Below are positions 1 to 38,353 of a stretch of 38,353 bases of DNA, piece by piece. The DNA is taken from positions 1-38,353 of the forward strand of contig CAJATL010000161.1 in NCBI GenBank assembly GCA_903944895.1, read 5' to 3'. The notes beneath the pieces were generated by a model. The model did not search any database. It was given only the letters and a program-made list of their open reading frames with translations, and was not told the origin of the DNA. The position numbers were made by a program, and so were the translations under genes. Numbering within the stretch: the first letter of the stretch is position 1; each line of letters begins with the position of its first letter. Source of the stretch: an uncultured Bacteroidota bacterium. Lineage in GTDB: Bacteria > Bacteroidota > Bacteroidia > Bacteroidales > 4484-276.

Positions 1-1077
1 ATTCCAGTATGGTGCGATTTGGAGTTGAAAGACTTAACGCCTAAAATGTCCTGAACGTGGTTTCAATTCCAGTATGGTGCGATTTGGAGGTTGTAATTCC
101 CGGCGGTGTTCTTTGCGCAGGTTTGTTTCAATTCCAGTATGGTGCGATTTGGAGCAGCGTCATTAATTGCATCAATAGATACCTCGTAGTTTCAATTCCA
201 GTATGGTGCGATTTGGAGCAGGCTATCAATTAACGCTATGAATTTTTTTATCCTGTTTCAATTCCAGTATGGTGCGATTTGGAGCAGCGTTGCAGCATAG
301 TAGAACACGCGTTCAAACTTGTTTCAATTCCAGTATGGTGCGATTTGGAGAAAATATTGATTACATTGATTCAGAGGTAATCGAAGTTTCAATTCCAGTA
401 TGGTGCGATTTGGAGTCAGCATCTTACAAATTATCTTTGAGATGGTTTGTAGGTTTCAATTCCAGTATGGTGCGATTTGGAGGTACTCTATCAAGTGCCT
501 CGTCTGCTCTATTAGCATGTTTCAATTCCAGTATGGTGCGATTTGGAGTTAAGACAGGAATAACATCTGATGAGCCTATTTTTGTTTCAATTCCAGTATG
601 GTGCGATTTGGAGTTAATTTAACTTTTAAGCTACAAAATTAAATAGCCTTGTTTCAATTCCAGTATGGTGCGATTTGGAGTTAAAATTAACAGATGTTAT
701 CTTATCGGTCTTTGAAAGTTTCAATTCCAGTATGGTGCGATTTGGAGAACTGTAATACCTATAATGATGCCCCGCGTATTAGTGTTTCAATTCCAGTATG
801 GTGCGATTTGGAGGAGCCGGTCAGATGGTTAACGGTTATTTGATTCTATGTTTCAATTCCAGTATGGTGCGATTTGGAGTCGCGTTCTGATATGTTGTTT
901 ATCAGTTCTGCAATGGTTTCAATTCCAGTATGGTGCGATTTGGAGCTGCATGGTCAAACCCTTACGATTGCATAATTGCACGTTTCAATTCCAGTATGGT
1001 GCGATTTGGAGGCCATGATGCTTTCTAACAGCAAAACAGCATCTGTCGTTTCAATTCCAGTATGGTGCGATTTGGAG
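1..1077 (-). CRISPR. Type I-B CRISPR array, 17 repeats and 16 spacers visible
   Basis: A 30-bp repeat occurs 17 times. The first copy (1-24) lacks its first six bases because the window begins inside it; the last copy is 1048-1077. Repeat starts are 60, 125, 189, 255, 321, 386, 453, 519, 584, 651, 718, 784, 850, 916, 982 and 1048. Every copy I read is identical. Spacers are 34-37 bp and all differ. On the minus strand the repeat begins CTCCAAATCG and ends ATTGAAAC, the usual 8-nt 5' handle of type I-B crRNAs, so transcription runs from about 1077 toward 1, in the same direction as the cas genes. The leader-proximal, newest spacer is therefore 1012-1047. The array continues beyond the left edge. 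Cas6 (10764-11564) is the likely processing enzyme. Confidence 0.98.
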
Positions 1078-1284
1078 CCGTTTTTTTTGAACTTAAAAAT
1101 GCCCTGTTTCCAGGGCTTCCGTGCGGCAAATGTATGCTTTTTATTTAAAATTTGTCGTCAACCTGTAATTCGTGTTTTTTATCAGGCCACCGACAACTAA
1201 CTTATTGTCTTATTAATCAAGATGTCAATGAACTTTTTTGCTTTGCTATTTTTAAAAATTGCTTCTTTTTCGCTTCACCGACAA
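1078..1284 (-). promoter_or_regulatory. CRISPR leader between cas2 and the array
   Basis: This A/T-rich stretch of 207 bp lies between the cas2 stop and the first (leader-proximal) repeat. Repeat orientation makes it the leader. It contains a 6-bp hairpin (1101-1116), and a 12-bp direct repeat, TAGTTGTCGGTG on the minus strand, at 1188-1199 and 1276-1287; the second copy covers the cas2 stop codon. No real gene is seen: the plus-strand reading frames here are short and lack family features. The role as transcription start and integration site is inferred from position and repeat orientation. Confidence 0.75.
1101..1116 (-). terminator. Hairpin in the leader, terminator-like
   Basis: On the minus strand GCCCTG-GAAA-CAGGGC forms a perfect 6-bp stem with a GNRA tetraloop, followed by ATTTTTAAG. 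It lies only 23 bp before the first repeat. It may end the cas mRNA, or be a structural element of the leader transcript. The short distance leaves little room for an array promoter after it. Confidence 0.45.
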
Positions 1285-1548
1285 CTACAAAAATTGTTCA
1301 AGCCCTGATCTCTCAACTCCTACAACTTCCTTTTCAAGCCATCTTTGTTCGCGCGATTTAAAAATTATTACGCTGTCTTCCCTCAACTCCATGATGTCTT
1401 TCGATTTTATAACTAACTCCTTCAATTTGACCTCGGTTATTTCGCCTTCAAAAACCGAATTCTGAATCCAGTTCAAATAGCGGCGGCACAATTTGAGCAT
1501 CTTCCCTACCCTCTTTTCGTTAATATCGTAAACCAAAATTACATACAT
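1285..1548 (-). CDS. cas2: CRISPR-associated endoribonuclease Cas2
   Basis: This 87-residue protein has the Cas2 ferredoxin-like fold pattern. It begins MYVILVYDIN with the conserved Asp at residue 8, and contains RRYLNWIQNSVFEGEI, the typical strand-helix-strand with aromatic and Phe-Glu-Gly signature. Length is normal for a type I-B Cas2. Cas2 dimers bridge two Cas1 dimers in the spacer-integration complex. It is the last cas gene before the leader and lies 35 bp downstream of cas1, so the two are probably co-transcribed. Start ATG at 1548. Confidence 0.96.
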   Translation of the reverse strand: MYVILVYDINEKRVGKMLKLCRRYLNWIQNSVFEGEITEVKLKELVIKSKDIMELREDSVIIFKSREQRWLEKEVVGVERSGLEQFL

Positions 1549-1583
1549 CGTACTTAAGTTTTAGTAGCTACAATTTATAAATT

Positions 1584-2588
1584 TTACCACCAGATTTTAA
1601 AAGGTTTGTAGGTTTCTATTTTCATGATGTGCTTGATAAGCTTGTAACATTCGAGCTTTATCAGATGCTTGTAACTTACCTGCCTTTTCAGGGTACGATG
1701 TTGGATGGTTTCGTTTAGCCTTTCTTCAAATGAAGCTACAAAAGTCTTTTTGGCACCTTCTTTTAAAACAATCTGGTTGAGGTTATGATCGAAATCCGAT
1801 GGTTTTATTTCTTTCCGGTTGATTAGTTTAAAGATGGTGCGGTCAACCAAAATGGGTTTAAAAATTTCGGCAATATCCAGCGCAAGCGAGTACCGCCGCT
1901 CACCAGGTTCGTGAAGGTAGCTGATTGTTGGGTTCAGCTGGGTTTGATGAATCGCCCGCAGGCATTGCGAATAACACATCATGTTACCAAACGAAATCAT
2001 TGCATTTAATTCATTTTTAGGTGGTCGTTTGCTTCGCCCGTCCATTTCGAAACCTTCAACAATCGTGTCGAAAGCTTCGTAATAATTCATCCTGATGTTG
2101 CCCTCAATTCCCATCAACTCGTCAATTTCGCGGGTTAAGGGAATTTTTTCGGCAAAATGGTTCATTACCGTAATAAAAGCCTCCGTTTCTTTGCCGCGGT
2201 TGGCGTAATATTTCAGGTTTTTGGTCATGTTAAAGGCGGCTGCTTCGATAAAACTACTGGCTATCTCGATGCGCTGCTTTTTGTTGAGATAGTTTTTAAC
2301 CTGCTCAACCAGCACCCGACCCGACAAAAGCTGGTCTTTTGGCATAAACGAGCCGGAGTAGTTTTCATAATAATCGAAAAAATGCACGCCAACCTGGTTT
2401 TTTCCAAGGAAATTGTACAAGGCGCTGTTGGCATCAAGACTTCCAAAAGCATACAATTCTTCAACGCCTTCCACCGGAAGATAGCGCGGTTGCTGCTCGT
2501 TGCCGGATTCGTCAACGGGCGTAAATTTGAGCGTGTTGTCCTTGCGGGATAACTTGCCGGGATTAAAAAGATAATAGGTCTTCTTCAT
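1584..2588 (-). CDS. cas1: CRISPR integrase Cas1 (type I-B)
   Basis: This 334-residue protein has the Cas1 arrangement: an N-terminal beta domain (about residues 1-90, starting [13 protein letters not shown]) and a C-terminal alpha-helical catalytic domain. Metal-binding residues are visible as Glu162 in GIEGNIR, His226 in LHEPGER, and Asp238 with Glu241 in [10 protein letters not shown]. Cas1 is the metal-dependent integrase that joins new spacers to the leader end of the array. The N-terminal opening and length match the I-B (Cas1b) type. The gene follows cas4 in the usual acquisition block cas4-cas1-cas2, but here a GxxExxY gene and a repeat-rich spacer separate cas4 from cas1. Confidence 0.97.
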
Positions 2589-2856
2589 ACATGATTATTT
2601 TTTTTACAGGATTACAAGATAAAACAAGATTACATGATAGGAATGGATTGAAGCCGGTGAATAAAACCCCCGTATTCATTTCGATTCCGAAAATTGTAGG
2701 ACATTTCCTTAATTTACTGTGTCTTAAATTCATCATTTCACATCATCTTGTAATCCTGTAATCTTGTAATCTTGTTAGCTTTTTAGCTTGTCAATCCTGA
2801 AATCCTTTAATCTTGTTAGCTTTTTAGCTTGTCAATCCTGAAATCCTGTAATCTTG
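2589..2856. repeat. Heptad-like intergenic repeats with a 41-bp tandem duplication
   Basis: The spacer between the GxxExxY gene and cas1 is made largely of variants of aatcctgtaatcttgt. Around 2605-2630 they run in one orientation (acaggattacaagat) and from 2747 in the other, so the segment can fold back. A 41-bp unit is tandemly repeated at 2768-2808 and 2809-2849 with a single base difference, and a third copy starts at 2850 just outside. No gene is seen. Such heptad-like repeats are common in Bacteroidota intergenic DNA; a function is not known to me. Confidence 0.8.
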
Positions 2857-3234
2857 TTACGATTTTGGGCGGTAGGTTTTGAATTTCCGTTTAATTTGCA
2901 CCGAAGTGCCGAAGTTGATTAACAAACCGTTCTCGATATTGGTGGCTGCCAGATAATTGATGAGTTGCTTTTCGTGGGCAACGGTAATGTTTTCGACGGT
3001 TTTTAGCTCCACTATCAGGCAATCGTTTATTAAAATATCGGCATAATAGTCGCCTATTTTTATTCCTTTGTAAAACACCGGAACGGGAAATTGAGGCTTC
3101 GCCAACAAATCAGTACTTTCCAGTTCAATCATCATCGCTTTTTCGTAAACCTTTTCTAGGAAACCCGCTCCCAAAGTATTGTGAACCCTGAAAGCACATG
3201 CAATGACAACCTCAGTAATTCTATTAATATCCAT
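2857..3234 (-). CDS. GxxExxY family protein (PD-(D/E)XK nuclease fold)
   Basis: This 125-residue protein carries the name-giving motif G24-x2-E27-x2-Y30 (GFLEKVY) after the typical NTLGAG. A nuclease-fold core follows, with D66 in YADILI and E76-L-K78 in IVELKTV, spaced as in PD-(D/E)XK enzymes. Members are widespread in Bacteroidota and their function is not established; an endonuclease or DNA-binding role is inferred from the fold. The gene lies between cas4 and cas1, on the same strand, flanked on both sides by aatcctgtaatcttgt repeats, so it looks like an insertion into the cas operon rather than a core cas gene. Confidence 0.93.
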   Translation of the reverse strand: MDINRITEVVIACAFRVHNTLGAGFLEKVYEKAMMIELESTDLLAKPQFPVPVFYKGIKIGDYYADILINDCLIVELKTVENITVAHEKQLINYLAATNIENGLLINFGTSVQIKRKFKTYRPKS

Positions 3235-3409
3235 AATTTTAAGCTATTAATCCGGTTTGAAAATCATTCTTTGCAGAAGGCAGAGCGCTAAGTGCAAAGC
3301 GCAGAGCGTAAGATGCCAAGCACCGGGCAAAATTCTTCTTCCTTTATTTCTTCTCCTAACATGTTAATCCTGTTTATCCTGTAATCTTGTGTAAATCTTG
3401 TTATCTTGT
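3235..3409. repeat. Repeat-rich spacer on the cas4 side of the GxxExxY gene
   Basis: The spacer contains a G/A-rich stretch with repeated gcagagcg and gcaaagcg elements (about 3280-3312), then variants of taatcctgtttatcctgtaatcttg (about 3362-3410) like those on the other side of the GxxExxY gene. The last repeats run up to, and slightly into, the end of cas4. No gene is seen. Confidence 0.7.
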
Positions 3410-3913
3410 TTATTCCCCGATCCAGCAAAAGTCGAAGTACGAACAATTACGGCACAGCGACACAGCGAGCCTTGCCGGTGCCATTTCGGTCTGAATTATT
3501 CCGGCAATTTTTATTTTCATCAACTCAATTTCTTCGACGTCAACGGTGCTTAAAAAAACCTCTTCGCGCTGCCTTAGTTTTGGATATTCGAGTATGCCCG
3601 AAGCGCAGGCAATGCCGTTCTTTTGGAGCACGTACAAATAATATTTAAGTTGCCACAGATGCGCCTGCTCGCGTTTGTCCGACTTTTTAACCTCATGAAC
3701 AATTTTATTCTTAGCATCGAAAAAATCTATTTTTATCCCATCAACTTCGAGTTCGCTGTATTTTTCGCCGCGGCTTTCGTAGCTCGATTCGTGAACTAAT
3801 TTGCCCTCATAAACCAGATCGGAAGTATGTTCCATCTGGATATTGCTGGCAAACAGCCACAGTTTGCGTTGGCAAATCTGGTAATAGTTAAAATGGGTGC
3901 CGGTGATGTGCAT
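3410..3913 (-). CDS. cas4: CRISPR-associated exonuclease Cas4
   Basis: This 167-residue protein has the RecB-like nuclease fold with an iron-sulfur cluster. Four cysteines that would hold the cluster are C14 (YQICQRKLW) and C154, C157 and C163 (LCRNCSYFDFCW). Nuclease residues are H41 (EGKLVHE), D63, E74 and K76 (IVHEVKK). Cas4 trims prespacers and helps select the PAM end and orientation during acquisition. Length is normal for the Cas4 found in I-B loci. The start ATG at 3913 follows cas3 by 49 bp; that gap contains a short CCCTGACAGGG palindrome. C-terminal codons lie in repeat-like DNA. Confidence 0.95.
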   Translation of the reverse strand: MHITGTHFNYYQICQRKLWLFASNIQMEHTSDLVYEGKLVHESSYESRGEKYSELEVDGIKIDFFDAKNKIVHEVKKSDKREQAHLWQLKYYLYVLQKNGIACASGILEYPKLRQREEVFLSTVDVEEIELMKIKIAGIIQTEMAPARLAVSLCRNCSYFDFCWIGE

Positions 3914-3962
3914 GGTTAAAAAAATTAAACCCCTGACAGGGATTGAAGTACTGCCAAGGAAG

Positions 3963-6425
3963 CTACAAAATAAACTCTGAACCCTTTAAATCAATTCCTT
4001 TTGAAAAAGAATATGAATTGGCATCAACTTTAAATAGGGAAAAATAATGCCTCTCGCTGCCTTGCAATGGTTTGATTTGATTTCTATTTAATCGGACCTG
4101 GACAATTTGACCAGACATTTTTTTCAATTGTACTTCAAGTGATTTCTTTTTACGACGAATTGTTGCATACTCAGAACCGTTTTTTAGCAAATCAATTAGT
4201 TCATCCTGTAATTTCAAAAGATTTTCAAATTTCGCATCTTGATGATTTCGGGGAACAAAGTATTGATATTCTTCACCGAACAATTGCTTATCAATCAACT
4301 GAAACTTTCCAATTCTATCAAATTGGCAATCTGTAATATCTTTAATAAAATCTAAATCTGGCTTTATTCCATTTTGCGAATGTTTAGCAAAGTTCAACTC
4401 TGATTGAATCCGATTAAAAAACTCTTTCTGAACCTCAAGTAACTCCTTTTCCTGATATTGCTTTTCGGTGAACGATTCTTTGGTAAATCGTAAGATTTCT
4501 TTGTCTTTCCCCTGATAAATAATGTCAGAACGAATTTTTCCTTTATTCTGCAATTTGAAAAGTTTTACCCTGCCAAATGAATCAAGTTTTCCATTTCGGT
4601 TACACCTTCCAGCGGATTGGACTATGCTAGCAATAGTTGCAAAATCTCGGTATAAAACAGGAAAATCAATATCTACACCAGCTTCAATTAGTTGGGTTGA
4701 AACAATTATTATTCGCTTGTTCTGACGTAACCTGCGTTTGGCCAAATAAATCTTAATCTTACGATGTTGAGGGGTAAAATGTGTATTTAAAAGTAGCAGT
4801 TCGTCTCTTTCCAATTCATCTTGAAGTTTTTCAAAAAGTTCTTTAGTATCATCAATTGTATTCAGAATGACCAATGTGGATCGATTTTCTGAAAGTATGG
4901 ATTCTTTCAGTGTTTCTAAATCAATTGGTTCTTTTTCGAATTCGATTTGATACCGATTAAATAAATCATTTTCAAAATAACTTAGCGGCAACAAGGGAAT
5001 TGGTTTTTCATAATCGGAAAAGATTTTTTTTGCTTCTGTATTGTTCCCAGGCAACCCAAAGTTTGGCTGGGTTGCTGTTGAAATAATTGCATAGCTATTG
5101 AATTTTGTACAGAATTTTTTGATGTAAGCCACAAAGAATCCATATAATCTTGGAGGTAAAGCCTGTATTTCGTCCAATAGAAAAATGCAGTTTGAGAAAT
5201 TCGGCAACTTCAATAATTCCGCATTTCGATTACTCAGCAGCGTTTCAAAAAATCGGACAAATGTGGTAATGACAAAAGGATACGCAAATGTATTCACCTG
5301 GAACTCCATGATATTTGCTTCCGAAATCTTTTCTTCTGTTGGGTTACTATCTAGCTCAGCCTGTATCTTTTCGAATTGGTGGTTTTCCGATTTTGAATCT
5401 ATCCGTTGAATAAATGATTCATTTCCTTCAAATATTTTCAAAACCTCAGCTTCAACTTGTTCAGTAATAGAAAGAAATGGCAATCCATAAATTAAACGTT
5501 TTGCTCCTTTTGCCTTGATAATCTCTGATGCTAATGAAAGCAGCATTAGGGTTTTACCGGATCCAGTTGGTGCTGTAAGTTCATAAACATGCTCATTAAT
5601 TTTCAACCCTTCCCGGATATTCTGTATTGAATGCTCTCTTAACTTTGTTCTTAACTTGTTGAGGTCGGAATTTTGATTCAGTTTGCCCAAATAGGAATCA
5701 AGCTGGAAACTAAAACTTTCTGAAAATGTTTGAACAGCCTTTTGTTGATCATCAATTACATTTCCTACTTTTCCAGCATCGGCTTTGTCTGCATGTATCA
5801 CACTTGCAAAAGCTAACTGGTTATCTAAAAAGAAATCTAAAGCCGATTTGTTATTTTCTCCTTTAAAAACAAGCCGTTCAGTATAGCCTATTTGTACGTT
5901 CTGTGCTGTAAGGAATTGCTGAAAATCATCAACACTGATAAAATGATTGATAAATTCATAAACAGGCAGATTTTTCTCCTTAGTAAGAAATTGGTACAAT
6001 CCTGAATTTTCATCTTTTGATAGAATACTTGCGAATGCTTCGTTTTCTCCACATCTTGGAGAAAAGTCAGGTAAATTACCATGATGTTTGGCAATTGAGA
6101 CTGTCAATGCGATTAAATCATTTTGAGTGAAATCATCAACTTTTAGAAACCGCTTCAATGAATCCATATTTTGTCTGGAACAACCGAAGGCACAGAAAAA
6201 AGCATAAGCTGACAAATAGGAATGATTAGAATAGCCACCCACTGCTTTTTCAGAGTCAAGTTTTCTTTGAAAATTAGGGTTTATCTTTCCAAGATCATGA
6301 AAAATAGCTACCAACTCCGCAATTTTGGAGTTGGTTAGCTTCTTCGTATTATTTATCACACCCTGAACATGTGTTAATAAAAACTTGTCGGGATGTGAAC
6401 GGAATGTTTTTATATCAGGCACCAT
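3963..6425 (-). CDS. cas3: CRISPR nuclease-helicase Cas3 (HD + DExD/H)
   Basis: This 820-residue protein fuses both Cas3 activities. The N-terminal HD nuclease part has H19, H43-D44 (IFHDLGK), H68 (YSNHS) and H114-H115 (AKHHGN). The superfamily 2 helicase follows with Walker A at 285-292 (APTGSGKT), the DExH-like box D418-E-I-Q, the STAT motif at 449-452, and the C-terminal helicase motif with QSAGRCNRNG. All catalytic motifs seem intact. Cas3 is recruited by target-bound Cascade and unwinds and degrades the displaced strand. The start overlaps the cas5 end by 16 bp, so translation is probably coupled. Confidence 0.97.
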   Translation of the reverse strand: MVPDIKTFRSHPDKFLLTHVQGVINNTKKLTNSKIAELVAIFHDLGKINPNFQRKLDSEKAVGGYSNHSYLSAYAFFCAFGCSRQNMDSLKRFLKVDDFTQNDLIALTVSIAKHHGNLPDFSPRCGENEAFASILSKDENSGLYQFLTKEKNLPVYEFINHFISVDDFQQFLTAQNVQIGYTERLVFKGENNKSALDFFLDNQLAFASVIHADKADAGKVGNVIDDQQKAVQTFSESFSFQLDSYLGKLNQNSDLNKLRTKLREHSIQNIREGLKINEHVYELTAPTGSGKTLMLLSLASEIIKAKGAKRLIYGLPFLSITEQVEAEVLKIFEGNESFIQRIDSKSENHQFEKIQAELDSNPTEEKISEANIMEFQVNTFAYPFVITTFVRFFETLLSNRNAELLKLPNFSNCIFLLDEIQALPPRLYGFFVAYIKKFCTKFNSYAIISTATQPNFGLPGNNTEAKKIFSDYEKPIPLLPLSYFENDLFNRYQIEFEKEPIDLETLKESILSENRSTLVILNTIDDTKELFEKLQDELERDELLLLNTHFTPQHRKIKIYLAKRRLRQNKRIIIVSTQLIEAGVDIDFPVLYRDFATIASIVQSAGRCNRNGKLDSFGRVKLFKLQNKGKIRSDIIYQGKDKEILRFTKESFTEKQYQEKELLEVQKEFFNRIQSELNFAKHSQNGIKPDLDFIKDITDCQFDRIGKFQLIDKQLFGEEYQYFVPRNHQDAKFENLLKLQDELIDLLKNGSEYATIRRKKKSLEVQLKKMSGQIVQVRLNRNQIKPLQGSERHYFSLFKVDANSYSFSKGIDLKGSEFIL

Positions 6426-7120
6426 TGTTCTAAAACTTTTGATGATTGATATTCGTAGTACTTTCCTTCAACTGTTATTGAGTGAGGGAAATCAGGATAA
6501 ATGACATTCTTGTATTTATCAGGCAAATTCCAGAAATCTTCGTTCTGGAAAGTGGGCATCTTGTCAAAACCTATACGAAATCCGCCAGAAATATCCTTGG
6601 GTGTATGTTCTTCGGCAAGTACAAATCCTTTGGTTTCAAATGTTCCATTTCTGATTTCCGAAAATTCACCTTCTGATTCCCACTGAAGGTTTGCGGGACA
6701 ATTATGCCAACCTAATACTGGTGGATAAACAGTCTCCTCTTTTTTTATAGCGAATTTGAAATCTTCGAAAATGGAATTTGATTGCTCGTCCATTAATGCT
6801 ATTGAAACCAAAAATCTGGGGTCTTTCAAAAACTCAAAATACTTTGGTGTTCCTTCAGCAGTCGGACTTATGGCAGTTCGACTGGTAAAGCCCCATGAAA
6901 TCTTTTTTACCGGATTAAGCAACTGAACCCCATAAAGCAAATCACCCGACAATTGCGGGAATTTACTTTTCATTTCTTCACGTTCAATCCCCAAAACTGC
7001 ACCAATTAGTCCAATCAGAGCCGTTTTGGTAATTAAATCGTGAGACAAAGGATTATTGTTTGTTTCCGGCTTTTTAAAATGCCCCCAATTACCTTCTATG
7101 ATAAGTTGGAAGCCTTTCAT
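6410..7120 (-). CDS. cas5: Cascade subunit Cas5 (type I-B)
   Basis: This 236-residue RAMP protein begins MKGFQLIIEGNWGHFKKPETN, the Cas5b-type N-terminal strand, followed by the helix with ITKTALIGLIGAVLGIER, the conserved small-residue block of the I-B Cas5 family. In Cascade, Cas5 caps the 5' handle of the crRNA and contacts Cas8. The start codon overlaps the cas7 stop by 4 bp (ATGA), and the end overlaps cas3 by 16 bp. The protein therefore sits in a translationally coupled effector block cas8b-cas7-cas5-cas3. Confidence 0.95.
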   Translation of the reverse strand: MKGFQLIIEGNWGHFKKPETNNNPLSHDLITKTALIGLIGAVLGIEREEMKSKFPQLSGDLLYGVQLLNPVKKISWGFTSRTAISPTAEGTPKYFEFLKDPRFLVSIALMDEQSNSIFEDFKFAIKKEETVYPPVLGWHNCPANLQWESEGEFSEIRNGTFETKGFVLAEEHTPKDISGGFRIGFDKMPTFQNEDFWNLPDKYKNVIYPDFPHSITVEGKYYEYQSSKVLEQWCLI

Positions 7121-8061
7121 AACTTAATTGCTTCAAATTTCGGTTTTCCAGTTAATTCTAACTTGAGTGACTCAATCTCAGTATAAAATTTTATTTTTTC
7201 CACTTTATCCGAAATAACGGCTTCATACAATTTTGAAAAATCAAGTTTGTAATCGTCCATACTGCGCAGTTGTTCTCCTTTTCTATCATCTTTAGGATCA
7301 ATTTTTATCAATCTATCTACCCCATATACCTTTAGATTATTTTTTGAGTATTCAATCTCAAGCAAGAGTACTGAGTTTTGGCCGATCTTACTGCGCGAAT
7401 GAGAACTTCCATCGCCGCTGGTGCCATACCAAAGTGCTTGATACATTTGATCCAAATCATCCTTCTTCATTCCAGTTTTTTCTGCCACCTTAGGATTTAC
7501 CCACCCATGAATTTGAATTAAAGAATAAGGAACTAAAGTGGTTGTTCCAATTGAACCTTGTGTATTTTCTGCTTTTGAAGTGAAATGAGTTGTGTTTTGG
7601 TGCATTCTTAAATTGACTTCATTCAGTGACGGGTTTAATAATGCGAATTGGACAGGGCCAGTAAATTGAGTGTGCCCATTTTTCATTTCTTTTCCATCGA
7701 TTTTAATCTTTTTTGCATCATCTCCTAATGTTGAAATTCCTCCAAATAACCTTACATCAATTTGTTCTTTCAGCAATTCTGCAATGTCCAGTAATTTATT
7801 CAAATTACGATTTTCAGCAATCCAAGTAAGGACACCTTTTGAATCTGTTTTACCAGCCCCTGTTTTTTCGCTTACATAAATTGGTAATCCTTTTTCTTCA
7901 AAGTAGGTGCGAACATATCTTTTCATTCGAACATCGCTAACCAAAATTTTCTTGGTTTCTTCATCGTAACGTTGCTCTCCTGTGAAAGGGTCGCCATTTG
8001 GGATGTTATACGAAGTTTCATACAAAAACAAAATCTCTGATTTTTTTAATTCATTTTCCAT
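7117..8061 (-). CDS. cas7: Cascade backbone subunit Cas7 (type I-B, Csh2-like)
   Basis: This 314-residue protein has the Cas7/Csh2 pattern: the N-terminal LYETSYNIPNGDPF, the segment DVRMKRYVRTYF, and the glycine-rich RLFGGISTLGDDAK region, with HTQFTGPVQFAL further on. Cas7 polymerises along the crRNA spacer and forms the Cascade backbone. It follows cas8b with a gap of 26 bp and overlaps cas5 by 4 bp. Length is normal for the I-B family. Confidence 0.95.
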   Translation of the reverse strand: MENELKKSEILFLYETSYNIPNGDPFTGEQRYDEETKKILVSDVRMKRYVRTYFEEKGLPIYVSEKTGAGKTDSKGVLTWIAENRNLNKLLDIAELLKEQIDVRLFGGISTLGDDAKKIKIDGKEMKNGHTQFTGPVQFALLNPSLNEVNLRMHQNTTHFTSKAENTQGSIGTTTLVPYSLIQIHGWVNPKVAEKTGMKKDDLDQMYQALWYGTSGDGSSHSRSKIGQNSVLLLEIEYSKNNLKVYGVDRLIKIDPKDDRKGEQLRSMDDYKLDFSKLYEAVISDKVEKIKFYTEIESLKLELTGKPKFEAIKL

Positions 8062-8087
8062 TTTAATAAAATTTTAAAGTTTGATGA

Positions 8088-8447
8088 TTATTGATTATCT
8101 GTATTTTCCATTGTACTATTAATAGGTGTTTCCTTTTTTGCAAAAGGCTTAAAGTAATTTTCCATAAAGCCAAATGCACATTCTTCTTTATCATATCTTG
8201 ACTGGAATTCCTTGACTTTTTGTGCAAGATCATACGAAGTTTGAAAGGTAAATTTGGTTTTGTCGTGCATGATTAGTTTTTGCTCAATTTCATTTTTGAG
8301 TTTAATGAAATCGGCCATGTTTCCAATTCTTCGGGTAAGATTACCCACATAGTTTTTCTCAAATGAATTAATCTCCTGGCTCAAGTTCCTTGCTAATCCT
8401 CCAAGCATGAGTCCGATTTGGTAACTTTCTGATGATGTAATTTCCAT
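8088..8447 (-). CDS. Probable internal translation product Cas11b
   Basis: Within cas8b an in-frame ATG at 8447 would give a 119-residue, mostly helical protein (MEITSSESYQIG to the shared stop). In several I-B, I-C and I-D systems the small subunit Cas11 is made from an internal start in the cas8 or cas10d gene. The sequence just before this ATG is A/T-rich (AAAAACGATAAATTT), as is usual for Bacteroidota translation starts, and the size fits Cas11. The internal start is an inference; nothing in the sequence proves its use. Confidence 0.45.
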   Translation of the reverse strand: MEITSSESYQIGLMLGGLARNLSQEINSFEKNYVGNLTRRIGNMADFIKLKNEIEQKLIMHDKTKFTFQTSYDLAQKVKEFQSRYDKEECAFGFMENYFKPFAKKETPINSTMENTDNQ

Positions 8448-10088
8448 AAATTTATCGTTTTTAGTGTTTTGTATTTTTAAAAGAAACTTTAAATCAAATT
8501 TTAAGAAGTTAAATTTTGCATCTCCTGATCGGATACTGAACTCCACATTTTGAATAAAAGCGGATAAGAGTACTTCGTCATGTGAGTAGTTATCGGAATA
8601 AATGAGTGGGATAACTTTTAACAGGTGCGATTGATATTTCGGATTGGGTTTGTATGATATTTTTCCGGTTTTGGGATCTGTTTGTGGGTTTCCTAAAATA
8701 CAACGAAACGAATAATCAATAGTTAATGGGTTTAATTCTTTCTCCGTTCTGAGAAAGTTTTTTCTTTCTTGATTAATTTCAGACGAGATTCGATGAATTC
8801 TTTCTTTCGTTTGTCTTAATTTACTTTTCTCTAAACCCGTAAGCTCAATTAAGTCTGAATCAGGGGAAGACATTCCTCCTTTTTTGCAGAATATCAAATC
8901 GAATGAAGTGATATTTTTCTCATCATCAGAAAAGAAATTGAAAAGGGGATCAATTGTGTTTTTAATAATCGCTTTATTTCCAGCAATAACTTTTGCTTCA
9001 TCTCTTTTTTCAAGAAAGTCATCATAATCTTTTGTAGTTAGATTTTCCCCTCTCGGTAGTACTATTAGTTTGATGTCAGTTCCAGAAATAACCTTTCCTT
9101 TTCCTGTATAATCTATCGCATAAAATAGGTCCTGCAAACTATCATTCTGAAAGTTTTTTGATTTGTGTTTGTTTGCACCTTTGAATGAGGGAAATTGAAT
9201 ATCATTTTTTTTATCTCCCGAACAAAGGGTTTTATAAAGAGTTTTTTTCAAAACCAATCCATCTGCAGTATTATCTACGAATTCCGAAAGAACTTTCGCA
9301 TTCAACAAGTTCATGTCCTCTATAAAATGGTACCAGTGTTGTTTTTCCTGAAATTCAAAATGTATGAATACAGCCAAATTGGTGAGATCAAAAAGTAATT
9401 TTTTTTGAATCTCATTGCAAATGGACAATTCAGATGGTATTCCTGCTTTCTTCAAATTTGCATTTGAAGTTTTCTGAAAATTTTGTGCTAAAGAAATAGA
9501 ATAGAGATTTTCTTCATCGTCAAGAAAAGTTTTGATGGTAATATCGTTTTTATTTTCAAAATAATATGGCCAGACAGGAATAAACTTAAGAATCCGTTCA
9601 ATGTATTTGATGTTTTTTTCTAATTCCTCATGAAATTGTTTAATCATTAAACTAGGATCGTCCTTTTTTGAATTGATAATGTCTCTGTAATCACTCAATC
9701 CACGATGAAAGGAACTTGCTCTATAAGCGGCAGCACGATTGAGATCTTCTATCCTGTAATAACCACCTTCGCTTGATTCAATAAGGCCGTCCTTTTTTAC
9801 AGTGGCTCTTTTCTCATAATAAATATCTCCAAATACATACTTTACTAATCCATCACTATCTGAAGTCTTAAACTTCAAGTAGTAAAGTTTACTTCGCTCA
9901 TTCTCCGGCGTAATCTTCATTCCATTCCAGTCAAAGTTAAAATCAGAATTTACCGGAATCGTAATACAAATTGGCCATTCTCCTGTTTTAATATCTTTTG
10001 GGCAAGGCTCTACATATTTAAAATATTTTAAGCTATTCTCCGAATTACGGAGAACTTTGCCTATTTGAAGTACAGTATCTAAACTCAT
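8088..10088 (-). CDS. cas8b: Cascade large subunit Cas8b (Csh1/TM1802-type)
   Basis: This 666-residue protein lies directly upstream of cas7 and cas5, where the I-B large subunit is expected, and its length fits. The N-terminal part (MSLDTVLQIGKVLRN; YFKYVEPCPKD) and the region around YRASSFHRGLSDYRDI resemble the TM1802/Csh1 group. Cas8 recognises the PAM and starts R-loop formation. The last 119 residues are mainly helical (QIGLMLGGLARNLSQEINSF and following) and correspond to the small-subunit region. There is no separate cas11 gene. Upstream lie four 16-bp palindromes at a regular 22-bp spacing (10166-10247). Confidence 0.93.
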   Translation of the reverse strand: MSLDTVLQIGKVLRNSENSLKYFKYVEPCPKDIKTGEWPICITIPVNSDFNFDWNGMKITPENERSKLYYLKFKTSDSDGLVKYVFGDIYYEKRATVKKDGLIESSEGGYYRIEDLNRAAAYRASSFHRGLSDYRDIINSKKDDPSLMIKQFHEELEKNIKYIERILKFIPVWPYYFENKNDITIKTFLDDEENLYSISLAQNFQKTSNANLKKAGIPSELSICNEIQKKLLFDLTNLAVFIHFEFQEKQHWYHFIEDMNLLNAKVLSEFVDNTADGLVLKKTLYKTLCSGDKKNDIQFPSFKGANKHKSKNFQNDSLQDLFYAIDYTGKGKVISGTDIKLIVLPRGENLTTKDYDDFLEKRDEAKVIAGNKAIIKNTIDPLFNFFSDDEKNITSFDLIFCKKGGMSSPDSDLIELTGLEKSKLRQTKERIHRISSEINQERKNFLRTEKELNPLTIDYSFRCILGNPQTDPKTGKISYKPNPKYQSHLLKVIPLIYSDNYSHDEVLLSAFIQNVEFSIRSGDAKFNFLKFDLKFLLKIQNTKNDKFMEITSSESYQIGLMLGGLARNLSQEINSFEKNYVGNLTRRIGNMADFIKLKNEIEQKLIMHDKTKFTFQTSYDLAQKVKEFQSRYDKEECAFGFMENYFKPFAKKETPINSTMENTDNQ

Positions 10089-10165
10089 TAAAGATTTTTT
10101 TTTAATTTAATATTTACCACAAAACCACACTTACCTTCCCAAAGAACAAAGCGTACTACACCCTG

Positions 10166-10253
10166 AAAGTACACGTACTTTACCTAAAGAGTACACATAC
10201 TTTGGATAGAAAGTACACGTACTTTACCTGCAAAGTACGTGTACTTTTACGGC
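10166..10253. promoter_or_regulatory. Four palindromic sites in a 22-bp tandem array before cas8b
   Basis: Four 16-bp near-perfect palindromes start at 10166, 10188, 10210 and 10232, exactly 22 bp apart. Copies 1 and 3 are AAAGTACACGTACTTT, copy 4 is AAAGTACGTGTACTTT (its reverse complement) and copy 2 is AGAGTACACATACTTT. A degenerate fifth copy (AAAGCGTACTA) lies near 10148-10158. The 22-bp spacing is about two DNA turns, so bound dimers would line up on one face. The array lies 78 bp upstream of the cas8b ATG and 20 bp after the HU-like stop. It looks like an operator array for the effector genes; the regulator is unknown. Confidence 0.6.
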
Positions 10254-10272
10254 TTACCCGGGAAGTGGAATT

Positions 10273-10656
10273 TTACACTTTCTTGAATCCGGCATCGTTA
10301 ATGGCTTTTTTAAGCCTATCGCCTGGGCGATAATTGATGCCTACTTCAATGATACTGCTGGAAGTAACTTCTGCTTCGGTTGCTTCGCCCTTGCTGCTGA
10401 TCGTCGGGTAGAGCGATCCGAGTTTTTCCAACCTTACAATCTTGCTTTCGGCAAGTTTGTTCTGAATTACATTTTCCAGCGCCACAATCACACCACGAAT
10501 ATCGGGTTCGGATAGTGAACTGAATTTTTCGATGTCTTTCACTATTTCATCAATAGTTGCTTCGCCATCGGTTACAATTGCAGCATAAAATTTCTTGGTG
10601 CCGCCACCAACCACTCCGGGTTGTCCTTTTTCTCTTACTGTAAATTTGATTGCCAT
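10273..10656 (-). CDS. HU-like DNA-binding protein
   Basis: This 127-residue protein matches the Bacteroidota HU-like (HU-HIG type) family. It has an N-terminal extension (MAIKFTVREKGQPG), the helical part EATIDEIVKDIEKFSSLSEPDIRGVIVALENVI, and the beta segment SKIVRLEKLGSLYPTISSKG that precedes the DNA-binding arm. Such proteins bind and bend DNA. Placement between cas6 and cas8b on the cas strand is unusual. A role in spacer integration, as IHF has in type I-E, or in regulation through the adjacent palindromes is possible but only inferred. The family also occurs as orphan genes in these genomes. Confidence 0.88.
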   Translation of the reverse strand: MAIKFTVREKGQPGVVGGGTKKFYAAIVTDGEATIDEIVKDIEKFSSLSEPDIRGVIVALENVIQNKLAESKIVRLEKLGSLYPTISSKGEATEAEVTSSSIIEVGINYRPGDRLKKAINDAGFKKV

Positions 10657-10763
10657 GACTCAAATTTTTAATGGTTTGTGATAATTTATTTAGTTTTCAA
10701 AAAAAAACTCAATTTTATGTTACTAATCCTGTATTTACTAAAACTACTCGTTTAAAAATCATA

Positions 10764-11564
10764 CTAACGCTGCACCTCCCCACACCCAAAACCCAAAGCA
10801 TTCATTGCTCCAAATCCGCTGTCTAAGCCTGTCTTTATCAGGCTGGGTGGGGCAATAATCTCAAAATCGAAACGATAGCCACGCACTTTTACTTCGGCAT
10901 CAGTAAATGCTTTGATAAGTTGCAACTGCGATTTTGGGTTTTGGCTTAGACACCGGAAATGCAGATTTGCCGGTTCAAAAAGTTCTTCATCCTGGGAAAT
11001 ATGTCGGTTGTATGCATTGTGTTTGTCGGTCAGATTTTTGAAAAACAGTGCTTCGTATTCCAGGTCGCCGGGTTTAAGGTACTGTTCCTGTTTGTCTGTC
11101 TCTGTTTTTTTACTTACAACAACGGGAGATAGTGTCCGGATAATCATTCTTTCGGCTAACACTGGCAATGCGAGCATCTCGATCGTTCCAACTTCCATTT
11201 CGATTTTGCTGATTCTGTCGCCAATTTCGGCGCGTTGATCACTGAACAGACCGGAAACAAATTTTTCGGCGGTTACGGGAATTTGAAAAGCAAGAATTAA
11301 CTTAGCCCTTTCGGCAAATATTTCCATCCGGTCGGTGCCTTTAATCACCCTAAAGGTGTTTGTTGGAAATTGAAGATTTGAAAAGGTGAAGAGTTTAAAG
11401 GTTTTTTGGTTCTCCATCCGAAAGCCTTGTTCATGTAGGAATTCCGCGAACTTCATGTCGGCACGGGCAAGCACTTTGTAAATCCAGGCACTAAGGGGGT
11501 ACTGATAATTCAGTGGCAGCACCTGCCTTTTTCCACTAAGTTTAAATTCGATTTTGATGCGCAT
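10764..11564 (-). CDS. cas6: CRISPR RNA endoribonuclease Cas6
   Basis: This 266-residue RAMP protein shows the Cas6 signature. The N-terminal strand MRIKIEFKLSGKRQVLPLNYQ is followed by a helix holding His44 (FAEFLHEQGF), a candidate catalytic residue. The C-terminus carries the glycine-rich loop SGFGAMNALGFGCGEV at about 249-264. Cas6 cuts the precursor in each repeat, leaving ATTGAAAC as 5' handle. It is the first cas gene of the locus. A related palindrome (AAAAGTACACTTTT) lies 43 bp upstream of its ATG. The gap of 107 bp to the HU-like gene shows nothing notable. Confidence 0.95.
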   Translation of the reverse strand: MRIKIEFKLSGKRQVLPLNYQYPLSAWIYKVLARADMKFAEFLHEQGFRMENQKTFKLFTFSNLQFPTNTFRVIKGTDRMEIFAERAKLILAFQIPVTAEKFVSGLFSDQRAEIGDRISKIEMEVGTIEMLALPVLAERMIIRTLSPVVVSKKTETDKQEQYLKPGDLEYEALFFKNLTDKHNAYNRHISQDEELFEPANLHFRCLSQNPKSQLQLIKAFTDAEVKVRGYRFDFEIIAPPSLIKTGLDSGFGAMNALGFGCGEVQR

Positions 11565-11607
11565 TTTGTGGGATTTTTACTCTATTTTTTGGTTTAGATT
11601 ACGAGTT

Positions 11608-11621
11608 AAAAGTACACTTTT
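11608..11621. promoter_or_regulatory. Palindrome before cas6, similar to the cas8b operator array
   Basis: AAAAGTACACTTTT has 6-bp inverted arms around AC and shares nine bases (AAAGTACAC) with the 22-bp-periodic sites before cas8b. It lies 43 bp upstream of the cas6 ATG. Taken together the sites suggest that one factor controls both promoters. This is inferred from sequence similarity only. Confidence 0.4.
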
Positions 11622-11671
11622 TCTTTTTCCGGTTCATTATAAAACGTTTATTTCTACTTTCTTCCTTTTTC

Positions 11672-11740
11672 GACGCTGTCAGGAGCTGTTCACGCTGTCA
11701 AGTCACTTAACCTGACAGCGTCCGAAGGACCTGTCAGCGT
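11672..11740. repeat. REP-like palindromic repeat, copy A
   Basis: GACGCTGTCAGG (11672-11683) and CCTGACAGCGTC (11711-11722) are inverted; between and after them lie further CACGCTGTCA and CCTGTCAGCGT boxes, so the element can fold into a large hairpin. It lies in the gap between the HIRAN gene and cas6, with copy B next to it at a period of 89 bp and a partial copy at 14256. Such GACAGCGTCC/GGACCTGTCAGCG elements look like the REP-type repeats of Bacteroidota. Confidence 0.75.
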
Positions 11741-11760
11741 TTATTCCGTTATTTATTTTC

Positions 11761-11832
11761 GACGCTGTGAGGTGCTGCGCACGCTGACAGGTCACTTTCT
11801 AAACCTGACAGCGTCGCCAGACCTGTCAGCGT
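11761..11832. repeat. REP-like palindromic repeat, copy B, overlapping the HIRAN gene end
   Basis: This copy starts GACGCTGTGAGG and ends CCTGTCAGCGT, with the same order of boxes as copy A. Bases 11792-11832 are also the last codons of the HIRAN gene, so the repeat has been recruited into coding sequence. Confidence 0.75.
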
Positions 11833-12280
11833 TTAATACTATTTCAACCTCTACCCTACCCCAGGTTGGCATTTCGGGGTTAAAGGCGGTGATGGTTGTT
11901 TCCAAAACAACACCCTGATCGAGCATATTCGATAGGACGGTGTTTAGTGCTGCCTGGATATATCCGATTTTTGTAAGTTCATAATAAATGGCGATGGCGT
12001 TGCTGTCGTGGCGGTTTTTGGGTTCCCGAACCAGGGATAGCGGAACTCCCGCAGTAAATCCATGTTCGACAAGGTGTCCTTTATGGTATTGATAGCCGGC
12101 AACATGGGAGGATAAAAGGGTAATCTGTTGCCGGCTATTCAATGTTAAGGGGCCTTTTGTGCAGGATGGGGACGGGGATGGTGAGAGGGTAGTTTTTGGA
12201 ATAGCACCTGAGATCGTTCCCGGAATCATTAATCCGAGACCGCCTAACAATATATTTCTGAAAAATTCGACGCGTTTCAT
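11792..12280 (-). CDS. HIRAN-domain protein with N-terminal signal or anchor
   Basis: This 162-residue protein has a hydrophobic N-terminus (MKRVEFFRNILLGGLGLMIPG) that looks like an export signal or anchor. A low-complexity SPSPSPS linker follows, then a HIRAN domain over about residues 50-150. The domain shows the usual conserved points: VAGYQYHKG, PLSLVREPKNRHDSNAIAIYY and KIGYIQAALNTVLSNML. In other proteins HIRAN binds free 3' DNA ends. A secreted or membrane-anchored HIRAN is hard to reconcile with that, so the role is open. The last 13 residues (ADRSGDAVRFRK region) are encoded by a REP-like repeat. Its neighbours are cas6 and the WYL regulator. Confidence 0.85.
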   Translation of the reverse strand: MKRVEFFRNILLGGLGLMIPGTISGAIPKTTLSPSPSPSCTKGPLTLNSRQQITLLSSHVAGYQYHKGHLVEHGFTAGVPLSLVREPKNRHDSNAIAIYYELTKIGYIQAALNTVLSNMLDQGVVLETTITAFNPEMPTWGRVEVEIVLNADRSGDAVRFRK

Positions 12281-12376
12281 TGCTGCATTTTTTTGATGCG
12301 AAAAAAACTAATATTTAGTCATTAACCATGCAGCAAAACTACTTCAGGCAATTGCCAACTACCGTCAACGGCAAAT

Positions 12377-13276
12377 TTATTTGGTCAGATTACAAACTTT
12401 TTGTTTTATATGGTCCCTGAGACCTTGCGGGGCAACGATTTCGACATCTTCACACAGTCCCATTGCAAACCTGCCGACGCCATCGAAGCTGCAAACCCAG
12501 CCATCAAAAATCCAGAAATTGTCATTCTCCGTCATCAGGAAGTCTTCGGCCATCGGGTATTCTTCGATCAGCAGGCTATATGCCCGAAGGCTGAGACGCA
12601 GTTTGACCGGAATTTTTTCGCTGGTGCTGATGCGGAAAACATCCATATCCTGCTTTTTATGTTCGCTTTCGAAAAGAAATGGTTTGGCTGTAACCGTGAC
12701 AGACTGAATCCTTGCTGTTTTAAACTGTTTGGTGGTGCGGCTTTCCGGATCGAAAGCCCAGACTGAAATATATCCAGGCGTAAAATCGAAAGGCTCAACG
12801 AGTCTGTCGCGGATAATGTTGCCATGCGCCGAATGATATGCACGAAGCAAAACCTGCTTTTTTTCGACAATCGCGGTGGCAAGTTTATGAACGGTTTCCG
12901 AATATTCGCGCCTGACGATGGTTTCGGAAACCTTACCATAATTATATAACGAATACAGCTTCTCGACAAGGTTCTTTTTTAAAACATTGGTCTCTTCGAT
13001 TTGATGAATTGCCCGCTTGATGATGAGGGCTTCCTCTTCGGTAAAAAACAACAAATCGTGCAGCTCTTTAAAAGGCTTTTCTACTTTGTTGATCCAGTAA
13101 AATCCATCCTTCTGTTCGACGGCAAAGCCAACTTCACGAAATGATGAAATGTACCGGTGCACCGTCCTTTGAGAAATTTCATAGTTGTCGCTTAGTTTAG
13201 GAACCGAATGTTTGATTCCGTTTGCCAACGTTAAGAGCATTTTAAGAGTCTTTACCAGTTTTTGATGATCTTCCAT
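12377..13276 (-). CDS. Transcriptional regulator, HTH + WYL domain
   Basis: This 299-residue protein has an N-terminal winged helix-turn-helix (about residues 1-65, with DNYEISQRTVHRYISSFREVGF as the recognition helix region). A WYL domain follows (about 140-210; KKQVLLRAYHSAHGN and VEPFDFTPGYISVWAFDPESR), then a WCX-like C-terminal part. WYL domains sense nucleic-acid or nucleotide-like ligands, and members of the family are known CRISPR regulators in other bacteria. Here it lies 0.8 kb upstream of cas6 on the same strand, and is the best candidate to act on the palindromes before cas6 and cas8b; this is an inference. Confidence 0.93.
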   Translation of the reverse strand: MEDHQKLVKTLKMLLTLANGIKHSVPKLSDNYEISQRTVHRYISSFREVGFAVEQKDGFYWINKVEKPFKELHDLLFFTEEEALIIKRAIHQIEETNVLKKNLVEKLYSLYNYGKVSETIVRREYSETVHKLATAIVEKKQVLLRAYHSAHGNIIRDRLVEPFDFTPGYISVWAFDPESRTTKQFKTARIQSVTVTAKPFLFESEHKKQDMDVFRISTSEKIPVKLRLSLRAYSLLIEEYPMAEDFLMTENDNFWIFDGWVCSFDGVGRFAMGLCEDVEIVAPQGLRDHIKQKVCNLTK

Positions 13277-13351
13277 GGTTGTTAAAATTTGAGAGCATGA
13301 ATTTTACTACTTGATTGACTGCTCAGAATTATTCATTAAGATTAGTGGCAT

Positions 13352-13359
13352 CAAAACTA
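13352..13359 (-). promoter_or_regulatory. Candidate -7 box for the WYL regulator gene
   Basis: On the minus strand the sequence TAGTTTTG fits the Bacteroidota -7 consensus TAnnTTTG. It lies 75 bp upstream of the WYL gene ATG. No convincing -33 TTG at the right distance was found, so support is weak. Confidence 0.25.
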
Positions 13360-13460
13360 ATCAATTCAGGGTGGTTTTCGGGCATCTGGTTGAGGTTTTA
13401 TCATTTTTCGGAATTCTGATTGACAATAAAAATCTCTAAATCAAGTATTCCCAAAACAAG

Positions 13461-13468
13461 TACCTTTG
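13461..13468 (+). promoter_or_regulatory. Candidate -7 box for the START-domain gene
   Basis: TACCTTTG fits the Bacteroidota -7 consensus TAnnTTTG and lies 33 bp before the ATG at 13502, giving a short 5' leader. The nearest TTG (13420) is about 20 bp too far away for a standard -33 box. Confidence 0.3.
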
Positions 13469-13501
13469 CCGGCGATACTCAAAGTCAGGTAAATCAAAAC
13501 T

Positions 13502-14155
13502 ATGCTCAGAAAGCTTTTCGTTTGGATATTTTTCATGTATTTAGGCTGTAATACTATCATTTCACAGGAAGATAATTCCTGGAAATTTGTGCGGGAAGAT
13601 CATGGAATTCAAGTTTTTACAAACAAAACAGCCGATTCTCCAATCAAAGAAGTAAAAACCCAGATGCTGATGCACACCACGCTTTCGGCACTTGTTACTT
13701 TGATAAAGGATGTCGGAAATCACCATAATTGGGTTTATGCCAACAAAAATGCTGAAATCCTTAAAAAAGACGGCGATTTTTCGTGGGTATTTTATGGGCA
13801 ATCGGAGGCTCCGTGGCCGGTAAGCGACCGTGATATGGTTGCCCTTACCAATCTGCACCAGGACTTGTCGACAAAAGTAATTACCAGTGTTTCGTTTGGA
13901 GACGCTGATTATATCCCCGAGGCAGAAGATTTTGTCAGGGTTCCGGAAATGTATTCCTGCTGGACTTTTACACCCAAAGGTTGCGGAAATATTTTGGTTG
14001 AATTTGTTTTAAAGATAGATCTTGGTGGAAACGTACCAACCTGGCTTGTAAACCTGACGATTTCCAAAGGGCCATTCACCACCATCCTCAATATGTCGCA
14101 AGAACTCGAAAAGCCTGAATACAAAAACGCCAAAGTTTCCTATATCAGCGACTAA
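13502..14155 (+). CDS. START-domain lipid-binding protein, exported
   Basis: This is the only plus-strand gene in the window. The 217-residue product starts with a signal peptide (MLRKLFVWIFFMYLG), followed by a START domain over most of the length. Typical segments are WKFVREDHGIQVFTNK, KEVKTQMLMHTTLSALVTLIKDV, WVFYGQSEAPWPVSDRDMVA, and VPEMYSCWTFTPKGCGNILVEF near the C-terminus. START domains hold lipids in a deep cavity. Cys16 after LG might be lipidated, but the residue at -3 is Tyr, which is atypical. The gene converges with the T9SS gene, and a shared terminator lies between them. Confidence 0.87.
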   Translation: MLRKLFVWIFFMYLGCNTIISQEDNSWKFVREDHGIQVFTNKTADSPIKEVKTQMLMHTTLSALVTLIKDVGNHHNWVYANKNAEILKKDGDFSWVFYGQSEAPWPVSDRDMVALTNLHQDLSTKVITSVSFGDADYIPEAEDFVRVPEMYSCWTFTPKGCGNILVEFVLKIDLGGNVPTWLVNLTISKGPFTTILNMSQELEKPEYKNAKVSYISD

Positions 14156-14255
14156 AGGGAAGACAGAAGTCGGCAGTTGCCAGTTTGCAGTCGGCAGTTG
14201 GACAGTCAGTCAGTTGCAACAATTAAAGATTTATTTTCTTATTCACCTCTTTAAG

Positions 14256-14287
14256 CCTGACAGCGTCCGCAGGACCTATCAGCGTTT
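14256..14287. repeat. REP-like palindromic repeat, partial copy C
   Basis: The half-element CCTGACAGCGTCC followed by GGACCTATCAGCGTTT matches the second half of copies A and B at 11.7-11.8 kb. It lies between the START gene and its terminator. Confidence 0.65.
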
Positions 14288-14301
14288 AATCTCAATCCAA
14301 A

Positions 14302-14340
14302 AAAAAACCTCAAAAGCTTTCTACACTTTTGAGGTTTTTT
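14302..14340. terminator. Bidirectional terminator between converging genes
   Basis: A long stem is formed by AAAAACCTCAAAAG (ending 14316) and CTTTTGAGGTTTTTT (14326-14340), with a 9-nt loop. A/T tracts on both sides make it work on both strands. It lies between the plus-strand START gene (stop 14155) and the end of the minus-strand T9SS gene (14357). Confidence 0.88.
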
Positions 14341-14356
14341 AGATTTTGTGAAGTGG

Positions 14357-16711
14357 TTATTTTATCACAACCTTTTCGGTCTTTGTTAATTGGCCACTTT
14401 CGATCTTTACAAAATAAATTCCTTTTGGCAGAAACTGGAAGTCAAATCCTTTGCTGAATTCTCGTTGGGTTTTACTGGATTTTTCGGTAAAAATGGTTTC
14501 ACCGGAAGCATTCAGAATGTGCAGCACCAGCTCGTTTTCATCTGAATTAACCCTGACCATGAATTCGCCACCCGTTGGGTTTGGAATAACGGAAAGTTGA
14601 ATTTTATCGTTCTGTTCGTTCAGCCCAACGATTGGGTTTAGTGTAACATTTACATCATCGGTTTTTACGGTAATGCATGGATCAAGCGGTTGAGCCATCA
14701 GCGTTAGCTTGACGCCTTCATTGGCAATATCGAAAATCCCGGGCTCATAAATGGTTTCAAGTACAGTTGTATCTGCAAAAGAGCCGTCGCCATTTGTTGT
14801 CCATGCCACCGACTGATAATTCGCTGCTACAGCCTGGGTATTGAAAACTGTAAAACTGTTTATTGTGGTGTCGTTTCCGGCATTGATCACGGGGTTTTTG
14901 ATGAAATTCAGAATCAGGTCATCGGAAGCCTGTATGCCCGGAAGATAACCGCTAGCAGAAAGTGTTAGTGTAACCTGTCCGCTTGCATTATCCTGCTGAC
15001 CGCCCAGATAATAAGTAACCAGGTTTGCAGGAGTAGAAAACATGCCGTCACCGGATGTTGACCATATCCATGATTTTGCTGAAACCACGTTGCCGCTGGT
15101 TGTAAAAAGGGTATTCTGACAAACGGTACCATCATCACCCGCATTTACCTGTGGAGGCAGCGTTGGTGCAAAATTAAAGGAGGCAATCCTGGTTCTCCAG
15201 CCACCACGCATATATTCGGTTGTAAACCAAAAAGTAGAATCATCGACAGGATCAATTGATAAATTGGAATAATCGCCCCAACGCGAAACACCACTTTGTG
15301 AAGAGGTTCCGGTTACAATTTCAATTTCTTCATAGGTCATCTCGCCTAATGGCGCAGTTACCGGCCTTCCGGTATATCTTACCGAAGGGAAAACAGTGCT
15401 CGAATTAGTCACCGAAAAACCGAGGGCGATTGTGCCGTAAGCATTTATGGCAATACTTCCCATCCAACGGCTAATGCCATCATTTGGGGCATAAACGCCT
15501 TGCTGGTAGGTAAACCATTCGCCACCATTTTCTTTCCGGAATTCGTACCATTTTATGCCTGCACGACCGCTGACATTCACGGTATGATTGGCGACCATGG
15601 TTTCGTGGGTGCCAAAATTGCGATAAGCGAGCCTGTACATCAGCATTCCTGAAAGTGCATCCAGCCCACTGCCGTTTGGCTGGGTGATTCCATTATTGAA
15701 ATTATTATTAAATGACCCCGGGCTGATTGTAACTCCCAATTGATAGGTCGAGTTTGCAGGTGTCTCCCAGTCAACCTTAAATTCATAAATCTCAAACTGC
15801 TTGCTTCCGGAAGCATTAACGGTTGCAACATAGTTTGGCGAACCAGCCGGAGGAAGATTTTCTCCATCAACATCAGAAGGTTGTAAGCTGTATTTATTGG
15901 CAAAATATCCAAAAAACACCATTTGTGCATCCGGGTCACCAACGAGCATTTTGTCGCGTTCGAAGGCTGCAACACCAGCACCTAAATATTCGTTTCCAAA
16001 GAAATTAAACGTTGCATAATAACCATCAGGCCAAATGCCCATTTTAGGATAATCGTTCATGTCGTCAAATTCAAAAGCATAACGGTAGTATTCACCAAGC
16101 GGATCACCGGTTGCCGAAACTGCAACCAACTGATAGGATTTTCCATTGTTGGCATTTACTGCAAATTGCGATGCCATCCAACGATCAGCCATTTCATCGT
16201 ATAAAACAATAGGGTCGCCATCGTTGTGCCCTGTCCAGGCACCAACAAATCCTGCCCACAAAGTGCTGTTATCCACCGGGCCGTAAATCTTGTTGCCTGA
16301 TTTATCCCAGATAGCAAACGACAGGTTGATCATTTGAAAATAGTGGTTAGGGCCAACGTCGCCGTCGGTGTCCGGAGGATACACGCCGTTAACATTTCCA
16401 ACACCGTCAAAACTATACAATGGTCCCCTCGACTGAACCGCACCTTTGGCTTCCTGCAGATTTGAATATTCGATATTTTCGTTTACAGTGTTTGCTCCGT
16501 TACCCAAGAGTTCAACAGATTCGTTTTTTATGATTCCGTCTTTCCAGGCGCGTTTACGCTCACCGGGCATAACAATTTTCATGTCCCTTAATGGCGGGGT
16601 TTTATCAAAATATTTAGCCTTTTTAACCATTTTCGGCCCACCGGATTGCTGGGCAAAACCTGCGCCGGCTAATAAAAGGCTGCAGAATAGCATTAATAAA
16701 AAATTTCTCAT
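14357..16711 (-). CDS. T9SS-secreted protein with type A sorting domain
   Basis: This 784-residue protein has a Sec signal peptide (MRNFLLMLFCSLLLAGAGFA). Its large N-terminal region carries a conserved secreted-protein segment (SFDGVGNVNGVYPPDTDGDVGPNHYFQ), repeated there as a beta-propeller-like set. Two Ig/PKD-like segments follow at about 530-700 (each with WSTSGDGMF or WTTNGDGSF). The last about 75 residues form a type A sorting domain (VIPNPTGGEFMVRV to KGIYFVKIESGQLTKTEKVVIK). Such proteins cross the outer membrane through T9SS and are anchored or released at the surface. The biochemical role is not known. Confidence 0.9.
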   Translation of the reverse strand: MRNFLLMLFCSLLLAGAGFAQQSGGPKMVKKAKYFDKTPPLRDMKIVMPGERKRAWKDGIIKNESVELLGNGANTVNENIEYSNLQEAKGAVQSRGPLYSFDGVGNVNGVYPPDTDGDVGPNHYFQMINLSFAIWDKSGNKIYGPVDNSTLWAGFVGAWTGHNDGDPIVLYDEMADRWMASQFAVNANNGKSYQLVAVSATGDPLGEYYRYAFEFDDMNDYPKMGIWPDGYYATFNFFGNEYLGAGVAAFERDKMLVGDPDAQMVFFGYFANKYSLQPSDVDGENLPPAGSPNYVATVNASGSKQFEIYEFKVDWETPANSTYQLGVTISPGSFNNNFNNGITQPNGSGLDALSGMLMYRLAYRNFGTHETMVANHTVNVSGRAGIKWYEFRKENGGEWFTYQQGVYAPNDGISRWMGSIAINAYGTIALGFSVTNSSTVFPSVRYTGRPVTAPLGEMTYEEIEIVTGTSSQSGVSRWGDYSNLSIDPVDDSTFWFTTEYMRGGWRTRIASFNFAPTLPPQVNAGDDGTVCQNTLFTTSGNVVSAKSWIWSTSGDGMFSTPANLVTYYLGGQQDNASGQVTLTLSASGYLPGIQASDDLILNFIKNPVINAGNDTTINSFTVFNTQAVAANYQSVAWTTNGDGSFADTTVLETIYEPGIFDIANEGVKLTLMAQPLDPCITVKTDDVNVTLNPIVGLNEQNDKIQLSVIPNPTGGEFMVRVNSDENELVLHILNASGETIFTEKSSKTQREFSKGFDFQFLPKGIYFVKIESGQLTKTEKVVIK

Positions 16712-16752
16712 TTTTGTAGTGTTGGAATTTTATTGTTGATGATTATTATATT

Positions 16753-17172
16753 TCAGATCGTCTCGATTTTAAATTCAAAAACTGTTTGCAATTTTCTGCG
16801 CAGTAAGTACAAAATAACATAATAAGGTAAAAGAACTGCTATTGCCAGCAAACCTGAAAAACCTTCATTATCTGTGGCTTTAACTGCAATTATCAATGTT
16901 GCCAGCATGATGAAGAACGGCACAAAATAACCCCATAAAACAGCTTTTACACCCATTTTAGGACTCATCGTCACAAAAACAGCCTCGCCTGGTTTATGTT
17001 CATTAGTAGCGGTGTTTTTAACTTCAATTATTTTTTCCTTTTCACCGGCAACGCTGCATAAACCCTTCGAATGACAGGCCTCACAAGCTGATTGTGCAAT
17101 GATGGCAACCGAAATAGTTTCGGGTGTGACTGCTTTGATAATTCCGTGATGGCTGATTTTTTCGGCTTGCAT
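16753..17172 (-). CDS. RseC-like protein (SoxR-reducing system family)
   Basis: The protein has three cysteines in C-x2-C-x5-C (SACEACHSKGLC), then a short beta domain, two membrane helices (GYFVPFFIMLATLIIAV and LLAIAVLLPYYVILYLL) and a basic tail, the standard RseC/PF04246 layout. RseC proteins are tied to electron transfer with Rnf-type complexes and SoxR reduction. An ATG at 17172 starts a 139-residue product; a TTG five codons earlier (17187) abuts the SDR stop but is less likely. No rnf genes are visible nearby, so its partner lies elsewhere. Confidence 0.87.
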   Translation of the reverse strand: MQAEKISHHGIIKAVTPETISVAIIAQSACEACHSKGLCSVAGEKEKIIEVKNTATNEHKPGEAVFVTMSPKMGVKAVLWGYFVPFFIMLATLIIAVKATDNEGFSGLLAIAVLLPYYVILYLLRRKLQTVFEFKIETI

Positions 17173-17187
17173 GATTCCAAAAGGCAA

Positions 17188-17901
17188 TTAAGGTGTAGAT
17201 AACGAAACCGGTAAAATTTTACCATTAAAAAAATGATGGCCGGTCAGCGCAAAGTTTGCAACAAAAGGGGCCATATCTTCGGGTCTTAAAGGAGCGGTGT
17301 AACCGGGAAAAGCCTGGGCAAGCATCTCGGTTTGAACGGCGCCGTAAGCCAGGCAATTGACACTTATCTTACGATCTTTGAATTCCTCGGCCATGACCTC
17401 CGAAAGTACAGCAACAGCAGCTTTTGATGCGCTGTATAACGAAAGTCCAGGAAACTTGGAAGTTCCCTGCAAACCACCCATGCTGCTGATGTTGACAATA
17501 TGAGCCGGTCTGTTAAAATAAGCAAGCAACGCACGGGTGAGCTTGAAAACTGATTTCACGTTAACCGAAAAGATTTCATCGAAATCATCATCCGAAAACT
17601 CCGAAAACTCTTTTTTGATCAGTGTTCCGGCGTTATTTACCAAAACATCAATCACATCAAAATGGCGTAAAACCGATGGGAGTAGTTCAAAAGAATAGGA
17701 TGCTGACGACAAGTCAAAACAAACCGGAAAAACCCTGGCGTTAGGGTTGAGGAGCAGGCACTCATTTTTGAGTATTTCCAATTTAGCTGCATCTCTCGAA
17801 ATGGCAACAACCTGATGATTGCCGCTTTCGCAGATTTTTTTTACCAAAGCATGACCAATTCCACGGCTGGTTCCGGATATTATGATGTTCATCGTGAGCA
17901 T
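17188..17901 (-). CDS. Short-chain dehydrogenase/reductase
   Basis: This 237-residue Rossmann-fold enzyme has the SDR motifs: the cofactor loop GTSRGIG near residue 10-16, VNNAG at about 88-92, the catalytic Ser at about 139 (NISSMGG), and Tyr156-x3-Lys160 (YSASK). Such enzymes oxidise or reduce alcohol/carbonyl groups with NAD(P). The substrate cannot be told from sequence. An ATG at 17892 (MNIIISG) would also be a good start. The gene lies 96 bp after the FHA gene, and next to rseC. Confidence 0.92.
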   Translation of the reverse strand: MLTMNIIISGTSRGIGHALVKKICESGNHQVVAISRDAAKLEILKNECLLLNPNARVFPVCFDLSSASYSFELLPSVLRHFDVIDVLVNNAGTLIKKEFSEFSDDDFDEIFSVNVKSVFKLTRALLAYFNRPAHIVNISSMGGLQGTSKFPGLSLYSASKAAVAVLSEVMAEEFKDRKISVNCLAYGAVQTEMLAQAFPGYTAPLRPEDMAPFVANFALTGHHFFNGKILPVSLSTP

Positions 17902-17997
17902 GCAAAAACGATTTGCAAAATATTTTTGATTTAATGTTCGTGTACTAATTTCAACAAAAGACTGCTTAAACGGTAAAAGGTTTCCTGCTTCGGCGTT

Positions 17998-18630
17998 TTA
18001 ATCTTCCAAAACTTCAACCTGCCCGTATGATCCGCAGGCGTCGCAGATGAGCAGGTTCATAGTGTGGATTTTACCGCAGGCCCGGCACTTAAACTTTTTC
18101 ATTTTTATTTCTTCAAGTGACTCCTGGTCTGGCTTTTCTTCTTCAGCATCAACAGTTTTAAATTTCAACTGAACCATGAAAGGTTCTCTTCCGAGATAAA
18201 TTACCTCGTTATCTTTAATTTTTTCCTGGATATGTTTGTGACAGTCACGCTTGCTTTGACCGATAAATGTGCCGTTGAGGGAGTTAAGATCGGTGAGTAC
18301 GTAATTTCCATCCAGATACTCGATTTTGCAATGCTCGCGGCTGATCTGTGGGATCTTTGAAAAAACATCGGCACCTACACTTTGGCGACCTAAGACAATA
18401 ATTTCGGCATGTGGAATATCAATCCAGGCATTTGTTTTTTCATAAATTAAAATGAGGCCATCGAGGCGTTTTACCTTGTGGGACTCGATTTCGATGTTGA
18501 ATTTTTCATCCGAATCCCTGGCTTCGAGATGACTGATGGGTGAATTACACAATTTGCACACCGCCGGCTTTGTATCCGGAGCATCAAATTCGTTGTCTTC
18601 AAAGCAATAATCGCAGGTAATTTTGTACAT
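17998..18630 (-). CDS. FHA-domain protein with N- and C-terminal zinc ribbons
   Basis: The 210-residue protein has an N-terminal zinc ribbon (C6-x2-C9 and C25-x2-C28), a central FHA domain over about 75-150, and a C-terminal ribbon (C182-x2-C185 and C196-x2-C199). The FHA phosphothreonine-binding residues are present: Gly81-Arg82, Ser97-Arg-Glu-His100, and Asn116-Ser-Leu-Asn-Gly120. It should read phosphothreonine marks, most likely those made by the kinase in the same cluster. It starts 2 bp after the radical-SAM stop and is the last gene of the cluster. Cytoplasmic; no signal or membrane segment. Confidence 0.93.
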   Translation of the reverse strand: MYKITCDYCFEDNEFDAPDTKPAVCKLCNSPISHLEARDSDEKFNIEIESHKVKRLDGLILIYEKTNAWIDIPHAEIIVLGRQSVGADVFSKIPQISREHCKIEYLDGNYVLTDLNSLNGTFIGQSKRDCHKHIQEKIKDNEVIYLGREPFMVQLKFKTVDAEEEKPDQESLEEIKMKKFKCRACGKIHTMNLLICDACGSYGQVEVLED

Positions 18631-18632
18631 CT

Positions 18633-19247
18633 TTACAAGTCAAGCTTTATTCCTGAATCTTTTAAATATCCGATCAAACTATTCATATCGTCCTTTTTAG
18701 GCACTCCGGCCATAAAAATCTGGTTCGCTTTGGTGACATTAAGCGACCATTTTCCATTAAAAAACTGATTGTTGTCCTTTACACTTTTCCCGCCTTCAAA
18801 AGTATAGAAATTCTGATTAGATGAACCGCGAATGTTGTCGCTGACGGCGAAATCCCTTTCAAAACGTCCATCAATCAGGTAATCCAGCGAATTCATGAAT
18901 AATTTGTCGGGGAATTTTTTGGTCAATTCTTCCAGGGTAAAACCCGAATAAACCAAAATATTGAGGATTGATTTCATTTTTATAAAACTTCCGAAAGCCA
19001 CGAGCGCATTGTACTGCTCAAAAGGCTCGCCACCGGTGATGGTGATGCCGTCGAAATGGTTTTTTATGGTAAGAATCGAGGAGGCAAGTGAGGCAATCTC
19101 GATGTTTTTGCCACCATTTTCGGTCCAGAGTTCAGGATTAATGCATCCTTTGCAAGCCAGGCTGCAGCCCTGAACCCAGATGGCCAGCCGCTTTCCGGGG
19201 CCAAGATTATAAACCGGAAACTGAATCCTGTTTATTTTCCAATACAT
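18633..19247 (-). CDS. Small radical-SAM protein (NrdG-like 4Fe-4S activase type)
   Basis: This 204-residue protein has the radical-SAM motif C28-x3-C32-x2-C35 (GCSLACKGC) and the SAM-binding GGEPF at about 72-76. The compact size and the WVQGCSLACKGCINPELW segment put it with the NrdG/PFL-activase-like group, which makes a 5'-deoxyadenosyl radical. No glycyl radical enzyme is encoded here, so the target is unknown. It overlaps the AAA+ gene by 16 bp and is followed at 2 bp by the FHA gene, so it is translationally coupled in the signalling cluster. Confidence 0.9.
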   Translation of the reverse strand: MYWKINRIQFPVYNLGPGKRLAIWVQGCSLACKGCINPELWTENGGKNIEIASLASSILTIKNHFDGITITGGEPFEQYNALVAFGSFIKMKSILNILVYSGFTLEELTKKFPDKLFMNSLDYLIDGRFERDFAVSDNIRGSSNQNFYTFEGGKSVKDNNQFFNGKWSLNVTKANQIFMAGVPKKDDMNSLIGYLKDSGIKLDL

Positions 19248-21130
19248 TCGAACTTCACTTTGTTTTCGTCATCTTCGGCAACCACAACCCTGAAATTAAG
19301 GTTTTCGGAGGTATTTTGCTCGTACATAAAATTTGCGATGCCGTTTTTGATGTAGGTTTCAACCCGGTTGTTGATGCCACGGCCTCCGTTGTTGAGGTTG
19401 TTGAGAATATAATATTGTCTGAACTTTTCGACAAACTGCTCGTCAAATTCAAAATTGCAATTTTTCTGTTTCAACAGATTTTTCCTGATCATGTTGAGGC
19501 TTTTCAGCAAAATCATTTTATCGATGTCGGGCCTGATGAAATCGAAAACCACAAAGTTGTCACCAAAACGATTGAGGATTTCGGGGCGGTTGAGTTTGGT
19601 GTTAAAGAAATTCTGAATTTCAGACATGATATTTTTGGAAGTCACCTCATAGCTGTCACTGTAATTGATGTTTGGAATCCGCCGTCCGTGCTCATCTTCG
19701 GTGTAAACGCCGAGGTTGCTGGTGAAAATAATGAGTGTTTCGGTAAAATACACCGTTTCACCTTTCCCGTCGGTAAGCCGGCCATCGTCGAGAATCTGGA
19801 GAAATTTATCGAAAATTACGGGATGAGCCTTTTCGATCTCATCAAAAAGCACTATCGAAAAAGGTTTGGCGCTTACCTGGCCCGTTAACTGTCCACCTTC
19901 CTGATAACCCACATAGCCGGGTGGCGATCCGATAAGTTTGGTGTCGGAGTTTGAATCGTTATACTCGCTCATGTCGAACCTCAAAATGGCATCTTCATCA
20001 TTAAAAATGAGTTCGGCAAGCGATTTTGCAAGCTCGGTTTTTCCAACTCCGGTTGGACCGGCAAAAAACATCACCCCTTTGGGTTTATTTTTGGTGTTTT
20101 TAACATCAATCGAATGAAGCCCCAGCTTAGCGCGGCGAATGATCTCGACGCTTTTTCTGATGGCCGGGTCCTGCCCCATCACCCGCTTTTTGAGTTCATT
20201 TCCGGCATTTTCGATTTTGGATTTTTCGAGGTCTTCCCAGAAATTTTCGCGGGTTCCATATTTAAACAGATCGATGATTTGCTGAATGTTGTTGATGTGG
20301 ATTTTTTCCTGTTGCGAAATGGTGATCAGGTTTTCGAGTTCCTGATTGGCCAGGCCATCCGTAAGATCGGCAAAAATGCTAATGATTTCCTCAAAATTCA
20401 CAGCTTCGCCTTCGTGGTAAAAACGCTGGGCCTGAACCCTAAAAAAGCGGTTTCGTTCTTCCTTATTGGGTTTTTTGATTTCGATGCCTTTGGTGAGCGG
20501 ATTCTCAAGCAAAATCCAGCTTGGGATGTCGTTGAGTTTGTCGCACAGGAAGATCAGGATGTTGCGCATTCCGCCCTTTTCAGGAAAAAGCCGTGCGTCC
20601 TGGGCCGACTTGAGCAATTTGAGGAAAATCACCCGCTCATCTTCGTTCAGGCTGTTGGGATCGCCCGAAAACCGGGAGCTGTAATTGATGATTCCAGCCG
20701 AAACCTTCTTGTTGTTCGACATCAGCAACCTGAAAAACGACAAGGCGTCCGAGAGTTTTTTCTCGACATTTCCGATCTTTTTCGAATCGAGAAAAGATTT
20801 TGCATGAGGTACGTTATCGATTAAATAGCTGATAATATTGTCACGATTGAGGTCAGTGACCGGGTCGGATGAAATATCAAGGCCATCGATGATGTCGTAA
20901 TAGGCGATTATTTCGAAGCCTTCATTTTTAAGATAAAGCTTCAGCAAAAGCTGGATGTCGTTAAACCGCGCCCATTGGAAGTCGTGCTGGTTTGATGCAT
21001 CTTTATAATTCACCGGAAAATAGTAACAATCGTAAACATTTCCGTAAAGGTAAAACTGCGATTTGAGCGATTGAAACCGTTTAAACTCCTGCATCCATCC
21101 CGGAAAAAACTTTCTGTCGGAATCTGACAT
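19232..21130 (-). CDS. ClpB-like AAA+ ATPase, first AAA domain degenerate
   Basis: The 632-residue protein has two parts. Residues about 1-300 resemble an AAA domain without a Walker A motif (the WILLENP-x-KGIEIKKPNKEERNRFF segment looks like an AAA sensor/lid region). The second part is a Clp/Hsp100 D2 ATPase: Walker A GPTGVGKT at 358-365, pore loop GYVG at 405-408, Walker B VLFDE at 427-431, sensor TSNLG, and arginine finger region RPEILNRFGD. It should be a hexameric unfoldase. The usual ClpB N-domain and coiled-coil M-domain are not apparent. It lies between a methyltransferase gene and the radical-SAM gene, which it overlaps. Confidence 0.9.
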   Translation of the reverse strand: MSDSDRKFFPGWMQEFKRFQSLKSQFYLYGNVYDCYYFPVNYKDASNQHDFQWARFNDIQLLLKLYLKNEGFEIIAYYDIIDGLDISSDPVTDLNRDNIISYLIDNVPHAKSFLDSKKIGNVEKKLSDALSFFRLLMSNNKKVSAGIINYSSRFSGDPNSLNEDERVIFLKLLKSAQDARLFPEKGGMRNILIFLCDKLNDIPSWILLENPLTKGIEIKKPNKEERNRFFRVQAQRFYHEGEAVNFEEIISIFADLTDGLANQELENLITISQQEKIHINNIQQIIDLFKYGTRENFWEDLEKSKIENAGNELKKRVMGQDPAIRKSVEIIRRAKLGLHSIDVKNTKNKPKGVMFFAGPTGVGKTELAKSLAELIFNDEDAILRFDMSEYNDSNSDTKLIGSPPGYVGYQEGGQLTGQVSAKPFSIVLFDEIEKAHPVIFDKFLQILDDGRLTDGKGETVYFTETLIIFTSNLGVYTEDEHGRRIPNINYSDSYEVTSKNIMSEIQNFFNTKLNRPEILNRFGDNFVVFDFIRPDIDKMILLKSLNMIRKNLLKQKNCNFEFDEQFVEKFRQYYILNNLNNGGRGINNRVETYIKNGIANFMYEQNTSENLNFRVVVAEDDENKVKFECIGK

Positions 21131-21252
21131 ATTGTGATATTTTAAAATTCATAAAAAAACTGCCCCCGACTTGCCAATTTCGATGAAGGCGTCCAAAATT
21201 AAAGAAATCGCCGCAATCACAAAAAATAAAGCTATCGAAAAGTGGTGAATGA

Positions 21253-21831
21253 TTACCGGAGTTTAAAAACTACGCTCCTGCTCATCCAGATTTTGGGATG
21301 ACCAACAGGTTTTAATCCTGCATTCAGAGCGATATTAACTTCCTTTTGAAAGGCTTTGAGGGGCACATGAAACCGTGGCTCAACAATCATATAAAAGCTT
21401 TCAGGCTTCATCATGGCGTGGATTTCGGTTATGAAATGCTCTTTATCGTCAACCTCATGAAGCATCCAGAAATTCAGGATAAAATCAAATTTTGCGCTTA
21501 AGCCGATGCTTTGAATTGTCGATTGATGAACGGAGATGGTTCTTTCCAAAGGTTTACCCTTAATTTTCCTGGTAAGCATATCCAACCCTGATTCCTGAAT
21601 GTCGCAGGCAACGACCTTGCCACTTTCGCCAACAATTTTTGCTAATCCAACCGAGAAAAAACCAGGTCCGCATCCGATGTCAGCAGCCGACTGACCGGCT
21701 TTAAGGTAAGGCGAAAACATTTTGTTGGCATCGTGAATATATTTTCGGAGGCCAATATCCAACGTTGAGTAAAATTCTGACGGACAAACGTGTTTATCCA
21801 TCAACAACAGCTTTCTGATTATCTTTTTCAT
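21253..21831 (-). CDS. Class I SAM-dependent methyltransferase
   Basis: This 192-residue protein has the class I Rossmann methyltransferase core. Motif I is DIGCGPGFFSVGLA at about 51-64, followed by acidic motif II (VVACDIQ) and NFWMLHEVDD as motif IV. Methyl donor is S-adenosylmethionine; the acceptor is unknown. The N-terminal MDKHVCPSEFYSTLD contains a lone Cys. It starts 10 bp after the coiled-coil gene. The following gap of 121 bp to the AAA+ gene shows no clear terminator, so co-transcription is plausible. Confidence 0.88.
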   Translation of the reverse strand: MKKIIRKLLLMDKHVCPSEFYSTLDIGLRKYIHDANKMFSPYLKAGQSAADIGCGPGFFSVGLAKIVGESGKVVACDIQESGLDMLTRKIKGKPLERTISVHQSTIQSIGLSAKFDFILNFWMLHEVDDKEHFITEIHAMMKPESFYMIVEPRFHVPLKAFQKEVNIALNAGLKPVGHPKIWMSRSVVFKLR

Positions 21832-21841
21832 TGATTAAATT

Positions 21842-23383
21842 CTATTCCAAAAATCGTTGATTATTTAAAGTGTTCTTTTTTCCCTTTTTTGAAACTGATT
21901 TTTTAACCCAGGCTTTAAACTTTGGAGGAATCTGAACGAGCGCCTTTTCGGAGGATGAAATCTCATGTTTGAGGTCAATATTCAACCCTTCTGATTTCAG
22001 ATGTCCGAGCATTTTTTTAAACTCCGTGCAGGTTTCGTCCATTTCGGCAAGCCTTGTTTCCTTCTGTTCATGGGTCAGCTCGTTGCGGTTTTCAGGAATC
22101 AGAAAATTATATAACATTTTGCCTTCGTTGTCAAACCGAACATTGATGAAATTTTCCTGGTTGGGCACAGCGAGCAAAAACACATCATCCTTTTCAAAAT
22201 CAATCACCTCCATGTCGGTCATTACTTCATAGTTCAAATCCCTTAAACCCGCAATGGTCCGGGCTTTGATGTATTTAATTTCTTCTTCGTGCACCAGCCG
22301 CTCCTTGCGTGCAATTTTATCGTTTTCGATCAGGTTATTTAAAGCCGAAGCCAAATTATCGCAATATTCCTTTTTCAGGCGGTCGTGCTCCAGAAAACTG
22401 AGGATTTTTGTTTCGAGTTCTGCCGATTTTTCCAACATATTATTTTCAAAATGATGCGCTTTTAACTGGTTTAAAACGTGCATCAAAATAACCCGATACG
22501 CTTCCTGGGACTGAGCGTTCCTGATTTCGCCAATAAATTCGGTAAAAAAATAACTTTCCGAAATTTTATGCTTTTGAAGTAAGTCTGCAAATTTCGATTG
22601 AAAATGCTGGGCTAGTTTTGGGTCAGAAATTCCGTTTAACAGTTCTCTGATTTTAGTTAGGATTTCCTCGCTGCTTTCAGTTTTACCAACCGATGCAGCA
22701 TGGTGGTCGTCCTTGCCGGAAACCAAAAAAACTTTACCCCTGCCAACCAAAGCCTCGTTTTCCGAAAATTGCGTGCTGATTAACGAATTCAGTTGCTTTT
22801 TGCTTTGCTCGAAACTATTTTCAATTTGGGTTTTGATCAAATCAGCTTTTAGCCTGAAATCTTCAGAAAAAGGTGGCAAAGCAAAATCAAACCGTATTTT
22901 GGCCGCGTGTTCAGCCAATTCGTTGTATTTGGAAGCTTCTGGAATGTTTTGCCTGATGTGATTCAGAAATTGCTTTTTGATGGTTTCGAAATTTCCGTCA
23001 AATTCCTTTACCTTGATTTCCAGTTCAAGATAAACCTGATAACTCGTTTCGAGGCTTTTAAAACGGGCCAGTTCATCATCGAACTCAATTTTCAAAACCT
23101 CCATTTTTTGACTTGTTTCCGAAAATTGATTGTAAAATTCGTTAAACTGGCTTTGATTTAAAGTTTCCAGGTTTGAAGGCCTAAAAATTTCCAGCAGCCC
23201 TTCCATAGTTTTTTGCCCGTTTTCGATAAAGGCTTCATTTTCATAACGTATCCCTCGCAAATCGTCGGTTAGTTTTTTTTCTTTAAGCTCAGCCATCAAC
23301 ATTTCCAGCTCACACCGAAGTTCAAAAATCTGTCGGAGGTGCTTATCAAAAACGCGCACTGAATAGCTTTTGGGTCCACTCAT
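21842..23383 (-). CDS. Coiled-coil protein of unknown function
   Basis: I do not recognise a known domain in this 513-residue protein. It starts MSGPKSYSVRVFDKHLRQIF; extensive heptad-like charged and hydrophobic helices run over about 15-190 and 270-390 (for example LELEIKVKEFDGNFETIKKQF). A more globular part around 390-450 contains short strands (VFLLAVPNQENFINVRFDN). No signal or membrane helix is visible. The ATG follows the kinase stop directly (TAA-ATG), so translational coupling is likely. It may be a scaffold or kinase substrate of the cluster; this is a guess from position. Confidence 0.8.
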   Translation of the reverse strand: MSGPKSYSVRVFDKHLRQIFELRCELEMLMAELKEKKLTDDLRGIRYENEAFIENGQKTMEGLLEIFRPSNLETLNQSQFNEFYNQFSETSQKMEVLKIEFDDELARFKSLETSYQVYLELEIKVKEFDGNFETIKKQFLNHIRQNIPEASKYNELAEHAAKIRFDFALPPFSEDFRLKADLIKTQIENSFEQSKKQLNSLISTQFSENEALVGRGKVFLVSGKDDHHAASVGKTESSEEILTKIRELLNGISDPKLAQHFQSKFADLLQKHKISESYFFTEFIGEIRNAQSQEAYRVILMHVLNQLKAHHFENNMLEKSAELETKILSFLEHDRLKKEYCDNLASALNNLIENDKIARKERLVHEEEIKYIKARTIAGLRDLNYEVMTDMEVIDFEKDDVFLLAVPNQENFINVRFDNEGKMLYNFLIPENRNELTHEQKETRLAEMDETCTEFKKMLGHLKSEGLNIDLKHEISSSEKALVQIPPKFKAWVKKSVSKKGKKNTLNNQRFLE

Positions 23384-26300
23384 TTAATCGGTAATTTTCG
23401 GTTGAATTTTAAACGCCACCGCCATTTCAGTCTTTTCCTCATGAATATGTCCGATGTTCATCATTCCCTGTTTTCGGTCATTTACGCCAGCTTTTGGTTG
23501 ATTTTGCATGATAATCGTAAAATAACCAATCACGAGGTAAATAAAAATTGAAATGAACAAGGGCAAAAGCCTGAATTTTTTATAGGTCTGGAAAAATGCA
23601 ATCACAATTTTGATGAGAAGCCGGGTAAGTAAAAACAGGTAAAGAAAAATGGCAAATTTCTCGGATGAGAGCACAATGCCAGCCTTTTTTCCAAAGACAA
23701 AAATTTCGCTAAAGAACTGATCAATTAAAAAATAGACGCCAATAAAAATGAGCGGGCCAAAAATGAAAAATAGCATCAGGCTGTTTAGAAGTGAGCCGTG
23801 GTAGTCAAAAAATGAATTGAACATGGATTTTTCCTTTCGGAAACTTAATATCGGCAAAAGCAACAAAATGCCGGTGAGCAGATTAAGCGAGTAACCTGCA
23901 AACAGCACTATTGAATAGTATGAGCGGGCCATCCGCACCGAAACCATATTGATTGAAGGTGAAATGCTATACATCACTTCTTTAAAAACTGAGTGATCCA
24001 ACAAATAATTGGCAGTAAAAAAAATCATCCCAAAAACAGGAAAAAGATAAAGCAAGTAGTTGGGAATGAACGTGTAACTATTGAAATACTCGAGCTGCTT
24101 CTTATTGGCAAGAACTTGTTTAAATGATTCGGATGATCGTCCGGCCAATGCTTTACGTGGGATATGATGTTTCGATAAAACCTGGCTTACAAACCGCTCG
24201 TAAAGCGAATCGTCATTGGCAAACTGGCCTTTTTTTATCACCACGTTGTCAGGTTTTGAAGCACTTAACGTTTCACTGCTTTTAATTCCTTTGGACTCGA
24301 AATAATCGCCTGCCAAAATGGTATAATCATAATCAACAGTTGCTTCGCCAACCACCGGGATATCAAAAACAATATTTTTAACCCTGGTTTCGATGGTTGC
24401 GTGACTCCTGAAAACTTTAAGCAGAAAATCCTGCAAAGCCAGCCCATGATAAGCATTGAGATTATGATAGGTGAAAAATGCATCAAGTTCGATGGAGCAG
24501 ATTTTCTGATTATATAATTCGGGGTTTGCCACAAAATACAAGGCCACCTCTTCGACAGTGTTCAACGATTTCAGATTATCGGCACGAAACGAACGGCCCG
24601 GTATAAACTGGTAGAACAGGTCGATTATATTTTCGTCGGAAAGTTGTTTGTAATAATTTGCACGCAATGTTGCAAAATCACCTGTTGCAGTTCTTATCGC
24701 TTTGGAAATTTTATCAAAAACAGGGCTAACTGTCGATTTAAAGGCAATACGGTCGTGCAGTCCAATTTGAAGCATCACAAATTCGAACTCAAAAAACTTC
24801 ATCAAAACTTCATTAAATGAAGCTACTTTCCATAGGTCATCGAGAGCTGTAAAAAAATCTCTGACTTTATTATTAAAATTTCCCTTCTGATAAAGAAAAA
24901 TCTGCTCGTCGCCAACTTCCAATGGTTTCTCGAAATCGAGCAGGCGCAAAAGAACAACCCTCAAAATATCGAAGCCTGCTGATTGATAAAAACGAAATAG
25001 TTCATAAAGAAAATCCAGGCTTTGCCGGCTCTCTAAATGCCCGTTAAGCACGCTTGCAAGTAATTCGATATCATCTTTACCTTTAAACAAAAAATGAAGA
25101 CAAGTATCGCTTCTGGTAACAAACGTAACCAATTGTTCCTTTGAACATTGCTGTAAATAACCCTTTCGCTCAAGGAGCATAAAAGCATCATCGTAGCTCC
25201 GTGGATTACTCTCAAAATAGGCGCAAACATGATCCAGAGAACCGTATTGGTTTCGATTTATATCCTTTAAACCTCTGCTTTGATTAAAAGCATAGAAGAT
25301 GTTGATCAGGTGCTCATTACGTAATTCTACAAAAAGCCCGGCAATAAATTCTGAAAAGTCAGGCTGATAATCGGTGCCAATAATTCGGGTAATTTTCAGA
25401 AAGGCTTCATCGATAATTTGTTTTACTGGCTCTGGGGATTTTACTCGAAGCTGCCGGACAGCAAATTCAAATTGGAAAAAATAGAAACGCAAAGTTGCAA
25501 AATCTGTCATTTTCCACCGATCATCAAGCATCGCAATAAACTGATTGATGTCTTCGGCTAATTTCTGAATATTGTTAAAATCAAATTTTACCAGGCCAAT
25601 GCTGACGGTGCGCAAGGGTGCAAAATAAAAGAGGATAGCTTCGCGAACATAATCGATCCCATAAAATTTTTTGTAGTAGGAGATCATCTTATCAAAAAGG
25701 CGGCGGTTTTCGTCGCCCTGCAACTGCGAAACCCACGTCAATAATATGCTGTAGCCTTCTTTATCCTCGATCAGTGCTTCATAAAAAGGATTTCCTGCTT
25801 CGATAAAATCGACAACTTCCTTGCTGGACCTGAGGATAGAATCACCAATTCTGATAAAATTCCGGTTTCCGTAAGCTGCATAATTTACGCTTACGGCGCG
25901 CCCCAACAGCCAGTTTGTGACTTCCTCCTCCCCCCAGCGGTTGTTGTAATCCTGAAGGGTGAGGCCTTCGATGAGTTGGTTGAGGTGTTGATATTTTTCT
26001 TCAAAATCGATAATCTGAACCCCTTTTGTGCGGCGTTCAAATATCCGGCGAAGGTTTTTCCGGGTGACGTTTTCGGGGTAAAGCAGGTGCAACACGATCA
26101 TTCCGAGGCTGTAATAATCATTCTTTTCCGAAACGATACCAAAAGCCTGTTCGGGAGCAAGGTAAAACTCTGTTCCTTTGGTAATGGTGGTGTGACTGAG
26201 TTCTTTTTCGGAGGACTTTTCGAAGGATTTTGCTGAGCCATAATCGCCTATGACAACCTGGGTCTGGGCTTTATCTAAAAAATAAACATTCTGAGGTTTG

Positions 26301-26956
26301 AGGTCGCAATGGTAAATCTTTTCGCTGTGCAAGGCTTTAATTCCACGGTGGATTCCAGCTATTACAACGTTTTCGAGAAACTGGGGCGAATATTTTTCCT
26401 TAAGATTTTCGACAAAAAGGAGGTCACCCCCTTCAGCAAAATCACTGATTTCGAAGCAAAACTTATCAAGGTACTTGTTGGGGCCTGTTCCAAAGTCGAA
26501 AAGATGCAGGATGTCGCGGCCTTTGAGTTCACGAATACGCTGCAAAGTGTCGGCGCTAGGCTCGAGGTGTTCATCATCAAATTCGTAATACAATTTAAGT
26601 GCATACACCGCACCATTTTCGCTTTTTACCTTGTAAATAATTGCCTCGCCGGATTTTCCCTCGCCCGAAATCATTCCGGTAATTTCGTATTTTAAACTAT
26701 TCAACTCCAGTTTATCACCGATGCCAAGCTGGTGTGCGGAAGTACGTTTTTTTTCGGAAGAAACCGACAAATAGGGTAAAGTTCGGCCATCTTTTGGAAG
26801 CTGGACATTTTTTTCAGGAATTTCGATATCAGGGAAGTTGTCGAAACTCTGGTAGGCAACCGTATTGGCAAGGTTCGAAACAAAAGTTTCGCCTTCAGGC
26901 TGTTGTCCTTCGGGATAAGGTTTTGTTTTTAATACATCATCAAATATAACATCCAT
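23384..26956 (-). CDS. Membrane-anchored Ser/Thr protein kinase, 1190 residues
   Basis: The kinase domain spans about residues 87-350, after a short N-terminal tail. It has the VYALKL lysine (K121), the catalytic loop HCDLKPQN (D218, N223), DYG in place of DFG (D238), and APEQ at 267-270; HCD replaces the usual HRD. A long region (about 370-940) follows with weak, apparently repeated helical modules. The C-terminus has about five membrane helices (about 950-1170, e.g. LLYLFPVFGMIFFTANYLL and LFISIFIYLVIGYFTIIM), so catalysis faces the cytoplasm. It lies 12 bp after the PP2C gene, and the partners are probably FHA and AAA+ proteins downstream. Confidence 0.92.
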   Translation of the reverse strand: MDVIFDDVLKTKPYPEGQQPEGETFVSNLANTVAYQSFDNFPDIEIPEKNVQLPKDGRTLPYLSVSSEKKRTSAHQLGIGDKLELNSLKYEITGMISGEGKSGEAIIYKVKSENGAVYALKLYYEFDDEHLEPSADTLQRIRELKGRDILHLFDFGTGPNKYLDKFCFEISDFAEGGDLLFVENLKEKYSPQFLENVVIAGIHRGIKALHSEKIYHCDLKPQNVYFLDKAQTQVVIGDYGSAKSFEKSSEKELSHTTITKGTEFYLAPEQAFGIVSEKNDYYSLGMIVLHLLYPENVTRKNLRRIFERRTKGVQIIDFEEKYQHLNQLIEGLTLQDYNNRWGEEEVTNWLLGRAVSVNYAAYGNRNFIRIGDSILRSSKEVVDFIEAGNPFYEALIEDKEGYSILLTWVSQLQGDENRRLFDKMISYYKKFYGIDYVREAILFYFAPLRTVSIGLVKFDFNNIQKLAEDINQFIAMLDDRWKMTDFATLRFYFFQFEFAVRQLRVKSPEPVKQIIDEAFLKITRIIGTDYQPDFSEFIAGLFVELRNEHLINIFYAFNQSRGLKDINRNQYGSLDHVCAYFESNPRSYDDAFMLLERKGYLQQCSKEQLVTFVTRSDTCLHFLFKGKDDIELLASVLNGHLESRQSLDFLYELFRFYQSAGFDILRVVLLRLLDFEKPLEVGDEQIFLYQKGNFNNKVRDFFTALDDLWKVASFNEVLMKFFEFEFVMLQIGLHDRIAFKSTVSPVFDKISKAIRTATGDFATLRANYYKQLSDENIIDLFYQFIPGRSFRADNLKSLNTVEEVALYFVANPELYNQKICSIELDAFFTYHNLNAYHGLALQDFLLKVFRSHATIETRVKNIVFDIPVVGEATVDYDYTILAGDYFESKGIKSSETLSASKPDNVVIKKGQFANDDSLYERFVSQVLSKHHIPRKALAGRSSESFKQVLANKKQLEYFNSYTFIPNYLLYLFPVFGMIFFTANYLLDHSVFKEVMYSISPSINMVSVRMARSYYSIVLFAGYSLNLLTGILLLLPILSFRKEKSMFNSFFDYHGSLLNSLMLFFIFGPLIFIGVYFLIDQFFSEIFVFGKKAGIVLSSEKFAIFLYLFLLTRLLIKIVIAFFQTYKKFRLLPLFISIFIYLVIGYFTIIMQNQPKAGVNDRKQGMMNIGHIHEEKTEMAVAFKIQPKITD

Positions 26957-26968
26957 TGTCGCACCGAA

Positions 26969-27703
26969 TTATCCGCTATTTCCAGTTTTCTTAACCTCGA
27001 TAAAAATACAACTAATATTATCCGGCGCACCATTTTGGATGGCTTTATAGAAAATAAAATCAGCCTTTTCGCGGAGTGGTTTTGAGTTAGAGAGTATTTT
27101 TTCGAGTTGGGAACTGCTAAGTGCCTTGAAAATCCCATCTGACGAAACCATAAAAATGTCGTCGGTCATTACCAAATCCTGTCCTGAAGAAATCAGGATG
27201 TCCAACGAACTTATCAAACCACCAAAATAGCTGGTGATGGGGCTGTTTGGGATTTCGGAAGACAAAACCTGGTCGTGGGTCAGGTTTTTTAACTTTTGAT
27301 TTCGAAACAAAAGTACCCGGGAATCGCCGGCATTTAGAACTCTGTAGTGGTTTTCGTAAAAAAGTATTCCCGATAACGTGGTTGCCATGCCTTCATATTG
27401 CGGATGGTCCTGGCCAAATCTGATGATCTGATGGTTGATCTGATGGCACAAACCCGACAATTTTTCTCTTTCAGGATTTTCGTTTACGATTAATTTTTCG
27501 TTGAGTTCCCGGAGCAACAAACCGGCGGCAACATCGCCAAACGGGTGCCCTCCTACTCCATCAGCAACAAAACACCGTGTTGATCCTTCAATAATAACCG
27601 AATATGTCCCTTCATTCCTCACCTGGTCGTGAACCAGAATTACATCCTGATTCATTTCACGAACGGCGCCTTTATGCGTAAAAGCCTCAATATTAAAAAT
27701 CAT
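26969..27703 (-). CDS. PP2C-type Ser/Thr protein phosphatase
   Basis: This 244-residue protein has the PP2C (PPM) metal motifs: N18-Q-D20 (REMNQD), ADGVGGH (D48-G-V-G-G), MATTLSGI, NAGDSRVLLF, SSDGIF and the C-terminal DNISCIFIEVK. It should remove phosphate from Ser/Thr with two metal ions, reversing the kinase encoded 12 bp downstream. It is the first gene of the cluster; the spacer upstream is repeat-rich. No membrane segment is seen, so it is cytoplasmic. Confidence 0.95.
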   Translation of the reverse strand: MIFNIEAFTHKGAVREMNQDVILVHDQVRNEGTYSVIIEGSTRCFVADGVGGHPFGDVAAGLLLRELNEKLIVNENPEREKLSGLCHQINHQIIRFGQDHPQYEGMATTLSGILFYENHYRVLNAGDSRVLLFRNQKLKNLTHDQVLSSEIPNSPITSYFGGLISSLDILISSGQDLVMTDDIFMVSSDGIFKALSSSQLEKILSNSKPLREKADFIFYKAIQNGAPDNISCIFIEVKKTGNSG

Positions 27704-28147
27704 GGGGTTGGGATTGATGATTTATGATTTTGGATTTCAGAGTTAGGATTTAGGATTCAATGTCGTTTAATTAAGAATTTGGACGCTGATAACGCTGATG
27801 CAAGCAACGCTGATTTTCGCGGATTTCTTGTTTCAGAAACAGTTTTAATCCGCGTTTGAAAATCCGTTTGATCCGCGTTCCATTTTATATTTGTTAGCTA
27901 AACGACATTGATTTAGGATTGATGATTTCAGATTGATGATTTCAGATTGATGATTTACTAAATTTAAAAGAATTATCACATCATAGAATTTCCAATTTTT
28001 CAAACTTCCATTCTTCTCCCGCCGAAGCGGGATTTCGGCTAACACCTCAACATTCCACTCTTCCATTTTTCCAATTGCCGAATAATCTCATTGTCGAATT
28101 GTCACATTCTTCCACTCTTCCATTCTTCCACTCTTCCAATTGTCGAA
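27704..28147. repeat. Repeat-rich intergenic region without genes
   Basis: This spacer of 444 bp contains a MITE-like element (27748-27920), a 14-bp tandem unit gattgatgatttca in three copies (about 27918-27956), a CCCGC-CGAA-GCGGG hairpin (28018-28031), and degenerate ccattcttccactctt repeats (about 28045-28140). The one 73-residue reading frame on the minus strand lies in these repeats and I do not consider it a gene. Promoters for the PP2C cluster must lie here, but none is recognisable. Confidence 0.75.
27748..27920. mobile_element. MITE-like element with 12-bp inverted ends and 10-bp flanking repeats
   Basis: CAATGTCGTTTA (27758-27769) and TAAACGACATTG (27899-27910) are perfect 12-bp inverted repeats. 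The same 10 bp, ATTTAGGATT, lie directly outside both ends (27748-27757 and 27911-27920), as a target duplication would. The 153-bp element has no coding capacity. Inside it are several aacgctgat units and a hairpin with GCGGATT/AATCCGC arms. The flanks are repetitive, so the duplication may be partly accidental. Confidence 0.5.
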
Positions 28148-31075
28148 TTAATACTTAATAACTTTCGTAATTTTCTGATGAATTCCTTCTTCAAGAACAA
28201 TAAAGTATAAACCCCGTGGTGCCTTGGTTCCATTTAAATCAAGCCCATTCCAGGTAAAACTGTTTTTGTTGGAAGAAACCCTGTTATTTCCAAAATCATA
28301 AACCAACCTGCCACCTGCACTAAAGATAGAAATACTCAGATTATGTTCGATGGCAGAACTTACCGAAATTAGGGTCTCAGTGATAAAAGGATTCGGGCTG
28401 CAATCGATAATAATCCCATTTTGGCTGGATTCATTTTCCGGAACCGAAACCCAGGTAAATTCCAGGCCACCGGAATAACAGACTAGTTTTCCTTCACGCC
28501 CGCCAACCATCATTTCCATCGAAAGATCCCCATCAATATTAATGGTTGGAATTGCTGCAATGGCATCAACCGGTTGGCCAAAATTTATCGCTTTTAGAAT
28601 ATTGCCGTTTAATCCATCCAGAAAATAAGCATAATTATTTGTGTAAAGCGTTCCCACCAAAACATCGTTGATGGCATCACCGGTTACGTCGCTTATCCTG
28701 TCGATGTTCCAGGCTTTATCGGCGAGTGGGGTAAGCCAGATATTACTTCCATCAAAACCACTGATAACGATGCAATTGTTGCTGCTGCTCGAAACAAGAA
28801 CATCAGCGATTTCGTCGAAGTCAACATCGCCAAAACGCTCAAACCGCAAAACCAATGGTGAGCCAGCCATCTGTGACGACCATAGTTGGTCACCATTCGT
28901 ACCATCAAAACCATAAAGATGACCTCCAAAATCTCCGGCAGCAACATCAAAAATGCCGTCTTCATTAATATCATCTAATTGTGATAAGGCCCACACCGAT
29001 GTTGAAGCCGTTGTTTTAGACCAGAGAACACCTCCGTTTGAACCGTTAATGCAATAAACTATTCCTTGCGTTTCGCTCACATTGGAAGCCCCGGCAAAAG
29101 CATCTGGCTGTCCATCATTGTTCACGTCTTCAATTCCAATCACCGAAAATGCAGGGCCACCGGTAGGTGTGCTCCAAATCAAACTTCCTGTAATTCCATC
29201 AAGACAAAATGCCCTTTTTGGGCCAGTATTCGTACCATCATTTCCGGCACAGGCCAAAACGTCGTTTACACCGTCGCTGTTGTAATCGTATTTTACATCA
29301 ACCTGGTAAACCCATCCGCCATCGCCCCACATATTTGTCGGGAATGTCCATAACAAAGTACCTGTTTTTCCCGAAAGGGCAGTAACAGAACGGTCGCCGC
29401 CGGATGTGCCAAAAACTACATCCTGGAATCCATCCTGATTGATATCCTGCAAAAAGGAGAGGCAATTTTGCTGGTAAGTGTTACCAGCATAAATTTCGTA
29501 TTCCCAGATTACATCACCTGTCCCAGCAGCATTTCCATTAAAACACCGTACAAAATTATCTTCGGAACCTACGATTACATCCTGAACATAATCGCCGGTA
29601 ACATCCTGAATTGAACCAATGGCTTTGGGGCTGTTATCCCAACCAGCATCAATTACATATTGCCAGATCATTTCACCCATCGGTAAAACTTGTTCATCAC
29701 CATTTCCCAGGAGGGATAAACCTATCGCTGGCTGGGAAGGATCGTTATTATGAATGGTCAGTATTGTGGAGTAACTAATGTCGTCAACAGGATGAAACCA
29801 GACTCCGATTGCTGTAGTTTCGAGAGGAGCCAAAGTTATTGGCAAAACGACATTTTCATCAAGATAAAAAGCGGGATCAGAAATGGTCAGTTCAGTAACA
29901 ACCAGGTTTGCGTCACCAATATTCACGACAGGCAAAAACCAACGGGTTGTGGCGTTTAGCCTGACATTTCCGTAATTATGCGAAGTCTCCGGAAGATAAA
30001 TTGAAGGTCCCGAAATTACTGCCTCACCGGTTAAAGTCACTTCAACTTCCGGAGTCACCGGGTCACTGGATTGAATGGTAATGATGGTGTTTAGTGATCC
30101 AACTTCGGTAGGCTTAAAGATTAATGTAATTTCTGTCGAAATTCCCGGAGCAATGATTTGGGGATACACTTCCCATGAAAAAATTGGAACCGCATTTTGG
30201 ATGAGCACATTATCCACCGATAATTCGTAAGTCCCGATATTTGAAATAACCATATCCCAGACTGATGAATCGCCAACAGCAACATTTCCATAATTCCAGT
30301 TTGTGACTGGGACGCTGATTACCGGTGTTCCCACACCTCCCAGATCAACCTTGTAAATCGTGCTCGGGCTGCTAAGCTGGCCATCGACGTACCATAAAAA
30401 CTGACCATCGTAAACTACTCCGGCGGGTTTCTGGTCTTCGGCAAGGTGAGTTTCGATCAATTCGCCGGAGATGGTGTCAACTTTGTACAATTTGTTGTCG
30501 TTATAATCTGCAATCCAGAGGAATTCGTCCTGCAGGCAAATATCCCAGGGCTGAGCGCCGGGAGTTGGAAATTCTTTTAAAACATTACCCTGATTATCCA
30601 CTTTATAAATATGGCCATCGGGGTTGTAGTAGGCAGCCGTCCAAAACAGGCCATTGTCATAGGCAATTCCACCCATGTACGTTGCCGGCAACTCGAACTG
30701 GTAGTTTACAGCTCCGGTGAGATCAAACTGATAAGCAATTCCAGGATCGTAAGATCCGGGATGATCGGTGGTCCAGAGATACTGGCCATCCCAGGTCAGA
30801 CCGTAGGCATCTTCCTGAGGGCCATTGCAAACAAAGGAAATATTACCGGTAGCCGGATCTAATTTTTGAATCTGAGCACCAGCTACACCATATTGTCCGA
30901 AATAGATAAACTGCCCGTCCCAGGCAAGGCCTGAAGCTTTTCCAGGGACAGGAAAAGTTTCTACTATTGTCCATTCACCGTCTTTGCTTTCCTTTGTATT
31001 GCTGCCCGTTTGAGCAAACACTGATGCCTGAAAACAGCACATTGCTGCGATTAAAATGCTTAAAAATGGTTTCAT
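28148..31075 (-). CDS. T9SS-secreted beta-propeller protein with FG-GAP/PQQ-like repeats
   Basis: The protein (about 975 residues from the ATG at 31075; an upstream ATG at 31102 is possible) starts with a signal peptide (MKPFLSILIAAMCCFQASVFA). An N-terminal propeller of GLAWDGQFIYFG-type blades follows. Next come two repeats of the HYDIN/ASPM-like type (NYGNVAVGDSSVWDMVISNIGTYELSV and NYGNVRLNATTRW). A C-terminal propeller has FG-GAP and PQQ-like blades (DINQDGFQDVVFGTSGG, DVNNDGQPDAFAG). The last about 80 residues are a type A sorting domain (DCSPNPFITETLIS to GLYFIVLEE). Likely a cell-surface or secreted protein; substrate unknown. Confidence 0.9.
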   Translation of the reverse strand: MKPFLSILIAAMCCFQASVFAQTGSNTKESKDGEWTIVETFPVPGKASGLAWDGQFIYFGQYGVAGAQIQKLDPATGNISFVCNGPQEDAYGLTWDGQYLWTTDHPGSYDPGIAYQFDLTGAVNYQFELPATYMGGIAYDNGLFWTAAYYNPDGHIYKVDNQGNVLKEFPTPGAQPWDICLQDEFLWIADYNDNKLYKVDTISGELIETHLAEDQKPAGVVYDGQFLWYVDGQLSSPSTIYKVDLGGVGTPVISVPVTNWNYGNVAVGDSSVWDMVISNIGTYELSVDNVLIQNAVPIFSWEVYPQIIAPGISTEITLIFKPTEVGSLNTIITIQSSDPVTPEVEVTLTGEAVISGPSIYLPETSHNYGNVRLNATTRWFLPVVNIGDANLVVTELTISDPAFYLDENVVLPITLAPLETTAIGVWFHPVDDISYSTILTIHNNDPSQPAIGLSLLGNGDEQVLPMGEMIWQYVIDAGWDNSPKAIGSIQDVTGDYVQDVIVGSEDNFVRCFNGNAAGTGDVIWEYEIYAGNTYQQNCLSFLQDINQDGFQDVVFGTSGGDRSVTALSGKTGTLLWTFPTNMWGDGGWVYQVDVKYDYNSDGVNDVLACAGNDGTNTGPKRAFCLDGITGSLIWSTPTGGPAFSVIGIEDVNNDGQPDAFAGASNVSETQGIVYCINGSNGGVLWSKTTASTSVWALSQLDDINEDGIFDVAAGDFGGHLYGFDGTNGDQLWSSQMAGSPLVLRFERFGDVDFDEIADVLVSSSSNNCIVISGFDGSNIWLTPLADKAWNIDRISDVTGDAINDVLVGTLYTNNYAYFLDGLNGNILKAINFGQPVDAIAAIPTINIDGDLSMEMMVGGREGKLVCYSGGLEFTWVSVPENESSQNGIIIDCSPNPFITETLISVSSAIEHNLSISIFSAGGRLVYDFGNNRVSSNKNSFTWNGLDLNGTKAPRGLYFIVLEEGIHQKITKVIKY

Positions 31076-31155
31076 AGCTAATTCATTTTTCATAAAAACC
31101 AAAGTTTGATTCCAAAAAAGTACTATCGTCTAAGTTTCATTTGTCAAATTATCAC

Positions 31156-31171
31156 CCCGATAGCTATCGGG
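31156..31171. repeat. 16-bp palindrome CCCGATAGCTATCGGG just after a stop codon
   Basis: A perfect palindrome, 7 bp downstream of the Vps10-like gene stop (minus strand). The same sequence occurs at 37509-37524 next to the ECF sigma stop. As RNA it would form a hairpin at the 3' end of the transcript. Confidence 0.7.
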
Positions 31172-31178
31172 AGTCGAA

Positions 31179-33782
31179 TTACTTTTTCATCAGAATAATT
31201 TTACTTTCTGATGTAAATTTCCCACAGGTAATTTTGCAGAGATACACGCCGTTAGGACAATTATTTCCAGCTGTTGAACCGGCATCCCAAATAAAATTTT
31301 GTGTTCCTTTTTCACGCTGACCTTCAAAAACAGTATTGATTAAAGTGCCTTTCAGATCGAAAATCTGAACCAAAACCTGTCCCTTATCTGGATTTTCGAA
31401 AGAAATATTTGCCTGATTTCTCACCGGATTTGGAAAAATATTCACCTCAAAATCTCCCGAGACCGAAGCATTTTCGATGCGGTTAATTACGCCATCGAGA
31501 TTGATGCGATAGCAGGAATTCCCATAAGTACCAACCACGAGATCCAAAGTTGGTTCGTGAATTTTCATGGTAACAACTGCAACATTGGGCATTCCGGGAG
31601 TAATTCCATACCAGTAATCTCCTCCGTTGTCCGTGCTGAAAAGGCCTGCATCAGTTCCGATGAAATAACGGTCTTCAAATTCCGGATCACATAAAAATAC
31701 GTTGACTGGTAAATCTGGTAAATTTCCGCTGATATTGACCCATGTCTGGCCAAGGTTTTCCGATTTAAAAACGTGTGGCTGCGCTTCATCCCATCTGAAT
31801 CCTGAAACTGTGGCGTAAATTGTATTTTGCTCGAACGGATCGAATTTTACGCTGGTAATCCAGCGATCGGGCAAGCCGGCGGTTATATTTTGCCAGGAAC
31901 CTCCGGCATTTGTGGTAATATGCACCAGGCCGTCGTCGGAACCCGTAAGCAACATATTTGGATTTAGTTTAGAAATATCAATCGTTGTGATTGTGTGATA
32001 ACTTGTACCGTCATCGCCTTTGGTAAGATCAGGACTGGCAATTTCCCAATAATAGCCGCGCTCGGTGCCTTTCCAGATGCGGTAGGTTCCGAAGTATAAA
32101 ATCGAGGGATCGGTGGGATGCAAAACATAAGGTGACGACCAGTTGGTACGGTCGGCAGCAGCAGGCTCGCCAATCCAGTTAAAAGTATAGCCAAGATTTG
32201 AAGATCGGTTGAGATTTCCGTTTTGTGATTCGGCATAGATGAAAGTTGGATCGGTATAGTCGACCAGGGTGTACATACCGTCACCGCCTAGGATAGCCTC
32301 CCAGTCGTCGATATCGCCGGTAAGTGTGCGGATGGTGTTGTTATCCTGGGTTCCACCGTAAATTCTTTCTGGAATCAGGTAGTCGATATCAATGGCGTAA
32401 AACTGGGTAATGGGGAGGTTATTGATTTTTTCCCATGCATATCCATCATCATCGCTGATATAGAGGCCCCCGTCGTTGCCCTGGAAAATTCTTCCTGTGG
32501 CAGGATCAATCCACATGGCGTGGTGGTCAACATGAATTTCATCAAAATTCCAGTAACCCGCCAGGCCAATATAGGAATTCCCGCCATTGGTTGACTTGTA
32601 CATTTCCATGCCCATCACATAAATCTGGTTTTCGTCGGTTGGGTCAACCCTGATTTGCCCGAAATACCATCCGAAATTGCTGTTCATTCCCTGGATGGAA
32701 TTGTGATTTGTGGCAGTCCATGAAGTTCCTCCGTTGGTTGTTTTATAAACCCCTACAAACGACTGGTTATCATAAAATGCGTAAAGCACATTTGGGTTTG
32801 ATTTTGAAATATCAATACCAATCCGACCCACATCATTTCCGGTTGGCAGGCCGCTGGTCAATTCAGACCAGGTATCACCGCCGTTTTCCGACTTCCAGAT
32901 ACCCGATGAATTTCCGAAAGAACGCCGGTAATTCAATCCGCGAATGCGCTCCCACATCGCAGCATATAAAATTTCAGGATTTTCGGGATGCTGGACAATG
33001 TCGATTCCGGAAGTAGAATCGGTGAGAAAAAGCACTCTTTGCCAGTTCCCGCCGCCATCGAGGCTTCGGTAAATTCCACGTTGGTCGTTATCTGAAAAAA
33101 GGCTTCCGCAGGCTGCAACAAAAACCCTTTGCGAATTTGAATAATCGATAACAACGCGCCCGATGTAAGCCGAATTTTCGAGTCCCAGGTATTCCCAGTT
33201 TTCGCCGGCATCGTAGGATTTGTACATTCCATTACCCAAAAAACTAAAACTCGACGAATTTGCTTCTCCGGTTCCCGCGTAGATAATGTCGCTGTTGTTG
33301 GGGTCAATGGCCAGGTCGCCGATCGAAATCACCGGCGCATCATCAAAAATATTCTCCCAATCATAGCCTCCGTTTGTTGTTTTTAAAATCCCTCCAGTTG
33401 CTGCGCCTACATAAATAATGTCGGTATTTGCGGCAACTACTTCAATATCGGTAATCCGGCCACCGATGTTGGTCGGACCGGCCAATTCCCAGTTGAGCTT
33501 TTCCTGGTTTTGCTTTTGAAGTGCAACTCCAGCTTTCATAGCCTGAACGTAAGATTCCGTTTTTATCTGGTTGTAAGGATACATCCTTTGCATGGCCAGC
33601 CAGTCGTTTGGCTGATTTTGTGGATGCAGCTTCGATTCCATCCTGATGAGTGTTTTTAGATTGGGTTCATCAGGAATAGTAACCGCAAATTGTTTTTTTG
33701 GCGTAGGGCTGATTGAATTTTGAAGCAAAACCAGTCCGGAAATGGCTGCAAAAAGCAGGAAAAAAGTAACTTTAGTCTTCAT
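31179..33782 (-). CDS. T9SS-secreted Vps10/sortilin-like BNR-repeat protein
   Basis: The start at 33782 is preferred because the signal peptide MKTKVTFFLLFAAISGLVLLQ begins there; the longer frame adds 40 residues without such a signal. The mature protein (about 867 residues in total) is a beta-propeller of BNR/Asp-box repeats with the form YKSYDAGENW, YRSLDGGGNW, WKSENGGDTW and YKTTNGGTSW, as in sortilin/Vps10 and exo-glycosidase folds. The final about 80 residues are a type A sorting domain (IFPNPVRNQANISF to CPNGVYLCKITCGKF). Surface or secreted; ligand unknown. Confidence 0.9.
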   Translation of the reverse strand: MKTKVTFFLLFAAISGLVLLQNSISPTPKKQFAVTIPDEPNLKTLIRMESKLHPQNQPNDWLAMQRMYPYNQIKTESYVQAMKAGVALQKQNQEKLNWELAGPTNIGGRITDIEVVAANTDIIYVGAATGGILKTTNGGYDWENIFDDAPVISIGDLAIDPNNSDIIYAGTGEANSSSFSFLGNGMYKSYDAGENWEYLGLENSAYIGRVVIDYSNSQRVFVAACGSLFSDNDQRGIYRSLDGGGNWQRVLFLTDSTSGIDIVQHPENPEILYAAMWERIRGLNYRRSFGNSSGIWKSENGGDTWSELTSGLPTGNDVGRIGIDISKSNPNVLYAFYDNQSFVGVYKTTNGGTSWTATNHNSIQGMNSNFGWYFGQIRVDPTDENQIYVMGMEMYKSTNGGNSYIGLAGYWNFDEIHVDHHAMWIDPATGRIFQGNDGGLYISDDDGYAWEKINNLPITQFYAIDIDYLIPERIYGGTQDNNTIRTLTGDIDDWEAILGGDGMYTLVDYTDPTFIYAESQNGNLNRSSNLGYTFNWIGEPAAADRTNWSSPYVLHPTDPSILYFGTYRIWKGTERGYYWEIASPDLTKGDDGTSYHTITTIDISKLNPNMLLTGSDDGLVHITTNAGGSWQNITAGLPDRWITSVKFDPFEQNTIYATVSGFRWDEAQPHVFKSENLGQTWVNISGNLPDLPVNVFLCDPEFEDRYFIGTDAGLFSTDNGGDYWYGITPGMPNVAVVTMKIHEPTLDLVVGTYGNSCYRINLDGVINRIENASVSGDFEVNIFPNPVRNQANISFENPDKGQVLVQIFDLKGTLINTVFEGQREKGTQNFIWDAGSTAGNNCPNGVYLCKITCGKFTSESKIILMKK

Positions 33783-34033
33783 TTTTAATCGTTGAAATTT
33801 GTTAAATGAACGAAAAACTGTTGGTTGAAAAATTTCCATAAAGATAATATTTTTATCAGTTTGCGAGGGTAAATAGCCATCAGGAAAATACGGACTACGC
33901 ACTCAAAGCATTGAATTTAAAGAAGTAAGATTAAGTTAACATCTAAACAAAAATCCTCAAAAATGGATTTTTTCCTTCATCTCAAAAATGAAATCATTAA
34001 AAATTACCGGATTTTATGCCTTTGCCACAATGA

Positions 34034-34077
34034 AAAAAGGCTTCCCTAATCATTTATGATACCAGGAAAGCCTTTTT
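34034..34077 (-). terminator. Terminator of the ECF-GIN operon
   Basis: AAAAAGGCTTCCCT (34034-34047) pairs with AGGAAAGCCTTTTT (34064-34077) with one mismatch. It lies 26 bp after the GIN lipoprotein stop on the minus strand and ends in an A/T tract usable on that strand. The remaining spacer (33783-34033) shows no gene; the promoter of the Vps10-like gene should lie there. Confidence 0.85.
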
Positions 34078-34102
34078 AGATGGCTCCACAGATTCAAACC
34101 AA

Positions 34103-34825
34103 TTATCTCTTTTTTACCGATCCGGCTCCACTTACTTCGCTGTCAACTTTTGGATCGCCAAGATACCTGATGTTAGCAGCACCCGAGGCGCGGGCCTTAA
34201 GCTTATCGGTAACGTGTATTTCGGCATCGCCGGCGCCACTTAATTCGAGGTCAAATTCTTTAACGATAAAATCTTCGGCGTCCAACTCCGAAGCTCCCGA
34301 CATTTCTAACCGGCATGAATTTGCACTTCCTGCCAGATCAATTTCGCTGGCACCCGAAAAGTTACCATCAACATGGTCGGCTGTAAGATTCAGTTCGATT
34401 TCTGATGCTCCGCTACCTTCAAATGAAAGATTTCCAAGTTCAAGTTTTCCTTCCGACTTTAACTCTACAGCACCTGATATGTCGATACTTTCGAGGGTTT
34501 TGACGGTAATGTAAAGATCGAGTTTTTTCGAACGATGGATGTTTTCGGTGGTGTTTACAACAAGTTTTCCACCACGAACTTCGGTTTCGATAATGCTCAT
34601 CAGATTTTCGTCAGCTTCAACAACCAACGATTCGGTGCTCCCCTGGCTAATGAAAACATTAAAAGCCCCACCAATTTTAATTCCGTCGAAAGCCTCAACC
34701 TTGCGGGTTTCTTTTACTACTTTTCCGTTTCCATCGATGCCGTCGATGTAATTGCACCCTGCCGAAACCAGCGTGATTAACCCTAATAAAAGGCTTGCGG
34801 TGATTACCAATGCTTTTTTGATCAT
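34103..34825 (-). CDS. Head-GIN domain (DUF2807) lipoprotein
   Basis: This 240-residue protein has a lipoprotein-type signal (MIKKALVITASLLLGLITLVSAGC), with Cys24 following SAG. A GIN domain follows, built as a beta-helix of short rungs with repeated SGA motifs (DISGAVELKS, EGSGASEIEL, NFSGASEIDL, EMSGASELDA, ELSGAGDAEI). Such domains are common on the surface of Bacteroidota and are thought to be adhesin-like; the ligand is unknown. It is the last gene of the ECF operon, 53 bp after the second GIN gene, and is followed by a terminator. Confidence 0.9.
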   Translation of the reverse strand: MIKKALVITASLLLGLITLVSAGCNYIDGIDGNGKVVKETRKVEAFDGIKIGGAFNVFISQGSTESLVVEADENLMSIIETEVRGGKLVVNTTENIHRSKKLDLYITVKTLESIDISGAVELKSEGKLELGNLSFEGSGASEIELNLTADHVDGNFSGASEIDLAGSANSCRLEMSGASELDAEDFIVKEFDLELSGAGDAEIHVTDKLKARASGAANIRYLGDPKVDSEVSGAGSVKKR

Positions 34826-34878
34826 TTTGATTTGTTTTTTTATTTATTAAAAGTGAATTTATTTTTAATTAGAATGCT

Positions 34879-35727
34879 TTATCTGTGATAAACTTCGCCG
34901 GAACCAGTGGCTGAAACATCTACATTTTTAGGTTCTCCTTTGTACGTTATATCGCCGGAACCTCCCAGATTGGCCTTTAAAGAACCATTAACAAAAACAA
35001 CAACGTCGCCGGAGCCATTTGTGCGGGCTTCGACATTCTCGGCGGGAAGATTAAAAAGATTGACGTCACCGGAAGCTGATTGACGAATTTTTACCAGGTT
35101 AGCTGTACCACTCAATTTAACATCGCCAGAACCATTTACTTCAATTTCGCAGAGTTCAAGCCGCAGGTTTTCGCCAATAAAATCACCCGATCCTCCAACT
35201 TTCATATTAAAGTTTCCCTGAACGCCTGACACTTTTACATCACCTGAACCATTAATTTTAGTTTCGAGGCTCTTTACATTCAAGTCGAGTACAACATCAC
35301 CTGAGCCATTGATATTCACATCAAAATCGATCCCTTCGATGGTATTATCACTCTTAACATCCCCTGATCCGTTAATCACAACCTTTTCAAGATTTTTAAC
35401 GGTAACATAAACTTCCATCACTTCTACATTCCAATTGTTGCCTTTGACATCAATTTCAAGCACACCGCCACTCACGTTGGTTGTAATCTGATTTATTACA
35501 TCCTCGTCGGCTTTAACTTTGATTGCCTCCGAATTTCCCTGACGGATATAAACATCAGCCGAACAGGAAACGGTTATCGCCGAAAAAGGCGAAGTATTTC
35601 TGTCCTGGGTAATCACTTTTCCGTCACCTCTGACCACGGAAAAATGTGCGTTTGCCTGGCCTGAAACCAGCAAAAACATCAGAATTAATACTACCGCCGA
35701 CACATTAATTTTCATCATTTTCATCAT
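34879..35727 (-). CDS. Head-GIN domain (DUF2807) exported protein
   Basis: This 282-residue protein starts with a hydrophobic signal peptide (MMKMMKINVSAVVLILMFLLVSGQANA). The rest is a beta-helix of about nine rungs with the NGSGD-type turn: INGSGDVKSD, INGSGDVVLD, INGSGDVKVS, GGSGDFIGEN, NGSGDVKLSG and more. It is a paralogue of the next gene, with different turn residues (SGD rather than SGA). Function is unknown; adhesin-like by family. The exact start among the clustered Met residues is uncertain. Confidence 0.9.
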   Translation of the reverse strand: MMKMMKINVSAVVLILMFLLVSGQANAHFSVVRGDGKVITQDRNTSPFSAITVSCSADVYIRQGNSEAIKVKADEDVINQITTNVSGGVLEIDVKGNNWNVEVMEVYVTVKNLEKVVINGSGDVKSDNTIEGIDFDVNINGSGDVVLDLNVKSLETKINGSGDVKVSGVQGNFNMKVGGSGDFIGENLRLELCEIEVNGSGDVKLSGTANLVKIRQSASGDVNLFNLPAENVEARTNGSGDVVVFVNGSLKANLGGSGDITYKGEPKNVDVSATGSGEVYHR

Positions 35728-35774
35728 TTTGTTCTTTTTTTAAATTTGACATTAATTCGATTTACAAGTTAAAG

Positions 35775-36848
35775 CTATTTAAAGATAATGGTTACGCCAC
35801 CATATTCACTCTCGATTTCGGCATTAGCACCTGTTGAAGTGCCTTTTCCCATCACACCCTCGTAGGAACTTTCGGTGGGTGAAACAGTTTTCATGCTAAA
35901 GCTGGCCATATCTTTTGGATATTCAAGCGTACAAAAGGACGTCTCTGCTTTAAAATTGAAGGTAGAACCTTGTTCAAAATACAGATCAACTGCTCCAAAA
36001 CTATTTTCGACAGTCAGGTTTGTAAATGATTTAAGGATGTTTTTGACCTTAAACCCACCATATTCGTTTTCGATATTGAGCACTTTAGCAACCTGACCAA
36101 CTTCACAATCTGAAAATTTTGAGGTGATCTGTAAAACATCAACCTGCCCTATCACAGTCTTGCCGCCTTCATTTTCAATTTTCATCGCAACAACTTTTCC
36201 GATCTCAAAATCGGAGTAGCTTGCCTCAACCTTCAGGTTTTTGGCTTCAGTTACATCAAAATTTGAATAATTAACAACGAGATCTCCTAAAACAAAATTC
36301 CTGATTTTTCCTTGTCCAAATCCGATTTCCACACTGCTGTTTTCGCCGGTTAACGCACCAACCTCCAGATTGCCATATTCGCTGTTGATTTCCGAAATCC
36401 CATCAACGATTTCAACATAGGCATTTCCAAATTTATGATCCAACTGGAGTTTTATGGATTTGGGCATAAAGATTTCGATATTGATGGTGAGGTTATTTTT
36501 TTCGTTTCCAAAAAGTTTATCGTTGAAATCACTTTCAACCGAAACCTCGCTGCTGCTGCCGGCAACGTCGATCCTGATTCTCGAAAAAATACTCTCGGCT
36601 TTACTCTGATCGGAGGTTTCGACAATTGCAGTAACTTTAACCGAAATGGCTTCTTCGTTCCAGTTTTTACAATTCACTTCACCAAATTTGTGGTCAATTC
36701 TAAGCAGCGCACCTTTATTAACGTTATACTTTTTTTCGACCATGGTTTTCTCAATTTTATCCCTGGCTGTAAGACTGCTGATGCCTGAAAAGAAGAGGAT
36801 TGCTGCGATAATTATCGAATAAAATGCTGTTGCGGAATGTGTTTTCAT
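35775..36848 (-). CDS. Exported DUF4097-like beta-helix protein
   Basis: The 357-residue protein has a signal peptide (MKTHSATAFYSIIIAAILFFSGISSL) and a repetitive beta-strand body in which strands like KIDHKFGEVNCKNW, LDHKFGNAYVEIV, NSEYGNLEVGAL, ENEYGGFKVKNIL and ENSFGAVDLYFEQG follow a roughly 20-residue period. The pattern is like the DUF4097/GIN adhesin-type beta-helices. It lies between the putative anti-sigma gene and the two GIN genes, and is probably co-transcribed. Role unknown. Confidence 0.85.
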   Translation of the reverse strand: MKTHSATAFYSIIIAAILFFSGISSLTARDKIEKTMVEKKYNVNKGALLRIDHKFGEVNCKNWNEEAISVKVTAIVETSDQSKAESIFSRIRIDVAGSSSEVSVESDFNDKLFGNEKNNLTINIEIFMPKSIKLQLDHKFGNAYVEIVDGISEINSEYGNLEVGALTGENSSVEIGFGQGKIRNFVLGDLVVNYSNFDVTEAKNLKVEASYSDFEIGKVVAMKIENEGGKTVIGQVDVLQITSKFSDCEVGQVAKVLNIENEYGGFKVKNILKSFTNLTVENSFGAVDLYFEQGSTFNFKAETSFCTLEYPKDMASFSMKTVSPTESSYEGVMGKGTSTGANAEIESEYGGVTIIFK

Positions 36849-36859
36849 GATCTAAAATA

Positions 36860-37429
36860 TTATGGATTTGTTAATCTTTCGTTTTCGATATTTTGTTTTG
36901 ACTGGTCGAGTTGCTGGATGATATTGTCCATAACTTCGGCCTTTTTGCGCTTGTTATTGACAAGTGCTGCTTTTAACGCTTTGTTTTCGGGATTTTTGGC
37001 GTATTCCTTTTCAATTTCAGCAAGGGTCGCATCTAAATTTTCGAGTTGTTTTTTTGCGGCAATCTTAACGATGTCGGCTTGTTCGGTGTTTATGGCGACC
37101 TGATCAATCTTCTCAACTTTAGAAATTGCCTGCGATTCATAATAGGCAAAAACATCTTCAATTTCGGCTGAAAAGCTGATTTGAGTTACTTCGCGGATTA
37201 CCATTCCACCAAGGTCCTCGATGGAATACCAGAAAATGAAGTAGGCTAAACCTAAAAATGCCGCGGCAACTGACGCCATCTTCAATATTCCGCCCCAGCG
37301 GCTTTGGGCTGTTTCGGGCTGTTCAAGATTTTCGAGCTTTTCGATGAACCGTTGTTTATGCCCCTCTGACGGCACCGATTCATCAAAAAAATCTTTATTA
37401 TCTTTTATTTTATTTTCTAAAAATGACAT
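36860..37429 (-). CDS. Single-pass membrane protein, possible anti-sigma factor
   Basis: This 189-residue protein has a cytoplasmic N-terminal part of about 48 residues (MSFLENKIKDNKDFFDESVPSEGHK), one membrane helix (MASVAAAFLGLAYFIFW) and a long outer helical segment, about 80 residues, rich in Lys/Glu coiled coil (LENLDATLAEIEKEYAKNPENKALKAA). The position directly after the ECF sigma gene (96 bp gap) and the topology fit an anti-sigma factor, but no ZAS-type motif is seen. The downstream DUF4097 gene starts 11 bp further on. Confidence 0.65.
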   Translation of the reverse strand: MSFLENKIKDNKDFFDESVPSEGHKQRFIEKLENLEQPETAQSRWGGILKMASVAAAFLGLAYFIFWYSIEDLGGMVIREVTQISFSAEIEDVFAYYESQAISKVEKIDQVAINTEQADIVKIAAKKQLENLDATLAEIEKEYAKNPENKALKAALVNNKRKKAEVMDNIIQQLDQSKQNIENERLTNP

Positions 37430-37508
37430 GACAATTATTCTGTTTTAAAAAGATTCTTCATTACAAATTTTACCAACAATTTCAACTATAAATACCGGAT
37501 TCTCTCCC

Positions 37509-37524
37509 CCCGATAGCTATCGGG
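37509..37524. repeat. Second copy of the CCCGATAGCTATCGGG palindrome, next to the sigma stop
   Basis: A perfect 16-bp palindrome extended by one G/C pair on each side (18 bp, 37508-37525). It starts directly after the sigma stop codon on the minus strand, in the same relation to a gene end as the copy at 31156. Confidence 0.7.
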
Positions 37525-37525
37525 G

Positions 37526-38107
37526 TTACCGGATTCCAACATTCCGGTCTGATGTTCTGCTTTCCATAATTTTTTGAAGCAGTTTTTGTTTGGCTCTCAA
37601 ATATTTTACACGGATATTTCCGTTGGTTGTGTTAAAGATTTCAGCCATTTCCTCGTGATCATAACCTTCGAGGAGGTGCAGTGAAATCAGGATTCTGTAA
37701 TTTTCAGGCAGCTTTTTGATTCCTTCTCTGATTTCTTCCAACCTGCAAAAAACATTTTCCGAATATTCCTGCTCATCCGGGGCTGGATCTCTTAATTCGA
37801 TTGTACTTTCGTCGAGGCTTATCATTTCTCGCTTTTTGCGAAGATGATTGATCGAATTATTCACGACAATTCTTTTCAGCCACGCCCCAAAACTACCCTC
37901 TCCCCGATAATCTTCAATTTTTCTAAATGCCTCAAGGAACGATTCCTGCATGATGTCTTCAGCTTCCGCTGTGTTGCTTACAATCCTCAAACTCGTGTTG
38001 TACAACGCTTTGAAGTAGAGTTCGTAAATCCGGATCTGTGCATTTCGGTTTTGATGCCGGCAGGCTTCAATCAAATCCTGATGTATGTCTTTAACTATTG
38101 TCTCCAA
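37526..38107 (-). CDS. ECF-type RNA polymerase sigma factor
   Basis: This 193-residue protein has the two sigma domains: region 2 (LYNTSLRIVSNTAEAEDIMQESFLEAFRKIEDYRGEGSFGAWLKRIVVNNSI; about 35-88) and region 4 (LPENYRILISLHLLEGYDHEEMAEIFNTTNGNIRVKYLRAKQKL; about 133-178), with the helix-turn-helix. The reading frame has no ATG before residue 53, and an upstream stop blocks extension, so translation probably begins at a TTG (38107). It heads an operon with a membrane protein and three beta-helix surface proteins, which it probably switches on. Confidence 0.92.
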   Translation of the reverse strand: METIVKDIHQDLIEACRHQNRNAQIRIYELYFKALYNTSLRIVSNTAEAEDIMQESFLEAFRKIEDYRGEGSFGAWLKRIVVNNSINHLRKKREMISLDESTIELRDPAPDEQEYSENVFCRLEEIREGIKKLPENYRILISLHLLEGYDHEEMAEIFNTTNGNIRVKYLRAKQKLLQKIMESRTSDRNVGIR

Positions 38108-38218
38108 GTTTTACTTTTGTGATTCGTTTAAATGACAAGGTGATTTTAAAAATGTTACACTTTCGTTAGATTTTTTTTGTAGTGCTTTCTGAATAATTGA
38201 TGCAGTAAATTCATGGTA

Positions 38219-38353
38219 ATCGAGTAGGAAGTGAGGGATTATTTCCCTCACTGTCCTCTCACACCACCGTACGTGCCGTTCGGCATACGGCGGTTCGTAG
38301 AGTTTAGAATTTTACGTTCTTGTCTTCTCCTTCTGTTAACGCCTTGGCAAAAC
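38219..38353 (-). mobile_element. 3' end of a group II intron (domains V and VI)
   Basis: On the minus strand a 34-nt domain V (38263-38296, GAACCGCCGTATGCC to GTACGGTGGT) is followed by domain VI. In domain VI a GTGAGGG/CCCTCAC stem (38231-38251) stands on a GAGAGG/CCT(A)CUC helix with a bulged A at 38225, seven bases before the intron end at 38219 (ending CTCGAT). The catalytic triad in domain V reads CGC rather than AGC, as in bacterial class C introns. The intron body with the reverse transcriptase lies beyond the right edge. No stop of such a protein can be assigned within the window. Confidence 0.88.

What the first reader, a model, noticed from the sequence alone, without database searches (positions are those of the whole stretch)
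17998..27703. Compact PP2C-kinase-coil-MTase-AAA+-radical SAM-FHA gene cluster
Seven minus-strand genes with gaps of 0-121 bp or small overlaps combine a phosphatase, a membrane-anchored kinase, a phosphothreonine reader, a ClpB-like unfoldase and a radical-SAM protein. PP2C/kinase/zinc-ribbon combinations are known from TerY-P type systems, but the vWA protein is missing here and a radical-SAM protein, a methyltransferase and a pseudo-D1 AAA+ are added. I do not recognise this set as a named system. It may be a signalling or stress/defence module.
Basis: partly seen in the sequence, partly recalled or inferred. Interest (0 to 1): 0.75.

Follow-up and report, generated by a model that had tools for sequence, protein, structure and literature searches.

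The report
Unfoldase–radical-enzyme switch with kinase control
A bacterium carries a compact set of genes in which an enzyme that pulls proteins apart is paired with a radical-chemistry enzyme and a kinase/phosphatase switch; the same core turns up in distant bacteria beside genes thought to fight viruses, and no named system with this core was found.

Summary
The cluster is real: seven minus-strand genes at 17998-27703, gaps 2, -16, 122, 10, 0, 12 bp. Six form a conserved set: PP2C, membrane kinase, a coiled protein starting MSGPK, a Clp-type AAA+ with a dead first domain, an NrdG/PFL-activase-like radical SAM protein (rSAM), and an FHA/zinc-ribbon protein. The methyltransferase is a local extra. 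The set is rare in the order (coil in 3 of 393 genomes). It recurs as one gene run in G129, scattered over three loci in G027, and on a Clostridia plasmid. The tightest link is AAA+ with rSAM: next to each other in 16 of 18 loci holding the AAA+ (18 loci from four phyla, adjacency seen in three). Elsewhere this core accompanies other arms: kinase-helicase-nuclease, MkoA-like helicase with PIN or Ppx/GppA, or GTPase-like genes. I read it as an unfoldase-rSAM-adaptor core with exchangeable arms, possibly a conflict/defence system; the window holds a phospho-switch version. Biochemistry and phage function are untested. TerY-P and MoxR-vWA systems fail defining features; Mokosh fails for the window.

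The parts
26969..27703 (-). PP2C-type Ser/Thr phosphatase, 244 aa (gene 1)
   Evidence: PF13672 8.8e-10; NCBIfam Stp1_PP2C 124.7 bits, below its cut-off 230; homologues next to the kinase in L010, L169, L170 and after FHA in L008
23384..26956 (-). Membrane-anchored Ser/Thr kinase, 1190 aa (gene 2)
   Evidence: PF00069 9e-24; catalytic motifs present; homologues in G129, G027, G597, G596
25919..26665 (-). kinase domain (residues 98-346)
   Evidence: Pfam Pkinase; GEGKSG, HCDLKPQN, DYG, APE
23510..24055 (-). five predicted hydrophobic/transmembrane segments (residues 968-1149)
   Evidence: Kyte-Doolittle scan
21842..23383 (-). MSGPK coiled protein, 513 aa (gene 3)
   Evidence: no family match; alignments A1, A7; AF2 model pLDDT 74
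23369..23383 (-). codons of the N-terminal MSGPK
   Evidence: 14 of 15 coil proteins outside the MkoA-like-helicase cassettes start MSGPK, the 15th MSGSPK; 0 of 7 inside those cassettes
21965..22372 (-). conserved C-terminal domain of the coil protein (about residues 338-473)
   Evidence: profile links to other coil proteins, partly weak; possible KA1-like composite with the N-terminal strand (weak)
21253..21831 (-). class I SAM methyltransferase, 192 aa; accessory
   Evidence: Methyltransf_31 6.4e-14; also in L007/G591; absent between coil and AAA+ in L008 and L169
19232..21130 (-). Clp-type AAA+ protein, 632 aa (gene 4)
   Evidence: AAA_2 4.8e-50; model superposes on ClpC/ClpB over residues 6-632, VIA Z about 21 with large rmsd
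20231..21130 (-). degenerate first AAA domain (residues 1-300), no Walker A
   Evidence: no GxxxxGK[ST]; lid part matches VCP-like ATPases at 1e-4; model
19271..20227 (-). Clp D2-type domain (residues 302-620) with Walker A and B; no [LIVM]G[FLM] tripeptide in the loop before RPE
   Evidence: tripeptide absent in 18 of 18 family members and in 2 of 2 ClpB-like controls
18633..19247 (-). NrdG/PFL-activase-like radical SAM protein, 204 aa (gene 5); overlaps the AAA+ gene by 16 bp
   Evidence: Fer4_12 1.3e-30; NrdG 100.7 bits, under cut-off 126.1; nearest solved PFL-activase 4e-17
19143..19166 (-). codons of the CxxxCxxC motif (residues 28-35)
   Evidence: invariant in the 11 sequences of A5
17998..18630 (-). 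FHA protein with flanking cysteine pairs (zinc-ribbon-like), 210 aa (gene 6)
   Evidence: PF00498 2e-11; cysteine pairs read by eye in the sequences
18190..18396 (-). FHA domain (residues 79-147)

Best explanation
The locus encodes a phosphorylation-gated protein-remodelling switch. Its core is a triad: (a) a Clp-type AAA+ whose first ring domain is dead and whose second looks active, (b) a small radical SAM protein of the glycyl-radical-activase type whose gene overlaps that of the AAA+, and (c) a long coiled protein with conserved ends around a variable helical middle. Proposed working: the membrane kinase senses a disturbance and phosphorylates the coiled protein or the AAA+; the FHA protein reads the phosphothreonine and docks the unfoldase; the AAA+ pulls on the coiled protein or its client; the radical SAM enzyme modifies a backbone C-alpha position of the exposed peptide, making the switch long-lived; PP2C resets the phospho-state. 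In other bacteria the same core accompanies helicase-nuclease, helicase-PIN, helicase-Ppx/GppA or GTPase-like arms, so the family may serve conflict with phages or plasmids. Shown here: gene set, motifs, predicted fold of the AAA+, co-occurrence, adjacency, exchange of arms. Inferred: order of events, substrates of kinase and radical SAM enzyme, trigger, and any defence role.
For: Gene set repeated: G129 KIN-COIL-AAA-rSAM-FHA-PP2C; Aristaeella lactis plasmid kinase-MSGPK-FHA-rSAM-AAA-PP2C-DUF6273-kinase directly beside a DUF4011 helicase-nuclease. G027 keeps all six genes in three places. In one sample of 198 order genomes the coil is in 3 and the AAA+ in 4 including those 3; chance of that overlap 3e-6 if genomes were independent. 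AAA+ and rSAM directly adjacent, same strand, in 16 of 18 loci holding the AAA+. Coil C-terminal domains: B-C 80%, G-Y 94%, C-Y 50%, B-P 45%, B-G 42%; unrelated ORFs against B and G reached at most 3.8% once relatives that leaked in are set aside. Arms: kinase-DUF4011-helicase-REase fusion, PADLOC PDC-S37 498 bits; Aristaeella helicase-nuclease PDC-S37 1308 bits; MkoA-like helicases 340, 310 and 310 bits; PIN; Ppx/GppA. Neighbours in single loci: integrase, ArdA, dGTPase and anti-phage dCTP deaminase. NrdD not found in 5 of 5 genomes tested, so the rSAM does not serve a recognisable anaerobic RNR there.
Against: No biochemical or phage evidence. The Bacteroidota version has no helicase or nuclease in the cluster; in G027 the parts sit apart among other genes, unlike a mobile cassette, and G596 of the window's family shares the flanking FG-GAP gene (48.6% identity over 389 aa), which suggests vertical descent. 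In G596 no AAA+ of the family was found and in G592, G596 and G597 no rSAM; these assemblies are fragmented. MSGPK coils occur without AAA+ or rSAM in the stretch held in three loci: L140, L141 (transposases nearby) and L258. Relatives of the rSAM alone are mostly elsewhere: of 80 viral-contig loci found with it, 1 (L206) also had the AAA+. Full-length coil profile comparisons were weaker than the trimmed ones (10.6, 3.0, 1.1, 38.9, 88.8 and 1.6%), and five of ten trimmed pairs gave 0.8-6.8%. AF2 models are of middling confidence (pLDDT 74 and 69). That the relatives outside the phylum lie on plasmids is an effect of where I could search.
Confidence: 0.48

Rival explanations
1. Housekeeping envelope or stress signalling: in Bacteroidota the kinase, PP2C, FHA and unfoldase control a membrane process or proteostasis, and the defence-like relatives merely use the same remodelling core.
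For: Membrane kinase; dispersal in G027 among other genes; shared flanking gene in G596; no nuclease in the cluster; kinase motifs present.
Against: Very patchy presence, coil in 3 of 393 order genomes; the Aristaeella plasmid has the same phospho-set directly beside a PDC-S37 helicase-nuclease; a CRISPR-Cas locus ends 6.4 kb away in the window, though six other ORFs lie between.
Confidence: 0.32
2. A variant of TerY-P or of the T6SS PpkA-PppA-Fha phospho-switch that lost its vWA or secretion partners and picked up neighbours.
For: Kinase + PP2C + FHA/zinc ribbon; best NCBIfam hit of the FHA protein is T6SS TagH at 35.9 bits, far under its cut-off 120.25.
Against: No vWA match in the seven proteins and no zinc-ribbon match in the kinase; no type VI gene among the 19 window proteins scanned with Pfam; the part shared across phyla is AAA+ and rSAM, which neither system has as far as I recall.
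Confidence: 0.07
3. The radical SAM protein is an ordinary NrdG (or QueE-like) enzyme lying by chance in the operon, and the AAA+ an ordinary ClpB-like chaperone.
For: NrdG is the best named family, 100.7 bits; PHROG hit to anaerobic RNR small subunit.
Against: Below NrdG cut-off 126.1; no NrdD in 5 of 5 genomes with the search ringing in 6 of 14 controls; adjacent to this AAA+ in 16 of 18 loci, in three phyla; AAA+ at 256.8 bits against the ClpB cut-off 1232.1.
Confidence: 0.05

Closest known systems
MoxR-vWA and GTPase-centric conflict systems (Kaur et al. 2020, PMC7159879; passages read)
   Same: An AAA+ remodeller, a third conserved protein and exchangeable effectors; a kinase-PP2C-vWA theme and a radical SAM component occur in some of them; a weak DO-GTPase2 match is in the Geminocystis locus here (18.6 bits, under cut-off 27)
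   Different: Their AAA+ is MoxR or FtsH type with a vWA partner; here it is Clp type, no vWA match, and the rSAM gene sits with the AAA+ gene
Mokosh (PADLOC MkoA/MkoB/MkoC)
   Same: Some cassettes with this core have an SF1 helicase matching MkoA at 310-340 bits (3 scanned)
   Different: The match covers the later, helicase part of the MkoA profile; MkoB is at 19.3 bits in one PIN protein and absent in two other second proteins; AAA+ and rSAM are additional; the window has no helicase in the cluster
PADLOC candidate PDC-S37 / Hhe (DUF4011 helicase-nuclease)
   Same: The Aristaeella module contains a 1308-bit PDC-S37 protein; the Caballeronia fusion scores 498 bits
   Different: The PADLOC code suggests a single-gene candidate (my reading of the name); here it is tied to kinase, MSGPK protein, AAA+ and rSAM
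TerY-P triad (recalled)
   Same: PP2C, kinase and zinc ribbons
   Different: No vWA match; AAA+, rSAM, FHA and coil added
ClpC/ClpB unfoldases
   Same: Two-domain architecture and D2 motifs
   Different: First domain dead, ClpB/ClpA cut-offs not met, next to an rSAM gene
PFL-activase / NrdG glycyl-radical activases
   Same: Nearest solved relatives and named family
   Different: No glycyl-radical enzyme in the cluster; NrdD not found in 5 of 5 genomes

Membership tests
TerY-P triad | vWA (TerY) protein | tested here: not met
   no vWA family among Pfam hits of the seven proteins and two downstream ones or ten further window proteins
TerY-P triad | PP2C phosphatase | tested here: met
   PF13672
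TerY-P triad | kinase fused to zinc ribbon (recalled definition) | tested here: not met
   the kinase protein has only kinase matches
MoxR-vWA ternary systems | MoxR-type AAA+ with vWA partner | tested here: not met
   AAA+ is AAA_2/Clp type; no vWA match
Mokosh | MkoA helicase with MkoB, or MkoC, in the cluster | tested here: not met
   no helicase match in the seven proteins; the window kinase matches only stretches of about 100-260 positions of the MkoA profiles, with its kinase domain
Mokosh | MkoB beside MkoA in the helicase cassettes | tested here: inconclusive
   PIN protein of L026 19.3 bits to MkoB; second proteins of L023 and L175 no match; three other cassettes not scanned
T6SS PpkA-PppA-Fha switch | linked type VI secretion genes | tested here: inconclusive
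   none among 19 window proteins scanned; several flanking ORFs and the rest of the genome not searched
NrdG | curated score | tested here: not met
   100.7 bits under 126.1
NrdG | an NrdD partner in the genome | tested here: not met
   TIGR02487 in 0 of 5 genomes, controls ring in 6 of 14; assemblies are drafts
ClpB disaggregase | two active AAA domains and curated score | tested here: not met
   256.8 under 1232.1; first domain without Walker A
KA1 fold (ends of the coil protein) | KA1 fold | tested here: inconclusive
   VIA Z 8.2, 2.5 A, 87 aligned to Chk1 KA1, within the background range; Foldseek best E 0.27 to something else
anti-phage defence system | protection against phage | not testable with these tools
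   needs an experiment

The most novel reading that the evidence does not exclude
A categorically new, trans-phylum class of prokaryotic conflict systems in which a half-dead Clp unfoldase hands an unfolded peptide to a co-encoded radical SAM enzyme, which writes an irreversible backbone mark (possibly on the glycine of the SGPK N-terminus where that is present), turning a transient phosphorylation or nucleic-acid signal into a committed response carried out by exchangeable arms.
Probability: 0.2. Interest if true: 0.93.

Novelty: categorically new. Interest (0 to 1): 0.74.

Why it matters
In the searches listed I found no system that pairs an ATP-driven unfoldase with a radical SAM enzyme. 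If the pair works together it would mean proteins are unfolded in order to be chemically marked rather than degraded. A core with exchangeable arms gives one testable frame for several unexplained cassettes (kinase-helicase-nuclease, helicase-PIN, helicase-Ppx/GppA, GTPase-like) and suggests how Ser/Thr phosphorylation could be wired into bacterial conflict systems.

Tried and rejected
Rejected: methyltransferase as core (seen in own genus only among loci read; not searched for elsewhere in G027 or G129). Rejected: the phylum-wide hits of the N-domain profile A6 as members: 93 of 395 genomes matched, own genome included; of the 92 others I read six loci (L031, L033, L038, L044, L045, L053), all with a classical AAA C-terminus instead of Clp D2; 86 were not read. 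With the narrower profile A3, 2 of 395 matched: own genome and G519, a 26-bit match in an unrelated-looking protein. Weakened: glycine of MSGPK as radical SAM target, because the MkoA-helicase cassettes have rSAM without MSGPK, and L140, L141 and L258 have MSGPK without rSAM in the stretch held. Led nowhere: PHROGs and PDB profile search for the coil (weak coiled-coil-like hits); PDB Foldseek for the coil, best E 0.27; viral-contig scan with the AAA+ profile, whose 80 kept loci match from residue 180 or later, mostly 240-316, i.e. Clp part only, and were not read further; E. coli distant DNA search, 1479 records, none covering 80%, the 30 rows listed all Clp/ClpB genes; phages tblastn, 147 records, none covering 80%; coil against plasmids with the G027 sequence, no match. 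P. aeruginosa hotspot paper with DUF4011 and a radical SAM gene on its flank (PMC10250203, passages): not resolved whether related.

Literature: ten searches ran; passages were read in PMC7159879, PMC10250203, PMC10853773 and PMC12926258, the rest seen only as listings. The statement that no named system with this core was found rests on these searches and the Pfam, PADLOC, NCBIfam and PHROGs scans; subscription papers and preprints are not held.

Gaps and weak spots in counts: the 18 AAA+ loci are not independent (window and L007 same genus; several rhizobial plasmids); Moellerella has six and Rhizobium leguminosarum four plasmid records with the AAA+, each represented once. The 16 adjacent loci are Bacteroidota, Bacillota, Pseudomonadota and one viral contig; the cyanobacterial one is not adjacent. 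In L025 the rSAM ORF is only 126 aa. The rSAM motif pattern was met in 17 of 18 (not L146, not examined further), GSxNQ in 17 of 18 (not L025), GGEP/GGDP in 18 of 18. Profile A3 contained G129's own sequence, so its hit is by construction; G027 is the independent one; G017 hit with a second-type AAA+. In one search L142 reads 'N-domain Walker A present' only because its ORF lacks the N-terminus; no ClpC/ClpA positive control for the tripeptide was run, and the two ClpB-like controls lack it as well. MSGPK count: partial or unscanned coils (L007/L018, L144 remnant, L025, L145) were left out; L140, L141 and L258 were found by searching with an MSGPK coil. Trimming to the last 170-185 residues and adding L258 and L206 came after weaker full-length comparisons; C-Y aligned over 27 and B-G over 69 columns only. 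Control: 139 ORFs, profile against single sequence, only for B and G, so it is not matched to the profile-profile pairs B-P and B-G; for G two controls scored 100, one printed as the L024 coil read from an earlier start, the other not printed and taken to be the same kind; for B the top control (35%) is the L144 ORF that one search shows to be a coil remnant.

Changed on checking: adjacency stated for three phyla instead of four; T6SS membership set to inconclusive; six, not five, ORFs between cas6-like and the cluster; plasmid location no longer counted as evidence for mobility, which lowers my odds slightly (best explanation 0.50 to 0.48, housekeeping rival 0.30 to 0.32, defence role of the window version 0.45 to 0.40).

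Full report
Observation. The seven genes exist at the stated coordinates, all on the minus strand, transcribed from PP2C (27703) to FHA (17998) with junctions of 12, 0, 10, 122, -16 and 2 bp. Pfam gives FHA, Fer4_12/radical SAM, AAA_2, methyltransferase, no match for the 513-aa protein, Pkinase and PP2C_2. PADLOC matches are to shared domains: kinase (mad6, MkoA, PD-T4-6), AAA+ (PDC-M37B, DolB), methyltransferase (mad2) and very weak ones for rSAM and PP2C. The kinase keeps its catalytic motifs and ends in five hydrophobic segments.

The set in related genomes. With the coil protein as marker, 3 of 198 genomes of the order had it, 3 of 393 in a larger sample, and 5 of 12 in the window's family. 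Reading those loci: G129 has KIN-COIL-AAA-rSAM-FHA-PP2C; G027 has PP2C-KIN-COIL in one place, AAA-FHA on another contig, and rSAM alone about 67 kb from the coil, so all six parts are there but unlinked; L007/G591 (same contig number and coordinates, which I take to be one record) has COIL-MT-AAA-rSAM-FHA; G597 has PP2C-KIN-COIL, then 1.17 kb without a methyltransferase, then AAA+ at the contig end; G592 and G596 are cut by contig ends. An AAA+ of this family was found in 6 of the 7 coil-bearing genomes tested (not G596) and an rSAM of the family in 4 of 7 (not G592, G596, G597). In the same 198-genome sample the AAA+ profile hit 4 genomes, the three coil genomes and G017; the hypergeometric chance is 3e-6, without correction for relatedness and with the profile partly built from G129. 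The methyltransferase was seen only in the window's genus, so the conserved set has six genes.

Beyond the phylum. The only place I could search by protein outside the phylum was the plasmid collection (plus phage and viral contigs), so plasmid location is a matter of sampling. tblastn of the AAA+ in 72,556 plasmids gave 20 records covering at least 80%; I fetched ten of these neighbourhoods, six regions around coil hits (of which L145 was not analysed), one shifted region and one enlarged region. (a) Aristaeella lactis, Clostridia: DUF4011 helicase-nuclease, kinase, MSGPK protein, FHA, rSAM, AAA+, PP2C, DUF6273, kinase: the same phospho-set in another phylum. (b) Caballeronia and Rhizobium: AAA+, rSAM, a kinase-DUF4011-SF1 helicase-REase protein of about 2100 aa (split in some), MSGPK protein. 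(c) Acinetobacter, Photobacterium, Moellerella, Polaromonas, Leisingera: large AAA-domain/helicase protein, PIN protein, 367-381-aa coil, AAA+, rSAM (helicase confirmed for Polaromonas and Photobacterium, PIN for the same two, the rest as annotated). G017 of the window's own order has this type with Ppx/GppA in place of PIN, and a viral contig, L206, has it with an unrecognised protein. (d) Geminocystis: rSAM, GTPase-like genes (one weak DO-GTPase2 match), an MSGSPK coil, AAA+. Of 21 loci checked by script, 18 hold the AAA+; in 16 the rSAM is the next gene on the same strand with spacing -23 to +26 bp, in Geminocystis it is 8.7 kb away, in G027 elsewhere. The other three (L140, L141, L258) have an MSGPK coil without AAA+ or rSAM in the stretch held. 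The rSAM alone is a poor marker: of 80 viral-contig loci fetched with it, 1 had the AAA+.

The coil protein. Outside the MkoA-helicase cassettes 14 of 15 coil proteins start MSGPK and the other MSGSPK; none of 7 inside those cassettes do. Full-length profile comparisons were weak for most pairs (10.6, 3.0, 1.1, 38.9, 88.8, 1.6%). Trimmed to the C-terminal 170-185 residues the links are Bacteroidota-Clostridia 80%, helicase type-Geminocystis 94%, Clostridia-Geminocystis 50% (27 columns), Bacteroidota-Proteobacteria 45%, Bacteroidota-helicase type 42% (69 columns); the other five pairs gave 0.8-6.8%. Among 22 coil proteins the Bacteroidota model also hit the Clostridia one at 1.6e-4, the proteobacterial model hit G027's at 5.5e-6, and the helicase-type model hit Geminocystis at 1.4e-6. 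Unrelated ORFs gave at most 3.8% against B and 2.6% against G once relatives that leaked in were set aside. I take this as probably one domain family, moderately supported. The AF2 model (pLDDT 74) brings the N-terminal strand and the C-terminal sheet together; VIA aligns that composite to KA1 domains (Chk1 Z 8.2, 2.5 A, 87 aligned; Snf1 Z 8.3), which is within the background range and only a lead.

The AAA+ and the radical SAM protein. The AAA+ model (pLDDT 69) superposes on ClpC/ClpB over both domains (Z about 21, rmsd 10-16 A over both; D2 alone 4.0 A over 298). The first domain has no Walker A and its lid resembles VCP-type lids. The loop that carries the ClpP-binding tripeptide in ClpA/ClpC (recalled) has none in 18 of 18, as in two ClpB-like controls. 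The rSAM keeps CxxxCxxC with a preceding GP motif in 17 of 18, GGEP/GGDP in 18 and GSxNQ in 17; closest solved relatives are PFL-activase and YydG, which act on peptide C-alpha hydrogens (recalled). NrdD was not found in 5 of 5 genomes.

Function. For a conflict role: partner genes include helicase-nucleases that PADLOC lists as defence candidates or Mokosh-like; the second protein of the helicase cassettes swaps PIN for Ppx/GppA or an unknown; single loci have integrases, ArdA, dGTPase and anti-phage dCTP deaminase nearby, and a SIR2 protein lies near L140, a locus without AAA+ or rSAM. The window itself holds a CRISPR array (repeat every 64-67 bp from base 1 to about 1100), cas1, cas3, cas5, cas7 and a cas6-like gene ending 6.4 kb from the cluster. 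Against: six ORFs lie between, the Bacteroidota version has no nuclease, G027 has dispersed it, and G596 shares the flanking FG-GAP gene. I hold the module reading firmly (about 0.85 that AAA+ and rSAM form a functional unit with the coil), the phospho-gated remodelling mechanism at about 0.48, and a defence role for the window's version at about 0.4.

Known systems. TerY-P, MoxR-vWA ternary systems, NrdG and ClpB each fail a tested defining feature; the T6SS switch is inconclusive because the genome was not searched for type VI genes; Mokosh fails for the window and is inconclusive for the helicase cassettes. Kaur et al. 2020 (PMC7159879, passages) describes systems with similar logic but another AAA+ and a vWA partner. 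I found no description of the Clp-rSAM-coil core in the searches listed.

Noticed in passing
window 1-11564: CRISPR-Cas locus, type I by its Cas3: array of a 30-nt repeat (17 copies in one repeat family) at 1-1100, Cas1 1584-2588, Cas3 3963-6425, Cas5 6410-7120, Cas7 7117-8061, an unmatched 666-aa protein 8088-10088 in the Cas8 position, Cas6-like 10764-11564.
   Followed up: partly
window 10143-10247: Four tandem 22-nt units, each with a palindrome-like AAAGTACACGTACTTT core, between the cas6-like and the 666-aa gene; looks like an operator.
   Followed up: no
window 11698-11746, 11795-11837, 14243-14291: Repeated CCTGACAGCGTCCG...GACCTGTCAGCG-type element, inverted-repeat-like, three copies.
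   Followed up: no
L008 16869-19974 and L009 66-1589: Three similar-looking tandem proteins of 515, 507 and 507 aa with three hydrophobic segments each directly downstream of the G129 cluster; no clear Pfam family for the two scanned.
   Followed up: partly
L031, L033, L038, L044, L045, L053: A different AAA ATPase of about 570-630 aa, in other classes of the phylum, shares only the N domain with the window AAA+.
   Followed up: partly
L013 153-4164 (own genome C163): A second phospho-signalling cluster in the same genome: caspase-like peptidase, PP2C, FHA, an unmatched protein, and a zinc-ribbon FHA protein.
   Followed up: no
L175 5114-8407: Ppx/GppA phosphatase domain at the C-terminus of the protein that takes the PIN protein's place in G017; a (p)ppGpp or polyphosphate output is a possibility.
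   Followed up: partly
L258: Viral contig with an integrase-like gene next to an SF1 helicase-REase protein and an MSGPK coil but no kinase, AAA+ or rSAM match in the stretch held: a possible two-gene minimal form (the integrase-like reading of the 416-aa ORF is by eye).
   Followed up: partly
L144 4861-7242: Multiubiquitin protein, ThiF-like protein and DUF6527 genes near a remnant of the MSGPK-type coil on a Rhizobium leguminosarum plasmid.
   Followed up: no
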